Below are positions 1-42,852 of a DNA stretch of 42,852 nt, piece after piece. The first letter of the stretch is position 1, and each line of letters opens with the position of its first letter. The translations under genes and the position numbers were made by a program. The notes under the pieces were generated by a model, which was not told the DNA's origin, searched no databases, and was given only the letters and a program-made list of their open reading frames with translations. The stretch is from Candidatus Obscuribacter sp. (lineage in GTDB: Bacteria; Cyanobacteriota; Vampirovibrionia; Obscuribacterales; Obscuribacteraceae): the NCBI GenBank assembly GCA_021772155.1, contig JADYXS010000112.1, forward strand, positions 1 to 42,852, written 5' to 3'.

Positions 1-66
1 CGGTTGGTTGTTAGAGCTAGCATAGACGAACTGAAAACAGAGTCAATGGTTTTGGATCGAATGTAA
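1..66 (+). CDS. 3' end of an unidentified gene (partial)
   Basis: Frame 1 is open from the left edge of the window for 21 codons and ends with TAA at 64-66. The visible tail (RLVVRASIDELKTESMVLDRM) has ordinary protein composition. It would be convergent with leuA, whose stop lies at 80. The stretch is too short to name and could be open by chance; the preceding sequence would decide. Confidence 0.3.
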   Translation, partial: RLVVRASIDELKTESMVLDRM

Positions 67-79
67 ACAGGCCGGATGT

Positions 80-1726
80 TTAGCCGGCTGGAAGCAGCCT
101 GGTGTGACGGGTGCTGTCGATCGTTGAGTACTCTGACGCTTTGGAAGTTGAGAAATGTACATCAATGTAGTTTCGGTTCAATGCATCAATTAAGGCTTTC
201 ATAGCCGATATCTCGATGTCTTGATCGAGTCCGGTGCCTTCGAAGCGATCGTTTCTGTCATTTACAATAGAGATGAAAGATCTGCTAAGAGCCGTTGTTC
301 CCGCGCCTTCTGAGTGGCTCCTATGGCTAATGATTTCAAAGGATCCAAAATATGCTTCCATGGCAGCCTTAAGTGCAGCCAGAGCCGAGTCTTTGCCGCA
401 GTAGTCTTGTGTTACGTCGATGCGGTCGGCAACAAACTGTCCGAACAGATGCACTGTGGAACGGTCCCCACTGCGTGAATAATCAATTCTATCGATGTAC
501 ATCGGGCGTCGATAGTCGAAGTAGGCTTCCATCAATTCGTCGTCGGTGACGCCTTTTCTTCTTTGAATGAACTTGTCTTTGATGTGTTGAGCGATGGCGG
601 CCTTTTCAGTGTCGCTGCAAATGTAGCCTCCAGCCTCGATGATTGCTTTGGCGTGATTGCCGCCGCTTAACGGACCAAACACAAAGCTGATTTGTTTGCC
701 GATTTCTTGCGGGTCAAAAGGCTGATAGGCAAGCGGGTTCTTCAATATCGCGTTGGTGTGTCCGCCAGACGAGTGCTTCGCCGCGTTGTATCCGCTAACT
801 GGCCAGTGGGGCTGTCTGGGCAGCATGTGTTGTCCAACGTAGTCGCTTATCTGCTGGATGTTGCTGGCATCGGCTGTCGTGTAGCAAGGTGAGGTGCTGT
901 TCCGTTCGCCGAAATGTTTGATGATCATAATGCACTGTTCCAGCGCCGCATTTCCCGCCCGCTCTCCAATGCCATTGATGCAACCTTCTACTTGGGTTGC
1001 TGGTCCGTCGAACACGGCGTTCATGGTGTTCTCTACCGCTAAGCCGAAGTCATTGTGACAGTGCACGGACCAAGTGACTTGAGACTGTGGAAATTCCGCT
1101 GCGATGATTGAGGCATGACGCTTCATGTTATTTACGAAATACTGTTCGCCTTCTAAACGGCTGGCGCCGCCAATAGTGTCAGGGCAGTTAATCACAGTGG
1201 CGCCTGCATCTACTGCGGCCCTAATGACTTCCGTCGCGAAATCGAAATTGGCACCGACGCGAGAATAACCTTCAGGACTGAATTGAACTTCACAGCCTGC
1301 ACCAACTGCCATGCGGATGAAGTCGTAAGTGTCGTGGATGATGCGGTTTTTGTCTTGTGCTCTGTCTCCCAGCGATGCTGACATAAGCTCTGCATCTACC
1401 GGCACATAAGTATGAAGTCTGGCCTTTCCATATTTAAGTGCTGGTGCCAGAGACTCAATGGTGCGTTCTATTTGTTCTTTTCTGAGCTGACATAGGCCGG
1501 CTATTACGGGTGAATTCGGTGAACACCCGAACTCCCGGGCGATGGTGTTAACTATGTCGAAGTCCATTGCGCTTGCCGATGGAAAACCTGCTTCCAGCAC
1601 GTCGACTCTCAGGTCACAGGCAAGTTTGGCGTATTCCAGATTCTGTTCGAGAGTCATCCCTGCGCCGGGACACTGCTGTCCGTCACGCAAAGTCGTATCG
1701 AAAATCTTGATGTGTTTGCCTTGCAT
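80..1726 (-). CDS. leuA: 2-isopropylmalate synthase
   Basis: This enzyme condenses acetyl-CoA with 2-oxoisovalerate, the first committed step of leucine synthesis, in the cytosol. The 548-aa protein has the usual family length. The N-terminal TIM barrel starts with FDTTLRDGQQCPG, carries the metal-binding HCHNDFG motif, and continues with the GERAGNAALEQ signature typical of LeuA. The last ~120 residues (from about 430) look like the LeuA dimer/allosteric domain where leucine binds for feedback inhibition. The ATG at 1726 has a GAGG ribosome site at 1737-1734 with 7 nt spacing. Directly upstream on the same strand lie a leucine-rich leader peptide and a terminator hairpin, so expression is probably attenuated by charged tRNA-Leu. 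Homocitrate or citramalate synthase are related alternatives, but the GERAGN motif and the leucine attenuator favour LeuA. Confidence 0.95.
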   Translation of the reverse strand: MQGKHIKIFDTTLRDGQQCPGAGMTLEQNLEYAKLACDLRVDVLEAGFPSASAMDFDIVNTIAREFGCSPNSPVIAGLCQLRKEQIERTIESLAPALKYGKARLHTYVPVDAELMSASLGDRAQDKNRIIHDTYDFIRMAVGAGCEVQFSPEGYSRVGANFDFATEVIRAAVDAGATVINCPDTIGGASRLEGEQYFVNNMKRHASIIAAEFPQSQVTWSVHCHNDFGLAVENTMNAVFDGPATQVEGCINGIGERAGNAALEQCIMIIKHFGERNSTSPCYTTADASNIQQISDYVGQHMLPRQPHWPVSGYNAAKHSSGGHTNAILKNPLAYQPFDPQEIGKQISFVFGPLSGGNHAKAIIEAGGYICSDTEKAAIAQHIKDKFIQRRKGVTDDELMEAYFDYRRPMYIDRIDYSRSGDRSTVHLFGQFVADRIDVTQDYCGKDSALAALKAAMEAYFGSFEIISHRSHSEGAGTTALSRSFISIVNDRNDRFEGTGLDQDIEISAMKALIDALNRNYIDVHFSTSKASEYSTIDSTRHTRLLPAG

Positions 1727-1745
1727 TATGAAACCTCAAAAAGAG

Positions 1746-1770
1746 AGGCTCTGTTGCTTTAACAGAGCCT
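1746..1770 (-). terminator. Attenuator terminator hairpin in the leuA leader
   Basis: A perfect 10-bp inverted repeat (AGGCTCTGTT / AACAGAGCCT) with a 5-nt loop. On the minus strand it is followed by three nucleotides and then five T's (1742-1738), ending immediately before the leuA GAGG site. A terminator placed between the ribosome site of leuA and an upstream leucine-codon run is the standard layout of an amino-acid attenuator. The T tract is short, so read-through may be substantial. Confidence 0.8.
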
Positions 1771-1801
1771 GATGCGAGTCGATGAGACGTTCAGCCCTGT
1801 T
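1761..1801 (-). promoter_or_regulatory. Candidate antiterminator of the leu attenuator
   Basis: AACAGGGCT at 1801-1793 follows directly after the leader stop codon. In RNA it can pair over nine positions (two G-U pairs) with GGCTCTGTT at 1769-1761, which is most of the 5' arm of the terminator. The two hairpins are therefore mutually exclusive. A ribosome stalled on the Leu codons (1828-1817) would leave the first segment free, while a ribosome at the stop codon (1804-1802) would cover it. No convincing third pairing that sequesters the antiterminator was found. Confidence 0.65.
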
Positions 1802-1903
1802 CTACGTTACGAAGCTAAGGAGGAGGAGGGTGTTAAGCGGCAGCGAGCCCGAAGAAAGGTCGCGGGCGCCAAGTGATTGTGCGTAGTTTGTGACAAAAGG
1901 CAT
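1802..1903 (-). CDS. leuL: leu operon leader peptide
   Basis: A 33-codon reading frame from ATG at 1903 to TAG at 1802, ending NTLLLLSFVT. Eight of 33 codons are Leu, four of them consecutive (CTC CTC CTC CTT at 1828-1817), 13 nt before the stop. Its function would be to sense leucyl-tRNA supply by ribosome stalling and so set read-through of the hairpin at 1746-1770. The frame is open further upstream, to 2089 within the end of dinB, but a longer product has no family resemblance. The ATG lacks a clear Shine-Dalgarno sequence, so the exact start is uncertain; the Leu run and the geometry do not depend on it. Confidence 0.7.
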   Translation of the reverse strand: MPFVTNYAQSLGARDLSSGSLPLNTLLLLSFVT

Positions 1904-1932
1904 GCAACAGTCTTGATCAGGACTGGGATACC

Positions 1933-1938
1933 TGTCAA
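1933..1938 (-). promoter_or_regulatory. Possible -35 box for the leuL-leuA transcript
   Basis: A perfect TTGACA on the minus strand in the 155-bp dinB-leuL gap. No good -10 hexamer lies 16-18 bp downstream (best candidate AAGACT, 18 bp). Transcription would start close to the leader ATG, which could make it almost leaderless. This is a tentative site; transcription from upstream dinB is the alternative. Confidence 0.3.
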
Positions 1939-2058
1939 CCGTTCGTAAAGAAGAGGTTGCATCAATGGTGGGTGCGCTCAAGAAAGATTCCAACTGTATT
2001 AGATGAAGAGTCCGTAAAAGCTCGGATTCAAGCGATTTCTCGAATGACGAACCTGGTA

Positions 2059-3132
2059 TCAATTGAAATCCAGTGTCAGCTGAATACAATCCTGACTTTG
2101 CCGTTCGCTGTCGAGGTTCGAAAGTGTGATTCCGAGAAGTCTCACGGCCTTGGTGTCAACCTCAGTGGTCTCGAGTAATTCAACTGCGAGTTTCATCATG
2201 TCCGCAACCTCACGGATGGGATCGATGGCGGTTCGACTACGAGTTACCTGCACATAGTCGCCGTATTTAACTTTCAGCGTCAGCGTGCGAGCGGAAGTTT
2301 CCGTGTGATCTATTCGACGTTTGACTGTTTCGGAAATTTCCTGCAACGCTCGGAGTATTGCATCGCGGCCATTCAAATCGTCAGCGAAACTTTCCTCTGC
2401 TCCAATGGACTTGCGAATTCGATGTGCAACTACCGGACGATCATCACGACCCCGGACAATGTGATAGTAATAGCTTCCGACTTTCCCGAACTTGCGCAGG
2501 AGTTCGATTTCCGACCAGAGCTTAAGATCAGCTCCAGTTTGAATTCCGAGATTTCGCATCCGTTCTGCAGTCACTGGTCCAATGCCGTGAAATTTTTCTA
2601 TATTCAATTTTTCGACGAATGATTCTGCTTTGTCTGGTGGTATCAAACAAATTCCGTTCGGTTTATTGATTGCTGAAGCGACCTTCGCCAAAAACTTGTT
2701 AATTGAAATACCAGCGGATGCAGTCAGACCGGTTTGCTCAAAAATGTGATCCTTGATTTCTCTTGCGATAAGGGTTGCCGATGGTGCTTCTTTTTTGTTG
2801 GTGCTGACGTCCAAGTAAGCTTCATCAAGAGCTAGTGGCTCCACAAGCTCGGTATATTCGTAAAAGATTTCTCGTATCTGTTCGGATATCGAATGGTATA
2901 CGTCGAAACGCGGGGATACGAAGATTAAATGAGGGCACCGTTGTATGGCCGTTCGCGACGGCATTGCCGAATGGATTCCATACTCGCGAGCTTCGTAGCT
3001 AGCGGCTGCCACCACACCTCGTTGATCCGGAAGTCCGCCGACAACCAACGGCATGCCCCTGTAGCGTGGTTCATCACGCTGTTCAACCGAGGCATAAAAG
3101 GCATCCATATCGACGTGAATTATCTTGCGCAC
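2059..3132 (-). CDS. dinB: DNA polymerase IV (Y-family translesion polymerase)
   Basis: Low-fidelity polymerase that copies past damaged bases. The 357-aa length matches Pol IV. Motifs seen: VDMDAFYASVEQ near the N terminus (first metal-binding Asp and the steric-gate aromatic region), LDEAYLDVS (catalytic Asp-Glu pair), and a helix-hairpin-helix segment with HGIGPVTAERMRNLGI. The little-finger region follows. The C terminus ends QLTLDFN, which resembles the beta-clamp-binding peptide found at the end of many DinB proteins. The start is GTG at 3132-3130, overlapping the TAG stop of the upstream hydrolase by one base (TAGTG), which suggests translational coupling. No LexA-type operator was recognised. 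Confidence 0.95.
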   Translation of the reverse strand: MRKIIHVDMDAFYASVEQRDEPRYRGMPLVVGGLPDQRGVVAAASYEAREYGIHSAMPSRTAIQRCPHLIFVSPRFDVYHSISEQIREIFYEYTELVEPLALDEAYLDVSTNKKEAPSATLIAREIKDHIFEQTGLTASAGISINKFLAKVASAINKPNGICLIPPDKAESFVEKLNIEKFHGIGPVTAERMRNLGIQTGADLKLWSEIELLRKFGKVGSYYYHIVRGRDDRPVVAHRIRKSIGAEESFADDLNGRDAILRALQEISETVKRRIDHTETSARTLTLKVKYGDYVQVTRSRTAIDPIREVADMMKLAVELLETTEVDTKAVRLLGITLSNLDSERQSQDCIQLTLDFN

Positions 3133-3995
3133 TACGTCTTTATACCATCAAAGAACCGAATCAGAAGCCGATTCACTTCGTCGGGAGCCTCATTTTGCAC
3201 CCAGTGTCCAGCTTGCGGCAAGCGATGGACAACGGAATTCGGCGCGAAGCGCTCAATGCCGTCGAGCAACTCAACACCCAGGGCAGGGTCCTGTTCGCCC
3301 CAAATGATCAAGGTCTGTGAATCGACCTGGGCCTTTCGCGCAAGCTGCATTCCGTGCTTCGAAATCAATCCACAACGATAATAGTTAAGTGCTGCCGTCA
3401 AGGCGCCAGGACGAGACAATGCTTCGATGTAGGCATCGATGTCTTCAGGCGTAAATGCTCCCTTTTGCTTTGGCAACCGAGTGAACATGTCCTTGATAGC
3501 TGCGTAGCTGTTGGCAGACAATAGCAATTCGGGGATATAAGGCAGGCAAAATAGCGCGACATAAGTGCTTCGGAACACTTGCGGCGGCCGGAAAGCCTTC
3601 TTGTAGTAGATGCCGATATGCGGGGCATTGAGGATGCTTAACTTGTCCACCAGCTCTGGATAGCAGCCGGCGACGGTCCATGCCACTATGCCGCCCCAAT
3701 CGTGCCCAACTACGTGGGCGCGGCCACCGCTCGCGCGTATTATTTCAGCAATGTCATCGACTAGATATTGCAGGTGATATTGGGAGAATTGCGCGGGACG
3801 ATCCGACAGATTGTATCCACGCAAGTCTGGCGTCAGCACTCTGTAACCGCTTGCCGCCAAGGCTGGAATCTGGTGTCTCCATGAGTACCAGAATTCAGGA
3901 AAGCCATGAAGCAGAATTACCGGTGGTCCATCCCCTGCACTAACAACATGCAGTTTTAGCCCACTTCCGCACATGTATTCGTGGTGAATATCCAT
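3132..3995 (-). CDS. Alpha/beta-hydrolase, epoxide-hydrolase-like
   Basis: A 287-aa soluble alpha/beta-hydrolase. Visible motifs: HGFPEFWYSWRHQIPAL (oxyanion region with the HGFPE signature common in epoxide hydrolases and haloalkane dehalogenases), the nucleophile elbow GHDWGG with Asp as nucleophile, an acid in WGEQDPALG, and the catalytic His in AGHWVQNEAPDEV. An Asp nucleophile together with HGFPE argues for epoxide hydrolase or dehalogenase rather than a serine esterase; the substrate cannot be read from sequence. The ATG at 3995 has an AGGA 5 nt upstream. It is the first gene of a minus-strand pair with dinB; no functional link to that polymerase is apparent. Confidence 0.85.
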   Translation of the reverse strand: MDIHHEYMCGSGLKLHVVSAGDGPPVILLHGFPEFWYSWRHQIPALAASGYRVLTPDLRGYNLSDRPAQFSQYHLQYLVDDIAEIIRASGGRAHVVGHDWGGIVAWTVAGCYPELVDKLSILNAPHIGIYYKKAFRPPQVFRSTYVALFCLPYIPELLLSANSYAAIKDMFTRLPKQKGAFTPEDIDAYIEALSRPGALTAALNYYRCGLISKHGMQLARKAQVDSQTLIIWGEQDPALGVELLDGIERFAPNSVVHRLPQAGHWVQNEAPDEVNRLLIRFFDGIKT

Positions 3996-4151
3996 TTGTC
4001 CTAGAACACGTTTATAGATTCAAACTGCAAAAGTCGCGGAAGAGTCACTTTGAATCGCGTGGCTCCGTTGGTCAATTAGTAGTATGGTATGCAAAGCAAA
4101 TGTCAAATGGCTCTCGATTTCGAGTTAGATTATCAGTAAGGGTATCGCGGC

Positions 4152-4379
4152 ATGTCTGAAGAAGTGGATGAAAAACTGCGTCTGTTGGCGGAGCAGAGAG
4201 AGGCTTTGAAACAGCAGATTGATACCGCTACGGAAGCCCTGGCGGCTGTGGAGAGGACTTTGGCCGATATGCACACCCGCCAGCAAGGGCGAATTCGCTC
4301 GGACGACAGAATTGACAATAGCATTGCTGATGAAATGCAGAAATTAGCCGAGAAGCGCGCCAAGGACCGGCAGGTTTAG
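4152..4379 (+). CDS. Small coiled-coil protein of unknown function
   Basis: A 75-aa protein that is almost entirely charged and helical (residues 1-45 rich in E, K, Q, L and A with heptad-like spacing: EKLRLLAEQREALKQQ and onward). No signal peptide or membrane segment. AAGGG lies about 9 nt before the ATG. It ends 29 nt before the haemoglobin gene in the same direction and may share its transcript. No family was recognised; it is accepted as a gene because of start signal, composition and operon-like position. Confidence 0.6.
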   Translation: MSEEVDEKLRLLAEQREALKQQIDTATEALAAVERTLADMHTRQQGRIRSDDRIDNSIADEMQKLAEKRAKDRQV

Positions 4380-4408
4380 GTTTCTGAGTCTTGCTGTAGA
4401 ATAGCCGC

Positions 4409-4792
4409 ATGACAGACCCTCTGGCTGATATTTATAAGCAAATAGGCAGTGAGCAGCCGTTTGTGCGGCTTGTGGACGCATTTTACACTGGAGTGGAGAC
4501 AGATGAGCTCCTGCGTCCAATGTATCCAGACGACCTGACTGATGCTAGGAAGCACCTTTTTCAGTTCTTGGTACAACGGACAGGCGGTCCTACGACCTAT
4601 AGCGACAATCGCGGGCATCCAAGGATGCGTGGTCGTCACTTGCCCTTCCGCATCGGGCTTCTAGAACGCAATGCCTGGATGCACCACATGGAAAATGCCT
4701 TAGAGGCAACACCGGAATTTGGTCCGCACAAAGCGGTTATGCATGCATTTTTCGACGATTTCTCTATGTTTATGATCAATCAACCGAGCTAA
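4409..4792 (+). CDS. glbO: Group II truncated haemoglobin
   Basis: A 127-aa 2-on-2 globin of the trHbO class. Tyr26 falls at the B10 position (AFYTGV), His77 is the proximal F8 ligand within GHPRMRGRHLPFRIG, which is nearly diagnostic of this group, and Trp90 (RNAWMHHM) matches the conserved G8 tryptophan. Proteins of this family bind O2, NO or peroxide and are linked to oxidative or nitrosative stress; the exact role here is inferred. It is followed by a 91-bp gap before the kinase gene. No clear Shine-Dalgarno sequence precedes the ATG. Confidence 0.93.
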   Translation: MTDPLADIYKQIGSEQPFVRLVDAFYTGVETDELLRPMYPDDLTDARKHLFQFLVQRTGGPTTYSDNRGHPRMRGRHLPFRIGLLERNAWMHHMENALEATPEFGPHKAVMHAFFDDFSMFMINQPS

Positions 4793-4883
4793 TATAGAGT
4801 CGGACTGATATTTGCAGGGTTGTTTGGAATACCGATGCTGTTGGGCATAATAAACAAGCCCAGTACGCAAAGCCGAGTGTGTT

Positions 4884-6506
4884 ATGTACCTTCCGCCGGG
4901 TACGATTGTAGATGATCGATACGAAGTCCTATCCCAGCTTGGGGTAGGTGGCTTTGGGGCGGTCTACTCGGCGAAACAGACGAATCTAGATCGCATCGTC
5001 GCTCTGAAAATCATCCACGAGCACGAAGGATTCAACGAAGACGGACTTGCTCGATTTGAGCTCGAAGCACAAACACTTTCCAAGCTTCGACACAAAAACT
5101 TGGCGCTTTTTTACGGATATGGAGTTTGGAATGATGCACCGTATATGGTGCTGGAATTTGTGCGGGGGAAGAGCCTGCAGTCCGTAATTGACCAGGAAAA
5201 GAGGCTGAAGGAATCCCGGGCGATCCAGATAGTGAAGCAGGTGTGCGACGCTCTTGCGTGCATTCATAGCAATGGTATCGTGCATCGCGATCTTAAGCAG
5301 GCAAATATTATGCTCGTGCCAAATGATGATGGGACTGAAGTCGTGAAGCTCATCGATTTCGGTCTCGCCAAAGTTATACCTGGTCTGGGTGCGCGAATGC
5401 AGCAGCTGACCGAGGCAGGATCGACCGTCGGTAGTGCCGAGTATATGAGCCCTGAACAGTGCATGGGGCAGCCGTTGGATGGTCGATGCGATATCTACGC
5501 CTTGGCCTGTACGTTACAAGCTTGCCTTACCGGAACGGCGCCTTTTCAGGGTGAACACTCAGTTGTGGTTATGCAAAAGCACATGTACGATGAACCGCCG
5601 CAATTGCATGATTTCCTTGAGCCGGGTAGTTATTCCGAAAACATGCAACTGATTTTGAATCAATCCTTAGCCAAGAATGCCAAGGACAGGTATGAGTCAG
5701 CAGAAGAAATGCGGGCGGATTTGTCCAAACTTTCAGGACACGATACGTCTAAATTGAAGGCTTCCGCGGCTGGAATCCCGAGCGCGCTCAATTTAGCCTT
5801 CGGCGTCCGAAACAAATTCAATATCACGCTCGTGGCGGTGGCAGCGGCCTGTATCAGCGGTGTGATTTTTTGGAATTGGCAGGTGTCAGCGAACAAGCAT
5901 GAGACTGACGTTCAGAAAGGAAGCCATCGTTCCTCAATGTCATTGTTCAAGGAAGCACGAGATGCCGAAGCAGCCAGTGCCGATGGAGACTTGCTGTTCG
6001 ACATCTATTCGAAAGCCATAGCCGCCAATGAAGAAGATAAGTTGCTGGACTCGCGTTTGTTGGCGCGTGCCAAACGGCGCGTTGCCTACGTCCTGGGTAA
6101 GCGCAAGCAATATGACAAGGCTATACCGATGGCATTGTCTGGTTTGGATGACTATATGAACGCCGGTGAAACGGATAAGCTGTTCATTCATTTAATATAT
6201 GACATCACTAAATTGTCCAGGCAGACGCATGAACCAGCGGTAGCGATAAAGCACATCAAGAAAGCAAGTGATTATTACAAACGCAGGGTCGGCAAGCCGA
6301 GTCCCGATGTGCTTTATCAGCTTGCGAATCTATATTTGGAAAACGAGCAACCGGAAGAAGCGCTATCGATCTACAATCAGCTGAGTGAATTGACGCTCGC
6401 GGAAGGGGTTCATTTCAACGAACTTCAAAAGCAGAAGCGAAAAGCTCAAAACATGATCGCTAAAGCAAGAGATAGTGAGAACTTGGACTTACAAATAAGG
6501 GAGTAA
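4884..6506 (+). CDS. Membrane-anchored Ser/Thr protein kinase with C-terminal helical repeats
   Basis: A 540-aa Hanks-type kinase. Residues 13-280 form the kinase: glycine loop LGVGGFGAVYSA, ATP-binding Lys42 (VALKI), catalytic Asp136 in HRDLKQAN, metal-binding Asp158 in DFG, and the SAEYMSPEQ P+1 loop. One membrane helix (about residues 312-333) puts the remaining 200 residues outside the cytoplasm. That tail is helical with TPR-like units (for example PDVLYQLANLYLENEQPEEALSIYNQL), probably for sensing or protein contact. The ATG at 4884 begins MYLPPGTIVDDRYEVL, a normal kinase N terminus. The next gene starts 6 nt after the stop, so the two are probably made together. Its FHA-carrying partner might be the giant protein at 11266-21660, but that is speculation. 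Confidence 0.92.
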   Translation: MYLPPGTIVDDRYEVLSQLGVGGFGAVYSAKQTNLDRIVALKIIHEHEGFNEDGLARFELEAQTLSKLRHKNLALFYGYGVWNDAPYMVLEFVRGKSLQSVIDQEKRLKESRAIQIVKQVCDALACIHSNGIVHRDLKQANIMLVPNDDGTEVVKLIDFGLAKVIPGLGARMQQLTEAGSTVGSAEYMSPEQCMGQPLDGRCDIYALACTLQACLTGTAPFQGEHSVVVMQKHMYDEPPQLHDFLEPGSYSENMQLILNQSLAKNAKDRYESAEEMRADLSKLSGHDTSKLKASAAGIPSALNLAFGVRNKFNITLVAVAAACISGVIFWNWQVSANKHETDVQKGSHRSSMSLFKEARDAEAASADGDLLFDIYSKAIAANEEDKLLDSRLLARAKRRVAYVLGKRKQYDKAIPMALSGLDDYMNAGETDKLFIHLIYDITKLSRQTHEPAVAIKHIKKASDYYKRRVGKPSPDVLYQLANLYLENEQPEEALSIYNQLSELTLAEGVHFNELQKQKRKAQNMIAKARDSENLDLQIRE

Positions 6507-6512
6507 TTATTC

Positions 6513-7193
6513 ATGGGTGCCGAAGTCATTGCAGAGGAGCTGAAAGCTGCAGAACTTGCTTTGCGAGAGGCCGTGGCCACACATGGGACAACTCATCCGA
6601 TCGTGCTTGAGCGGTTGGACTCCTTTATTGAGCTGGCTCGAAAAGCGGGAAACGAAATGCTCGCAGCTAAGCTAGAAGACAAAGCGAAAATTATTCGGCA
6701 AGCTCTCCAGCTGGCAGCTCCGGCCCCAGCGACGGGGACGGCAGCGACGGCCACAGTCGCACCGGCAGTCGCACCAGCGGCATCTGTGCCGCCGGCAAAA
6801 GCTCCAACTCCAACTGTAGCCCCTGCACCAGCAGCTGAAGAGAAAGCCTCCGCAGAAGATCAGTCATTTGTCGAAAAACATTTGTTCAACAGCAGAGGTG
6901 AGCATGTCGCGGTTGTTTTCGACGGGCACATCTATTCACCCGTTGGAAAATATCTTGGACGATGGGATGAAGAGCTGGATGCGTTCATTGATGATAAGGG
7001 GAATTACCTCGGACAGGCCGTCGAGGAGAACCGGTTGGCTTACGACCCGAACTGGCACTACAAATATATGAACTTCGGGACTAAATCCAATGCAGGTAGC
7101 CGCACAGGGTGGAGCCGCCAACCGGACACCGACCGGATTTTGCTGCCATTGGGCTTTGTAGACGTCAATTTCGCGGAAACAAACGACGAGTAA
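6513..7193 (+). CDS. Kinase-linked protein: helical hairpin, Pro/Ala linker and C-terminal beta domain
   Basis: A 226-aa protein not assigned to a known family. Residues 1-68 form a TPR-like helical pair (HPIVLERLDSFIELARKAGN) similar in style to the tail of the kinase. Residues 69-115 are a Pro/Ala/Thr linker (PAPATGTAATATVAPAVAP). Residues 120-226 form a compact beta-rich domain with two repeated G-x-Y-L-G motifs (GKYLGRW, GNYLGQ). There is no signal peptide, so it is probably cytosolic. A GGGAG site overlaps the kinase stop region and the spacing between genes is 6 nt. Possible roles are kinase substrate or adaptor, inferred from position only. Confidence 0.8.
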   Translation: MGAEVIAEELKAAELALREAVATHGTTHPIVLERLDSFIELARKAGNEMLAAKLEDKAKIIRQALQLAAPAPATGTAATATVAPAVAPAASVPPAKAPTPTVAPAPAAEEKASAEDQSFVEKHLFNSRGEHVAVVFDGHIYSPVGKYLGRWDEELDAFIDDKGNYLGQAVEENRLAYDPNWHYKYMNFGTKSNAGSRTGWSRQPDTDRILLPLGFVDVNFAETNDE

Positions 7194-7889
7194 TTACTTT
7201 TTCATCACCTTGGAAGACACGCTGCGCGAATCTATCGGAACATCGGCGTCCACTTTGAGCTCGTCGCCGTGCCGGATTCTTACGTCGAACCGACGCGGGT
7301 CCAGTAAAGACGACGAGACAGCCAAGTCAATTTCTGGAAGCTGCATGAGGTCGAGATTCTCGGTTTTTGTCACAGCTCCGTCAGCCGCCACGCGCAAAAG
7401 TCGTGTTTTCCGGTCGTAATTGAACATCGATACTTGTGGTGCGGGTTTAGCAGTTATTTCAAAGTGTTCTTGCTGTGGTGTGATAAGTTCGTCAAACACG
7501 ATGGAAATGGAGGCATGGCGCCGAAACCGTTGGTTCTTCGTCACCATACTTCTGGCCAGTTTCCGGCTTGCCTCAAAGCTCTTGATGTGTCCATGAAACT
7601 TTGAACCGGCTGGAATCAATACTTCTTCTCGGTGCTTGATATCCTCTTTCAAGTCGGCTTCGACCGGATCACCTTCATGACACTCACCAGAATCCAGAGG
7701 TGTCGTAAAGGCAATTCTGACGCGAGCCGAAACTATTACCCGAGGCTGTTCCGCCTTGAGGAAATTATCAAGTTCGTCTGCTTTCGCTGCAATAGCGGTA
7801 TAGCTAAACGCACCACTTGTGACTATCGAGCAGATAGCGATCGTGCGTAGACGAAGTGCTGATGCGACTTTGAAGTTAACTGTGATCAT
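7194..7889 (-). CDS. Exported protein of unknown function
   Basis: A 231-aa protein with an N-terminal signal sequence (basic start, hydrophobic AICSIVTSGAFSYTAIAAKA, cleavage likely near residue 37). The mature part is beta-rich. RVRIAFTTPLDSGECHEGDPVEA and LIPAGSKFHGHI are reminiscent of the beta-sandwich in VirB10/TrbI-type and other envelope proteins, but the match is only by eye. Its stop codon directly abuts the stop of the convergent gene ending at 7193, with no terminator between them. Confidence 0.75.
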   Translation of the reverse strand: MITVNFKVASALRLRTIAICSIVTSGAFSYTAIAAKADELDNFLKAEQPRVIVSARVRIAFTTPLDSGECHEGDPVEADLKEDIKHREEVLIPAGSKFHGHIKSFEASRKLARSMVTKNQRFRRHASISIVFDELITPQQEHFEITAKPAPQVSMFNYDRKTRLLRVAADGAVTKTENLDLMQLPEIDLAVSSSLLDPRRFDVRIRHGDELKVDADVPIDSRSVSSKVMKK

Positions 7890-8015
7890 GGCAACAGTAT
7901 ACGGGCGGGTCCGCCAAAAATAACATCCAGCAAAGGCTCAAATCGTAAAATGACATTTCGGACCAGATGGAACAAAATCAAATATCTGCGATAATATTTC
8001 GCGAACTTTGAATCG

Positions 8016-8029
8016 GTAATCAGTAATCA
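8016..8029 (+). repeat. Tandem GTAATCA repeat before the RRM gene
   Basis: GTAATCA occurs twice back to back at 8016-8022 and 8023-8029, ending one base before the start codon at 8031. No Shine-Dalgarno sequence is present in that position. The repeat could be a translation-control or protein-binding site; a purely chance duplication is possible. Confidence 0.35.
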
Positions 8030-8030
8030 C

Positions 8031-8309
8031 ATGAACAATAAGCTATTCGTTGGAAACCTTTCGTATCGGCTCTCCGAAGAAGAACTCGAAGCTTTATTTG
8101 CACAGTTTGGCACTGTGGTCTCGTGCTCCATGCCAACTGATCGCGATACAGGCAGAAAGCGGGGCTTCGCCTTCGTCGAGATGTCAAAGCAAGACGAGGC
8201 AGAAGCTGCAATTCGCGGGCTTAATGGCCGTGAAATTGAAGGCAGAGCCATATCGGTCAGCATCTCACAACCGAAGCCCAAAGGCGGCGGTGGCGGCGGT
8301 CGGTACTAA
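8031..8309 (+). CDS. RRM-type RNA-binding protein with glycine-rich tail
   Basis: A 92-aa single-RRM protein. RNP2 is LFVGNL (residues 5-10) and RNP1 is RKRGFAFVEM (about 43-52), both with the aromatic residues that stack on RNA bases. The tail is PKPKGGGGGGRY. This architecture is the cyanobacterial Rbp type, whose members bind single-stranded RNA and are often cold- or stress-regulated; the regulation here is not known. The 141-bp upstream gap contains an AT-rich GATAATATTT that could be a -10 region. There is no Shine-Dalgarno sequence; a tandem GTAATCA sits in its place. Confidence 0.93.
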   Translation: MNNKLFVGNLSYRLSEEELEALFAQFGTVVSCSMPTDRDTGRKRGFAFVEMSKQDEAEAAIRGLNGREIEGRAISVSISQPKPKGGGGGGRY

Positions 8310-8377
8310 ATCTGGCTTGAACCATCTTTGATGCGCCGGTAGCAATTATTATCGACGTTTTAAGATTCAAGGTAAAA

Positions 8378-8400
8378 AGCTCCTCCGTTCTGGGGGAGCT
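8378..8400. terminator. Hairpin downstream of the RRM gene
   Basis: AGCTCCTCC and GGGGGAGCT pair over 9 bp (one G-U) around the loop GTTCT. On the minus strand the stem is followed by TTTTT, on the plus strand by AAACCTGTTTT. It is therefore a better terminator for leftward transcription from the lipoprotein gene, with possible bidirectional use. Confidence 0.55.
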
Positions 8401-8506
8401 AAACCTGTTTTAAGGTCGATTAAAAATGGGCCGTTCTGGGGGTGTCTTCGGTTTGGGCCAGCACGTGTAAATCAAGCCCTGCTGGCAATTGGTGTACCTA
8501 TTCATT

Positions 8507-8540
8507 TGGTCAACCGATATCGGTTGACCATTTTGTTTTT
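8507..8540 (+). terminator. Intrinsic terminator made of a perfect 24-bp palindrome
   Basis: Positions 8507-8530 are a perfect 24-bp palindrome, forming a 10-bp stem (TGGTCAACCG) with an ATAT loop. It is followed by TTTTGTTTTT on the plus strand. This fits a rho-independent terminator for rightward transcription, most simply that of the RRM gene 200 bp upstream. Confidence 0.7.
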
Positions 8541-8609
8541 CGGATTTTTTTGTGAAGTTCCAACCCTGGGAGTAGGACGTGAAATTGTCCACTTGCCTGA
8601 AACTTCTAA

Positions 8610-8774
8610 GACGCAAGTCAAACGGTTTCAGCAAGAGTTGGAGATCAAGCGTTTAATGACTCAGCCGAATGTGGTGCCTCGACGAGCGGCGCGATCGGCT
8701 TTGTAAGTGTCTTGAATCAGGGTTCTACGTATTGGTTCGAGCTTCCGAAAGCTGAAACCAAAGTACGTTCGTAA
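8610..8774 (+). pseudogene. Remnant of a sensor histidine kinase C terminus
   Basis: A 54-codon stretch, open after TAA at 8607 and ending with TAA at 8772, has no start codon of its own. Its last part reads GAIGFVSVLNQGSTYWFELP, which matches the usual end of the HATPase domain of histidine kinases (G-x-I-G-x-x-S, then GSTFWFELP). No H-box, N-box or G-boxes remain upstream. Together with the terminator at 8507 this suggests a decayed or deleted kinase gene. A chance resemblance is less likely because of the exact GST-W-FELP ending. Confidence 0.5.
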
Positions 8775-9344
8775 TCACCTTTCAAAGATCATCATCCGAT
8801 CAAAATATTCATCGCCGTGTGGACCGTCAATCTTACGTAGAAAGCTAGCGGAAGGCTCGCTGATCTTGGCATTGGTGCCCCATGTGGTTGCCCATGCCTG
8901 TCCTTTCAACCGCTTAGCTTTTACTTCTTCTTCAAGCTTTGTGTAGTTCAAATTCTGAGCAGTCATAGTCTTGTCTTTAAAAGCGTAGCGAAAAATCGTG
9001 TATCGCGGTTCACAGTCTGAAGGCGAAGTGGCGTTCGCGATTCCAGGACGTGCTTCTTGAACTTCAACGCTGGCGTAATTGGCGTTCTTGGTGCGCGTTA
9101 AGGCAACCGGATATGTTTGAACTTTCTTTTGTCCGTCCTGACTGTATTCGGTCTGAACAAGCTTATACCAGCCTTTTTCAGCCTGTGTCACGTCGATTTC
9201 CATCGGCTTATTTGGCTCATCATCTGAATGCCAGTGCCCGAGGATTCGGTCGTCAGAGTCCTTGCGAACCGACAAGGGTTTGTCTGTCGAGATGCAGGCG
9301 CTGAGCATCGGCAGTAACAACAGTAGAGGAACAATTCGTCGCAT
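8775..9344 (-). CDS. Lipoprotein of unknown function
   Basis: A 189-aa protein starting at ATG 9344 (MRRIVPLLLLLPMLSACIS). The basic start, leucine core and lipobox LSAC with Cys at residue 17 indicate a lipoprotein signal. An in-frame ATG 36 nt further upstream (9380) would add residues that spoil the signal peptide and is less likely. The mature part contains DDRILGHWHSDDEPNKPMEI and a WYKLVQTEYSQDGQKKVQTYPV segment, consistent with a small beta-barrel of the lipocalin-like or META-like kind; no family is certain. It has its own upstream region and no obvious operon partner. Confidence 0.75.
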   Translation of the reverse strand: MRRIVPLLLLLPMLSACISTDKPLSVRKDSDDRILGHWHSDDEPNKPMEIDVTQAEKGWYKLVQTEYSQDGQKKVQTYPVALTRTKNANYASVEVQEARPGIANATSPSDCEPRYTIFRYAFKDKTMTAQNLNYTKLEEEVKAKRLKGQAWATTWGTNAKISEPSASFLRKIDGPHGDEYFDRMMIFER

Positions 9345-9441
9345 AGTGACACCCAAGTGTGAATGGATGCATGATACCATTCACGCGTCGCAACAGAATT
9401 AGGCGAACAGTAATCGATTCATAGAACTAAAACGTCGGCGC

Positions 9442-9481
9442 AAACAAAGGAGGTGAGTCCAATCACAGCCCCTTTGTTTTT
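9442..9481. terminator. Hairpin enclosing a perfect anti-Shine-Dalgarno match
   Basis: AAACAAAGG (9442-9450) pairs with CCTTTGTTT (9471-9479), and an inner GTGA/TCAC can extend the structure. The plus strand continues TTTTTC, terminator-like; the minus strand copy lies 70-110 nt past the stop of the 9550-9951 gene. The loop side holds AAAGGAGGTGA, the full complement of a typical 16S rRNA 3' end. Only a tiny reading frame follows it. Confidence 0.4.
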
Positions 9482-9549
9482 CAATTAACTGGGCGCCGCA
9501 TCCGACGGTTTGGGAAGTAGGTCAACATTCTATGTTGCTACCCAATCGG

Positions 9550-9951
9550 TTAACGGATTCCGACCTTGTCGCGTTCCCGGGCCCCGATGTCTGCAGTTGA
9601 CGTCTTGGTTCCCTTGTAATCGGTGACGAGCCAGACCAGAGCTAATGCTCCGCCCATGACTACGAATAAATTTCTTGCTGCATCTGCTGCTGAGAAGTCG
9701 AATGCCCATGGTGAAACCATTGTGGCAAGCGCAGCGGACAATTCGATGCCACCGTGCACGGTGAACGGAATTTTCTTCACGACGCCTAAAGGGTAGCGAG
9801 TGATGAACGCGAGTGCGAATACTGCAACCGCTATTACATAACAAAGGATTGCGGCGGTTCCGGCTAGATTCAAAAACGATGGTGCCAGGGCAAAAATTGC
9901 AACGTAGCCGTAATCCAAAAAACCGTGGAGTTTCGGACTCAGAAATCTCAT
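9550..9951 (-). CDS. Small four-helix membrane protein, SPW-like
   Basis: A 133-aa integral membrane protein with about four hydrophobic segments (around residues 14-30, 32-52, 66-85 and 92-110). The SPWAFDF motif before the last helix and WLVTDY after it recall the SPW family of small bacterial membrane proteins. A strong AGGAGGA lies 7 nt before the ATG at 9951, which suggests high translation. The C-terminal 25 residues are charged and cytosolic. Function unknown. Confidence 0.75.
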   Translation of the reverse strand: MRFLSPKLHGFLDYGYVAIFALAPSFLNLAGTAAILCYVIAVAVFALAFITRYPLGVVKKIPFTVHGGIELSAALATMVSPWAFDFSAADAARNLFVVMGGALALVWLVTDYKGTKTSTADIGARERDKVGIR

Positions 9952-10101
9952 GATCGTTCCTCCTGCAAGTGAGAAAAGCGACGCTAAACGCTGTGATAAA
10001 GCTCCCGAGAATCGTCTGTGGGGTTATTTGTTTGGCTGTGGAGCGTTAAATGGTGGCCCATGGCGCTGAGCCTTGTGGAAAAGGTGGAATAACGGCTGTG
10101 T

Positions 10102-10425
10102 GTGAATCGAATCGCCGCCAGTATGAAGCTCAGCGTGACCGGCCTGACGGCCTTGGTCTTTGTCCTCTGGATTGCTCGACCATCCGAAGCTGGAGGCGTG
10201 GCGCCTGCAGATAACGCCACACCGATTTTACGGACGCCGACATTTTTGGATTACCTCCATTCGGAGCAGCCCGGTGAGGATAAGCTGCTCTATGGTGGTG
10301 CTGAGTACGATGCAATGACCGAGGGAATCGTCACTCTGCATGGGTTGCGCGAACTGCAAGGGGCGTTGGACCCAGAGGGGTTTGACAGCATCCTTGAGCT
10401 TGTCCAGCGTCGGGGGTGGACTTAA
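10102..10425 (+). CDS. Small exported protein of unknown function
   Basis: A 107-aa reading frame from GTG at 10102; an in-frame ATG at 10123 gives a neater signal peptide (MKLSVTGLTALVFVLWIARPSEA) and may be the true start. Neither has a convincing ribosome site. The mature part of about 75 residues is acidic (FLDYLHSEQPGEDKLLYGGAEYDAMTEGIVTLHGL). No family was recognised. Confidence 0.55.
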   Translation: MNRIAASMKLSVTGLTALVFVLWIARPSEAGGVAPADNATPILRTPTFLDYLHSEQPGEDKLLYGGAEYDAMTEGIVTLHGLRELQGALDPEGFDSILELVQRRGWT

Positions 10426-10774
10426 GTCTGGTCGGATTGATTTCAGGCGTTTTGTCAAACCTTTGAGCGAAACATTGCTGAGCTAAAGTGTCGTAAAAAT
10501 GAAAAACTGAAGGATATGAACGGCGCACGAACAAAAATGGATGAGCGGTTACAACATTCTAAATACAAGGTTCCGTTGTGAGCTATTTGACAGATCATCT
10601 GCATTTGATTGGAACTCCACCGTCGCAAGTGTCCGCGCGCAAACTTACTGGTGACAACGAAATTATTAGAACTCCGTAGTTTTGAATTCGCGCAGCATCG
10701 TTGTGAATACTGGCTCGGCCTTCAGGTCAGTCTCAATAACGGTCAGCTTTCTGAATCAGGCTTGCGACGCGTTT
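10426..10774. other. 349-bp gap between convergent genes
   Basis: No supported gene. A 21-codon plus-strand frame at 10516-10581 (MNGARTKMDERLQHSKYKVPL) follows AAGGAT closely, but the spacing is too short. No strong terminator hairpin was found for the leftward operon ending at 10775, nor any repeat shared with the rest of the window. Confidence 0.5.
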
Positions 10775-11266
10775 TTAGTCTTTCCAATCTCGGACTGTGC
10801 CGAGAATCGATTCTACATAATCACGATCTGAGGCCATCCGTTTTTGCACCGAAATGTGCAATTCATATCGGACGGATTCGAACTCTTCTGCTGTCAGCGT
10901 CATAAGCTGCTTGTCAGCCAGGCGTAGGGCTACGATCAGATCGTTTTCCAATTTTTCCGAGCAGTCCGGTGCATAGGCAAGCGCAATGTATGTGCCGTCG
11001 ACACCGGTCACTAGACCTTCAAGACGCATCCAGTGATCCTGGTCTGTATGGTCGATTCCAATCTGGATGCTACCCCCTACAGCGTACATGTCTAACAGAT
11101 GCAGAGGGCACTCAGGTGGTATCAGAGAAATTCCAATGTACAATTCGTTTGTCAGCTCGAACGGTTCGCGATTGGCGATTGGCCTACCGTGTGGCACTGA
11201 AGATTTATCCAATGGTGTTGCCTCAAGTTGTAAGATGTCCATTCTGTGATCTGGATTCTCGTGCAT
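10775..11266 (-). CDS. 163-aa protein coupled to the giant gene
   Basis: A soluble, acidic 163-aa protein of unknown family, with alternating beta and helical character (LYIGISLIPPECPLHLLDMY, then a C-terminal helix TAEEFESVRYELHISVQKRM). The start ATG overlaps the stop of the 3464-aa gene by one base (TGATG), so translation is probably coupled and the amounts matched. This position, directly after a very large YD-like protein, is where immunity proteins or chaperones of polymorphic toxins are usually found, but no immunity-family motif was recognised. Confidence 0.75.
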   Translation of the reverse strand: MHENPDHRMDILQLEATPLDKSSVPHGRPIANREPFELTNELYIGISLIPPECPLHLLDMYAVGGSIQIGIDHTDQDHWMRLEGLVTGVDGTYIALAYAPDCSEKLENDLIVALRLADKQLMTLTAEEFESVRYELHISVQKRMASDRDYVESILGTVRDWKD

Positions 11267-14200
11267 CAGCGCTCGGCCGGTCGTTGAGGCTGAGACCGTG
11301 TGGAATTCGGAACTGTGTTATCCGGCGTGTCCATCAACGAAATTTCTACACCGTCTCGAGCACCAGGACCGTGCGTCAACAGAGTGTCCGCAGCAGCGGC
11401 ATTGTGATAGCCACCCATCATGATCTTTTCGTCGCCACGCAGGTGATATGTGCCCTTCACCTGACGCCACTGTGCTTCGTTTGGTGTTTTTATATAGGTG
11501 CCATATGTGGAGCCCTCGTCGCGAATGTAATATTGACCATCAGCTGTTCTTCCGATCGTCAGATGAGTCCGAGAGAGACTACTGTTGTGGATAGTTTGAT
11601 GGCTGCGTCCAATCAACTGCTCTGCACCACCGGGCTGGACTTCAATTTCTCTTCCAGCAATTTTGAGCTTTTCTACCTGCTTAATCGGTTTGCCGGGTTT
11701 TCCAGCTTGTCCTTCAACTGTGATGTGGGCAGCACGATCAATATGAAGCGGAGCAAACTCTGGTGGGTGTGCAACGGCACCGAGCGCAAGATCTACTGGG
11801 TCCTTCCCGCCAGGAAGGAACTTCGATGTTAATGCATAGTAAGCATGTCTGTCAGTGAGCTTGCCTGGCTCTTTTACCGCACGGCTTTCATCCAGATACA
11901 TCTGCGGCCGACCCTGCTTGTGCGCTACGTTGGATCTGCCTCCGACCAGAAGAGCCAGATTGCCTTGCGCGTCGTATTCCAGCGATCTGCTTTCTATTCC
12001 AGCAGCGGTCTCAACTTGTCGCAGTTGCTCAGGAGTGAGTCTGTCACCTGGCTTCAGCCCCATTCGCGCATGTATGTGCTCTTGTAGGATTAGGTCGAGT
12101 TTGGCTGCCGGTGGCATTCCGTGTATTTGAGTGACATCGTAGTAATCACGAACGATACCCACACGGTTTGATGCGCCACCGATGGAATCTACGTTTCCTG
12201 TCGCTATGGGTCTATCAAGTGCTAGTCCCTTTTCGTGTAGCAATCGATCCAGTATTTTCTGGACCTTGGCGGCGTCTTCCGGTAAACGCGTATAGATGGT
12301 GAACGCTTTGGCCTCCTGTCCTTTGCCGGAAACCTGCTCTGCACTCTTGAGTCCCAGGCCTGCGTGTGGATCCATGGTCTTCCAGGCAATCACCAGCGAC
12401 TGCAATTCTGGGTCATTTTTGAGCGCCGGGAGCAGCGCTTCTTGCACTTTTCCGAGGTCTGCGCGTCCGTCAGTTGTTACATGAACCTTTACTGCGCCTT
12501 CAGGGCCGCCGTCCAACTTACCGTGGTACCAACCTTTTAGATAATAGAGTTGGTACTGCTGTCCATCGATTTCCACGGTCTTCGCAGCTCCAGTTTCTAC
12601 CGGTTTCATCCGCTTCGGGAATTCGTCTGGATTCAAACGTTTTGGAGCATCGGGCTGGTCCTTTGGCGCGCGCATCCATTGTGCCCGGGCTGCGTCAATG
12701 TCGTTGCTGGTCCAGTCAGTACGCAGCGGCGGATCATTACCGACCGGGCGACAGTCCAGTATCTCTTTTATTTCAGTGGCGTGCCGACTGCCGCTCAGCT
12801 TCGCCATCGCCTCCTCAACCTGGGTGCGCGAGAACGCACCACCATCGATACCATAATATACGAACTCGGTGAGGCGTCCTTTTCCGTGCATTGCTATCGC
12901 TAGATTTTCCAAAGTTACGGGCGGATTGGAGTTGGCGAGGATTGCGGCACTTATTGCAGCAAGGTTGCGACTGCGGACAACATCCACCAGATCTGTCATC
13001 GTTACCGCCTGAACTTCTAGCAGTTTGGAGGCAACGCTGTGCATCTGTGCGTCAGATGCCAGAGCGATTAGCTTATGCGGCGTAAATTGTTGAGGATTGG
13101 CCAGAATAAGTCCGTTTGCCACCTCACCTGCAATGCGTGGTGAGGACATGCGCATTAGGTCGTCGCCACTAGCCAATCCTCGCTCATACAGATGATAGGC
13201 AACGGTTCCGGCATGTTCATTGGGAGTGCGGGCCATCACTTCACTGATGGCTTCGTTCAGACGAGTGCGCGCTGCGGCAGGCGAGTCATAGACTTCGCTG
13301 CCGGGCACCCGTTTACCATCGCGAGTCTCGTAGCGTATAACCCGATTTTCGGCCTGTGCTTTTGTATTCGGGTCGCCAAATGCGCGTAGATCCTGAGCGT
13401 TGCGATTGAGATTTTCCATCGAATTGTTGAACCGAATTTGATTTGCATAGCCGTCCATCTCGCGTAGTTTTGACTCGATCAGCGCTGCACGAGCTGGATC
13501 CTTCGTGCGCAATTCCGGCATGTGCTCTTGCAGTGCCTTAATGCTGAGACTTTCTGAACCGCTAGCCGTGGTCTTCAAGACATCCCTCGTTTCCCGCGGG
13601 CCGCCGCGCACCAGATCAGTAATGTCACTGTGAACCTGACGTAGATTGGCTGATAGCTCGCTGCGTCGTGCACGAATTTCTTCCGTGGAGAATCTGTAGT
13701 AATCGCGGGACACATCACCAGCCAGAGCATTGGTGTCAAGCGAGCGGTTGCGCATTGAGTGTTGCATCATGGTCTTGCGACCATCTGCGCTCATTTTACG
13801 CAGGACGGTTGCTTGCTCCTCAAGCGCTCGTGCCAGAGCGGGATTGCCCTTTATGGCTGCGTCACCGATCACTGATGTTCGCTTTACATAATTAGCATGG
13901 TTTACTTCGCCAATCATCTCGTCGAGCATTTGCTGATTGCGGGCAGAGCTGCCCTTAGGCATCTCGACTTTGTTTTTCTTCATCCACGTGATCATCTGCG
14001 CATCAGTGACAGGGGAACCCAGCTCACCATTGGGACGCTCAGTCAGATATTTTCGTAGCGTATCGCGCATGAACCGCGCTTCTGATGTACCTGCAAGCAT
14101 GCGGTCCTGCAGTTTTATTTCGCGTTCTCTTGTAATCACTCCTAAGAATTTCCTTTCTGGAATTTCAACTACCCGCTTGCCACCTCGACCAGCGTTTGAC

Positions 14201-17200
14201 ACCACATCGTCGACTATCGCAGCGCGGAAGCCTTTCGGATCTGCCATCTGCAAAGCGGTTCGATCGAAGGTATTCTTGCGGTGGCGCACTTCGTGGGTGA
14301 CCGTTTTACTGGCCAAAGCCTCCGGATGGAGAGCAGCTACTCCGAGTACGTCCGTGCGCGGACTGTATCCGCCAAAGTTATTGCCACTAGGGTGTTCAAG
14401 CACGAGATTCTTTCGATCAACTAGGGCATCGGCAACATCATCACTTAATCCCATTCTACGCAATTCATTCCGTGCCTGATTAATAAGAGCGTCCTGAATC
14501 TGTTGATCGGTGACTGTCTTATCGCCTTCGAGCCGGCGGAGAATCAGATCGTCGACCGGGCTGGCGGCACCTTCCTTGGTGGCTGCCCCGGTGTGGGCAA
14601 ATCTCTCGACCGCCGGTTCGCCTGATGCAATCTTGCCGGAATTATACACACTGCCTGTAGGAGCGCCGACCGCTGCGTCTAATTTGTTTAAGCGTCTGGC
14701 GAGACTTGCGCCAGCGCCAAATAGTTGAACTCCAGTAACTATAGGCAGAGCAAGGCCAAGGGCCATGAGCACATCCTGCTTGCCGTTTTCGCTGGTGTAG
14801 GGGCGCTCTTCCAGCGCAGCAACAGCCATGCTTGAGCCAACTATACCAATAGCGTTAGTTGCAGTTCCCAGCGCCGTTGCGCTAAGGCGATTTACTGCCA
14901 CTTCCCTGGCGGTCGCCAAAACCTGGGATAGGGTGGATCGGGCGACATCGTCAATAGCCCCCGGACCAGCTTTGATCAATTTCGCCAGCAACTGTGTTTG
15001 TGCTTCAACTGACATTCCGCCCAGCTGATTTCTCTTCGCCAGTTGGGCCACCATCGATTGGAGGGCCTGGTCGGTGACCCCAGCACCGTGCGACATGCCA
15101 TTGCAATACACAGTCATTGTTGCTTCCGTGATCGCTTTGCGTGCTTCGATAGAGAGTCCGGTGAACGTTGCGTCGCTGAGTGCTTTTGTAGCAGCTTTGG
15201 TTGCGGCCATTTCGCCGAGCTGCATTGCAGCTGTTTTGCCGAGCTGCATTGTCGCACCGAAGTGTAATGGATCGGCGAAGTTTACAGCGGTTAGGATTGA
15301 GTATTTGACGAAGTCAGTCAGCAACTGCTGTCTGCCACGGTGCGTGTCGCCCATAAGTCCGTATTTGAGCCCGGCACCAACGACGCCGCCGGTCACTATC
15401 ACTCCGCTTGTGGCAACCAACGCTGCCAGGCTTGTGCCACCGGTAAACGGTGCCGCCACGATTGCACCGGCCATGATCACGCCGTTGATGATAGTTTCGG
15501 ATGTCGACTCCTTGGTCATGTGGAAGGATTTTGTTGCTGTATTGACGGCTGCCCATTGTTGCCGTAACTCTGCCGGCGTAAGGTCGCCGCGATCGAGCGT
15601 AGTTTGAGCCAGGTAGCGCTCTTGCAAAAATCCGCGTAGTGCTTCTTCGTGGCTGATATTGTAGCCCCGAGCTAAAGACGTTACCCAGCCGGTATTGGCA
15701 CGAGAGACAGCATCTGCGGCCTGGACTATTGTCAGGTCTGCCGACCATTCATCGATGCGGGTGAGTCGCACGAATTCGTGCCGGTCCGCTTTGTCCAGTT
15801 TTCCGAGAATATCGCTGCGCAAATTGCCGGTGTCACTTCCCCCGCTTTGGAATTTGCGCTGGTAAGCGTCTGCAAGTTGCGTTCTGGCAGGGACGTCGCC
15901 GCCCATACTGGCAAGAATTTGCCGCGCTTGCTCTTTGGTGACCCCAGCATCGAGAACAAATGCACGCAATTGAGCTTCCGGCGTCACTTTGCCTTCAGCG
16001 AGGATGGAACTGGCGAGCTGCTGCAACTTTGGGTCAGCAATATTGGAGAGAAGAGCATTGCGCTCTGCCGCGTTTCCTTTTAGTCGGGCTAGCGCCTCGG
16101 GGGTAGTATCCAATACTCCATCTTTGAAGTAGCCTTTTACGTCTAAATCTGGGCGAAGACTAGTGCCACCATCTTTTCCACCGGCGACGAAGATGATGTT
16201 CAACTCTTTCAGTGCATCGGGAGAGAGACCGCCCCGGGTACTATCGATCAGTCCTGAGATGAATTTTTCATAGTCCGTCGATTTATCGCGGTCGATGTCC
16301 GTGGCTGAACCCTTGGCGGGAACATAGGTTACTGCCGCAGTAGCTGCTTCGATGAAGCTTTGTTTGAAGGCTTGATCCGATTCCAGGCGCTTACGCAATC
16401 CAGGATCATTGCGCAGCGCATCTTGCACCATGCACACAGAGTCCTTGCGACTGCCAGATTTTAAGCCGGTTTTGATATTCAATTCGTCGACGATCGTTAT
16501 CGCCGGTGACTTTGGCAGATTCTCCTTGTCTGCGGCAATGTCCGCTAGAACGCGATTAATGGCTGTGCGCGCCGGATTTGCCGCGCCGAAAGTTTCGTCG
16601 AGATACTTTGAGACAATCTGCTGATACCCATCAGATTTGCCTCCAATCTTCGCGTTGTGGCGATAGTTTTGCCGGTCTTCGGGACTCATATTCTTAACGG
16701 CGTCCCACATTTTTGAACGGTCTTTACTGAAGGTGCCAGTGTTGTGATTGAGAGTCTCCCACAGTGAGCGACGCACTTCCTGTGAAGCGCCAAACAGATC
16801 TGTGCGATAGGTTTCGTATGCTATAACTCCCTGTTTGCCAAGGTCCCGGATGAATTGCTCACGCATCTCGCGGGTTTTCGATGGACTTTCGGCCTGCATT
16901 TTCTCAAGTTCACGGGCGACTGCTCGACCTTCCATAAATTGACGGAACGTCTCGTTCTTACTGTAAGCTTCGAGTTGCCTCTTCTGGTCCGCGTGCAATC
17001 CATCGGAGGTGTGACCCTTTTCGAGTTTGGCCCGTAAATGAAAACCGGCAACCAGATCGCGGAACTCGCCTTCCGGAATGTTCCGTAGCGCAGGAACCAA
17101 CTCATGCAACTTGGCCGAATCCGTATCTGCAGCCCGAGCAATGTCCAGTGCGCGGCCGATCTTACCGTCGATCATTGCCTTGGCTTTGCCGACATAGTCG

Positions 17201-20200
17201 CCGGAACCGAGGTTCTTGACCATGCCATAGTGTAATTTCGCTTGGAACTCCGAACGGAAATTCTGACCGTCGCGTGTGATATAAGTGTCATGGCGCGCTT
17301 CCTCCATCAATCGATCAAAACTTGCTCGCGACATGTTTTCAATGCCACCAAGATTCTCTTGGTGATCGTTGAACCAGTGGCCACCTATCTCAACTAACTT
17401 TGCTGTGAGGTCGATGCCATCATTGTCCTGGCGTCCTATTTGGGCATCGTAACCAAAAGTCTTGCGCTCGTTTTTGAACCAGTGCAGTCCCTTCAAAGCC
17501 GCTTGCATCTCGTTGTAGAAATCGGTTGCTTCTTGCTGCCCGTCTGTCATTTGCTCCCGTGGCTTACCTTCGCGGGCGAGGGCTTCACCGTCGTGATAGA
17601 GGTTCTGGTCTGCTTTCGACATTTTTTGCAGGGTGTGATTGATCACCTCGTCTTCGTTGCTGAATGTGCCGGTCGCTTTCAGAATTGCTGTTGCCGGCTT
17701 CAGCTTGCCTCGGTCCAGGTAGTCGTTAGCCTGGCGAACAGCGAAATCATCGACTATGTCGTACTTGTCACCAGCAAGATCGGTTCCGGTCTCGGTGAAG
17801 GCAGCGCGAATTCTGGACTTGCCACCGGATCTATTGAATTCGGCGCGATGAGCGTCGGTTGCGATATTTTCGCCGGACGCGATCATGAAATTGTCTAGCG
17901 GATTTTTGGATCGAAGTCCCAGATCCATTATCTGAGACTGCTCTTGAGACGTGCGAATATCGCGCCCCTTTAGCGCGTAGAGTTCCATCGACTTGCGATA
18001 GAATTCATCACCCTGCATGTCGCCATGCGTGTTTTTACCATTGCTTACGTGATCAGCCAAGCTCATCTGGTACATCGCTCGTAACGACGTATCGATACCA
18101 ATTCGATCCTTCTCCGTGGCACTGCCGAGGATTTCGTGATCCTCTCGGCGAATGTCGTCCATACTGCGATCGCGACTCCACCAATACTCTTGTTGCTCCG
18201 ACCGGTTAACCATTAATTGAATCGCACGGTAATCGGTTTCTCTGTCCCGTCGTTTGAACAATCCGTCGACGTGCACTCCACGAAAGAAGTCTGCCCCACC
18301 CACTTCTTCAACCAATTCCCGGCGCAAACGGTCCTGGTCATTGGAGTCGTAGCGGTGGCCCATGACAAAGATTTCTTCGGCAGTCCTGTCTTTCAACTGC
18401 TCAGCAATAACACGCTCTTCAGTACTCTTGTAGGTGTCCCAAGTGCGCTCTTTGGCAATAACATCGATAGGACTTTGTACGTCTCGATGCTCTTTGTGCT
18501 CTTTGCCGTTAAGTCCCCTGTACGATATGTCACCGGTGGTGGTGAAGTCTCGTAAGGCCCCTGTTTCTTGATCGACACTAAAGAATGTGTGGTGCGGAAT
18601 CTTATTGTTGTCAGTCCAGTTAAATCCATTGTCGGTCGTCCAGACTCTAGCTCCTGGTTCGTCACCGAATTGGACTCGTTTTAATCCACCGCCGCGTTGG
18701 AGCACGTCAGAAGGCAGCCCGTATTCATACCGCATGCGAAATCCATTGATATCCAGCGTTTCAACCATGCGACCTTGTTCATCGCGCATCATGAAGGCAC
18801 CGTCGCGCCGCTGCGTCACGGTTGTTCCGTCGTTATTGTGGAAGGTCTGAGAACCATCGCGAGCGATCGCCTGCATTATCCCGCCTTCCCCGACGGACAG
18901 CAATGCGACTATGGGTTTGTTGGGATCGGCAGTGTTGATGTAGACATCTTGTGTACCGTCCTTCAGCTTGTAAGAGCGTCCGTCTTCTTCGAACCCGACA
19001 ACCTGATTCTGGTTGTTGTATTGGAACTTGCGATTGACTTTGTCACCTTCTACTGAGGTGACCTGCCCCTCGAGGTCTTGCTCCACTTTTGTGCCATCTC
19101 TGTACTCAGCGGTGCCCAGCAGCTGCTTGGTCGTTTCATCATAACGGTAGAACAAGGCTCCTCTGCACACTCTCATTTCGCCTTGCTTGCGCCCTTCAAG
19201 GTCAGTCAAGGTACTGCTGCCGTCAGTTCTCTTATGGGAAATTCGTTTGTTGTTCAGGTCGGTTGTGGTGACGGTGCCGTCGTTGGTAACTGCAATTGTG
19301 CGCCGAAGCGACTTCTCGCCGGCGATAGCTTTTCCGTCAGCCGAGTATTTCTGCCAGTCCGTTCCATTGGTGGTGGCAATGTACTCGCCGTTCGAGTTCG
19401 CGTAAGCGACCTTGTTCGGTTTGCCGGTAGCGTCATATCCTAGAATTGCCAAGCCTGAGGGGGTTGGACCGTTGGCGCGAGTGATGTTCACAACCTGTCC
19501 ATTTACCAGTTCGATGGTGGAGGCGTCATTTTTTCTGACAATCTGACGGACCATAGCATTTTCTAGTCGAGATTCGACGACGTGACCCTCGGCGGTCACG
19601 TCGATTTTTCCATCGAACGATTGAGCAGGATTGCTCCCCTCCTTCGTCCAGGTCTTACCATTTGCTCCAATAACCCAGGGCGTTTCCGTGCCATAGCTTA
19701 TGCGGTTTAGCTGGCCGAGATGGTCGTAACTGAAGCTGCGCACAACACCTTTGGAGTCGCGAGCTTCTAGTATTTGGCCTTGCAAGCTCTTTGTCACGCT
19801 GGACTTGTCCGTCAACTCTTTTGTGAGTATCTGACGCCCCTGTGCGTTAGTCCTTCGCTCCCAACCGTCGGCGGTTGTGACTTTCTCCGCTGCTCCGTCT
19901 GGCTTGATGCGCAACGTTCCATCGGCATCGACGGAACGAGATTCTTTGTTAACTGCTATGGTGCCATCTTTGGCCCACCGTTCCGGCTGCGGCTTATCCG
20001 GAGAATCAGGAACTCGCGTGTAAGTTGAGCCGTCTGGCAACTTCATGCCGATTAGTTTGCCATCGGCCGCGCGGAAATAGTCAGTTGCCTGTCCATCCTT
20101 TGTCTCAGTCCGGAGCACTCCACGATGCGCTTCCATACTGCGCAGCACCATCGTGCCATCGGTGCGATTGATGGTCTCTAGCTTATTGTCGGCATTGGCA

Positions 20201-21660
20201 AAGGAAAAGTTTCCGTCGGAATCGATGTCGAACTCGCCACAGACTTCCTTGCCGTCTTTAGATTTCCAGTGGTTGCCTTCCATGCGGTTGAACGTGCGAG
20301 CGCCGATGGTGGCGGACGCTACCTTCGGTGGATTGCCAATGCGCTCGATGGACCGAACCCCGCCTAGAGCATCTTCTGTTGCTTGTACCTTCCCGTCGGC
20401 TCCTATAACTTGCGATGAACCGTCATCTTTGAGGCGCATCGTTTTACCAGTCATCTGCACTAGCGTGGCGTCGGCTATTTGTTCTAGCGATCGTCCTTGC
20501 TTTTCTGTAAAGCCAAAGTCGCCGTTGGGTTTGACGAAGGGCGTTCCGATAGTTCTGAAAGGTGGGTTCGAGCCACGCAGCGCATAGGAACCATCCGTTG
20601 CTCGATCCCAGACGATACCGTTGGAGGTGCCAATCAACATGATGGTGCCGTCCGATACGCGTTCAACGTGCACCTTCTCACCGTTCTGCCGAACAATATC
20701 GGTACTTTGCCTCGGTCCATCCATAGCGTTTGCCTTTGCTACTGGAGTGGCGTCGCTTACCGTGGGTTTTGCACTTTGCGACTCAGCACTGCGGCCTTTG
20801 TTGGTGGTGCGCTCTTGCATCAGGCGTGTGAGCATGTTGCTAAAGGCCTGTGCGGCTTCTTGTGACGGTTTTTCTACGGGCGTCCACTGTTCTTGTTCCA
20901 AGATGGTCCCGGTTTTGGCACTGGTGTCGACCGGGGCGTCGAATGTCTGGGCTAAACCAAGGGAGAATCCATTTTCCTTCGAGATGTTTCGCAGAGTTTC
21001 CTCTCCAGCTCGAATGAATTTTTCCGCTTCTGGCCCTTTAAGATCCTTCCCATCCAGCTTGACGCTTGCAATATGTCCTTGCTTGTCGAACGAAAATTGT
21101 AGTAAACGACCTGCGGCGTTGGCGGTGCTGCCGTTGTAATCAGTCTTGAGTTCGAGGAATGAGGGCATGCCATGCTGAAACTTGGCTACCTGCCGTCCTC
21201 CGAAGGTAGATATGTCTATTATTACCAGGTCCTCTGCGGCCTTGACAGTGGTGCGAACTTCAACATCCGGTGCTGAACTGGTCGACCGAAGCCTTTGTAC
21301 TTCTGTTACTTCCAGGTTTGTTCGTTGATAGATTACGTCGAGCGTTCCTGTCGAGCGGCGATCGCGAGCGTTTTGATCGGAAGTAAATGCCTCCAGATGA
21401 AACCCAGTGGCAGTTGACTTCAAGGCTATCACCGGGCCTTCGCCGCCAATCAGATTGTCTAGCCGGTGCCCATCGATGTCATAGAAAGTCATCTCTCCGG
21501 GAATTCCACCATTCAGTCGAGTCGCGCCTTCGCCAAGACGAGTTCGCACTTCATCCAGAAAATCGCAAAGTTGCCGACTGCTGTGATTGAGTTCTTTCTC
21601 TGGCAACTCTTTGTCAGCGGACTTATCTTCCATTTGCCTTTTCCTGGATATGGGTGTCAT
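11266..21660 (-). CDS. Giant 3464-aa protein: YD-like repeats, helical core, zincin-like motif and C-terminal FHA domain
   Basis: The product has no signal peptide. Residues 1-310 are a mixed N-terminal domain. Residues ~325-1065 are beta-rich with recurring DG turns (RTDGTMVLRS, FSYDHLGQLNRISYG, FQYNNQNQVVGFEEDG), like RHS/YD repeats. Residues ~1066-2050 are helical, with units such as TGTFSNEDEVINHTLQKMSKAD that faintly recall annexin repeats. Residues ~2053-2103 and ~2270-2320 are hydrophobic and glycine-rich, possible membrane-inserting helices. His2456-His2460 form HEVRH, a zinc-metallopeptidase HExxH match. Residues ~3325-3425 are an FHA phosphothreonine-binding domain (LIGRS, SLSRTHLTI, DEGSTYGTYI). 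An alternative ATG at 21633 has AGGA 8 nt upstream and may be the real start. It is co-transcribed with the small gene at 21744-22040. Function unknown; a toxin-like or envelope-linked machine is possible. Confidence 0.85.
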   Translation of the reverse strand: MTPISRKRQMEDKSADKELPEKELNHSSRQLCDFLDEVRTRLGEGATRLNGGIPGEMTFYDIDGHRLDNLIGGEGPVIALKSTATGFHLEAFTSDQNARDRRSTGTLDVIYQRTNLEVTEVQRLRSTSSAPDVEVRTTVKAAEDLVIIDISTFGGRQVAKFQHGMPSFLELKTDYNGSTANAAGRLLQFSFDKQGHIASVKLDGKDLKGPEAEKFIRAGEETLRNISKENGFSLGLAQTFDAPVDTSAKTGTILEQEQWTPVEKPSQEAAQAFSNMLTRLMQERTTNKGRSAESQSAKPTVSDATPVAKANAMDGPRQSTDIVRQNGEKVHVERVSDGTIMLIGTSNGIVWDRATDGSYALRGSNPPFRTIGTPFVKPNGDFGFTEKQGRSLEQIADATLVQMTGKTMRLKDDGSSQVIGADGKVQATEDALGGVRSIERIGNPPKVASATIGARTFNRMEGNHWKSKDGKEVCGEFDIDSDGNFSFANADNKLETINRTDGTMVLRSMEAHRGVLRTETKDGQATDYFRAADGKLIGMKLPDGSTYTRVPDSPDKPQPERWAKDGTIAVNKESRSVDADGTLRIKPDGAAEKVTTADGWERRTNAQGRQILTKELTDKSSVTKSLQGQILEARDSKGVVRSFSYDHLGQLNRISYGTETPWVIGANGKTWTKEGSNPAQSFDGKIDVTAEGHVVESRLENAMVRQIVRKNDASTIELVNGQVVNITRANGPTPSGLAILGYDATGKPNKVAYANSNGEYIATTNGTDWQKYSADGKAIAGEKSLRRTIAVTNDGTVTTTDLNNKRISHKRTDGSSTLTDLEGRKQGEMRVCRGALFYRYDETTKQLLGTAEYRDGTKVEQDLEGQVTSVEGDKVNRKFQYNNQNQVVGFEEDGRSYKLKDGTQDVYINTADPNKPIVALLSVGEGGIMQAIARDGSQTFHNNDGTTVTQRRDGAFMMRDEQGRMVETLDINGFRMRYEYGLPSDVLQRGGGLKRVQFGDEPGARVWTTDNGFNWTDNNKIPHHTFFSVDQETGALRDFTTTGDISYRGLNGKEHKEHRDVQSPIDVIAKERTWDTYKSTEERVIAEQLKDRTAEEIFVMGHRYDSNDQDRLRRELVEEVGGADFFRGVHVDGLFKRRDRETDYRAIQLMVNRSEQQEYWWSRDRSMDDIRREDHEILGSATEKDRIGIDTSLRAMYQMSLADHVSNGKNTHGDMQGDEFYRKSMELYALKGRDIRTSQEQSQIMDLGLRSKNPLDNFMIASGENIATDAHRAEFNRSGGKSRIRAAFTETGTDLAGDKYDIVDDFAVRQANDYLDRGKLKPATAILKATGTFSNEDEVINHTLQKMSKADQNLYHDGEALAREGKPREQMTDGQQEATDFYNEMQAALKGLHWFKNERKTFGYDAQIGRQDNDGIDLTAKLVEIGGHWFNDHQENLGGIENMSRASFDRLMEEARHDTYITRDGQNFRSEFQAKLHYGMVKNLGSGDYVGKAKAMIDGKIGRALDIARAADTDSAKLHELVPALRNIPEGEFRDLVAGFHLRAKLEKGHTSDGLHADQKRQLEAYSKNETFRQFMEGRAVARELEKMQAESPSKTREMREQFIRDLGKQGVIAYETYRTDLFGASQEVRRSLWETLNHNTGTFSKDRSKMWDAVKNMSPEDRQNYRHNAKIGGKSDGYQQIVSKYLDETFGAANPARTAINRVLADIAADKENLPKSPAITIVDELNIKTGLKSGSRKDSVCMVQDALRNDPGLRKRLESDQAFKQSFIEAATAAVTYVPAKGSATDIDRDKSTDYEKFISGLIDSTRGGLSPDALKELNIIFVAGGKDGGTSLRPDLDVKGYFKDGVLDTTPEALARLKGNAAERNALLSNIADPKLQQLASSILAEGKVTPEAQLRAFVLDAGVTKEQARQILASMGGDVPARTQLADAYQRKFQSGGSDTGNLRSDILGKLDKADRHEFVRLTRIDEWSADLTIVQAADAVSRANTGWVTSLARGYNISHEEALRGFLQERYLAQTTLDRGDLTPAELRQQWAAVNTATKSFHMTKESTSETIINGVIMAGAIVAAPFTGGTSLAALVATSGVIVTGGVVGAGLKYGLMGDTHRGRQQLLTDFVKYSILTAVNFADPLHFGATMQLGKTAAMQLGEMAATKAATKALSDATFTGLSIEARKAITEATMTVYCNGMSHGAGVTDQALQSMVAQLAKRNQLGGMSVEAQTQLLAKLIKAGPGAIDDVARSTLSQVLATAREVAVNRLSATALGTATNAIGIVGSSMAVAALEERPYTSENGKQDVLMALGLALPIVTGVQLFGAGASLARRLNKLDAAVGAPTGSVYNSGKIASGEPAVERFAHTGAATKEGAASPVDDLILRRLEGDKTVTDQQIQDALINQARNELRRMGLSDDVADALVDRKNLVLEHPSGNNFGGYSPRTDVLGVAALHPEALASKTVTHEVRHRKNTFDRTALQMADPKGFRAAIVDDVVSNAGRGGKRVVEIPERKFLGVITREREIKLQDRMLAGTSEARFMRDTLRKYLTERPNGELGSPVTDAQMITWMKKNKVEMPKGSSARNQQMLDEMIGEVNHANYVKRTSVIGDAAIKGNPALARALEEQATVLRKMSADGRKTMMQHSMRNRSLDTNALAGDVSRDYYRFSTEEIRARRSELSANLRQVHSDITDLVRGGPRETRDVLKTTASGSESLSIKALQEHMPELRTKDPARAALIESKLREMDGYANQIRFNNSMENLNRNAQDLRAFGDPNTKAQAENRVIRYETRDGKRVPGSEVYDSPAAARTRLNEAISEVMARTPNEHAGTVAYHLYERGLASGDDLMRMSSPRIAGEVANGLILANPQQFTPHKLIALASDAQMHSVASKLLEVQAVTMTDLVDVVRSRNLAAISAAILANSNPPVTLENLAIAMHGKGRLTEFVYYGIDGGAFSRTQVEEAMAKLSGSRHATEIKEILDCRPVGNDPPLRTDWTSNDIDAARAQWMRAPKDQPDAPKRLNPDEFPKRMKPVETGAAKTVEIDGQQYQLYYLKGWYHGKLDGGPEGAVKVHVTTDGRADLGKVQEALLPALKNDPELQSLVIAWKTMDPHAGLGLKSAEQVSGKGQEAKAFTIYTRLPEDAAKVQKILDRLLHEKGLALDRPIATGNVDSIGGASNRVGIVRDYYDVTQIHGMPPAAKLDLILQEHIHARMGLKPGDRLTPEQLRQVETAAGIESRSLEYDAQGNLALLVGGRSNVAHKQGRPQMYLDESRAVKEPGKLTDRHAYYALTSKFLPGGKDPVDLALGAVAHPPEFAPLHIDRAAHITVEGQAGKPGKPIKQVEKLKIAGREIEVQPGGAEQLIGRSHQTIHNSSLSRTHLTIGRTADGQYYIRDEGSTYGTYIKTPNEAQWRQVKGTYHLRGDEKIMMGGYHNAAAADTLLTHGPGARDGVEISLMDTPDNTVPNSTRSQPQRPAER

Positions 21661-21743
21661 CGACCCCGGACATTGCTATTGCATAGGTGGTGCTTTAATG
21701 CTGGTCACTCAATCAGTAGTTCGGCGCACTTCAGGTATCTGCC

Positions 21744-22040
21744 CTACTGGCAGGCTAATAAATCGCTCAGCGGACCCCATCCTGCTTGTTTCAGGACGGA
21801 ATCACGCATTGCTCTTTGAAGAGTCTGGTCCGGCTGTTCGGCATTTTTGGAGAATACGTTCTTTAAATGATTGGTAAGACCCGTCACATATTGAAGTCCG
21901 CCCCGGCCGGACAGGCGGACTTCAAGTTTTTTCCGCCAATGTGCTGGCGCTTCTGGTGATTTGGGAATCGTTGAAGTTGGGGGTGAGGGGTTGGAGTCGA
22001 CGATTTCGAAAGATGGAAGCATCGTTGTGGAATTGACCAT
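21744..22040 (-). CDS. 98-aa protein heading the giant-protein operon
   Basis: A 98-aa protein of unknown family, first gene after box A. The N-terminal 35 residues are low-complexity and Pro/Ser-rich (SNPSPPTSTIPKSPEAP); the rest is a small helical domain ending AMRDSVLKQAGWGPLSDLL. The ATG at 22040 is chosen because GAGG lies 9 nt upstream; an ATG at 22049 directly abuts that GAGG and could not use it. It is 83 bp from the giant gene with no terminator between, so probably the same transcript. A role as chaperone or adaptor for the giant is conjecture. Confidence 0.65.
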   Translation of the reverse strand: MVNSTTMLPSFEIVDSNPSPPTSTIPKSPEAPAHWRKKLEVRLSGRGGLQYVTGLTNHLKNVFSKNAEQPDQTLQRAMRDSVLKQAGWGPLSDLLACQ

Positions 22041-22076
22041 GTCTGTCATCCTCGGGGGGTCGCATTGCCATAGCGG

Positions 22077-22107
22077 AGTATTTGAGCGTGCGTTACATAA
22101 CTGTTCC
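22077..22107 (-). promoter_or_regulatory. Box A: shared upstream element plus -10-like hexamer
   Basis: On the minus strand GGAACAGTTATGTAACGCAC (22107-22088) is followed after 5 bp by AATACT (22082-22077). It lies 47 bp before the chosen start of the 98-aa gene and is the only copy upstream of the giant operon. It is identical to the other three copies over TTATGTAACGCAC. Confidence 0.8.
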
Positions 22108-22195
22108 AGCGCCTAATGAAATGGGCTGTCGTTGATGGTTGAATTGCTGGTTCGTGACCGCGTATCGGCCAAACAGTCTGGAGGGAAGCCGTGCG

Positions 22196-22477
22196 TTACT
22201 GCGCACCATTTATTTTCATTAGCAGCATTGTGCCGTTAAGGGCATCGACAGCCATTAACATCCACTGCTCTGGTTGGCCTGAGCTTCTTTCGATCCGGTA
22301 CAGATTGCGCAGAGTTGGTGTGGTTCCAGGGTTGTTGCGGAGGAACAGATCCTTCGATACCAGTTTTCTTAGCACTGTCTTCCTAGATCTTTGATCTTCG
22401 CCGAAAGTGTCATGCACATTAAAAGCAAGGAAGTTGCCAGTGTCAGTCAGTTCATAGTTTTGATTAGTAGCCATCAT
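22196..22477 (-). CDS. Small soluble protein behind box B
   Basis: A 93-aa protein (MMATNQNYELTDTGNFLAFNVHD and onward) of unknown family, with a compact alpha/beta look: a helix RSRKTVLRKLVSKDLFLR, then strands LRNLYRIERSS and WMLMAVDALNGTMLLMKI. AGGTG lies 5 nt before the first of two adjacent ATG codons (22477 and 22474). A longer frame from 22531 exists but would start upstream of the transcript predicted from box B, so it is rejected. It forms a single-gene unit. Confidence 0.7.
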   Translation of the reverse strand: MMATNQNYELTDTGNFLAFNVHDTFGEDQRSRKTVLRKLVSKDLFLRNNPGTTPTLRNLYRIERSSGQPEQWMLMAVDALNGTMLLMKINGAQ

Positions 22478-22531
22478 TTCTTCACCTGTTCTGCTTGTCG
22501 CGGCTTCGTTGCCGCGCCTCAGGAGAAACAC

Positions 22532-22562
22532 AATATTCCACGGTGCGTTACATAATTGTTCC
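22532..22562 (-). promoter_or_regulatory. Box B: shared upstream element plus -10-like hexamer
   Basis: GGAACAATTATGTAACGCAC on the minus strand (22562-22543), then 5 bp and AATATT (22537-22532). The gene start at 22477 is 55 bp further. It has the same sequence as box C over the full 20 bp. Confidence 0.8.
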
Positions 22563-22722
22563 GATAGAACGATGGAGAATTTCCAATGTAGAAGGAGGCA
22601 AATTTAGCAGCAGCACTTGATTTCCGGCTGGCAGAAACCGTTAACTTGACCTTAGTAGTGTGCTGCCAAAATCATGTCAAAGTTGAAGTGCCGAGAGCGG
22701 AAGTTTCTATGGGGGTTTTCGC

Positions 22723-23355
22723 GTGATGAGGAAATCAAATCCTGGTTGTCGTTGGTCTAAGGCTTCGTTGCTGATGCGCCCGACTAAGCCGATTACCCTT
22801 ATCCGGACTTTCTCGGTTGCGCTATTTAGTTTCATTATTGGTGGCTTGGTAAACAGTGCCCATTCCGGCCCCTTGTGTTGTCTTAGAACTGGGTCGAGCA
22901 CGGTCAATTCGGCCACGACAAACGCACCCTGGGCTACGGAAAAGCCTTGGTCCGGGCTAAAGGGAATGCGGACTCTGTCGCTAGAAATTAGTGGTGGCGG
23001 TAGTGCCACAGATGAACTCCGGGAAGGAATTGAATCACTATTAGGCAAGCATGGTCTTCAAGTGGTGCCTGCGGAACAGTCTGCGCAACGTGCAGTGGAC
23101 GAACTAAGAGTGAGCCTTAACCGAACTGGTTGCAAAGCCGTCATCGCGAGATCTGACGAATCCCTTCGTTCTGCTCAGCGCTTACCAGTTTGGTTTGCAA
23201 GTCTTTCACTGAATAAGACGGTCACGATGGATGGCGATGAACAACAAATTTGCCAACACGTTCTGACTGAACGAGTAGCGCACCAGTTGCTTGCGGATCT
23301 GTCCCGCGCGAATCGTGATGCCCTGCTCACGCGTCCGGCGGCTCCTGGTAGGTAG
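22723..23355 (+). CDS. Exported or membrane-anchored protein of unknown function
   Basis: A 210-aa protein on the opposite strand to its neighbours. It starts with GTG at 22723 (or ATG at 22726), with GGGGG 7-10 nt upstream. Residues ~28-47 (IRTFSVALFSFIIGGLVNSAHS) form a signal peptide or anchor. The outer part has MRTLSLEISGGGSATDELREGIESLLGKHGLQVVP, whose beta-alpha-beta pattern resembles small periplasmic domains. Unlike the flanking genes it lacks the shared box. No family recognised. Confidence 0.65.
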   Translation: MMRKSNPGCRWSKASLLMRPTKPITLIRTFSVALFSFIIGGLVNSAHSGPLCCLRTGSSTVNSATTNAPWATEKPWSGLKGMRTLSLEISGGGSATDELREGIESLLGKHGLQVVPAEQSAQRAVDELRVSLNRTGCKAVIARSDESLRSAQRLPVWFASLSLNKTVTMDGDEQQICQHVLTERVAHQLLADLSRANRDALLTRPAAPGR

Positions 23356-23383
23356 AATTTCTGGACAGGCTTGCAGCGTGAGA

Positions 23384-23406
23384 GAGCCGATCCATCGGAT
23401 CGGCTC
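23384..23406. terminator. Hairpin between convergent genes
   Basis: GAGCCGATCC and GGATCGGCTC form a perfect 10-bp stem with an ATC loop. It sits 28 bp after the plus-strand gene stop and 32 bp before the minus-strand gene stop. No T tract follows on either strand, so this is probably a bidirectional end or RNA-stabilising hairpin. Confidence 0.5.
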
Positions 23407-23438
23407 CCTACGTTGGCTCAACGGTTTGATGGATCGGG

Positions 23439-24452
23439 TTACTTCTCCGCTGCGTCTTTTATCTTTCCAAGCAACCCAATTACGGGATTGGCCTTTTTGA
23501 ATAACTGCCAACCAGTTTCAATGAGTGGTTTTGCTTGTTGCGCAGTGTTTTTTGCGACCCTTTCAACGTCACCCGCCATGGCTGTGGAATGGTGACCGGC
23601 TGTCTCTTTGGCAGATTTGGCAGTTTCAACGGCCAGATCCACGGTCCTGCGATCGGCATCCTGTTTTAGTTTAAATACGTCAACAACCAGATCAACTGTC
23701 TTGCGATCGACATCTTGTTTCAGCTTCACAGCGTCAACGGCCAAATCAACTGTCTTGCGATCGACATCTTGTTTCATCTTCACAGCGTCAACAACCAGGT
23801 CTACTGTCTTGCCATCGACATTCTGTTTTAGCTTCATGGCGTCAGCAGCCAGGTCAACCTTTTTGCGATCGACAGTCTGTTGAAGCCTTACAGCGTCCAA
23901 AATGGTTTCTTTCCCGCTGTCCCAGACTCGTTTATCTGCTTTCATGCCTCCTTCAAGGAGTTTCCTTTCTGCCGTAAGCTCACCATTGCGTAGTTTCAGT
24001 GCGGCCGCAAGTATTGGGTCTAGTTTTGCCGGTCCAAGTGGTTTTCCGTCATCGAGCTTTCTCAGTTCGCTCATCGCGCCGTCTACCGCATTACCTCGCT
24101 GTTTATGCGCATCGCCGATTCCTTCGAGGATGTCCATTCCAGCTTTGATACCAGTTTCGTTGCCACGTGATTGCATTTTCAATAAATCATTGAAACCTGC
24201 TCGAACGGCCGGGTCTTTGGCAATGTTTTTGGATATATCCATTCCGATAAGTGCCGGAAACAATAGATGCGTCGGTGAGATGGCGCGGTCGCTCTTGTTT
24301 TCTAGGCAGACTCCGCCTGCTACGACCGCCGATGCTGAAATTCCGGGTGCGACAATTGCAAGAAGGTTCCAGTTATCGTTTGTGGATTGCTTTGCACCTT
24401 GATTGTGATCACCTTCGTGAGGCTTCACTATGTCCTGCGTATCTTTGGGCAT
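23439..24452 (-). CDS. Repeat protein with five 18-residue amphipathic helical units
   Basis: A 337-aa protein of unknown family. Residues ~1-180 are a helical head with one mildly hydrophobic stretch (LLAIVAPGISASAVVAGGV). Residues ~186-275 consist of five tandem units close to VDRKTVDLAVDAVKLKQD. Eighteen residues make five helical turns, so each unit puts Val/Leu/Ala on one face and Lys/Asp on the other; such repeats often bind lipid or form long coiled coils. The C-terminal ~50 residues (LIETGWQLFKKANPVIGLLGKI) are weakly amphipathic. GGAG lies 6 nt before the ATG. Box C is about 110 bp upstream. Confidence 0.75.
   Translation of the reverse strand: MPKDTQDIVKPHEGDHNQGAKQSTNDNWNLLAIVAPGISASAVVAGGVCLENKSDRAISPTHLLFPALIGMDISKNIAKDPAVRAGFNDLLKMQSRGNETGIKAGMDILEGIGDAHKQRGNAVDGAMSELRKLDDGKPLGPAKLDPILAAALKLRNGELTAERKLLEGGMKADKRVWDSGKETILDAVRLQQTVDRKKVDLAADAMKLKQNVDGKTVDLVVDAVKMKQDVDRKTVDLAVDAVKLKQDVDRKTVDLVVDVFKLKQDADRRTVDLAVETAKSAKETAGHHSTAMAGDVERVAKNTAQQAKPLIETGWQLFKKANPVIGLLGKIKDAAEK
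23626..23895 (-). repeat. Five tandem 54-bp coding repeats
   Basis: Units start at 23626, 23680, 23734, 23788 and 23842 and each encodes 18 residues. Units 2 and 3 are nearly identical at the DNA level (both contain TCAACTGTCTTGCGATCGAC on the plus strand), while units 1 and 5 have diverged most. The gradient suggests recent duplication in the middle and possible length variation between strains. Confidence 0.85.
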
Positions 24453-24552
24453 AATCTCTCCTATAGAAACTCCTCGAGCTTGTGCCTATTGGTGCACTGG
24501 CAAGGTACTTGCGAGCTGGAGAATTTCGAATTTGTGTGGTCTACGAAAGAAC

Positions 24553-24583
24553 AATATTCGAGCGTGCGTTACATAATTGTTCC
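24553..24583 (-). promoter_or_regulatory. Box C: shared upstream element plus -10-like hexamer
   Basis: GGAACAATTATGTAACGCAC on the minus strand (24583-24564), 5 bp, then AATATT (24558-24553). The repeat-protein start at 24452 is 100 bp downstream. The flanking GCGCTGG before the box is also shared with box A. Confidence 0.8.
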
Positions 24584-24697
24584 AGCGCCGAAAGTGCAGT
24601 TTGAATTTCAAGGAGGAGTGGTGGTCAGGTGCGGTAAAAGAGAACGTCCATACTGAGCGCTCTCCTTTCCCCTTTGATTGAACTTCGTGAAGTTGTT

Positions 24698-26065
24698 CTA
24701 TCTCTTGCGTTTGCGCTCATTGAATACAGCTTGTTGAAGCTCGCACATCGCTGCGAAATCGGAGTACTTAACCCTGGATTGTGACATGAGTGGTGTCCTG
24801 GAATCAGCAACGTTATGCTGTGCGAAATACATGTCATCCACCAGAATCCGGTCCTGATAGATCGTGATATCGCGCATAATCCGACGCGGAAAGCTGGCAT
24901 CGAGAGGCTGTAAGCCCGGAATCGGGAGGTCATTAGGAGCAGGTCTGGACACTTGCCTCCCGAGGTTGAATTGCAGTCCTTCACCGGGCACGGCCCTCAC
25001 GGGCATGGCGAATGCTTCGCTCAGATAGTCGGCGATGACCTCAAGCTGCTTCTGGTCTGTAACGCCATGGAGAGATCGCTGCAACCACACTGAGTCGCCG
25101 GTGATGAGTGCCTTTCCCATATCCTTTATCAGCATCATACTCGAGGGCGGCGGAGATGATTTCAGGCGATCTTGAAAGCGTTCGACCCTTTCGTTTACCG
25201 ACTGCCTGGTGATTGGAACGTCTTCCGCTGCGTCTTTCAAATAGGCTTCTCCCAAACGCCGAGCAGCCTCCTGTGATGCCTGATTCCTGTTACTTGAATG
25301 TTTTTCGAATTCAGTATCGATGATTGTGGGTGTATTGCGGAATAACCCTGGATAGAGCACGGCTTGCTGAAGTTCGGACATCGTGGCGGAATTGGCTTGT
25401 TTTACCTGATGGTACCCAGTCCACATTGTCCCTCCAATCATTTTCTCGGAGCGAATTTCATTACCGGCTTCCAGATGCACCCGATCGGAGTAGACGTTGA
25501 TTCGATGGTGGCTCGTTGGTGCCTCCGTAGCTTTACCGAATCTCGGTGGCCGACGCTCTACCAGGAGGAATTGGAGTCCTTGACCCGATACGGGCTGTAT
25601 TGGCAAACTGAATGCTTTGCTTAAATAGGCAGCGGAGTCCTCTAGCTGCTTAGTGTCAGTGGTCTTCGCCAGGTCTCGCTGCAGTAACGTCAAGTCGCCA
25701 GTTATCAGCGCCTTGCCGATATCGTTGATTAGCGCTTTATCTGATTTCGGTGGTGTTGCCTCTAGGTACTTTTCAAAGCGGGTGATCTCATTCTTGATCC
25801 TCTCTTCCATGGCCGCCGCGATGAGCGCTGCTGCTTCTGCTCTGTCGATACCCAAGTAATCTTTTGAAGAGTTGCCAAACTCATTTTTGTTCCCCTGCTT
25901 GCTGTCTTTCTTGTCCGCGCTCTGTCCACTTTCTTCACGATCTGGAACCGCTTTAAGAAGGCGCGCTGCTACCGATTCGGAAATACTCAAAAGGTTCAGC
26001 CCGGCACACTGGTCAACTGGTTCACCGCGTTCGGCACCATAATTCATTTCAATTCTTTCATTCAT
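24698..26065 (-). CDS. 455-aa protein with an internally duplicated domain
   Basis: No known family. Two copies of a domain of about 170 residues are visible. Copy 1 (roughly residues 75-240) has DIGKALITGDLTLLQRDLAKTTD and ATMSELQQAV. Copy 2 (roughly 275-450) has DMGKALITGDSVWLQRSLHGVTD and AAMCELQQAV. Each copy runs helix pair, PVSGQGLQF/AVPGEGLQF strand, then a YSDRVHLEAG/YQDRILVDD strand pair. No signal peptide or membrane helix. GGAG lies 11 nt before the ATG, a slightly long spacing. Box D is about 100 bp upstream, making this the fourth box-controlled unit. Confidence 0.75.
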   Translation of the reverse strand: MNERIEMNYGAERGEPVDQCAGLNLLSISESVAARLLKAVPDREESGQSADKKDSKQGNKNEFGNSSKDYLGIDRAEAAALIAAAMEERIKNEITRFEKYLEATPPKSDKALINDIGKALITGDLTLLQRDLAKTTDTKQLEDSAAYLSKAFSLPIQPVSGQGLQFLLVERRPPRFGKATEAPTSHHRINVYSDRVHLEAGNEIRSEKMIGGTMWTGYHQVKQANSATMSELQQAVLYPGLFRNTPTIIDTEFEKHSSNRNQASQEAARRLGEAYLKDAAEDVPITRQSVNERVERFQDRLKSSPPPSSMMLIKDMGKALITGDSVWLQRSLHGVTDQKQLEVIADYLSEAFAMPVRAVPGEGLQFNLGRQVSRPAPNDLPIPGLQPLDASFPRRIMRDITIYQDRILVDDMYFAQHNVADSRTPLMSQSRVKYSDFAAMCELQQAVFNERKRKR

Positions 26066-26153
26066 GACTGCATTTACTCCAGAAACTGCTTTGAATTTCG
26101 CATGGGATGAAAACCCTTGGCAAAGCTGATTGACGACTCGGTCACATCAGCAA

Positions 26154-26184
26154 AGTAACCCGGGGTGCGTTACATAATCGTTGC
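26154..26184 (-). promoter_or_regulatory. Box D: shared upstream element, most diverged copy
   Basis: GCAACGATTATGTAACGCAC on the minus strand (26184-26165), 5 bp, then GTTACT (26159-26154). The core ATTATGTAACGCAC is unchanged while the GGAAC part has one substitution. It lies in the divergent 254-bp gap with the response-regulator gene (start 26320), of which the rest shows no other clear motif. Confidence 0.75.
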
Positions 26185-26319
26185 TGACGCAATTTAGAGG
26201 GGTGTGATGCGGGAGCATCGGGGCACAGACCGCCCTGAGCTTCTAACGCAGTTGGACATAGCTAGTGGCGTGGTTCACCGCCGTGCCACCGTGGTAAGTC
26301 ACATCAAGAGGAGTCCAGA

Positions 26320-27006
26320 ATGGCCAAGATTTTGGTTGCCGATGACGACAGGAATATAGCCGAAGAGCTGCAAGATTGGCTGGAGAGCCAAAACTTCGTA
26401 GTGGAGGTCTGCTTTGATGGGACTGACGCCCTGGCTCGTTTGCAGGACTTTGGCTACGATCTAGCCATACTTGACTGGCAGATGCCCGGAGTCAGCGGCG
26501 TTGATGTTTGCAGCAGGTATCGTGCTCACGGGGGACGTGCGCCGATTCTTCTTCTAACAGGCAAGAAGGAAACTGCTGATAAAGAATGCGGTCTTGATTC
26601 CGGCGCTGATGATTACATAACCAAGCCGTTTGAAATGCGTGAATTCGGGGCCCGGGTTCGTGCCCTACTTCGTCGGTCGGCGCCCTACTTCGCTGACAAA
26701 GACTCTCAGGGGACACTTACTCTTGATAGAGCGTCTATGAGCCTGACATTGGAAGGTAAAACGATGCGACTATTGCCGAAGGAATACAGTCTTTTGGAAT
26801 TCCTGATGCGCCACGCCAACACGTTTGTACCTTCCGAGAAAATTCTGGACCATGTATGGGATTGTGATTCCGATGCATCTAATCAGGCCCTTCGAACATG
26901 CGTCAACAGATTGCGAAAAAGAATCGATAAAGATGGTAGTCCCAGCTTAATTGAATCAGCCAAGGGCTACGGCTATAGGCTCAGCGTTCCTGAAAAATTA
27001 CAATGA
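26320..27006 (+). CDS. OmpR/PhoB-family response regulator
   Basis: A 228-aa two-domain DNA-binding regulator. The receiver (1-120) has the acidic pocket Asp8-Asp10, phospho-acceptor Asp52 (LAILDWQMPG), Thr in LLLTGK and Lys in TKPF. The winged helix (about 130-225) has LLPKEYSLLEFLM and the recognition-helix region RTCVNRLRKRID, ending GYGYRLSV. It has a strong AAGAGGAG site. It is the first gene of a three-gene operon with a helical-repeat protein and a sensor kinase, and it overlaps the next gene by 4 nt (ATGA). Because box D lies in its upstream gap, it is a candidate to bind the four boxes, but this is an inference from position. Confidence 0.95.
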   Translation: MAKILVADDDRNIAEELQDWLESQNFVVEVCFDGTDALARLQDFGYDLAILDWQMPGVSGVDVCSRYRAHGGRAPILLLTGKKETADKECGLDSGADDYITKPFEMREFGARVRALLRRSAPYFADKDSQGTLTLDRASMSLTLEGKTMRLLPKEYSLLEFLMRHANTFVPSEKILDHVWDCDSDASNQALRTCVNRLRKRIDKDGSPSLIESAKGYGYRLSVPEKLQ

Positions 27007-27908
27007 TATCGGACATAGGCGAATGCGGCACAATCAAAAGTGGACGTCCAGTCTCATGGTTGCTTGGCCTTCTTGTTTGCCTGTTAGCGCAATTTTTCAC
27101 GCCAAGCGAATGTTTTGCATTCCCAGTGGATAGGGAATGGGAGAAACTATCTCGGGATGCCAGCCGAGCTGAGTTTAAAGGTGATACCAGTAAAGCAATG
27201 CTGCTCATTGATCAGAGTATTTCGGCAACCAAAATAACTGCACCGGCCTCCGATCAAGCTCGTATAAGCCTAAAGAAATGTCGGATGCTTGTGGCACAGG
27301 GATATCTTCCGGAGGCTATCGCACAAGCCAATGGTGCCGCCAAGATCCTTTCGCCTAACATCTGGCAAGATAAAATTGTCTCCTATCAAATCAATCGCGC
27401 CGTTGCTGAATGGTGCCTAAGAACTAATGATGCGGCCGGTGCTGTACGGTCGGCGAAGATCGCAGTAGCGTTGAACCAAGAGCTGGATTCTGAGATGTCT
27501 TTAGAGCACAACAGGGCCGCGATGCAACTTGTGGAAGCTCTTGTTCGCGCCAAGATGTTCAAAGAAGTGCTCGATGCAGTGAAGGCTAACGATGAGGCAT
27601 TTGAGCTTGAGTTAAAGAGAGCCGAGGTTACCATAGAACAGGTCGAACTGCTCTGCGGTCTCGGCATCTCAAAGGTGGCGCTTGGCCAAAAGGAGGCCGG
27701 ATATGCACTCCTAAATCGCTCGATGGATTTGTCCAGGCGTTTGAATGTAAAATGGACTCGTCACCACGTGGCGCAGCAAATCCTTGAATCTGGTATCAGT
27801 CTCGATGATAAGCCATTCTTTGCCAAACTCTCTTCGCATATTCATTCTCTTGAGCCCGCAAACAGAGATTCCCTAGAACCATTCATCCGCCGTCATGGCA
27901 GTCAATAG
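27003..27908 (+). CDS. Exported helical-repeat (TPR-like) protein within a two-component operon
   Basis: A 301-aa protein with a signal peptide (WLLGLLVCLLAQFFTPSECFA, cleavage near residue 39), so most of it lies outside the cytoplasm. The rest is helical with TPR-like units (residues ~45-250, for example GYLPEAIAQANGAAKIL, GLGISKVALGQKEAGYALLNRSMDL). Its ATG overlaps the response-regulator stop, and the kinase gene begins 12 nt after its own stop. An extracytoplasmic protein coded between regulator and kinase may act as accessory sensor for the kinase; that role is inferred. Confidence 0.8.
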   Translation: MISDIGECGTIKSGRPVSWLLGLLVCLLAQFFTPSECFAFPVDREWEKLSRDASRAEFKGDTSKAMLLIDQSISATKITAPASDQARISLKKCRMLVAQGYLPEAIAQANGAAKILSPNIWQDKIVSYQINRAVAEWCLRTNDAAGAVRSAKIAVALNQELDSEMSLEHNRAAMQLVEALVRAKMFKEVLDAVKANDEAFELELKRAEVTIEQVELLCGLGISKVALGQKEAGYALLNRSMDLSRRLNVKWTRHHVAQQILESGISLDDKPFFAKLSSHIHSLEPANRDSLEPFIRRHGSQ

Positions 27909-27919
27909 GTGTCTGTCTC

Positions 27920-29410
27920 ATGAAACTAAAATTTCAGGGATACGCGCTTATCGCTGTTCCACTTGCAGTCCAGATATGCCTCACATACAGTTTGCTAAGC
28001 ACTGTTACTGATCTCGATCGCACCATTAGCCGCGAGAACAAAGCCAAGCAAATTCTTGCAAGGTCTGACAGCCTTAAGAACGCGGTGGCGGAAACGGTGA
28101 TGATATTTGGGATTCTCCGCGTTAGCATTCGAGAGCCTGCCTTGAAGGCATACGAAAAAGTCTATGCTGCTAGCAGTCAACAAATAGATGAGCTGTTGCA
28201 GTTATCTGCTGAAGACCCGAAAGGATCAGAGGCAGTTACTCAGTACGTTGATTCCATACGCCACTATTTTGATTTGATGACAGATTCTATGAAGGCATAC
28301 TCGTCCGGGGGTGGTCGCCCAACGTTTGCCAATGTCGTGAAGGAAGAGGAGTTGTTAGTTGAGCTGACAATAACTGAACATCAGGTGTCAAAAGCGTCTC
28401 GGCGGATTCAAGCGATTTATGGGCCGGAGGTGAGCGACGCGCAACCAGAGGCTGCAAAAAAACGGCAGGACCTGCGCTTTTTAATATCATTCGGTATTTT
28501 CGCCGACGTGATATTGTCGCTGGTCCTCGGCACCATATTTGGTGCCTTGACGCTTCGGCGATTATCCACGCTGATGAAAAACATCGACTGCTTCTTCGAA
28601 GGGCGAAAGGATCTGGCTGCGATTGGTGGTAGCGATGAGATTGCCGAGATTGATAGCAAGTTTCGGAGTCTGGCCGAGCTGCGATGGCAAGCAGAGCAAG
28701 AAAAGGCCGCCGTGCTGCAGACTGTTGCCCATGATTTGCGCGGACCACTAACCTCAATAAATCTTATGGTATCAAACCTTCTTGAACTTCACAGCTCGGG
28801 TTTGCAGCCGAAAGTAGAGCGTTCTGTAAAGCGCATTCAGTCTGAAACCAGCAGGCTAAAGCTTCTCTGTGATGATTTTCTTGAAATTGAAAGAATGGAA
28901 TCCGGCAATATCAAGCTCGAAATGGTTCGACAATCTGTGGAGCCACTGCTTATGCGGTCTTTAGACTCGCTTGGCGGTTTGGCTGAGGAAAAGCACATAA
29001 CGCTGACAGCTTCAGGTGGGGAGACGCTGGAGGTTTTCTGCGACGGTGAGCGAATCATCCAGGTCCTGGTTAACTTGGTATCGAACGCGATAAAGTTTTC
29101 ACCTTCCGAATCGACCGTGGAAGTATCGGCGCACGCAAACGACGAGCATGTCACGTTCTCTGTACGCGACCATGGTCCAGGAATTAGTGAGGCAGCGCGA
29201 GCAAAACTGTTTCAGAGATTCAGCACGGGCACCAGCGCAGGTGGTGTCGGCTTGGGTTTGTGGATCTGCAGCCGAATCGTGGCGCTACATAATGGGCGGA
29301 TAGGGGTTGAGTCATCAGAAGGACAGGGTAGCCGCTTCTGGCTTGAAATTCCCAATACGCAGCGCAGGCACGGGTTGCCAGATGAAAAAACGAGAGCGCA
29401 GCTGAAATAG
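27920..29410 (+). CDS. Membrane sensor histidine kinase
   Basis: A 496-aa kinase. Transmembrane helix 1 lies at about residues 8-28 and helix 2 at about 190-212, enclosing a ~160-residue extracytoplasmic helical sensor domain. A HAMP-like linker follows, then the H-box VAHDLRGPLTS with phospho-acceptor His271, N-box LVNLVSNAIKFS, G1 DHGPGI and G2 GVGLGLW. It ends GSRFWLEIP plus a short charged tail. It is the third gene of the operon and the probable partner of the response regulator at 26320-27006. The signal sensed is unknown. Confidence 0.95.
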   Translation: MKLKFQGYALIAVPLAVQICLTYSLLSTVTDLDRTISRENKAKQILARSDSLKNAVAETVMIFGILRVSIREPALKAYEKVYAASSQQIDELLQLSAEDPKGSEAVTQYVDSIRHYFDLMTDSMKAYSSGGGRPTFANVVKEEELLVELTITEHQVSKASRRIQAIYGPEVSDAQPEAAKKRQDLRFLISFGIFADVILSLVLGTIFGALTLRRLSTLMKNIDCFFEGRKDLAAIGGSDEIAEIDSKFRSLAELRWQAEQEKAAVLQTVAHDLRGPLTSINLMVSNLLELHSSGLQPKVERSVKRIQSETSRLKLLCDDFLEIERMESGNIKLEMVRQSVEPLLMRSLDSLGGLAEEKHITLTASGGETLEVFCDGERIIQVLVNLVSNAIKFSPSESTVEVSAHANDEHVTFSVRDHGPGISEAARAKLFQRFSTGTSAGGVGLGLWICSRIVALHNGRIGVESSEGQGSRFWLEIPNTQRRHGLPDEKTRAQLK

Positions 29411-29592
29411 TAGCTTCTCAGTGGTCAATTGCACAGCTCTACCGCTTAAACTGCATTCGATGACAGTCACAAATTAGCCAACTCTCATTAAGATAGGCTA
29501 CACAGGCTTTAATTGCCGATAGGCGATGAAAGGTTTGCAATTTACTAGGTTACCCGTTTCAGACTGATCCCCGCAGCAGTCGGGAGTTTCGT

Positions 29593-32500
29593 ATGGCCGA
29601 AACCGGCGATGTGCCGAAGTCCAAAGATGCCGAAGATCCGGCAAAGAAATTTGACGCGTTCATTCAAGAGCAATTGCGAAAAGAAGCTTCGGAACTGAGT
29701 GGTCGTCCGGTTGTTACTCCCGAGCCGGTGAGGACTGAAGAGAAGAAACCTGACGAGAAACCATCGGCTGCTGATACGCATAATCCATCCAGGGGTATTC
29801 CGAAAGATTTTCCTGGCGTCCAAATCACGGACAGTAAGGGCGACAAGGCTGATTCGCGCCCGCCGTCGATTGAGCGAGCAGCTGATCGCAGTCAATTTAC
29901 TCTTGCTGATGGCACGTACCACAGAGATGAAAAAGGACGAGTTTCAAAGACTGTATCTACTGATGGCACTGTTACCCGGGACTTTAAATTCAATGACTCA
30001 GCTAACCCGAAGTCGGTAACTAGTTTTACCATCAATGGAAATACTGAATTTACAAGAACTGGTCCAGAGTCGTTTGCCATCACTAAGAAAGATGCTGACG
30101 GGCGTCCGCAGCCGATCGGGACGTACCCGGGAAACGTAAGTATTTCCGATAGCGGTTTGTTGGCCATGAAGGGTGCCTCTGAAGCTGTCCCGCACTACCG
30201 TGGCGCCGAAGCACGCGATCTGACTGCGGCCCAAGTTCAAGCGCGGGAACAGGCTCTGCTCAAACTCCAGCCAAAAGATATTGCGCCGCCGGAACGGGAT
30301 TTACCGAGGCCTGAAAGAGTTACCCCGAAAGCTACCGTCACTGCTGTGGACGATAGAAAGGTAACTCTGGATGACGGCACCTATAAGCGTGATGCCCAAG
30401 GCCGCGTGACTGAGATGATATCTGCCGACGGGAAAAACAAGCGTGCATTCAAATACGAAGATACCGCCAACCCGAGCCGCGTAACTAGCGAAATTATCAA
30501 TGATAAAACAACCTACAAGTACATAGGTCAAGTAACCAGCGAAGGTAAGCCATACAAAATTGATGGCATGGAATCAAATTCTTATTCGATTTACGAAAAC
30601 GGCCAGTTGATTGGAAACTGGTCCGGGGTCCGTTCTGTGAGTGCAAACGGCGTATACAGCCATGGGGAAAGCGCCGACAAGCTGACGCATTCAGGAGCAA
30701 GCGGTCGGCTCAGTGAAGCTGAAAGGACTCAGCGTAACCAGAACGGCATCTGGCCTTCGCAAGTGGAAACCACTCATGCTGATGGCACCAAGTACATAGC
30801 CAATTTGAAAGGCAATCGTCTCGACAAGCTGACCGAAACCAAGATAGTAGATGGTAAGCCTATAGACACCGATTGGAAAAAGGATGGAGCCGGCAGATGG
30901 TTCTCCGATGATTTTCCACCCAAGCAGAGAATGGGCATGGAAATGGGTCGCGATGGTAATCTTCGCTACCAAGATGTCGACGGAACTTCCAACGTGAAGT
31001 ACCGAGATGGGGGCAGAGACGTTGTGAACCAAGGTGTCACACGTCGTTATGACCTAAATGATCGGCTGAAGGTTGTAACCCAGTTAAACGGCGATTCCCG
31101 GACCTTGGAATACACTGGCAGTGAGCTGACTTCAATTACCGATCGAACAAAACTTGGAACGAGAACATCAAGCCGTGCTGCCGGTTCTGACGAATGGCAA
31201 AGCAATGGCAAGACAGAAGTACGGAAAGATCTCCGGCTATCTCCGGATGGTTCCATTGATTACAAACTAGAAAGTGGTAACCGTGTTCGCCAAACCAGAG
31301 ACTTTGCCAGGGTTGAGTTTGACGATCGAAATCGTCCAATCAAAGTTGACTTTGAGAATGGTTCCAACCGCAAATTTAACTATGAAGGCGACAAGCTTAA
31401 ATCCATTACCGACACGCTGATCTCGAAAGATAAGCAAATGACCAAGCTATGGACAAGGGATGGCAATACGGACAACTTCGTCAACACGTCTGGTGCCAAG
31501 CCGCGTGTTCGTGTAGTTTCGGATCCTCCCACTGGAGATGGAGACTACAAATATAAGGGTGATGACGGGAAGGAGCGCACAGCATTCGCTCGTGATGTTG
31601 CTCGCGGTGACTTACTATCGAACTCAGAAACAGTCCAGGAAGCACGTGAGGAGCTGGTTCGCGTTGCTCAAGAGAAGGGCGTAAACACCCCGCGATTCGA
31701 GTCGTACCTCAACGACTTCGAAAAGAATGCCGGCAAATATGGTCTCAAGCCAGAGCAGATGGCCAAAACTATGGACCACCTGCGCGAGATCCTCACTGCC
31801 GATAAAAGTCCTCTGTACAATAGCTCCCAGCTAAAACAGCTTGTTGAAACGGCAATGCACAACATTGCCCGCCCGATGGAAATCGACCAGGGCTACCATC
31901 CGACGTGCAACGTTGCTACGGTGGAAGTCTACGCCGCGGCGCGGCACCCCGATGAATATGCCAGGATGTGCAAAGAAATTGCCCTCAGCGGGAAATACAG
32001 AACCAATGATGGCAAAGTGGTTACTCCTCCTCGAGCCGCGTTGTTGCCGGGGGAAGACGAGAGTAGTTACGATTTGGACAAACCCAATGTCGAGAAGAGA
32101 AACTTTGCCAGCCAGATCGTACAAATGACTTTGATCAACGGCATGTTTGAGTTGGACCGTGTGATATCTAACGGAAGTGTTGTGAAAGACACACGCTACA
32201 TCATGGGCAAAATTACCTGGCAACCAGGTCCCAATAATAGTCAGCGCAAAATCGGAGAGGACCGCTTAGTAGACTTGCAAGGAAGACCGAAAAAGAATGA
32301 TGACGAGGGTGGTCCAGGATTTGCCCAAGACAATGTTCTGGCTTCCTCGGAAATGATGTTAGGCTACAAGATGCCTTATGTCGTACAGCCGAAATCTTAC
32401 GACAATGGTCGCACTTGGAAGTATGACCTGCCGACAGCGGACCGGCTGATTCAGGCGAAAGCGAACAGCAAGTTACCTATGGGCGTACCCACAATGGGAG

Positions 32501-32685
32501 GAACTCACGTTCAGACTATTCACGATGTGAAAATGGAAAATCAGCAATGCTGGGTACTTTTGGATAATCAACACGGAGAGAAGAATGACGGTTGGGTTAC
32601 ACTCGAAGATCTGCATCGCACCCAGCAAACGCGTGGTTACGAGATTTCGCCGGCGATTCGGCGCTGGGAAAGCCCTCGAAGATAG
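29593..32685 (+). CDS. 1030-aa YD-like repeat protein with C-terminal papain-like cysteine-peptidase fold
   Basis: Residues 1-95 are charged and disordered. Residues ~95-700 are YD-like, with two clearly related blocks (DGTYHRDEKGRVSKTVSTDG near 102 and DGTYKRDAQGRVTEMISADG near 258). The C-terminal ~300 residues contain a papain-like set: Gln766 and Cys772 in DQGYHPTCNVATV (the Gln-to-Cys distance of six equals that of papain), His972 in GGTHVQTIHDV, and Asp991/Asn992 in WVLLDNQHG. This predicts a clan CA peptidase or an amidase/transglutaminase of that fold; activity is unproven. There is no signal peptide. GGGAG lies 6 nt before the ATG. It resembles the giant protein at 11266-21660 in its repeats but lacks the shared box. 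Confidence 0.85.
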   Translation: MAETGDVPKSKDAEDPAKKFDAFIQEQLRKEASELSGRPVVTPEPVRTEEKKPDEKPSAADTHNPSRGIPKDFPGVQITDSKGDKADSRPPSIERAADRSQFTLADGTYHRDEKGRVSKTVSTDGTVTRDFKFNDSANPKSVTSFTINGNTEFTRTGPESFAITKKDADGRPQPIGTYPGNVSISDSGLLAMKGASEAVPHYRGAEARDLTAAQVQAREQALLKLQPKDIAPPERDLPRPERVTPKATVTAVDDRKVTLDDGTYKRDAQGRVTEMISADGKNKRAFKYEDTANPSRVTSEIINDKTTYKYIGQVTSEGKPYKIDGMESNSYSIYENGQLIGNWSGVRSVSANGVYSHGESADKLTHSGASGRLSEAERTQRNQNGIWPSQVETTHADGTKYIANLKGNRLDKLTETKIVDGKPIDTDWKKDGAGRWFSDDFPPKQRMGMEMGRDGNLRYQDVDGTSNVKYRDGGRDVVNQGVTRRYDLNDRLKVVTQLNGDSRTLEYTGSELTSITDRTKLGTRTSSRAAGSDEWQSNGKTEVRKDLRLSPDGSIDYKLESGNRVRQTRDFARVEFDDRNRPIKVDFENGSNRKFNYEGDKLKSITDTLISKDKQMTKLWTRDGNTDNFVNTSGAKPRVRVVSDPPTGDGDYKYKGDDGKERTAFARDVARGDLLSNSETVQEAREELVRVAQEKGVNTPRFESYLNDFEKNAGKYGLKPEQMAKTMDHLREILTADKSPLYNSSQLKQLVETAMHNIARPMEIDQGYHPTCNVATVEVYAAARHPDEYARMCKEIALSGKYRTNDGKVVTPPRAALLPGEDESSYDLDKPNVEKRNFASQIVQMTLINGMFELDRVISNGSVVKDTRYIMGKITWQPGPNNSQRKIGEDRLVDLQGRPKKNDDEGGPGFAQDNVLASSEMMLGYKMPYVVQPKSYDNGRTWKYDLPTADRLIQAKANSKLPMGVPTMGGTHVQTIHDVKMENQQCWVLLDNQHGEKNDGWVTLEDLHRTQQTRGYEISPAIRRWESPRR

Positions 32686-32695
32686 GTGAATTGAC

Positions 32696-33082
32696 ATGCA
32701 TAGTGTTTCGATGGACATAGTTGGGAAGGCAGAACATGCGGTGCTGCTTCTCCTTTGCGATAGTCGCAAATTGCTGCGGCCTTTGGACCCAGCATCGCCG
32801 GAAACATTGGATGCAAACTCTGTGTTTGCACTTCCGCGCAAAAGAGAGCTTCTGCGCGGATACGCAAAAAAACATGCAATCAATATTGAAGGCGAAGTCA
32901 TTGTCGAACTGGAACTTGGCGTAGATATGCAATTCTTAATCGATGCAACTCTCCCAAAGATAATGAGGTTCGATTGCGATTCTGTACTATCGGTCGATAG
33001 CAGTGGACTTGCGGAAGCCGGAATACTCCATGTGCTCGCCAACAACCTTTCTGCAAACAACATTCATATAATTGAAGCTTAA
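32696..33082 (+). CDS. 128-aa protein following the YD-peptidase gene
   Basis: A soluble 128-aa alpha/beta protein of unknown family. AGGTGA lies 6 nt before the ATG, and the gap to the preceding stop is 10 nt, so it is surely on the same transcript. The pattern of strand and helix in its second half (IVELELGVDMQFLIDATLPKI, then SGLAEAGILHVLANNL) is reminiscent of STAS-like folds, but this is a guess. Its place behind a toxin-like YD protein makes an immunity or partner role possible. Confidence 0.65.
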   Translation: MHSVSMDIVGKAEHAVLLLLCDSRKLLRPLDPASPETLDANSVFALPRKRELLRGYAKKHAINIEGEVIVELELGVDMQFLIDATLPKIMRFDCDSVLSVDSSGLAEAGILHVLANNLSANNIHIIEA

Positions 33083-33172
33083 TCGCTAACGGGCTCCTGC
33101 TAAACTGTTCTGTCGTCTAGTCGCTGCATCGGCGCAGAACATGAACCTGGACGGACCAAGAGCTGTAGTCCT

Positions 33173-34162
33173 ATGAATCTAGGCCCGCGCATCAGCCAAC
33201 CAAAGTTCATCAGGCTGGCAATTGTCGTCGCGATAATTGTCCTTAACTTCTGCTGTCTCCTTTTGGGCGCGATAGTCTTGGCCGCTTTGTTCTTTGGCAA
33301 GATTCACTGGCTGGCTGAGATAACCACTCACCTCATGCATTTGTATCCACCAGTGTCCGTTCTGTTGCTGCTGTTGGGTTTAATTGCCAGGTCGCGTATG
33401 GCGATAGTTACGGCTGGCCTTTCATTAATCGGATCGGCAGTAATGGTTGCACCATATTATGTCCCGGACTTCCGTACAGCATCATCCGACTGCGCAAGCT
33501 TCAAAATTTTCCACATAAATGCAAAGGTTGGCTGGAAGAAGAATTATGACCCAGCAGTTGCACTTGCCGTAAAGTCCGATGCCGATGTGATTGCTGTTTC
33601 TGAGTTGGATCGTGAATTGAGAAACAAGCTTATTAAGGCGCTGCCAAACTATCCCCACAGTGTATTGACCACCAAATGTGGTGGCATTGCCCTGTTCAGC
33701 AAACAGCCGTTCGCATTTTCTCAACTTCGCTACTCTGGGCCGAAGGAACGCCCGCGCATTTTGGCGACGGTAATGATAGGGAAGCGGGAGGTGTTGCTGC
33801 TTGCTGCGCATCCGTTCATTCCCGGTGAATATCTAAAATGGAGAAACGACGAGTATCGACAGTGGGCAGACGAGATTACTGAGGCAACAAGTCGAACAAA
33901 ACCAGCGATCTTGGTTGGTGACTTGAACTGTTCGGCTTGGTCTCCATACATGCGAGATTTTCTGGAGAAGGCCGCTATGCGTGACTCGTCGCTGGGACTC
34001 GGCATTTCGCCTACCTGGCCGGCAGACGTACTGGCGCTCATCCCGATCGACCACTGTTTGATCTCCAAGGACTTCATCGTCAGCAAGCGCGAGGTCGGCC
34101 CTGGTTACGGGTCCGATCACCTTCCGCTTTCAGTTACCCTGCTATTACCTCACGCCAATTAA
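33173..34162 (+). CDS. Membrane-anchored endonuclease/exonuclease/phosphatase-family protein
   Basis: A 329-aa protein. Three membrane helices occupy residues ~14-40, 57-72 and 74-95. The EEP catalytic domain follows on what is probably the outer face: HINAK (Asn), SELDRE (metal-binding Glu), AHPFIPG, GDLNCSAWS (Asp/Asn pair), PIDHCLIS and the terminal GSDHLPL with catalytic His. All expected residues are present, so it should be an active metal-dependent phosphoesterase; the substrate (DNA, phospholipid or phosphate ester) cannot be read. Similar anchored EEP proteins are common in bacteria. Only a weak Shine-Dalgarno sequence is seen. Confidence 0.88.
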   Translation: MNLGPRISQPKFIRLAIVVAIIVLNFCCLLLGAIVLAALFFGKIHWLAEITTHLMHLYPPVSVLLLLLGLIARSRMAIVTAGLSLIGSAVMVAPYYVPDFRTASSDCASFKIFHINAKVGWKKNYDPAVALAVKSDADVIAVSELDRELRNKLIKALPNYPHSVLTTKCGGIALFSKQPFAFSQLRYSGPKERPRILATVMIGKREVLLLAAHPFIPGEYLKWRNDEYRQWADEITEATSRTKPAILVGDLNCSAWSPYMRDFLEKAAMRDSSLGLGISPTWPADVLALIPIDHCLISKDFIVSKREVGPGYGSDHLPLSVTLLLPHAN

Positions 34163-34180
34163 GCGTCAGAACCCTGCCGC

Positions 34181-34236
34181 GCCGCCATCTTGGCGGCCTA
34201 TCGTGGGGAGCGCACGTTGTGCGCCCGCGCCCCTAC
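34181..34236. terminator. Pair of strong hairpins between convergent genes
   Basis: GCCGCCA/TGGCGGC (34181-34197, loop TCT) forms one 7-bp stem. A second, larger GC-rich structure at 34203-34236 combines GCGCAC/GTGCGC (loop GTT) with an outer GTGGGG/CCCCTAC arm, and overlaps the stop of the GrpB gene. There is no T tract. It probably ends transcription in both directions or protects the 3' ends; a mobile palindromic element is an alternative. Confidence 0.5.
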
Positions 34237-34769
34237 AGCTTTTTGTCGAACCACTTGAGCGCCGCTTTTTCAGTGGACTTGATCCAGTCATTCTTGGCGT
34301 CAGAATAGGCGTATGTATCGTTTGGATGTAGGGATTGGCAACGAATTTTTTCCGCCTCATACTGCAACGCCAATTCCCGATCAGACGATAAGTAGTCACG
34401 AAACGCCACGTGCCGGGTAATTTCTGATGAGCCGGTTTGATAGCAGTGAATGTTTGCTAGTCGGCGATCTGTTTCGGAATCATTCAAGGGACAGAAGCGC
34501 CTTCCGGGCAATCCGTACTCGCCCCACCATTCAAAACCATTCTCAACAATTGCCGCTTCGAGCGCATCAAGTTGCTCCAGGCTTACGACTTCCGGAATCA
34601 GATCTATTGTCGGTTTGGCCCGAATTCCAGGAATTGCCGTCGACCCGATGTGATGGACACGGACCAGGTTAGGACCAAGAAGTTTTCCGAACAGTTCGCC
34701 GTATTCTTGGGCCATTTTTGCCCAATGTTCGTTGGGTGGGTGAAGTTCAACTATGCGACACGGCGGCAT
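34233..34769 (-). CDS. GrpB/UPF0157-family nucleotidyltransferase-fold protein
   Basis: A 178-aa protein from ATG 34769 (MPPCRIVELHPPNEHWAKMA). The motif VRVHHIGSTAIPGIRAKPTIDLIPEV is the hallmark of the GrpB family, with the nucleotidyltransferase-like HIGSTA(V/I)PG and Asp-containing strand. A second conserved part is HVAFRDYLSSDRELALQYEAEK. Related domains are fused to dephospho-CoA kinase in some bacteria; the standalone function is not known. A longer frame from 34838 lacks family similarity in its extra 23 residues and is not used. The start has no strong ribosome site. Confidence 0.88.
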   Translation of the reverse strand: MPPCRIVELHPPNEHWAKMAQEYGELFGKLLGPNLVRVHHIGSTAIPGIRAKPTIDLIPEVVSLEQLDALEAAIVENGFEWWGEYGLPGRRFCPLNDSETDRRLANIHCYQTGSSEITRHVAFRDYLSSDRELALQYEAEKIRCQSLHPNDTYAYSDAKNDWIKSTEKAALKWFDKKL

Positions 34770-34845
34770 GATTTGTTCAGACCTTCTGTGTTGAGTCAAA
34801 TTGTTCGGACGTGGTGTGTTTGCGATGCCAGGTCGCATCTTTGAC

Positions 34846-34851
34846 TATAAT
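34846..34851 (+). promoter_or_regulatory. Perfect TATAAT -10 hexamer before the DUF4259-like gene
   Basis: TATAAT lies 29 bp before the ATG at 34881, giving a transcript start near 34858. No consensus -35 was found at 16-18 bp. It lies in the 111-bp divergent gap between the GrpB and DUF4259-like genes. Confidence 0.45.
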
Positions 34852-34880
34852 CTATCAGATGATATAGGGTGGGGACTTCA

Positions 34881-36035
34881 ATGGGTGCGTGGGCAGCGGG
34901 CGGATTTGCTAATGACGAAGCTCTAGATTACCTGGCCGAGATACGGACCGGTAGTTTGCTCGATGTTTTCGGTTTCATCGTGAACTTCCAAGATTCATCC
35001 ATGTTCGACCTAGATCTGTGCACGCGCTTTGTCGTTGCGTCGGAAGTGGTGGCAGCTTCACGAGGAATGGTCGCTGATGATTTCCCAGAAGAGCTAAGTG
35101 ATTGGTTGGTTCAACAGGGCGGAACTGCTGGCGACGCGCTTGCTATCAGCGCGCTGAAGTTGCTCGACAAGATGCAAGAACAGTCGGCTCTGCAAGCGGC
35201 TTGGCATGACAGTGATTCCTTTGAGGAATGGACTAAAGAGATCAATCTGTTGAAAGAACGATTGAGCAGGCGGTCGCGGAAAACTGAGCTGACAGAGATT
35301 TCACCGCTTCAAACAAGTCAAACAGTCGGCGAGTTTAACAGCGGGGATATTGACGAGGCGCTTTCAGGTGATTTGGAATCTGAACTCAGGCGTCTTTACA
35401 GTCGTGTTGAAAATGGTGGTGCCGCCCTGGTCATTGTTCGCACGGATGAAATTTTAGGGCAGGACGACGTTCTTTCACCAGAGTTGGCCTTCCTTATACA
35501 CGACTTGCGCGCCAGCGCCTTCGAACACATTAAAGACTACGATGCCATGATGTCCTCATCGAATGAGGCTCTGAGTCTTTTCGCCGAATCGGCAAACGGT
35601 TTGGCACTTCCGTTTTTTGTTTGCCAAGGAATTTATGAATCCTCCGGCGCGGTCAATATGGTGCTCGATCTTCGGGCTACGCGGGCGTGGCTGGCATATC
35701 GCCACCCAAGGCGGACCCAGGGAATATCGGCGCAGGTCGAATTGCGCGAACTTCGGAGGTTGACCGATCGACCCGAATCAGTTTTCGAACGGCATTTGGA
35801 AAGCCACGTCGAAAAGGTGATGAAACTGTTCTACAGCGGAGGGTTCGCCAAAGCAGCTTCGGAAGGTCGGAAACTGCTGCAATTCGCGGACGAGTTGCCC
35901 GTTGTGCACCAACATCTAGCAAAGAGTTATCGAGCATTGGGTGACGAGGCGCTGGCCGAACAACATGCTGAGCGTTATCTTTTCTACAAGGGTCGCTCGG
36001 GTCACGGCGATTCTTTAGAAGACGGCGAAGTCTAA
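34881..36035 (+). CDS. DUF4259-like protein with C-terminal TPR region
   Basis: A 384-aa cytosolic protein. The first ~130 residues begin MGAWAAGGFANDEALDYLAEI, the typical opening of DUF4259 proteins (MGAWG-x-x-x-F-x-ND-x-ALDW). The rest (about 150-384) is helical with repeat-like units, for example LAKSYRALGDEALAEQHAERYLFY near the end, and contains a segment for recent activity counts (YDAMMSSSNEALSLFAESANG). The ATG at 34881 has GGTGGGG 6 nt upstream; a GTG at 34869 would add four residues and is less likely. DUF4259 has no established function. Confidence 0.78.
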   Translation: MGAWAAGGFANDEALDYLAEIRTGSLLDVFGFIVNFQDSSMFDLDLCTRFVVASEVVAASRGMVADDFPEELSDWLVQQGGTAGDALAISALKLLDKMQEQSALQAAWHDSDSFEEWTKEINLLKERLSRRSRKTELTEISPLQTSQTVGEFNSGDIDEALSGDLESELRRLYSRVENGGAALVIVRTDEILGQDDVLSPELAFLIHDLRASAFEHIKDYDAMMSSSNEALSLFAESANGLALPFFVCQGIYESSGAVNMVLDLRATRAWLAYRHPRRTQGISAQVELRELRRLTDRPESVFERHLESHVEKVMKLFYSGGFAKAASEGRKLLQFADELPVVHQHLAKSYRALGDEALAEQHAERYLFYKGRSGHGDSLEDGEV

Positions 36036-36112
36036 GGACCCTTAGATAAAGCGGACCTGACGCTTTTGCGCTATTCTCAGTGAAGAGATCCTGTCGTTTA
36101 GCGCGTTGAGGC

Positions 36113-36805
36113 ATGGTTGTGAAAGGTGATTCTCTGGACAGAAGGAAATTCCTCTTTGTATTCGCCTCGTCTCTTTCTATGGCTGCCGTAAATTCACCGG
36201 TTATTGCCTTCCCAACCAGTGCGCCGGGCGTGCAGGCTGTCGAAGATTTGATGCAAGAACATGGCGTTTTGGGTCGATTGCTGTTGATTTATGAAGAAGG
36301 CGCTCGCAAGCTGCTGCTGGACAAACCCGGTGAAGCGATGACATCTATTGCAGGAGCCACTGAGATACTCATAAATCATATTCAAGGGCAGCACGAGCGG
36401 GTCGAAGAATTGATGATTTTTCCAGTCTTGAATCGCGCCAATCAGCTGCCAGAATTGGTCTCTACGCTCGTTTCGCAACACAAAGCTGGCCGTGATATAA
36501 CCCAAGATATACAAGATTTGGCCGCGATGCGGGCGGACAAGACGGAGACCGGGCGCGCACAAGTTGCCAGGTTGGCAAATTCGTACGTGCGCATGTTCCG
36601 ACCGCATGCTTTGCGGGAAGATACGGTTCTTTATCCCAAGCTTCGGACCATGTTATCTGCCACAGAGTACGGTGAGCTGTCTGAGAAGGTCAAGAACCTC
36701 GAAAGCAAGATGAAAAACAACGGCGATCTCAGCGCTATTCTCGGAAAGGTCGATGAGATTGAAACGGCTATGGGAATCCACGACCTGGCCAAGTTTACTT
36801 CCTGA
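36113..36805 (+). CDS. Exported hemerythrin-like (HHE) protein
   Basis: A 230-aa protein with a twin-arginine-like N terminus (LDRRKFLFVFASSLSMAAVNSPVIAF), suggesting Tat export of a folded, cofactor-loaded domain. The rest is a four-helix bundle with the iron-ligand pattern of hemerythrin: EHGVLGRLLLIYEEGA, HIQGQHERVEELMIFPVL, SQHKAGRDIT and RPHALREDTVLYPKL. Such domains bind a di-iron site and sense or store O2 or NO. It starts with ATG at 36113; no clear Shine-Dalgarno sequence. It is a single gene. Confidence 0.88.
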   Translation: MVVKGDSLDRRKFLFVFASSLSMAAVNSPVIAFPTSAPGVQAVEDLMQEHGVLGRLLLIYEEGARKLLLDKPGEAMTSIAGATEILINHIQGQHERVEELMIFPVLNRANQLPELVSTLVSQHKAGRDITQDIQDLAAMRADKTETGRAQVARLANSYVRMFRPHALREDTVLYPKLRTMLSATEYGELSEKVKNLESKMKNNGDLSAILGKVDEIETAMGIHDLAKFTS

Positions 36806-36820
36806 TTCTGCTTAGCAAAA

Positions 36821-36843
36821 CGGCACCGACTGAATCGGTGCCG
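36821..36843. terminator. Hairpin between convergent hemerythrin and TPR genes
   Basis: CGGCACCGA and TCGGTGCCG make a perfect 9-bp stem with the loop CTGAA. TTTT follows on the minus strand, so it serves as terminator for the TPR gene and perhaps for both. It is 16 bp after the plus-strand stop. Confidence 0.65.
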
Positions 36844-36873
36844 CGCTAACAGTTCTGCCTGGAATAGACCAGG

Positions 36874-37251
36874 TCACTCAATGATGGAATCAATCCTGCT
36901 GGCGGTGGTCTTTAAACGGTCAGCCACGCCTCCGAATTCAGGCGGGATCTCCAAGGTTTTGTTCTGCATGTCAGCAGTTACCGCTTGAAGCGCAAAACAG
37001 GCTTTCTGTTTGAGCACCGAATCCTCAACGCCTTCATAGACGAATCGGAAGCATCGTTGGGCGGCACCAGGTTGGTCTGTCTTTGTGTAACAGGCGCCAA
37101 GGAAAAGGCGTGCGTGCCAATTCTTCGGTTCAACGTCCAGAATGTCTAACAAAACCGGGATAGCTTCCTTGCATTTACCTTCTTTGTAAAGCTGATAGGC
37201 AAGCAGGGCTACACTCGCATCGATTTGGCTGGTTGTTAAATGTAGGTCCAT
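36874..37251 (-). CDS. Small TPR protein
   Basis: A 125-aa soluble protein with about two TPR units (residues 12-80, LAYQLYKEGKCKEAIPVLLDILDVEPKNWHARLFLGACYTKTDQPGAA in two parts). The C-terminal helix pair is charged. The pattern Y-x-L-Y-x-G-x-x-x-E-A and the LG-x-x-Y marker at the second unit support the TPR assignment. It is probably a scaffold for protein contacts. There is no clear operon partner. Confidence 0.78.
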   Translation of the reverse strand: MDLHLTTSQIDASVALLAYQLYKEGKCKEAIPVLLDILDVEPKNWHARLFLGACYTKTDQPGAAQRCFRFVYEGVEDSVLKQKACFALQAVTADMQNKTLEIPPEFGGVADRLKTTASRIDSIIE

Positions 37252-37432
37252 GTGGCTTTTCCCTTACCCGGGTTTTCTTCTACTATAGTCTTCCCCGAAA
37301 CAACTGGCAAATACCATTCCCAATTGCTGTTGTTAACAAACGTAATCAAATTGGTGACATTAGCCGTCTTGGGACTTAGTTTTGCTTGCGTCAATGCAAG
37401 CTGGGCATAATCTTGCGATGGAGTAAGGTGTT

Positions 37433-39832
37433 ATGACAGATAAATACTTGACGTGGATAAGAGCGACGATCATTGGAATCGTACTTTTGCTTCCAATTGT
37501 TCTGGTTTGTTCTGAGTGGCTAACTGGCTTACTTAACCCAATTCTTTTGGCAACCACGATGATTTTGTTTGTCGTGTTCGGACTGCTGACATTCAAAGCC
37601 ACGGCAAAATGGCAAGCCCGGTTTGTAGCAATTGCTGATGCGGAATTCGAGGCAGAAGTGCGCTGGCTCGACGGACTGCCACCGGCACGCACCTTGCTCG
37701 TTATAGTCGCTGCTGCCGCCCTGAGTTTAATGCTCGAATTGGCGGTCATTCGGTGGCAAGGCACTGTTTTCGAATTCTTTGCTTTCTACCGAAACTTCGG
37801 ATTGCTTGCTTGCTTCGCCGGTCTGGGTTGTGGTTACGCGCTGGCAGGTAAATCGCGTCTACCGCTTTTTCTATGCGTCCCGCTAATCGCCCTCCAACAA
37901 TTGGCATTTTCTGCACTTCGGTACGGTGCTCCTGAGCCGTGGCTGCGAAGTTTGGTGGCCATGCCGGTGGGTGAGCAATCTAACGTTGGTATGTCATCGG
38001 ATATATCGATGGCCGAATACGTCGCCATTTACTATTTCCTCACCGTTGCTCTGTCCCTAACGATGGTGGCATTCGTGCCGGTTGGCCAGTTGTGTGGCAG
38101 GTTGATGGATAAAACGAACACTCTTTCGGCATACGGGGCAAATCTGCTCGGCAGTTTGATTGGTATTCTGTTGATGATGGGTTTAAGCGCATTGCGGACG
38201 CCACCGGCGGTTTGGTTCGGATTAAGTTTCGCCGGCATCGTCCTGTTCACGGCACACAATAGGCGGGCACTGGTGTGCGGAATGTCCGCTCTTCTATTCG
38301 GTGTGACCGTGCTGTGCTGGCCGGTCACCTTCGGTTTCGAACGTGTGTACTCGCCATATCAGTTGCTGGAGCGCGGACCCGGTTTTAACGGATGGAGTGA
38401 GCTGCGTGCAGCCGGTTTGTATTACCAGCGCGCTCTGGACCTGTCCCCAGCTAGCGCAGCACGTTGGCCGCTTCTGCAATTGTCCGCCAATTATTACAAC
38501 TTGCCGTACTCGATGAAAGGCTCCAACGCCGGCGATGTTGTCGTTTTCGGATCTGGTATGGGCAATGACTTGGCTGCTGCGCTGCGCAATGGCGCTCAGC
38601 ATGTTGATGCAATTGAAATTGATCCTTGCATACTGGCATTTGGCAAGGCGTACCATCCGGAAAAGCCGTACGACGACCCGCGTGTCACGTGCGTAAACGA
38701 TGATGCTCGAGCTTATCTGCGCCGTTCTAAGAAGCAGTACGACATGGTAGTTTTCGGATTGCTTGATTCTCACACGATTTCGAGCCACGCATCAAGCGTG
38801 CGAATAGATTCTTACGTCTATACGTTGCAGTCATTTAAAGAAGCGAGATCTCACCTCAAAGATGGCGGCGTTCTTAGCCTGTCTTTTTCGATGCCGTCTC
38901 CTCGAATGATCAAGAAAGTGTACAAGATGATGACGGAGGCTTTTGACGGTCATCCACCCATTATGTTGAACGGGCGGTACGACCTCTCATTCACGTTTGT
39001 TCAAAACAAGGAAGGCACTCTCACGACCGTTCCTCAAGCCTTGTTTGACAAAGGCTTCCGCAATTTTGCAGATGAGCTTGCGAAGGTGCAAGGACATGTT
39101 GACGTTGCAACTGATGATTGGCCGTTTTTCTATATGCCGGTGCGCACGTGGCCGCTGTCATATCTGCCCATGGTGGCACTGCTTGTCGGCCTGACCGTTT
39201 TGCTCTACCGAACCCTGTCGCCGGATTCAGCCGCAACGGCGTTGCAAACCCGCACCGAAGAGAAGTGGTGGCATCTGCTGGACTTCTTCTTTATGGGCGC
39301 CAGCTTCATGCTCGTCGAAGCGAAAGCAATTACTGAATTGAGTTTGAACTTTGGCAGCACATGGGTCGTAACCGGCGTGGTTCTGACGGCGATAATGTTG
39401 ATGGCGTTCTGCGCGAATGTTATCGTGTCAAAGATCAAGATAACTCAGCCAACGGTACCGTATATGCTTTTATTGGGGACGTTGCTGGCTGGTTATTTTG
39501 TTGCGCTCGGCGGTGGCTTCCAAGCAACATTCGAAGGCAAGCTGGCATCAATAGCTATTTTGACTGTTCCAATTGCATTCTCAGGTATCGTGTTCTCTAC
39601 TCTAATTGTGCGCGCCAAATCCATACAGTCAGCCATGGCTGCTAACTTGATCGGCGCCATGCTCGGTGGCTTTCTGGAATACGGTGCTATGTATCTCGGA
39701 TATGGGGCACTGTATCTGGTGGCAGTGGCGCTTTACGGTGCTGCATTTGTGGTTTCGTTTTTGAAATTTCGGAATCCGGCCCAGCATATAGCGCTCGAAC
39801 CGGCAACTGTCGTGGAACGAAATTCGCCCTAG
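37433..39832 (+). CDS. Spermidine-synthase-fold domain between two blocks of membrane helices
   Basis: A 799-aa membrane protein. Residues 1-310 contain about eight membrane helices. Residues ~360-540 form a SAM-binding Rossmann domain of the spermine/spermidine synthase type (VVVFGSGMGND, the acidic VDAIEIDPCIL, NDDARAYLRRSKKQYDMVVFGLLDS). The last ~220 residues hold about six more helices. Polyamine synthases have a D-x-DPxGP motif after the YD-x-I strand; this protein has GLLDSHTISSHASSVRID instead, so aminopropyl transfer to putrescine is unlikely. SAM or a related nucleotide may be bound for another reaction. GGAG/AAGG lies 4-10 nt before the ATG at 37433. Confidence 0.88.
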   Translation: MTDKYLTWIRATIIGIVLLLPIVLVCSEWLTGLLNPILLATTMILFVVFGLLTFKATAKWQARFVAIADAEFEAEVRWLDGLPPARTLLVIVAAAALSLMLELAVIRWQGTVFEFFAFYRNFGLLACFAGLGCGYALAGKSRLPLFLCVPLIALQQLAFSALRYGAPEPWLRSLVAMPVGEQSNVGMSSDISMAEYVAIYYFLTVALSLTMVAFVPVGQLCGRLMDKTNTLSAYGANLLGSLIGILLMMGLSALRTPPAVWFGLSFAGIVLFTAHNRRALVCGMSALLFGVTVLCWPVTFGFERVYSPYQLLERGPGFNGWSELRAAGLYYQRALDLSPASAARWPLLQLSANYYNLPYSMKGSNAGDVVVFGSGMGNDLAAALRNGAQHVDAIEIDPCILAFGKAYHPEKPYDDPRVTCVNDDARAYLRRSKKQYDMVVFGLLDSHTISSHASSVRIDSYVYTLQSFKEARSHLKDGGVLSLSFSMPSPRMIKKVYKMMTEAFDGHPPIMLNGRYDLSFTFVQNKEGTLTTVPQALFDKGFRNFADELAKVQGHVDVATDDWPFFYMPVRTWPLSYLPMVALLVGLTVLLYRTLSPDSAATALQTRTEEKWWHLLDFFFMGASFMLVEAKAITELSLNFGSTWVVTGVVLTAIMLMAFCANVIVSKIKITQPTVPYMLLLGTLLAGYFVALGGGFQATFEGKLASIAILTVPIAFSGIVFSTLIVRAKSIQSAMAANLIGAMLGGFLEYGAMYLGYGALYLVAVALYGAAFVVSFLKFRNPAQHIALEPATVVERNSP

Positions 39833-39882
39833 CCGATAGCTTCATTGTAAAGCAGCCATGCCGCGCCGGCTTTGTCGCACTG

Positions 39883-40596
39883 CTACGCAGGCTTTTGAGA
39901 ACTATCTGCTGTGGCGACGATGTGCAGTCCGACTAGCCGCGCAACCAAGATTGCCAGGTAAGATTGTCCGAAAATGGCTTCAATCCAACAGAGCGAGCGC
40001 ACCGGACCGGAAAGTGGTGCGATGTCACCGTATCCGCATGTCGAGAGAGTTAAGAAGCTGTGATAAAGCAATATGGAAAAGCGCTCGGCCCTGCCGATGG
40101 TCGAGGCGTCAGTGACTCCGGCACCATTGCTCAATACGAAACGAAAACAATGGGGATCGGCGATCAAGGCCGTCACATAGAGTAATGCGAAGGCTGTGCC
40201 AATCAGCAAGTACCCGCATAAAGCACCGCAGAGCTTGTTTGCCGTGACGTCTCCGTTGAACACATCCTTTAGCAGTATCCCGGCCATGACAGCTACGAAG
40301 ATAAAATTGACCAGCGGGATAGCTATGTTTAGGGCAAAAGTGTGTTCGCCACCAATGTTGTAGATGAACCACAAGGATGCAGCTAGGATTGCCGATGTTA
40401 GCGCTATGTTCCGGTCTCGCTTAGTTGAACTGACGGCGACAGCTGATGACAGAAGGATCAATGAGAGAATTACTGCTGAGGCGATGCGCGCGCCGGAAAA
40501 AGTCTGAGCCTCTGGTCCAATCAATGCCAGGAGAATCAAACTGGCAAGCAGCCCTGCATATCGATTGTGGCGAATAAACTCCAGAATTGCACGCAT
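39883..40596 (-). CDS. Potassium-channel-like membrane protein
   Basis: A 237-aa membrane protein with about six helices. The last two flank the pore loop TLSTCGYGDIAPLSG, which contains the K+ selectivity filter (T-x-GYGD type). The N-terminal helices lack an obvious arginine-rich voltage sensor. There is no RCK/TrkA-N domain; the C terminus ends shortly after the last helix. It is probably a simple ligand-independent or two-pore-type bacterial K+ channel. The ATG at 40596 has no strong Shine-Dalgarno sequence. It is convergent with the spermidine-synthase-fold gene across 50 bp. Confidence 0.9.
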   Translation of the reverse strand: MRAILEFIRHNRYAGLLASLILLALIGPEAQTFSGARIASAVILSLILLSSAVAVSSTKRDRNIALTSAILAASLWFIYNIGGEHTFALNIAIPLVNFIFVAVMAGILLKDVFNGDVTANKLCGALCGYLLIGTAFALLYVTALIADPHCFRFVLSNGAGVTDASTIGRAERFSILLYHSFLTLSTCGYGDIAPLSGPVRSLCWIEAIFGQSYLAILVARLVGLHIVATADSSQKPA

Positions 40597-40749
40597 TCAA
40601 GTCACCATGTCAGTTCGCTATTCAGTTCGCTAAGTCGACAAAAACATGAATTCTAAAGGACAAACTGTCTAGCGAAGCTTAGTTTTTCCTATGCCTTGAA
40701 TTATCAACGTGGATATAATGTGCCTAGTAATCACTCGAGGAGCAGACGC

Positions 40750-41397
40750 ATGACAAGCAGAATTGGCAAGGGATCCGCAATTGTGGCACTTTCGGCGGCG
40801 ATGATAAGTGGTCTTTGTGTGTTCAATGTCTGCATCGTTCAAGTGCAAGCTAAGACTGCAGCGGCAGTAGCATCCTCGGCGGTAACTTCCACCAGCGAAA
40901 GTTGGGTAGTAGCTCTTAAGAACTTGAAGAATGCTGCTACACGGGTCAGCAAAGCTACAGCCGACGTGATAAACGATGTTGGACAACGCAAAGCGGTTGC
41001 CGACATCGACGATGCGGTGTTCTTCCAACCCAGTAACCGTCAAATTGATAAAAATGCCGCGTTGTGGTCCAAAAGGCAATCCCAGTTGGGACCTTTGGAA
41101 ACACCACGTAAAAGTTGGCTCGATTCGGACATGGCCAATCTCAAGCGCTGGGTCGAGGTGCTAAACACCGACGTTGATGCTACACCGAGCGCAAGCAATC
41201 CGAATGCGCAGGCGCAGTGGACGGAAATGAACGCCATCGTTAAGGACCTCAATAAACATTTCGCCACGTTGGAAGGACTGACTGCCGGTCCGACCTATGA
41301 CAATTTGGCTATTGCGTCTGCTGCATTTGCTGTTCGTGATGACGTTAACCGCCTGGAAAAACCGTGGAAGGCCGCAACAAAAGTGAGCGGCAAGTAA
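40750..41397 (+). CDS. Exported protein of unknown function
   Basis: A 215-aa protein starting at ATG 40750, 8 nt after GAGGAG. A signal peptide is visible (RIGKGSAIVALSAAMISGLCVFNVCIVQVQA). The mature part is helical and basic, with repeated KNLKNAATRVSKATADVIND, KSWLDSDMANLKRWVEVLN and MNAIVKDLNKHFATLEGL segments. An upstream ATG at 40696 would place residues before the signal and lacks a ribosome site. No family recognised. Confidence 0.75.
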   Translation: MTSRIGKGSAIVALSAAMISGLCVFNVCIVQVQAKTAAAVASSAVTSTSESWVVALKNLKNAATRVSKATADVINDVGQRKAVADIDDAVFFQPSNRQIDKNAALWSKRQSQLGPLETPRKSWLDSDMANLKRWVEVLNTDVDATPSASNPNAQAQWTEMNAIVKDLNKHFATLEGLTAGPTYDNLAIASAAFAVRDDVNRLEKPWKAATKVSGK

Positions 41398-41455
41398 ACC
41401 GAGTCCGCAAGCCGTGTTCTCTTAATCGTGTCTGCAAGTTAGCTTGTGGGCACGG

Positions 41456-41848
41456 TTACTTTGCTGGTTGTTGATCTGGATTGCGCGTCAACCAAACTAG
41501 GAACATCAGCAGAAACTGGACCGGCAATCTGAGCCATAGAACCGTTTCTGGAATTCCTGGGAACTTGGCAGCGTTCATCGCCATGTTAATGTTTGCCGGA
41601 AAAACTGCCACCAAAAGCAGTATCAGTCCCAAACTGGCCAGCCTGCGCGTCTTGTCGAATAGCAGACCGATGGCGCCGGCTATCTCTGCTATGCCACTGA
41701 CATAAACGAGCAGCAAATGCTCTGGCAACCAACCAGGGACAATTTCTAAAAACGGCTCCGGCTTCACAAAATGCATGACGCCGGCGAACAAAAAACCTGC
41801 TGCCAACAGCGTTCGCATCAGCGCCAAACTCTTACTTTTAGTGATCAT
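41456..41848 (-). CDS. DoxX-family membrane protein
   Basis: A 130-aa protein with four membrane helices. The opening GFLFAGVMHFVKPEPFLEIVPGWLP and the following ISGIAEIAGAIGLLF resemble the DoxX/MauE-type membrane family, whose members accompany electron-transfer or thiol systems. The C terminus (LVWLTRNPDQQPAK) is short and polar. No partner gene of that kind is close by, so the role is open. Confidence 0.85.
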   Translation of the reverse strand: MITKSKSLALMRTLLAAGFLFAGVMHFVKPEPFLEIVPGWLPEHLLLVYVSGIAEIAGAIGLLFDKTRRLASLGLILLLVAVFPANINMAMNAAKFPGIPETVLWLRLPVQFLLMFLVWLTRNPDQQPAK

Positions 41849-41990
41849 GGTTGTCTTGCCTGCTAGTGCCTGCTTTTCGCCCGCCTACTGAGTATAGCGG
41901 TGCAGCATAGGGCAGTAGCAACAGCACGGACTAGTTCGGTTGACTTCTGGGCATAACGAACTAGGTGGCCATTTGAAAAAGGCGGCGGCT

Positions 41991-42584
41991 ATGAAGATTC
42001 TGGCGATGTTCGCAGCAATTTCTATATACTTATGTGGTGTGGCGTCAGCTGATGAATCAGTACAGCGTCCGGCGCCTTCAGCAGCGGTCGGGCCTGCCGA
42101 ACTGAGCGATCCAGCATCAGGATCGGGACTGCTGCCGATGCCTCCGGCACCGCCCCCTATAGTCATTCCGGTACCAGAAAAGCTCCCGGTTCAAGTAGAG
42201 CCAGAGCCGACGTCAAGAAAGTCGCCAACATCAGCAGGGACGCCGGCATCAGCAGTCACAAAACCGACTATAAATACTGCTTTGAAAGCATTCAACGACC
42301 GCAACTTCGGCGGAGCACTTGCACAATTTGACAAGTTAGACCGTAACGGAATGTGCAACGAAAAGGTTCACTATTACATGGGACGTTGCTGTCAGCAACT
42401 TTCACAAGTCACGCGAGCGTTGGACAATTACGGATGGGTGATTTCTTACGGCAAAGATCCGACGCTTAAGTATTACGCTGAGGTGGCGGCTGGACAAATC
42501 AGTAGGTATTCGAAACATCGTACCTACGCCGGCAACGGAAACCGGTTCGTTGCGTCCGGAGGCGGAAGCAGCGGAGGCGGTTGA
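41991..42584 (+). CDS. Exported proline-rich protein with C-terminal TPR-like domain
   Basis: A 197-aa protein from ATG 41991 with a signal peptide (KILAMFAAISIYLCGVASA). Residues ~20-90 are a Pro/Ser linker rich in VPEKLPVQVEPEPT-like sequence, residues ~95-165 a helical unit with TPR-like features (ALKAFNDRNFGGALAQFDKLDRNGMCNEKVHYYMGRC), and the tail ends in glycine/serine (ASGGGSSGGG). Codons upstream of 41991 remain open to a TTG at 41940, but the signal sequence fixes the start. An envelope location is likely; function unknown. Confidence 0.75.
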   Translation: MKILAMFAAISIYLCGVASADESVQRPAPSAAVGPAELSDPASGSGLLPMPPAPPPIVIPVPEKLPVQVEPEPTSRKSPTSAGTPASAVTKPTINTALKAFNDRNFGGALAQFDKLDRNGMCNEKVHYYMGRCCQQLSQVTRALDNYGWVISYGKDPTLKYYAEVAAGQISRYSKHRTYAGNGNRFVASGGGSSGGG

Positions 42585-42721
42585 CGCAGAAGGTAGGCAA
42601 CAGGTTGTTGTCCAGCAATTTGAACGATATCTAGAGTGGCATAACTGCGTATAGATTCAGCCCCCGAGCTGATTGTTTGTTTGAGGTCGGGTGCACTGTA
42701 TGTGGTGCTTGCTGCAGTTTG
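42585..42721. other. 137-bp gap between convergent genes
   Basis: Nothing gene-like was found. No strong stem with a T tract follows the plus-strand stop at 42584. Confidence 0.4.
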
Positions 42722-42852
42722 TTAGCGTCGCCTGTCTATCGTGACGATATATACTTTGTTTAGAAGCCAACCCAAAGCTTTGGAGGCGATTCCGGCTCCA
42801 ATTAGGAATCCGATTAGTGCTGGGATCAGGCGGAGAACATCGTGAAAGTAAA
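42722..42852 (-). CDS. 3' end of a gene encoding a membrane or membrane-tethered protein (partial)
   Basis: On the minus strand one frame is open from the right edge of the window to TAA at 42724-42722. The visible tail includes LIPALIGFLIGAGIASKALGWLLNK and ends VYIVTIDRRR: one hydrophobic helix and a basic end. The rest is outside the window, so the family cannot be named. Coding character is supported by the clean hydrophobic-then-basic pattern; the other two frames on this strand look non-coding. Confidence 0.6.
   Translation of the reverse strand, partial: YFHDVLRLIPALIGFLIGAGIASKALGWLLNKVYIVTIDRRR

What the first reader, a model, noticed from the sequence alone, without database searches (positions are those of the whole stretch)
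22077..26184. Four-copy 20-bp box with fixed -10 spacing: an undescribed regulon
Four minus-strand copies share TTATGTAACGCAC exactly and most of GGAAC upstream; each is followed after 5 bp by AATATT, AATACT or GTTACT. Each copy starts a separate minus-strand unit. Fixed spacing to a -10-like hexamer indicates a promoter element: an alternative sigma -35 or an activator site in place of a -35. No such motif was seen elsewhere in the window.
Basis: partly seen in the sequence, partly recalled or inferred. Interest (0 to 1): 0.85.

Follow-up and report, generated by a model that had tools for sequence, protein, structure and literature searches.

The report
Four shared promoter boxes, one locus
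Four neighbouring genes or operons in an uncultured Obscuribacterales-like bacterium share a 20-base switch in front of each start, probably the docking site of the two-component regulator next door; it is real, but confined to this one place and built like known regulator-controlled promoters.

Summary
G(G/C)AAC(A/G)(A/G)TTATGTAACGCAC occurs four times on the minus strand (26184-26165, 24583-24564, 22562-22543, 22107-22088), each upstream of a well-placed start codon and each with a -10-like T-A-Y-T at constant distance. This is far beyond chance. It is not a genome-wide regulon: a profile scan of the 7.0 Mb assembly scores the four sites 41.6-46.6 bits and the next best 12.4; nothing convincing turns up in 49 family genomes; the outside near-matches I inspected are coding sequence or a palindrome. 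There is no sigma-70 -35 hexamer. The conserved bases outside the 13-mer (G.AAC) repeat its GTAAC at an 11-bp period, 11 nt before TAYT: the layout of OmpR/PhoB-type activator boxes that replace a -35. The only DNA-binding regulator recognised in the window is an OmpR-family response regulator, divergent from the first box, with its kinase. Best reading: a locus-restricted two-component regulon of a giant RHS/FHA operon plus three units of unrecognised proteins (three proteins tested had no clear homologue in 49 family genomes). Binding by that regulator is inferred. An ECF-sigma promoter fits worse. Ordinary mechanism, unknown cargo.

The parts
26165..26184 (-). box copy 1 GCAACGATTATGTAACGCAC, between the 455-aa gene and the divergent response-regulator gene
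26152..26157 (-). -10-like TACTTT, 7 nt after box 1
24698..26065 (-). unit 1: 455-aa protein with two repeats of one domain; no Pfam/NCBIfam match, no homologue in 59 relatives, plasmids or phages
24564..24583 (-). box copy 2 GGAACAATTATGTAACGCAC
24551..24556 (-). -10-like TATTGT, 7 nt after box 2
23439..24452 (-). unit 2: 337-aa protein with 18-residue (54-nt) repeats; no family match, no homologue in 49 family genomes
22543..22562 (-). box copy 3 GGAACAATTATGTAACGCAC
22530..22535 (-). -10-like TATTGT, 7 nt after box 3
22196..22477 (-). unit 3: about 93-aa protein (start ATG 22477), no family match
22088..22107 (-). box copy 4 GGAACAGTTATGTAACGCAC
22075..22080 (-). -10-like TACTCC, 7 nt after box 4
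21744..22049 (-). unit 4, first gene: 101-aa protein, no family match
11266..21660 (-). unit 4, second gene: 3464-aa giant with RHS/YD repeats, HEVRH motif and C-terminal FHA domain
10775..11266 (-). unit 4, third gene (overlaps the giant's stop): 163-aa protein, only a weak match elsewhere in the same genome
26320..27006 (+). OmpR/PhoB-family response regulator (Response_reg + Trans_reg_C), candidate binder of the boxes
27003..27908 (+). 301-aa protein, no Pfam match, between regulator and kinase
27920..29410 (+). histidine kinase (HisKA + HATPase_c), presumed partner of the regulator

Best explanation
The four boxes are operators of one DNA-binding activator, placed where the -35 hexamer would be, so that the housekeeping RNA polymerase starts the four minus-strand units only when the activator is bound. 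The activator is most likely the OmpR/PhoB-type response regulator at 26320-27006, switched by the kinase at 27920-29410. As a tandem dimer it would bind the direct repeat GNAAC-N6-GTAAC (11-bp period) 11 nt upstream of a TAYT -10. It would co-express a giant RHS/FHA protein operon and three units of unrecognised proteins. Shown: four near-identical boxes, constant spacing to TAYT, no -35, one box per unit, locus restriction. Inferred: promoter activity, activation rather than repression, identity of the regulator, common function of the genes.
For: Four sites score 41.6-46.6 bits, next best in the assembly 12.4. Constant N7 to TAYT; hexamers 16-18 nt upstream of it match TTGACA in at most 2 of 6 positions; no sigma-70 promoter was called at the boxes. 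Each box lies in the leader of a minus-strand gene with an SD-like sequence. The bases conserved outside the 13-mer, G.AAC, repeat GTAAC at 11 bp (column-shuffle P 0.008 for a period of exactly 11, 0.02 for 10-12, 0.08 for any period 6-14). OmpR/PhoB-family sites are direct repeats, typically 7-bp motifs with a 4-bp spacer (PMC4832192); Salmonella PhoP boxes lie 12 nt (11 in yrbL) upstream of the -10 in architecture I promoters (PMC3335776). The only DNA-binding regulator recognised in the window is the divergent OmpR-family protein, with receiver and winged-helix domains and an adjacent kinase gene.
Against: No binding or transcript data. The 11-bp repeat is short (4 shared conserved bases), and its significance is moderate once other periods are allowed. 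The genome holds at least 33 OmpR-family regulators at E<=1e-50, any of which could be the binder. Promoters of the regulator's homologues in relatives do not carry the box, so there is no comparative support for the pairing. Copies 2 and 4 share 35 of 38 bases and may stem from one duplication, so there are fewer than four independent sites.
Confidence: 0.5

Rival explanations
1. Operator of a different regulator (encoded elsewhere, or the local one acting as repressor). The boxes are co-regulatory sites, but not activator sites of the neighbouring response regulator.
For: At least 33 OmpR-family regulators in the genome. The core contains a short dyad TTA-TG-TAA, though a dyad that short is expected by chance (shuffle P 0.92). 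Divergent position of copy 1 would also suit autorepression.
Against: A repressor would not explain the missing -35. No other regulator was recognised in the window, and a factor with only one target locus is usually encoded beside it (inference).
Confidence: 0.25
2. Promoters of an alternative (ECF) sigma factor, GGAAC being the -35 and TC(A/G)AA the -10, 17 bp apart.
For: Copies 2 and 4 read GGAAC-N17-TCGAA and GGAAC-N17-TCAAA (sequence), close to ECF-type consensus as I recall it.
Against: Copy 3 has TGGAA and copy 1 has GCAAC...CGGGT. The invariant 13-mer lies in what would be the spacer, which sigma factors do not read. No sigma factor gene was recognised among the window proteins scanned. 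No genome-wide family of sites.
Confidence: 0.12
3. Residue of recent short duplications or a small mobile element, with no regulatory role.
For: Copies 2 and 4 are 92% alike over 38 nt.
Against: No other copies in the assembly or in viral contigs. Similarity of copies 1 and 3 to the rest ends sharply at the 20-bp box plus TAYT. All four sit in the same strand, orientation and position before a gene. The downstream proteins are not paralogous to each other.
Confidence: 0.08
4. A site acting on RNA or in recombination (leader element, integron-like attC).
For: Repeated sequence before unrelated genes.
Against: Distance from box to start codon varies widely (40-111 nt), no Rfam family at gathering score, no inverted arms typical of attC, and GTT at the core is present only in copy 4.
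Confidence: 0.05

Closest known systems
Salmonella/E. coli PhoP box, architecture I promoters (OmpR/PhoB family)
   Same: Short direct repeat of 11-bp period in place of a -35, 11-12 nt upstream of the -10 hexamer (PMC3335776).
   Different: Half-site GNAAC/GTAAC rather than (T/G)GTTTA; the 3' flank GCAC is also fully conserved here; all sites lie in one locus rather than across the genome.
E. coli PhoB pho box, Streptomyces PhoP box (GTTCACC-N4-GTTCACC)
   Same: Tandem direct repeats of OmpR/PhoB-type regulators with 11-bp period (PMC4832192).
   Different: Sequence of the half-site; no phosphate genes near; the local regulator is well below the NCBIfam PhoB cut-off (173 versus 296 bits).
Cyanobacterial HLR1 element bound by RpaB
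   Same: Read on the + strand the second half-site is GTTACATA, an exact match to the HLR1 half (G/T)TTACA(T/A)(T/A) (PMC9241938); cyanobacteria are related to this lineage.
   Different: HLR1 repeats have a 10-bp period (2-nt gap); here the other half is GTTCC/GTTGC at 11 bp; the local regulator is far below the RpaB cut-off (133 versus 330 bits).

Membership tests
OmpR/PhoB-family response-regulator activated promoter | Direct repeat of half-sites with about 11-bp period | tested here: inconclusive
   GNAAC-N6-GTAAC in all four; shuffle P 0.008 for period 11, 0.08 for any period.
OmpR/PhoB-family response-regulator activated promoter | Box replaces or overlaps the -35, with fixed spacing to a -10 | tested here: met
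   TAYT at 7 nt from the box in all four, no -35.
OmpR/PhoB-family response-regulator activated promoter | Binding by an OmpR/PhoB-family regulator | not testable with these tools
   Candidate at 26320-27006 has Response_reg and Trans_reg_C domains; binding needs an experiment.
RpaB/HLR1 regulon | Two (G/T)TTACA(T/A)(T/A) repeats separated by 2 nt | tested here: not met
   One exact half; the other half is absent at the HLR1 spacing (sequence; definition).
RpaB/HLR1 regulon | Regulator is RpaB | tested here: not met
   132.7 bits against a cut-off of 330.
ECF sigma promoter | GGAAC-type -35 conserved in all sites | tested here: not met
   Copy 1 has GCAAC.
ECF sigma promoter | Common -10 motif at about 16-17 bp, unconserved spacer | tested here: not met
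   TCGAA, TCAAA, TGGAA, CGGGT; 13 invariant bases lie in the spacer.
Genome-wide regulon | Further sites upstream of other genes | tested here: not met
   Next best site 12.4 bits; degenerate pattern 22 hits versus 22 in the reversed control; assembly 88% complete.

The most novel reading that the evidence does not exclude
A dedicated two-component system with its own private operator sequence controls one cluster in which a giant RHS/FHA protein is co-expressed with several lineage-specific unrecognised proteins: a self-contained, regulated contact or secretion module not described in this lineage, whose parts are tied together only by the shared box.
Probability: 0.3. Interest if true: 0.5.

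Novelty: new member of a known kind. Interest (0 to 1): 0.33.

Why it matters
If the boxes are one regulator's operators, they link four units of otherwise unrecognised proteins to a giant RHS-type protein and to a testable regulator in a lineage for which I found no such regulation study in the papers searched. They would also give one of the few predicted operator sequences for Obscuribacterales. The mechanism itself is ordinary.

Tried and rejected
Genome-wide regulon: rejected for this assembly. Conservation in relatives: exact 13-mers in G011 and G019 lie inside coding frames (a multicopper-oxidase-like and an ABC-transporter-like ORF), and the one-mismatch hit in C367 lies in a dnaA-like frame. 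A three-mismatch hit in C344 is part of a long palindrome. Box upstream of the regulator's homologues in relatives: absent. Locus-specific repeated boxes near regulator homologues or near related giant genes: none convincing; one 11-mer family in L132 had no shared flanks, and most giants in relatives run off their contigs. One pattern search used a spacing one base too short (N10 instead of N11) and so missed the boxes; it was repeated with the right spacing. AlphaFold of the 455-aa protein from a single sequence gave mean pLDDT 44.6, so no fold search was run.

Full report
Setting. The window is contig C516 of a 7.0 Mb, 730-contig assembly (88% complete). The best named match of its response regulator is a Candidatus Obscuribacterales genome (50% identity), so the organism is probably of that group.

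Observation. The 13-mer TTATGTAACGCAC occurs exactly four times, all on the minus strand between 22088 and 26177. With its upstream part the box is G(G/C)AAC(A/G)(A/G)TTATGTAACGCAC. Four exact copies of any 13-mer in such a window are expected about 4e-6 times, and leave-one-out matrix scores separate the four sites from everything else in the window by at least 20 bits. The start codons follow 87, 99, 53 and 26 nt after these hexamers, with SD-like sequences.

Extent. In the own assembly the four sites score 41.6-46.6 bits and the next best 12.4. In 49 other genomes of the family the best is 17.7 bits, about what that many genomes give by chance. Pattern searches agree. The outside near-matches I inspected lie inside coding frames or a palindrome. 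A degenerate pattern of the proposed architecture finds 22 sites against 22 for its reversed control, and only the four boxes match without mismatch. The box is therefore private to this locus, as far as an 88% complete assembly shows.

Genes. Unit 1 encodes a 455-aa protein with two copies of one domain; unit 2 a 337-aa protein with 18-residue repeats; unit 3 about 93 aa; unit 4 a 101-aa protein, a 3464-aa giant with RHS repeats and a C-terminal FHA domain, and a 163-aa protein overlapping its end. The small proteins match no Pfam or NCBIfam family. The three of them that were searched (455, 337 and 163 aa) have no homologue in the relatives apart from one weak own-genome match of the 163-aa protein. 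Parts of the giant are widespread in the family (33 of 50 genomes) and a related giant lies on contig C37 of the same genome without any box. The unit proteins are not paralogues of one another, so the boxes are not just copied along with duplicated genes, although copies 2 and 4 share 35 of 38 bases.

Mechanism. Hexamers 16-18 nt upstream of TAYT match TTGACA in two positions at most, so these would be weak promoters needing help. The conserved bases outside the 13-mer, G.AAC, repeat its GTAAC at a distance of 11 bp (shuffle P 0.008 for a period of 11, 0.08 over all periods 6-14). Direct repeats of about this period are the rule for OmpR/PhoB-family regulators (PMC4832192), and Salmonella PhoP boxes of the simplest class lie 12, once 11, nt upstream of the -10 (PMC3335776). 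The only DNA-binding regulator recognised in the window is of that family, divergent from box 1, and followed by a histidine kinase. This makes the neighbouring two-component system the best candidate. It remains an inference: the genome has at least 33 such regulators, and promoters of the regulator's homologues in relatives lack the box.

Against an alternative sigma factor. GGAAC resembles an ECF -35, and copies 2 and 4 have TC(A/G)AA 17 bp on. Copy 3 lacks that -10 and copy 1 lacks both elements. The invariant 13-mer would be spacer.

Comparison. The element works like a PhoP/PhoB-type box. It is not an HLR1/RpaB site: one half-site (GTTACATA on the + strand) matches the HLR1 half exactly, but the spacing differs and the regulator is far below the RpaB cut-off.

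Verdict.

Noticed in passing
window 11266-21660 (-): 3464-aa giant: RHS/YD repeats in the N-terminal third, a hydrophobic stretch, an HEVRH (HExxH-type) motif and a C-terminal FHA domain; a 650-aa part is 62% identical to part of a 6824-aa open frame on contig C37 of the same genome.
   Followed up: partly
window 29593-32685 (+): 1030-aa ORF with a weak RHS-repeat match directly downstream of the histidine kinase; it may belong to the same module.
   Followed up: no
window 22199-22191 (-): A bare GTAACGCAC just after the stop of the 93-aa ORF, without first half-site or -10; probably chance.
   Followed up: partly
window 22774-23355 (+): About 193-aa protein with an N-terminal hydrophobic segment, encoded on the opposite strand between boxes 2 and 3; no Pfam match.
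   Followed up: no
window 23621-23890 (-): 54-nt tandem repeats (18 residues per unit) inside the 337-aa gene.
   Followed up: no
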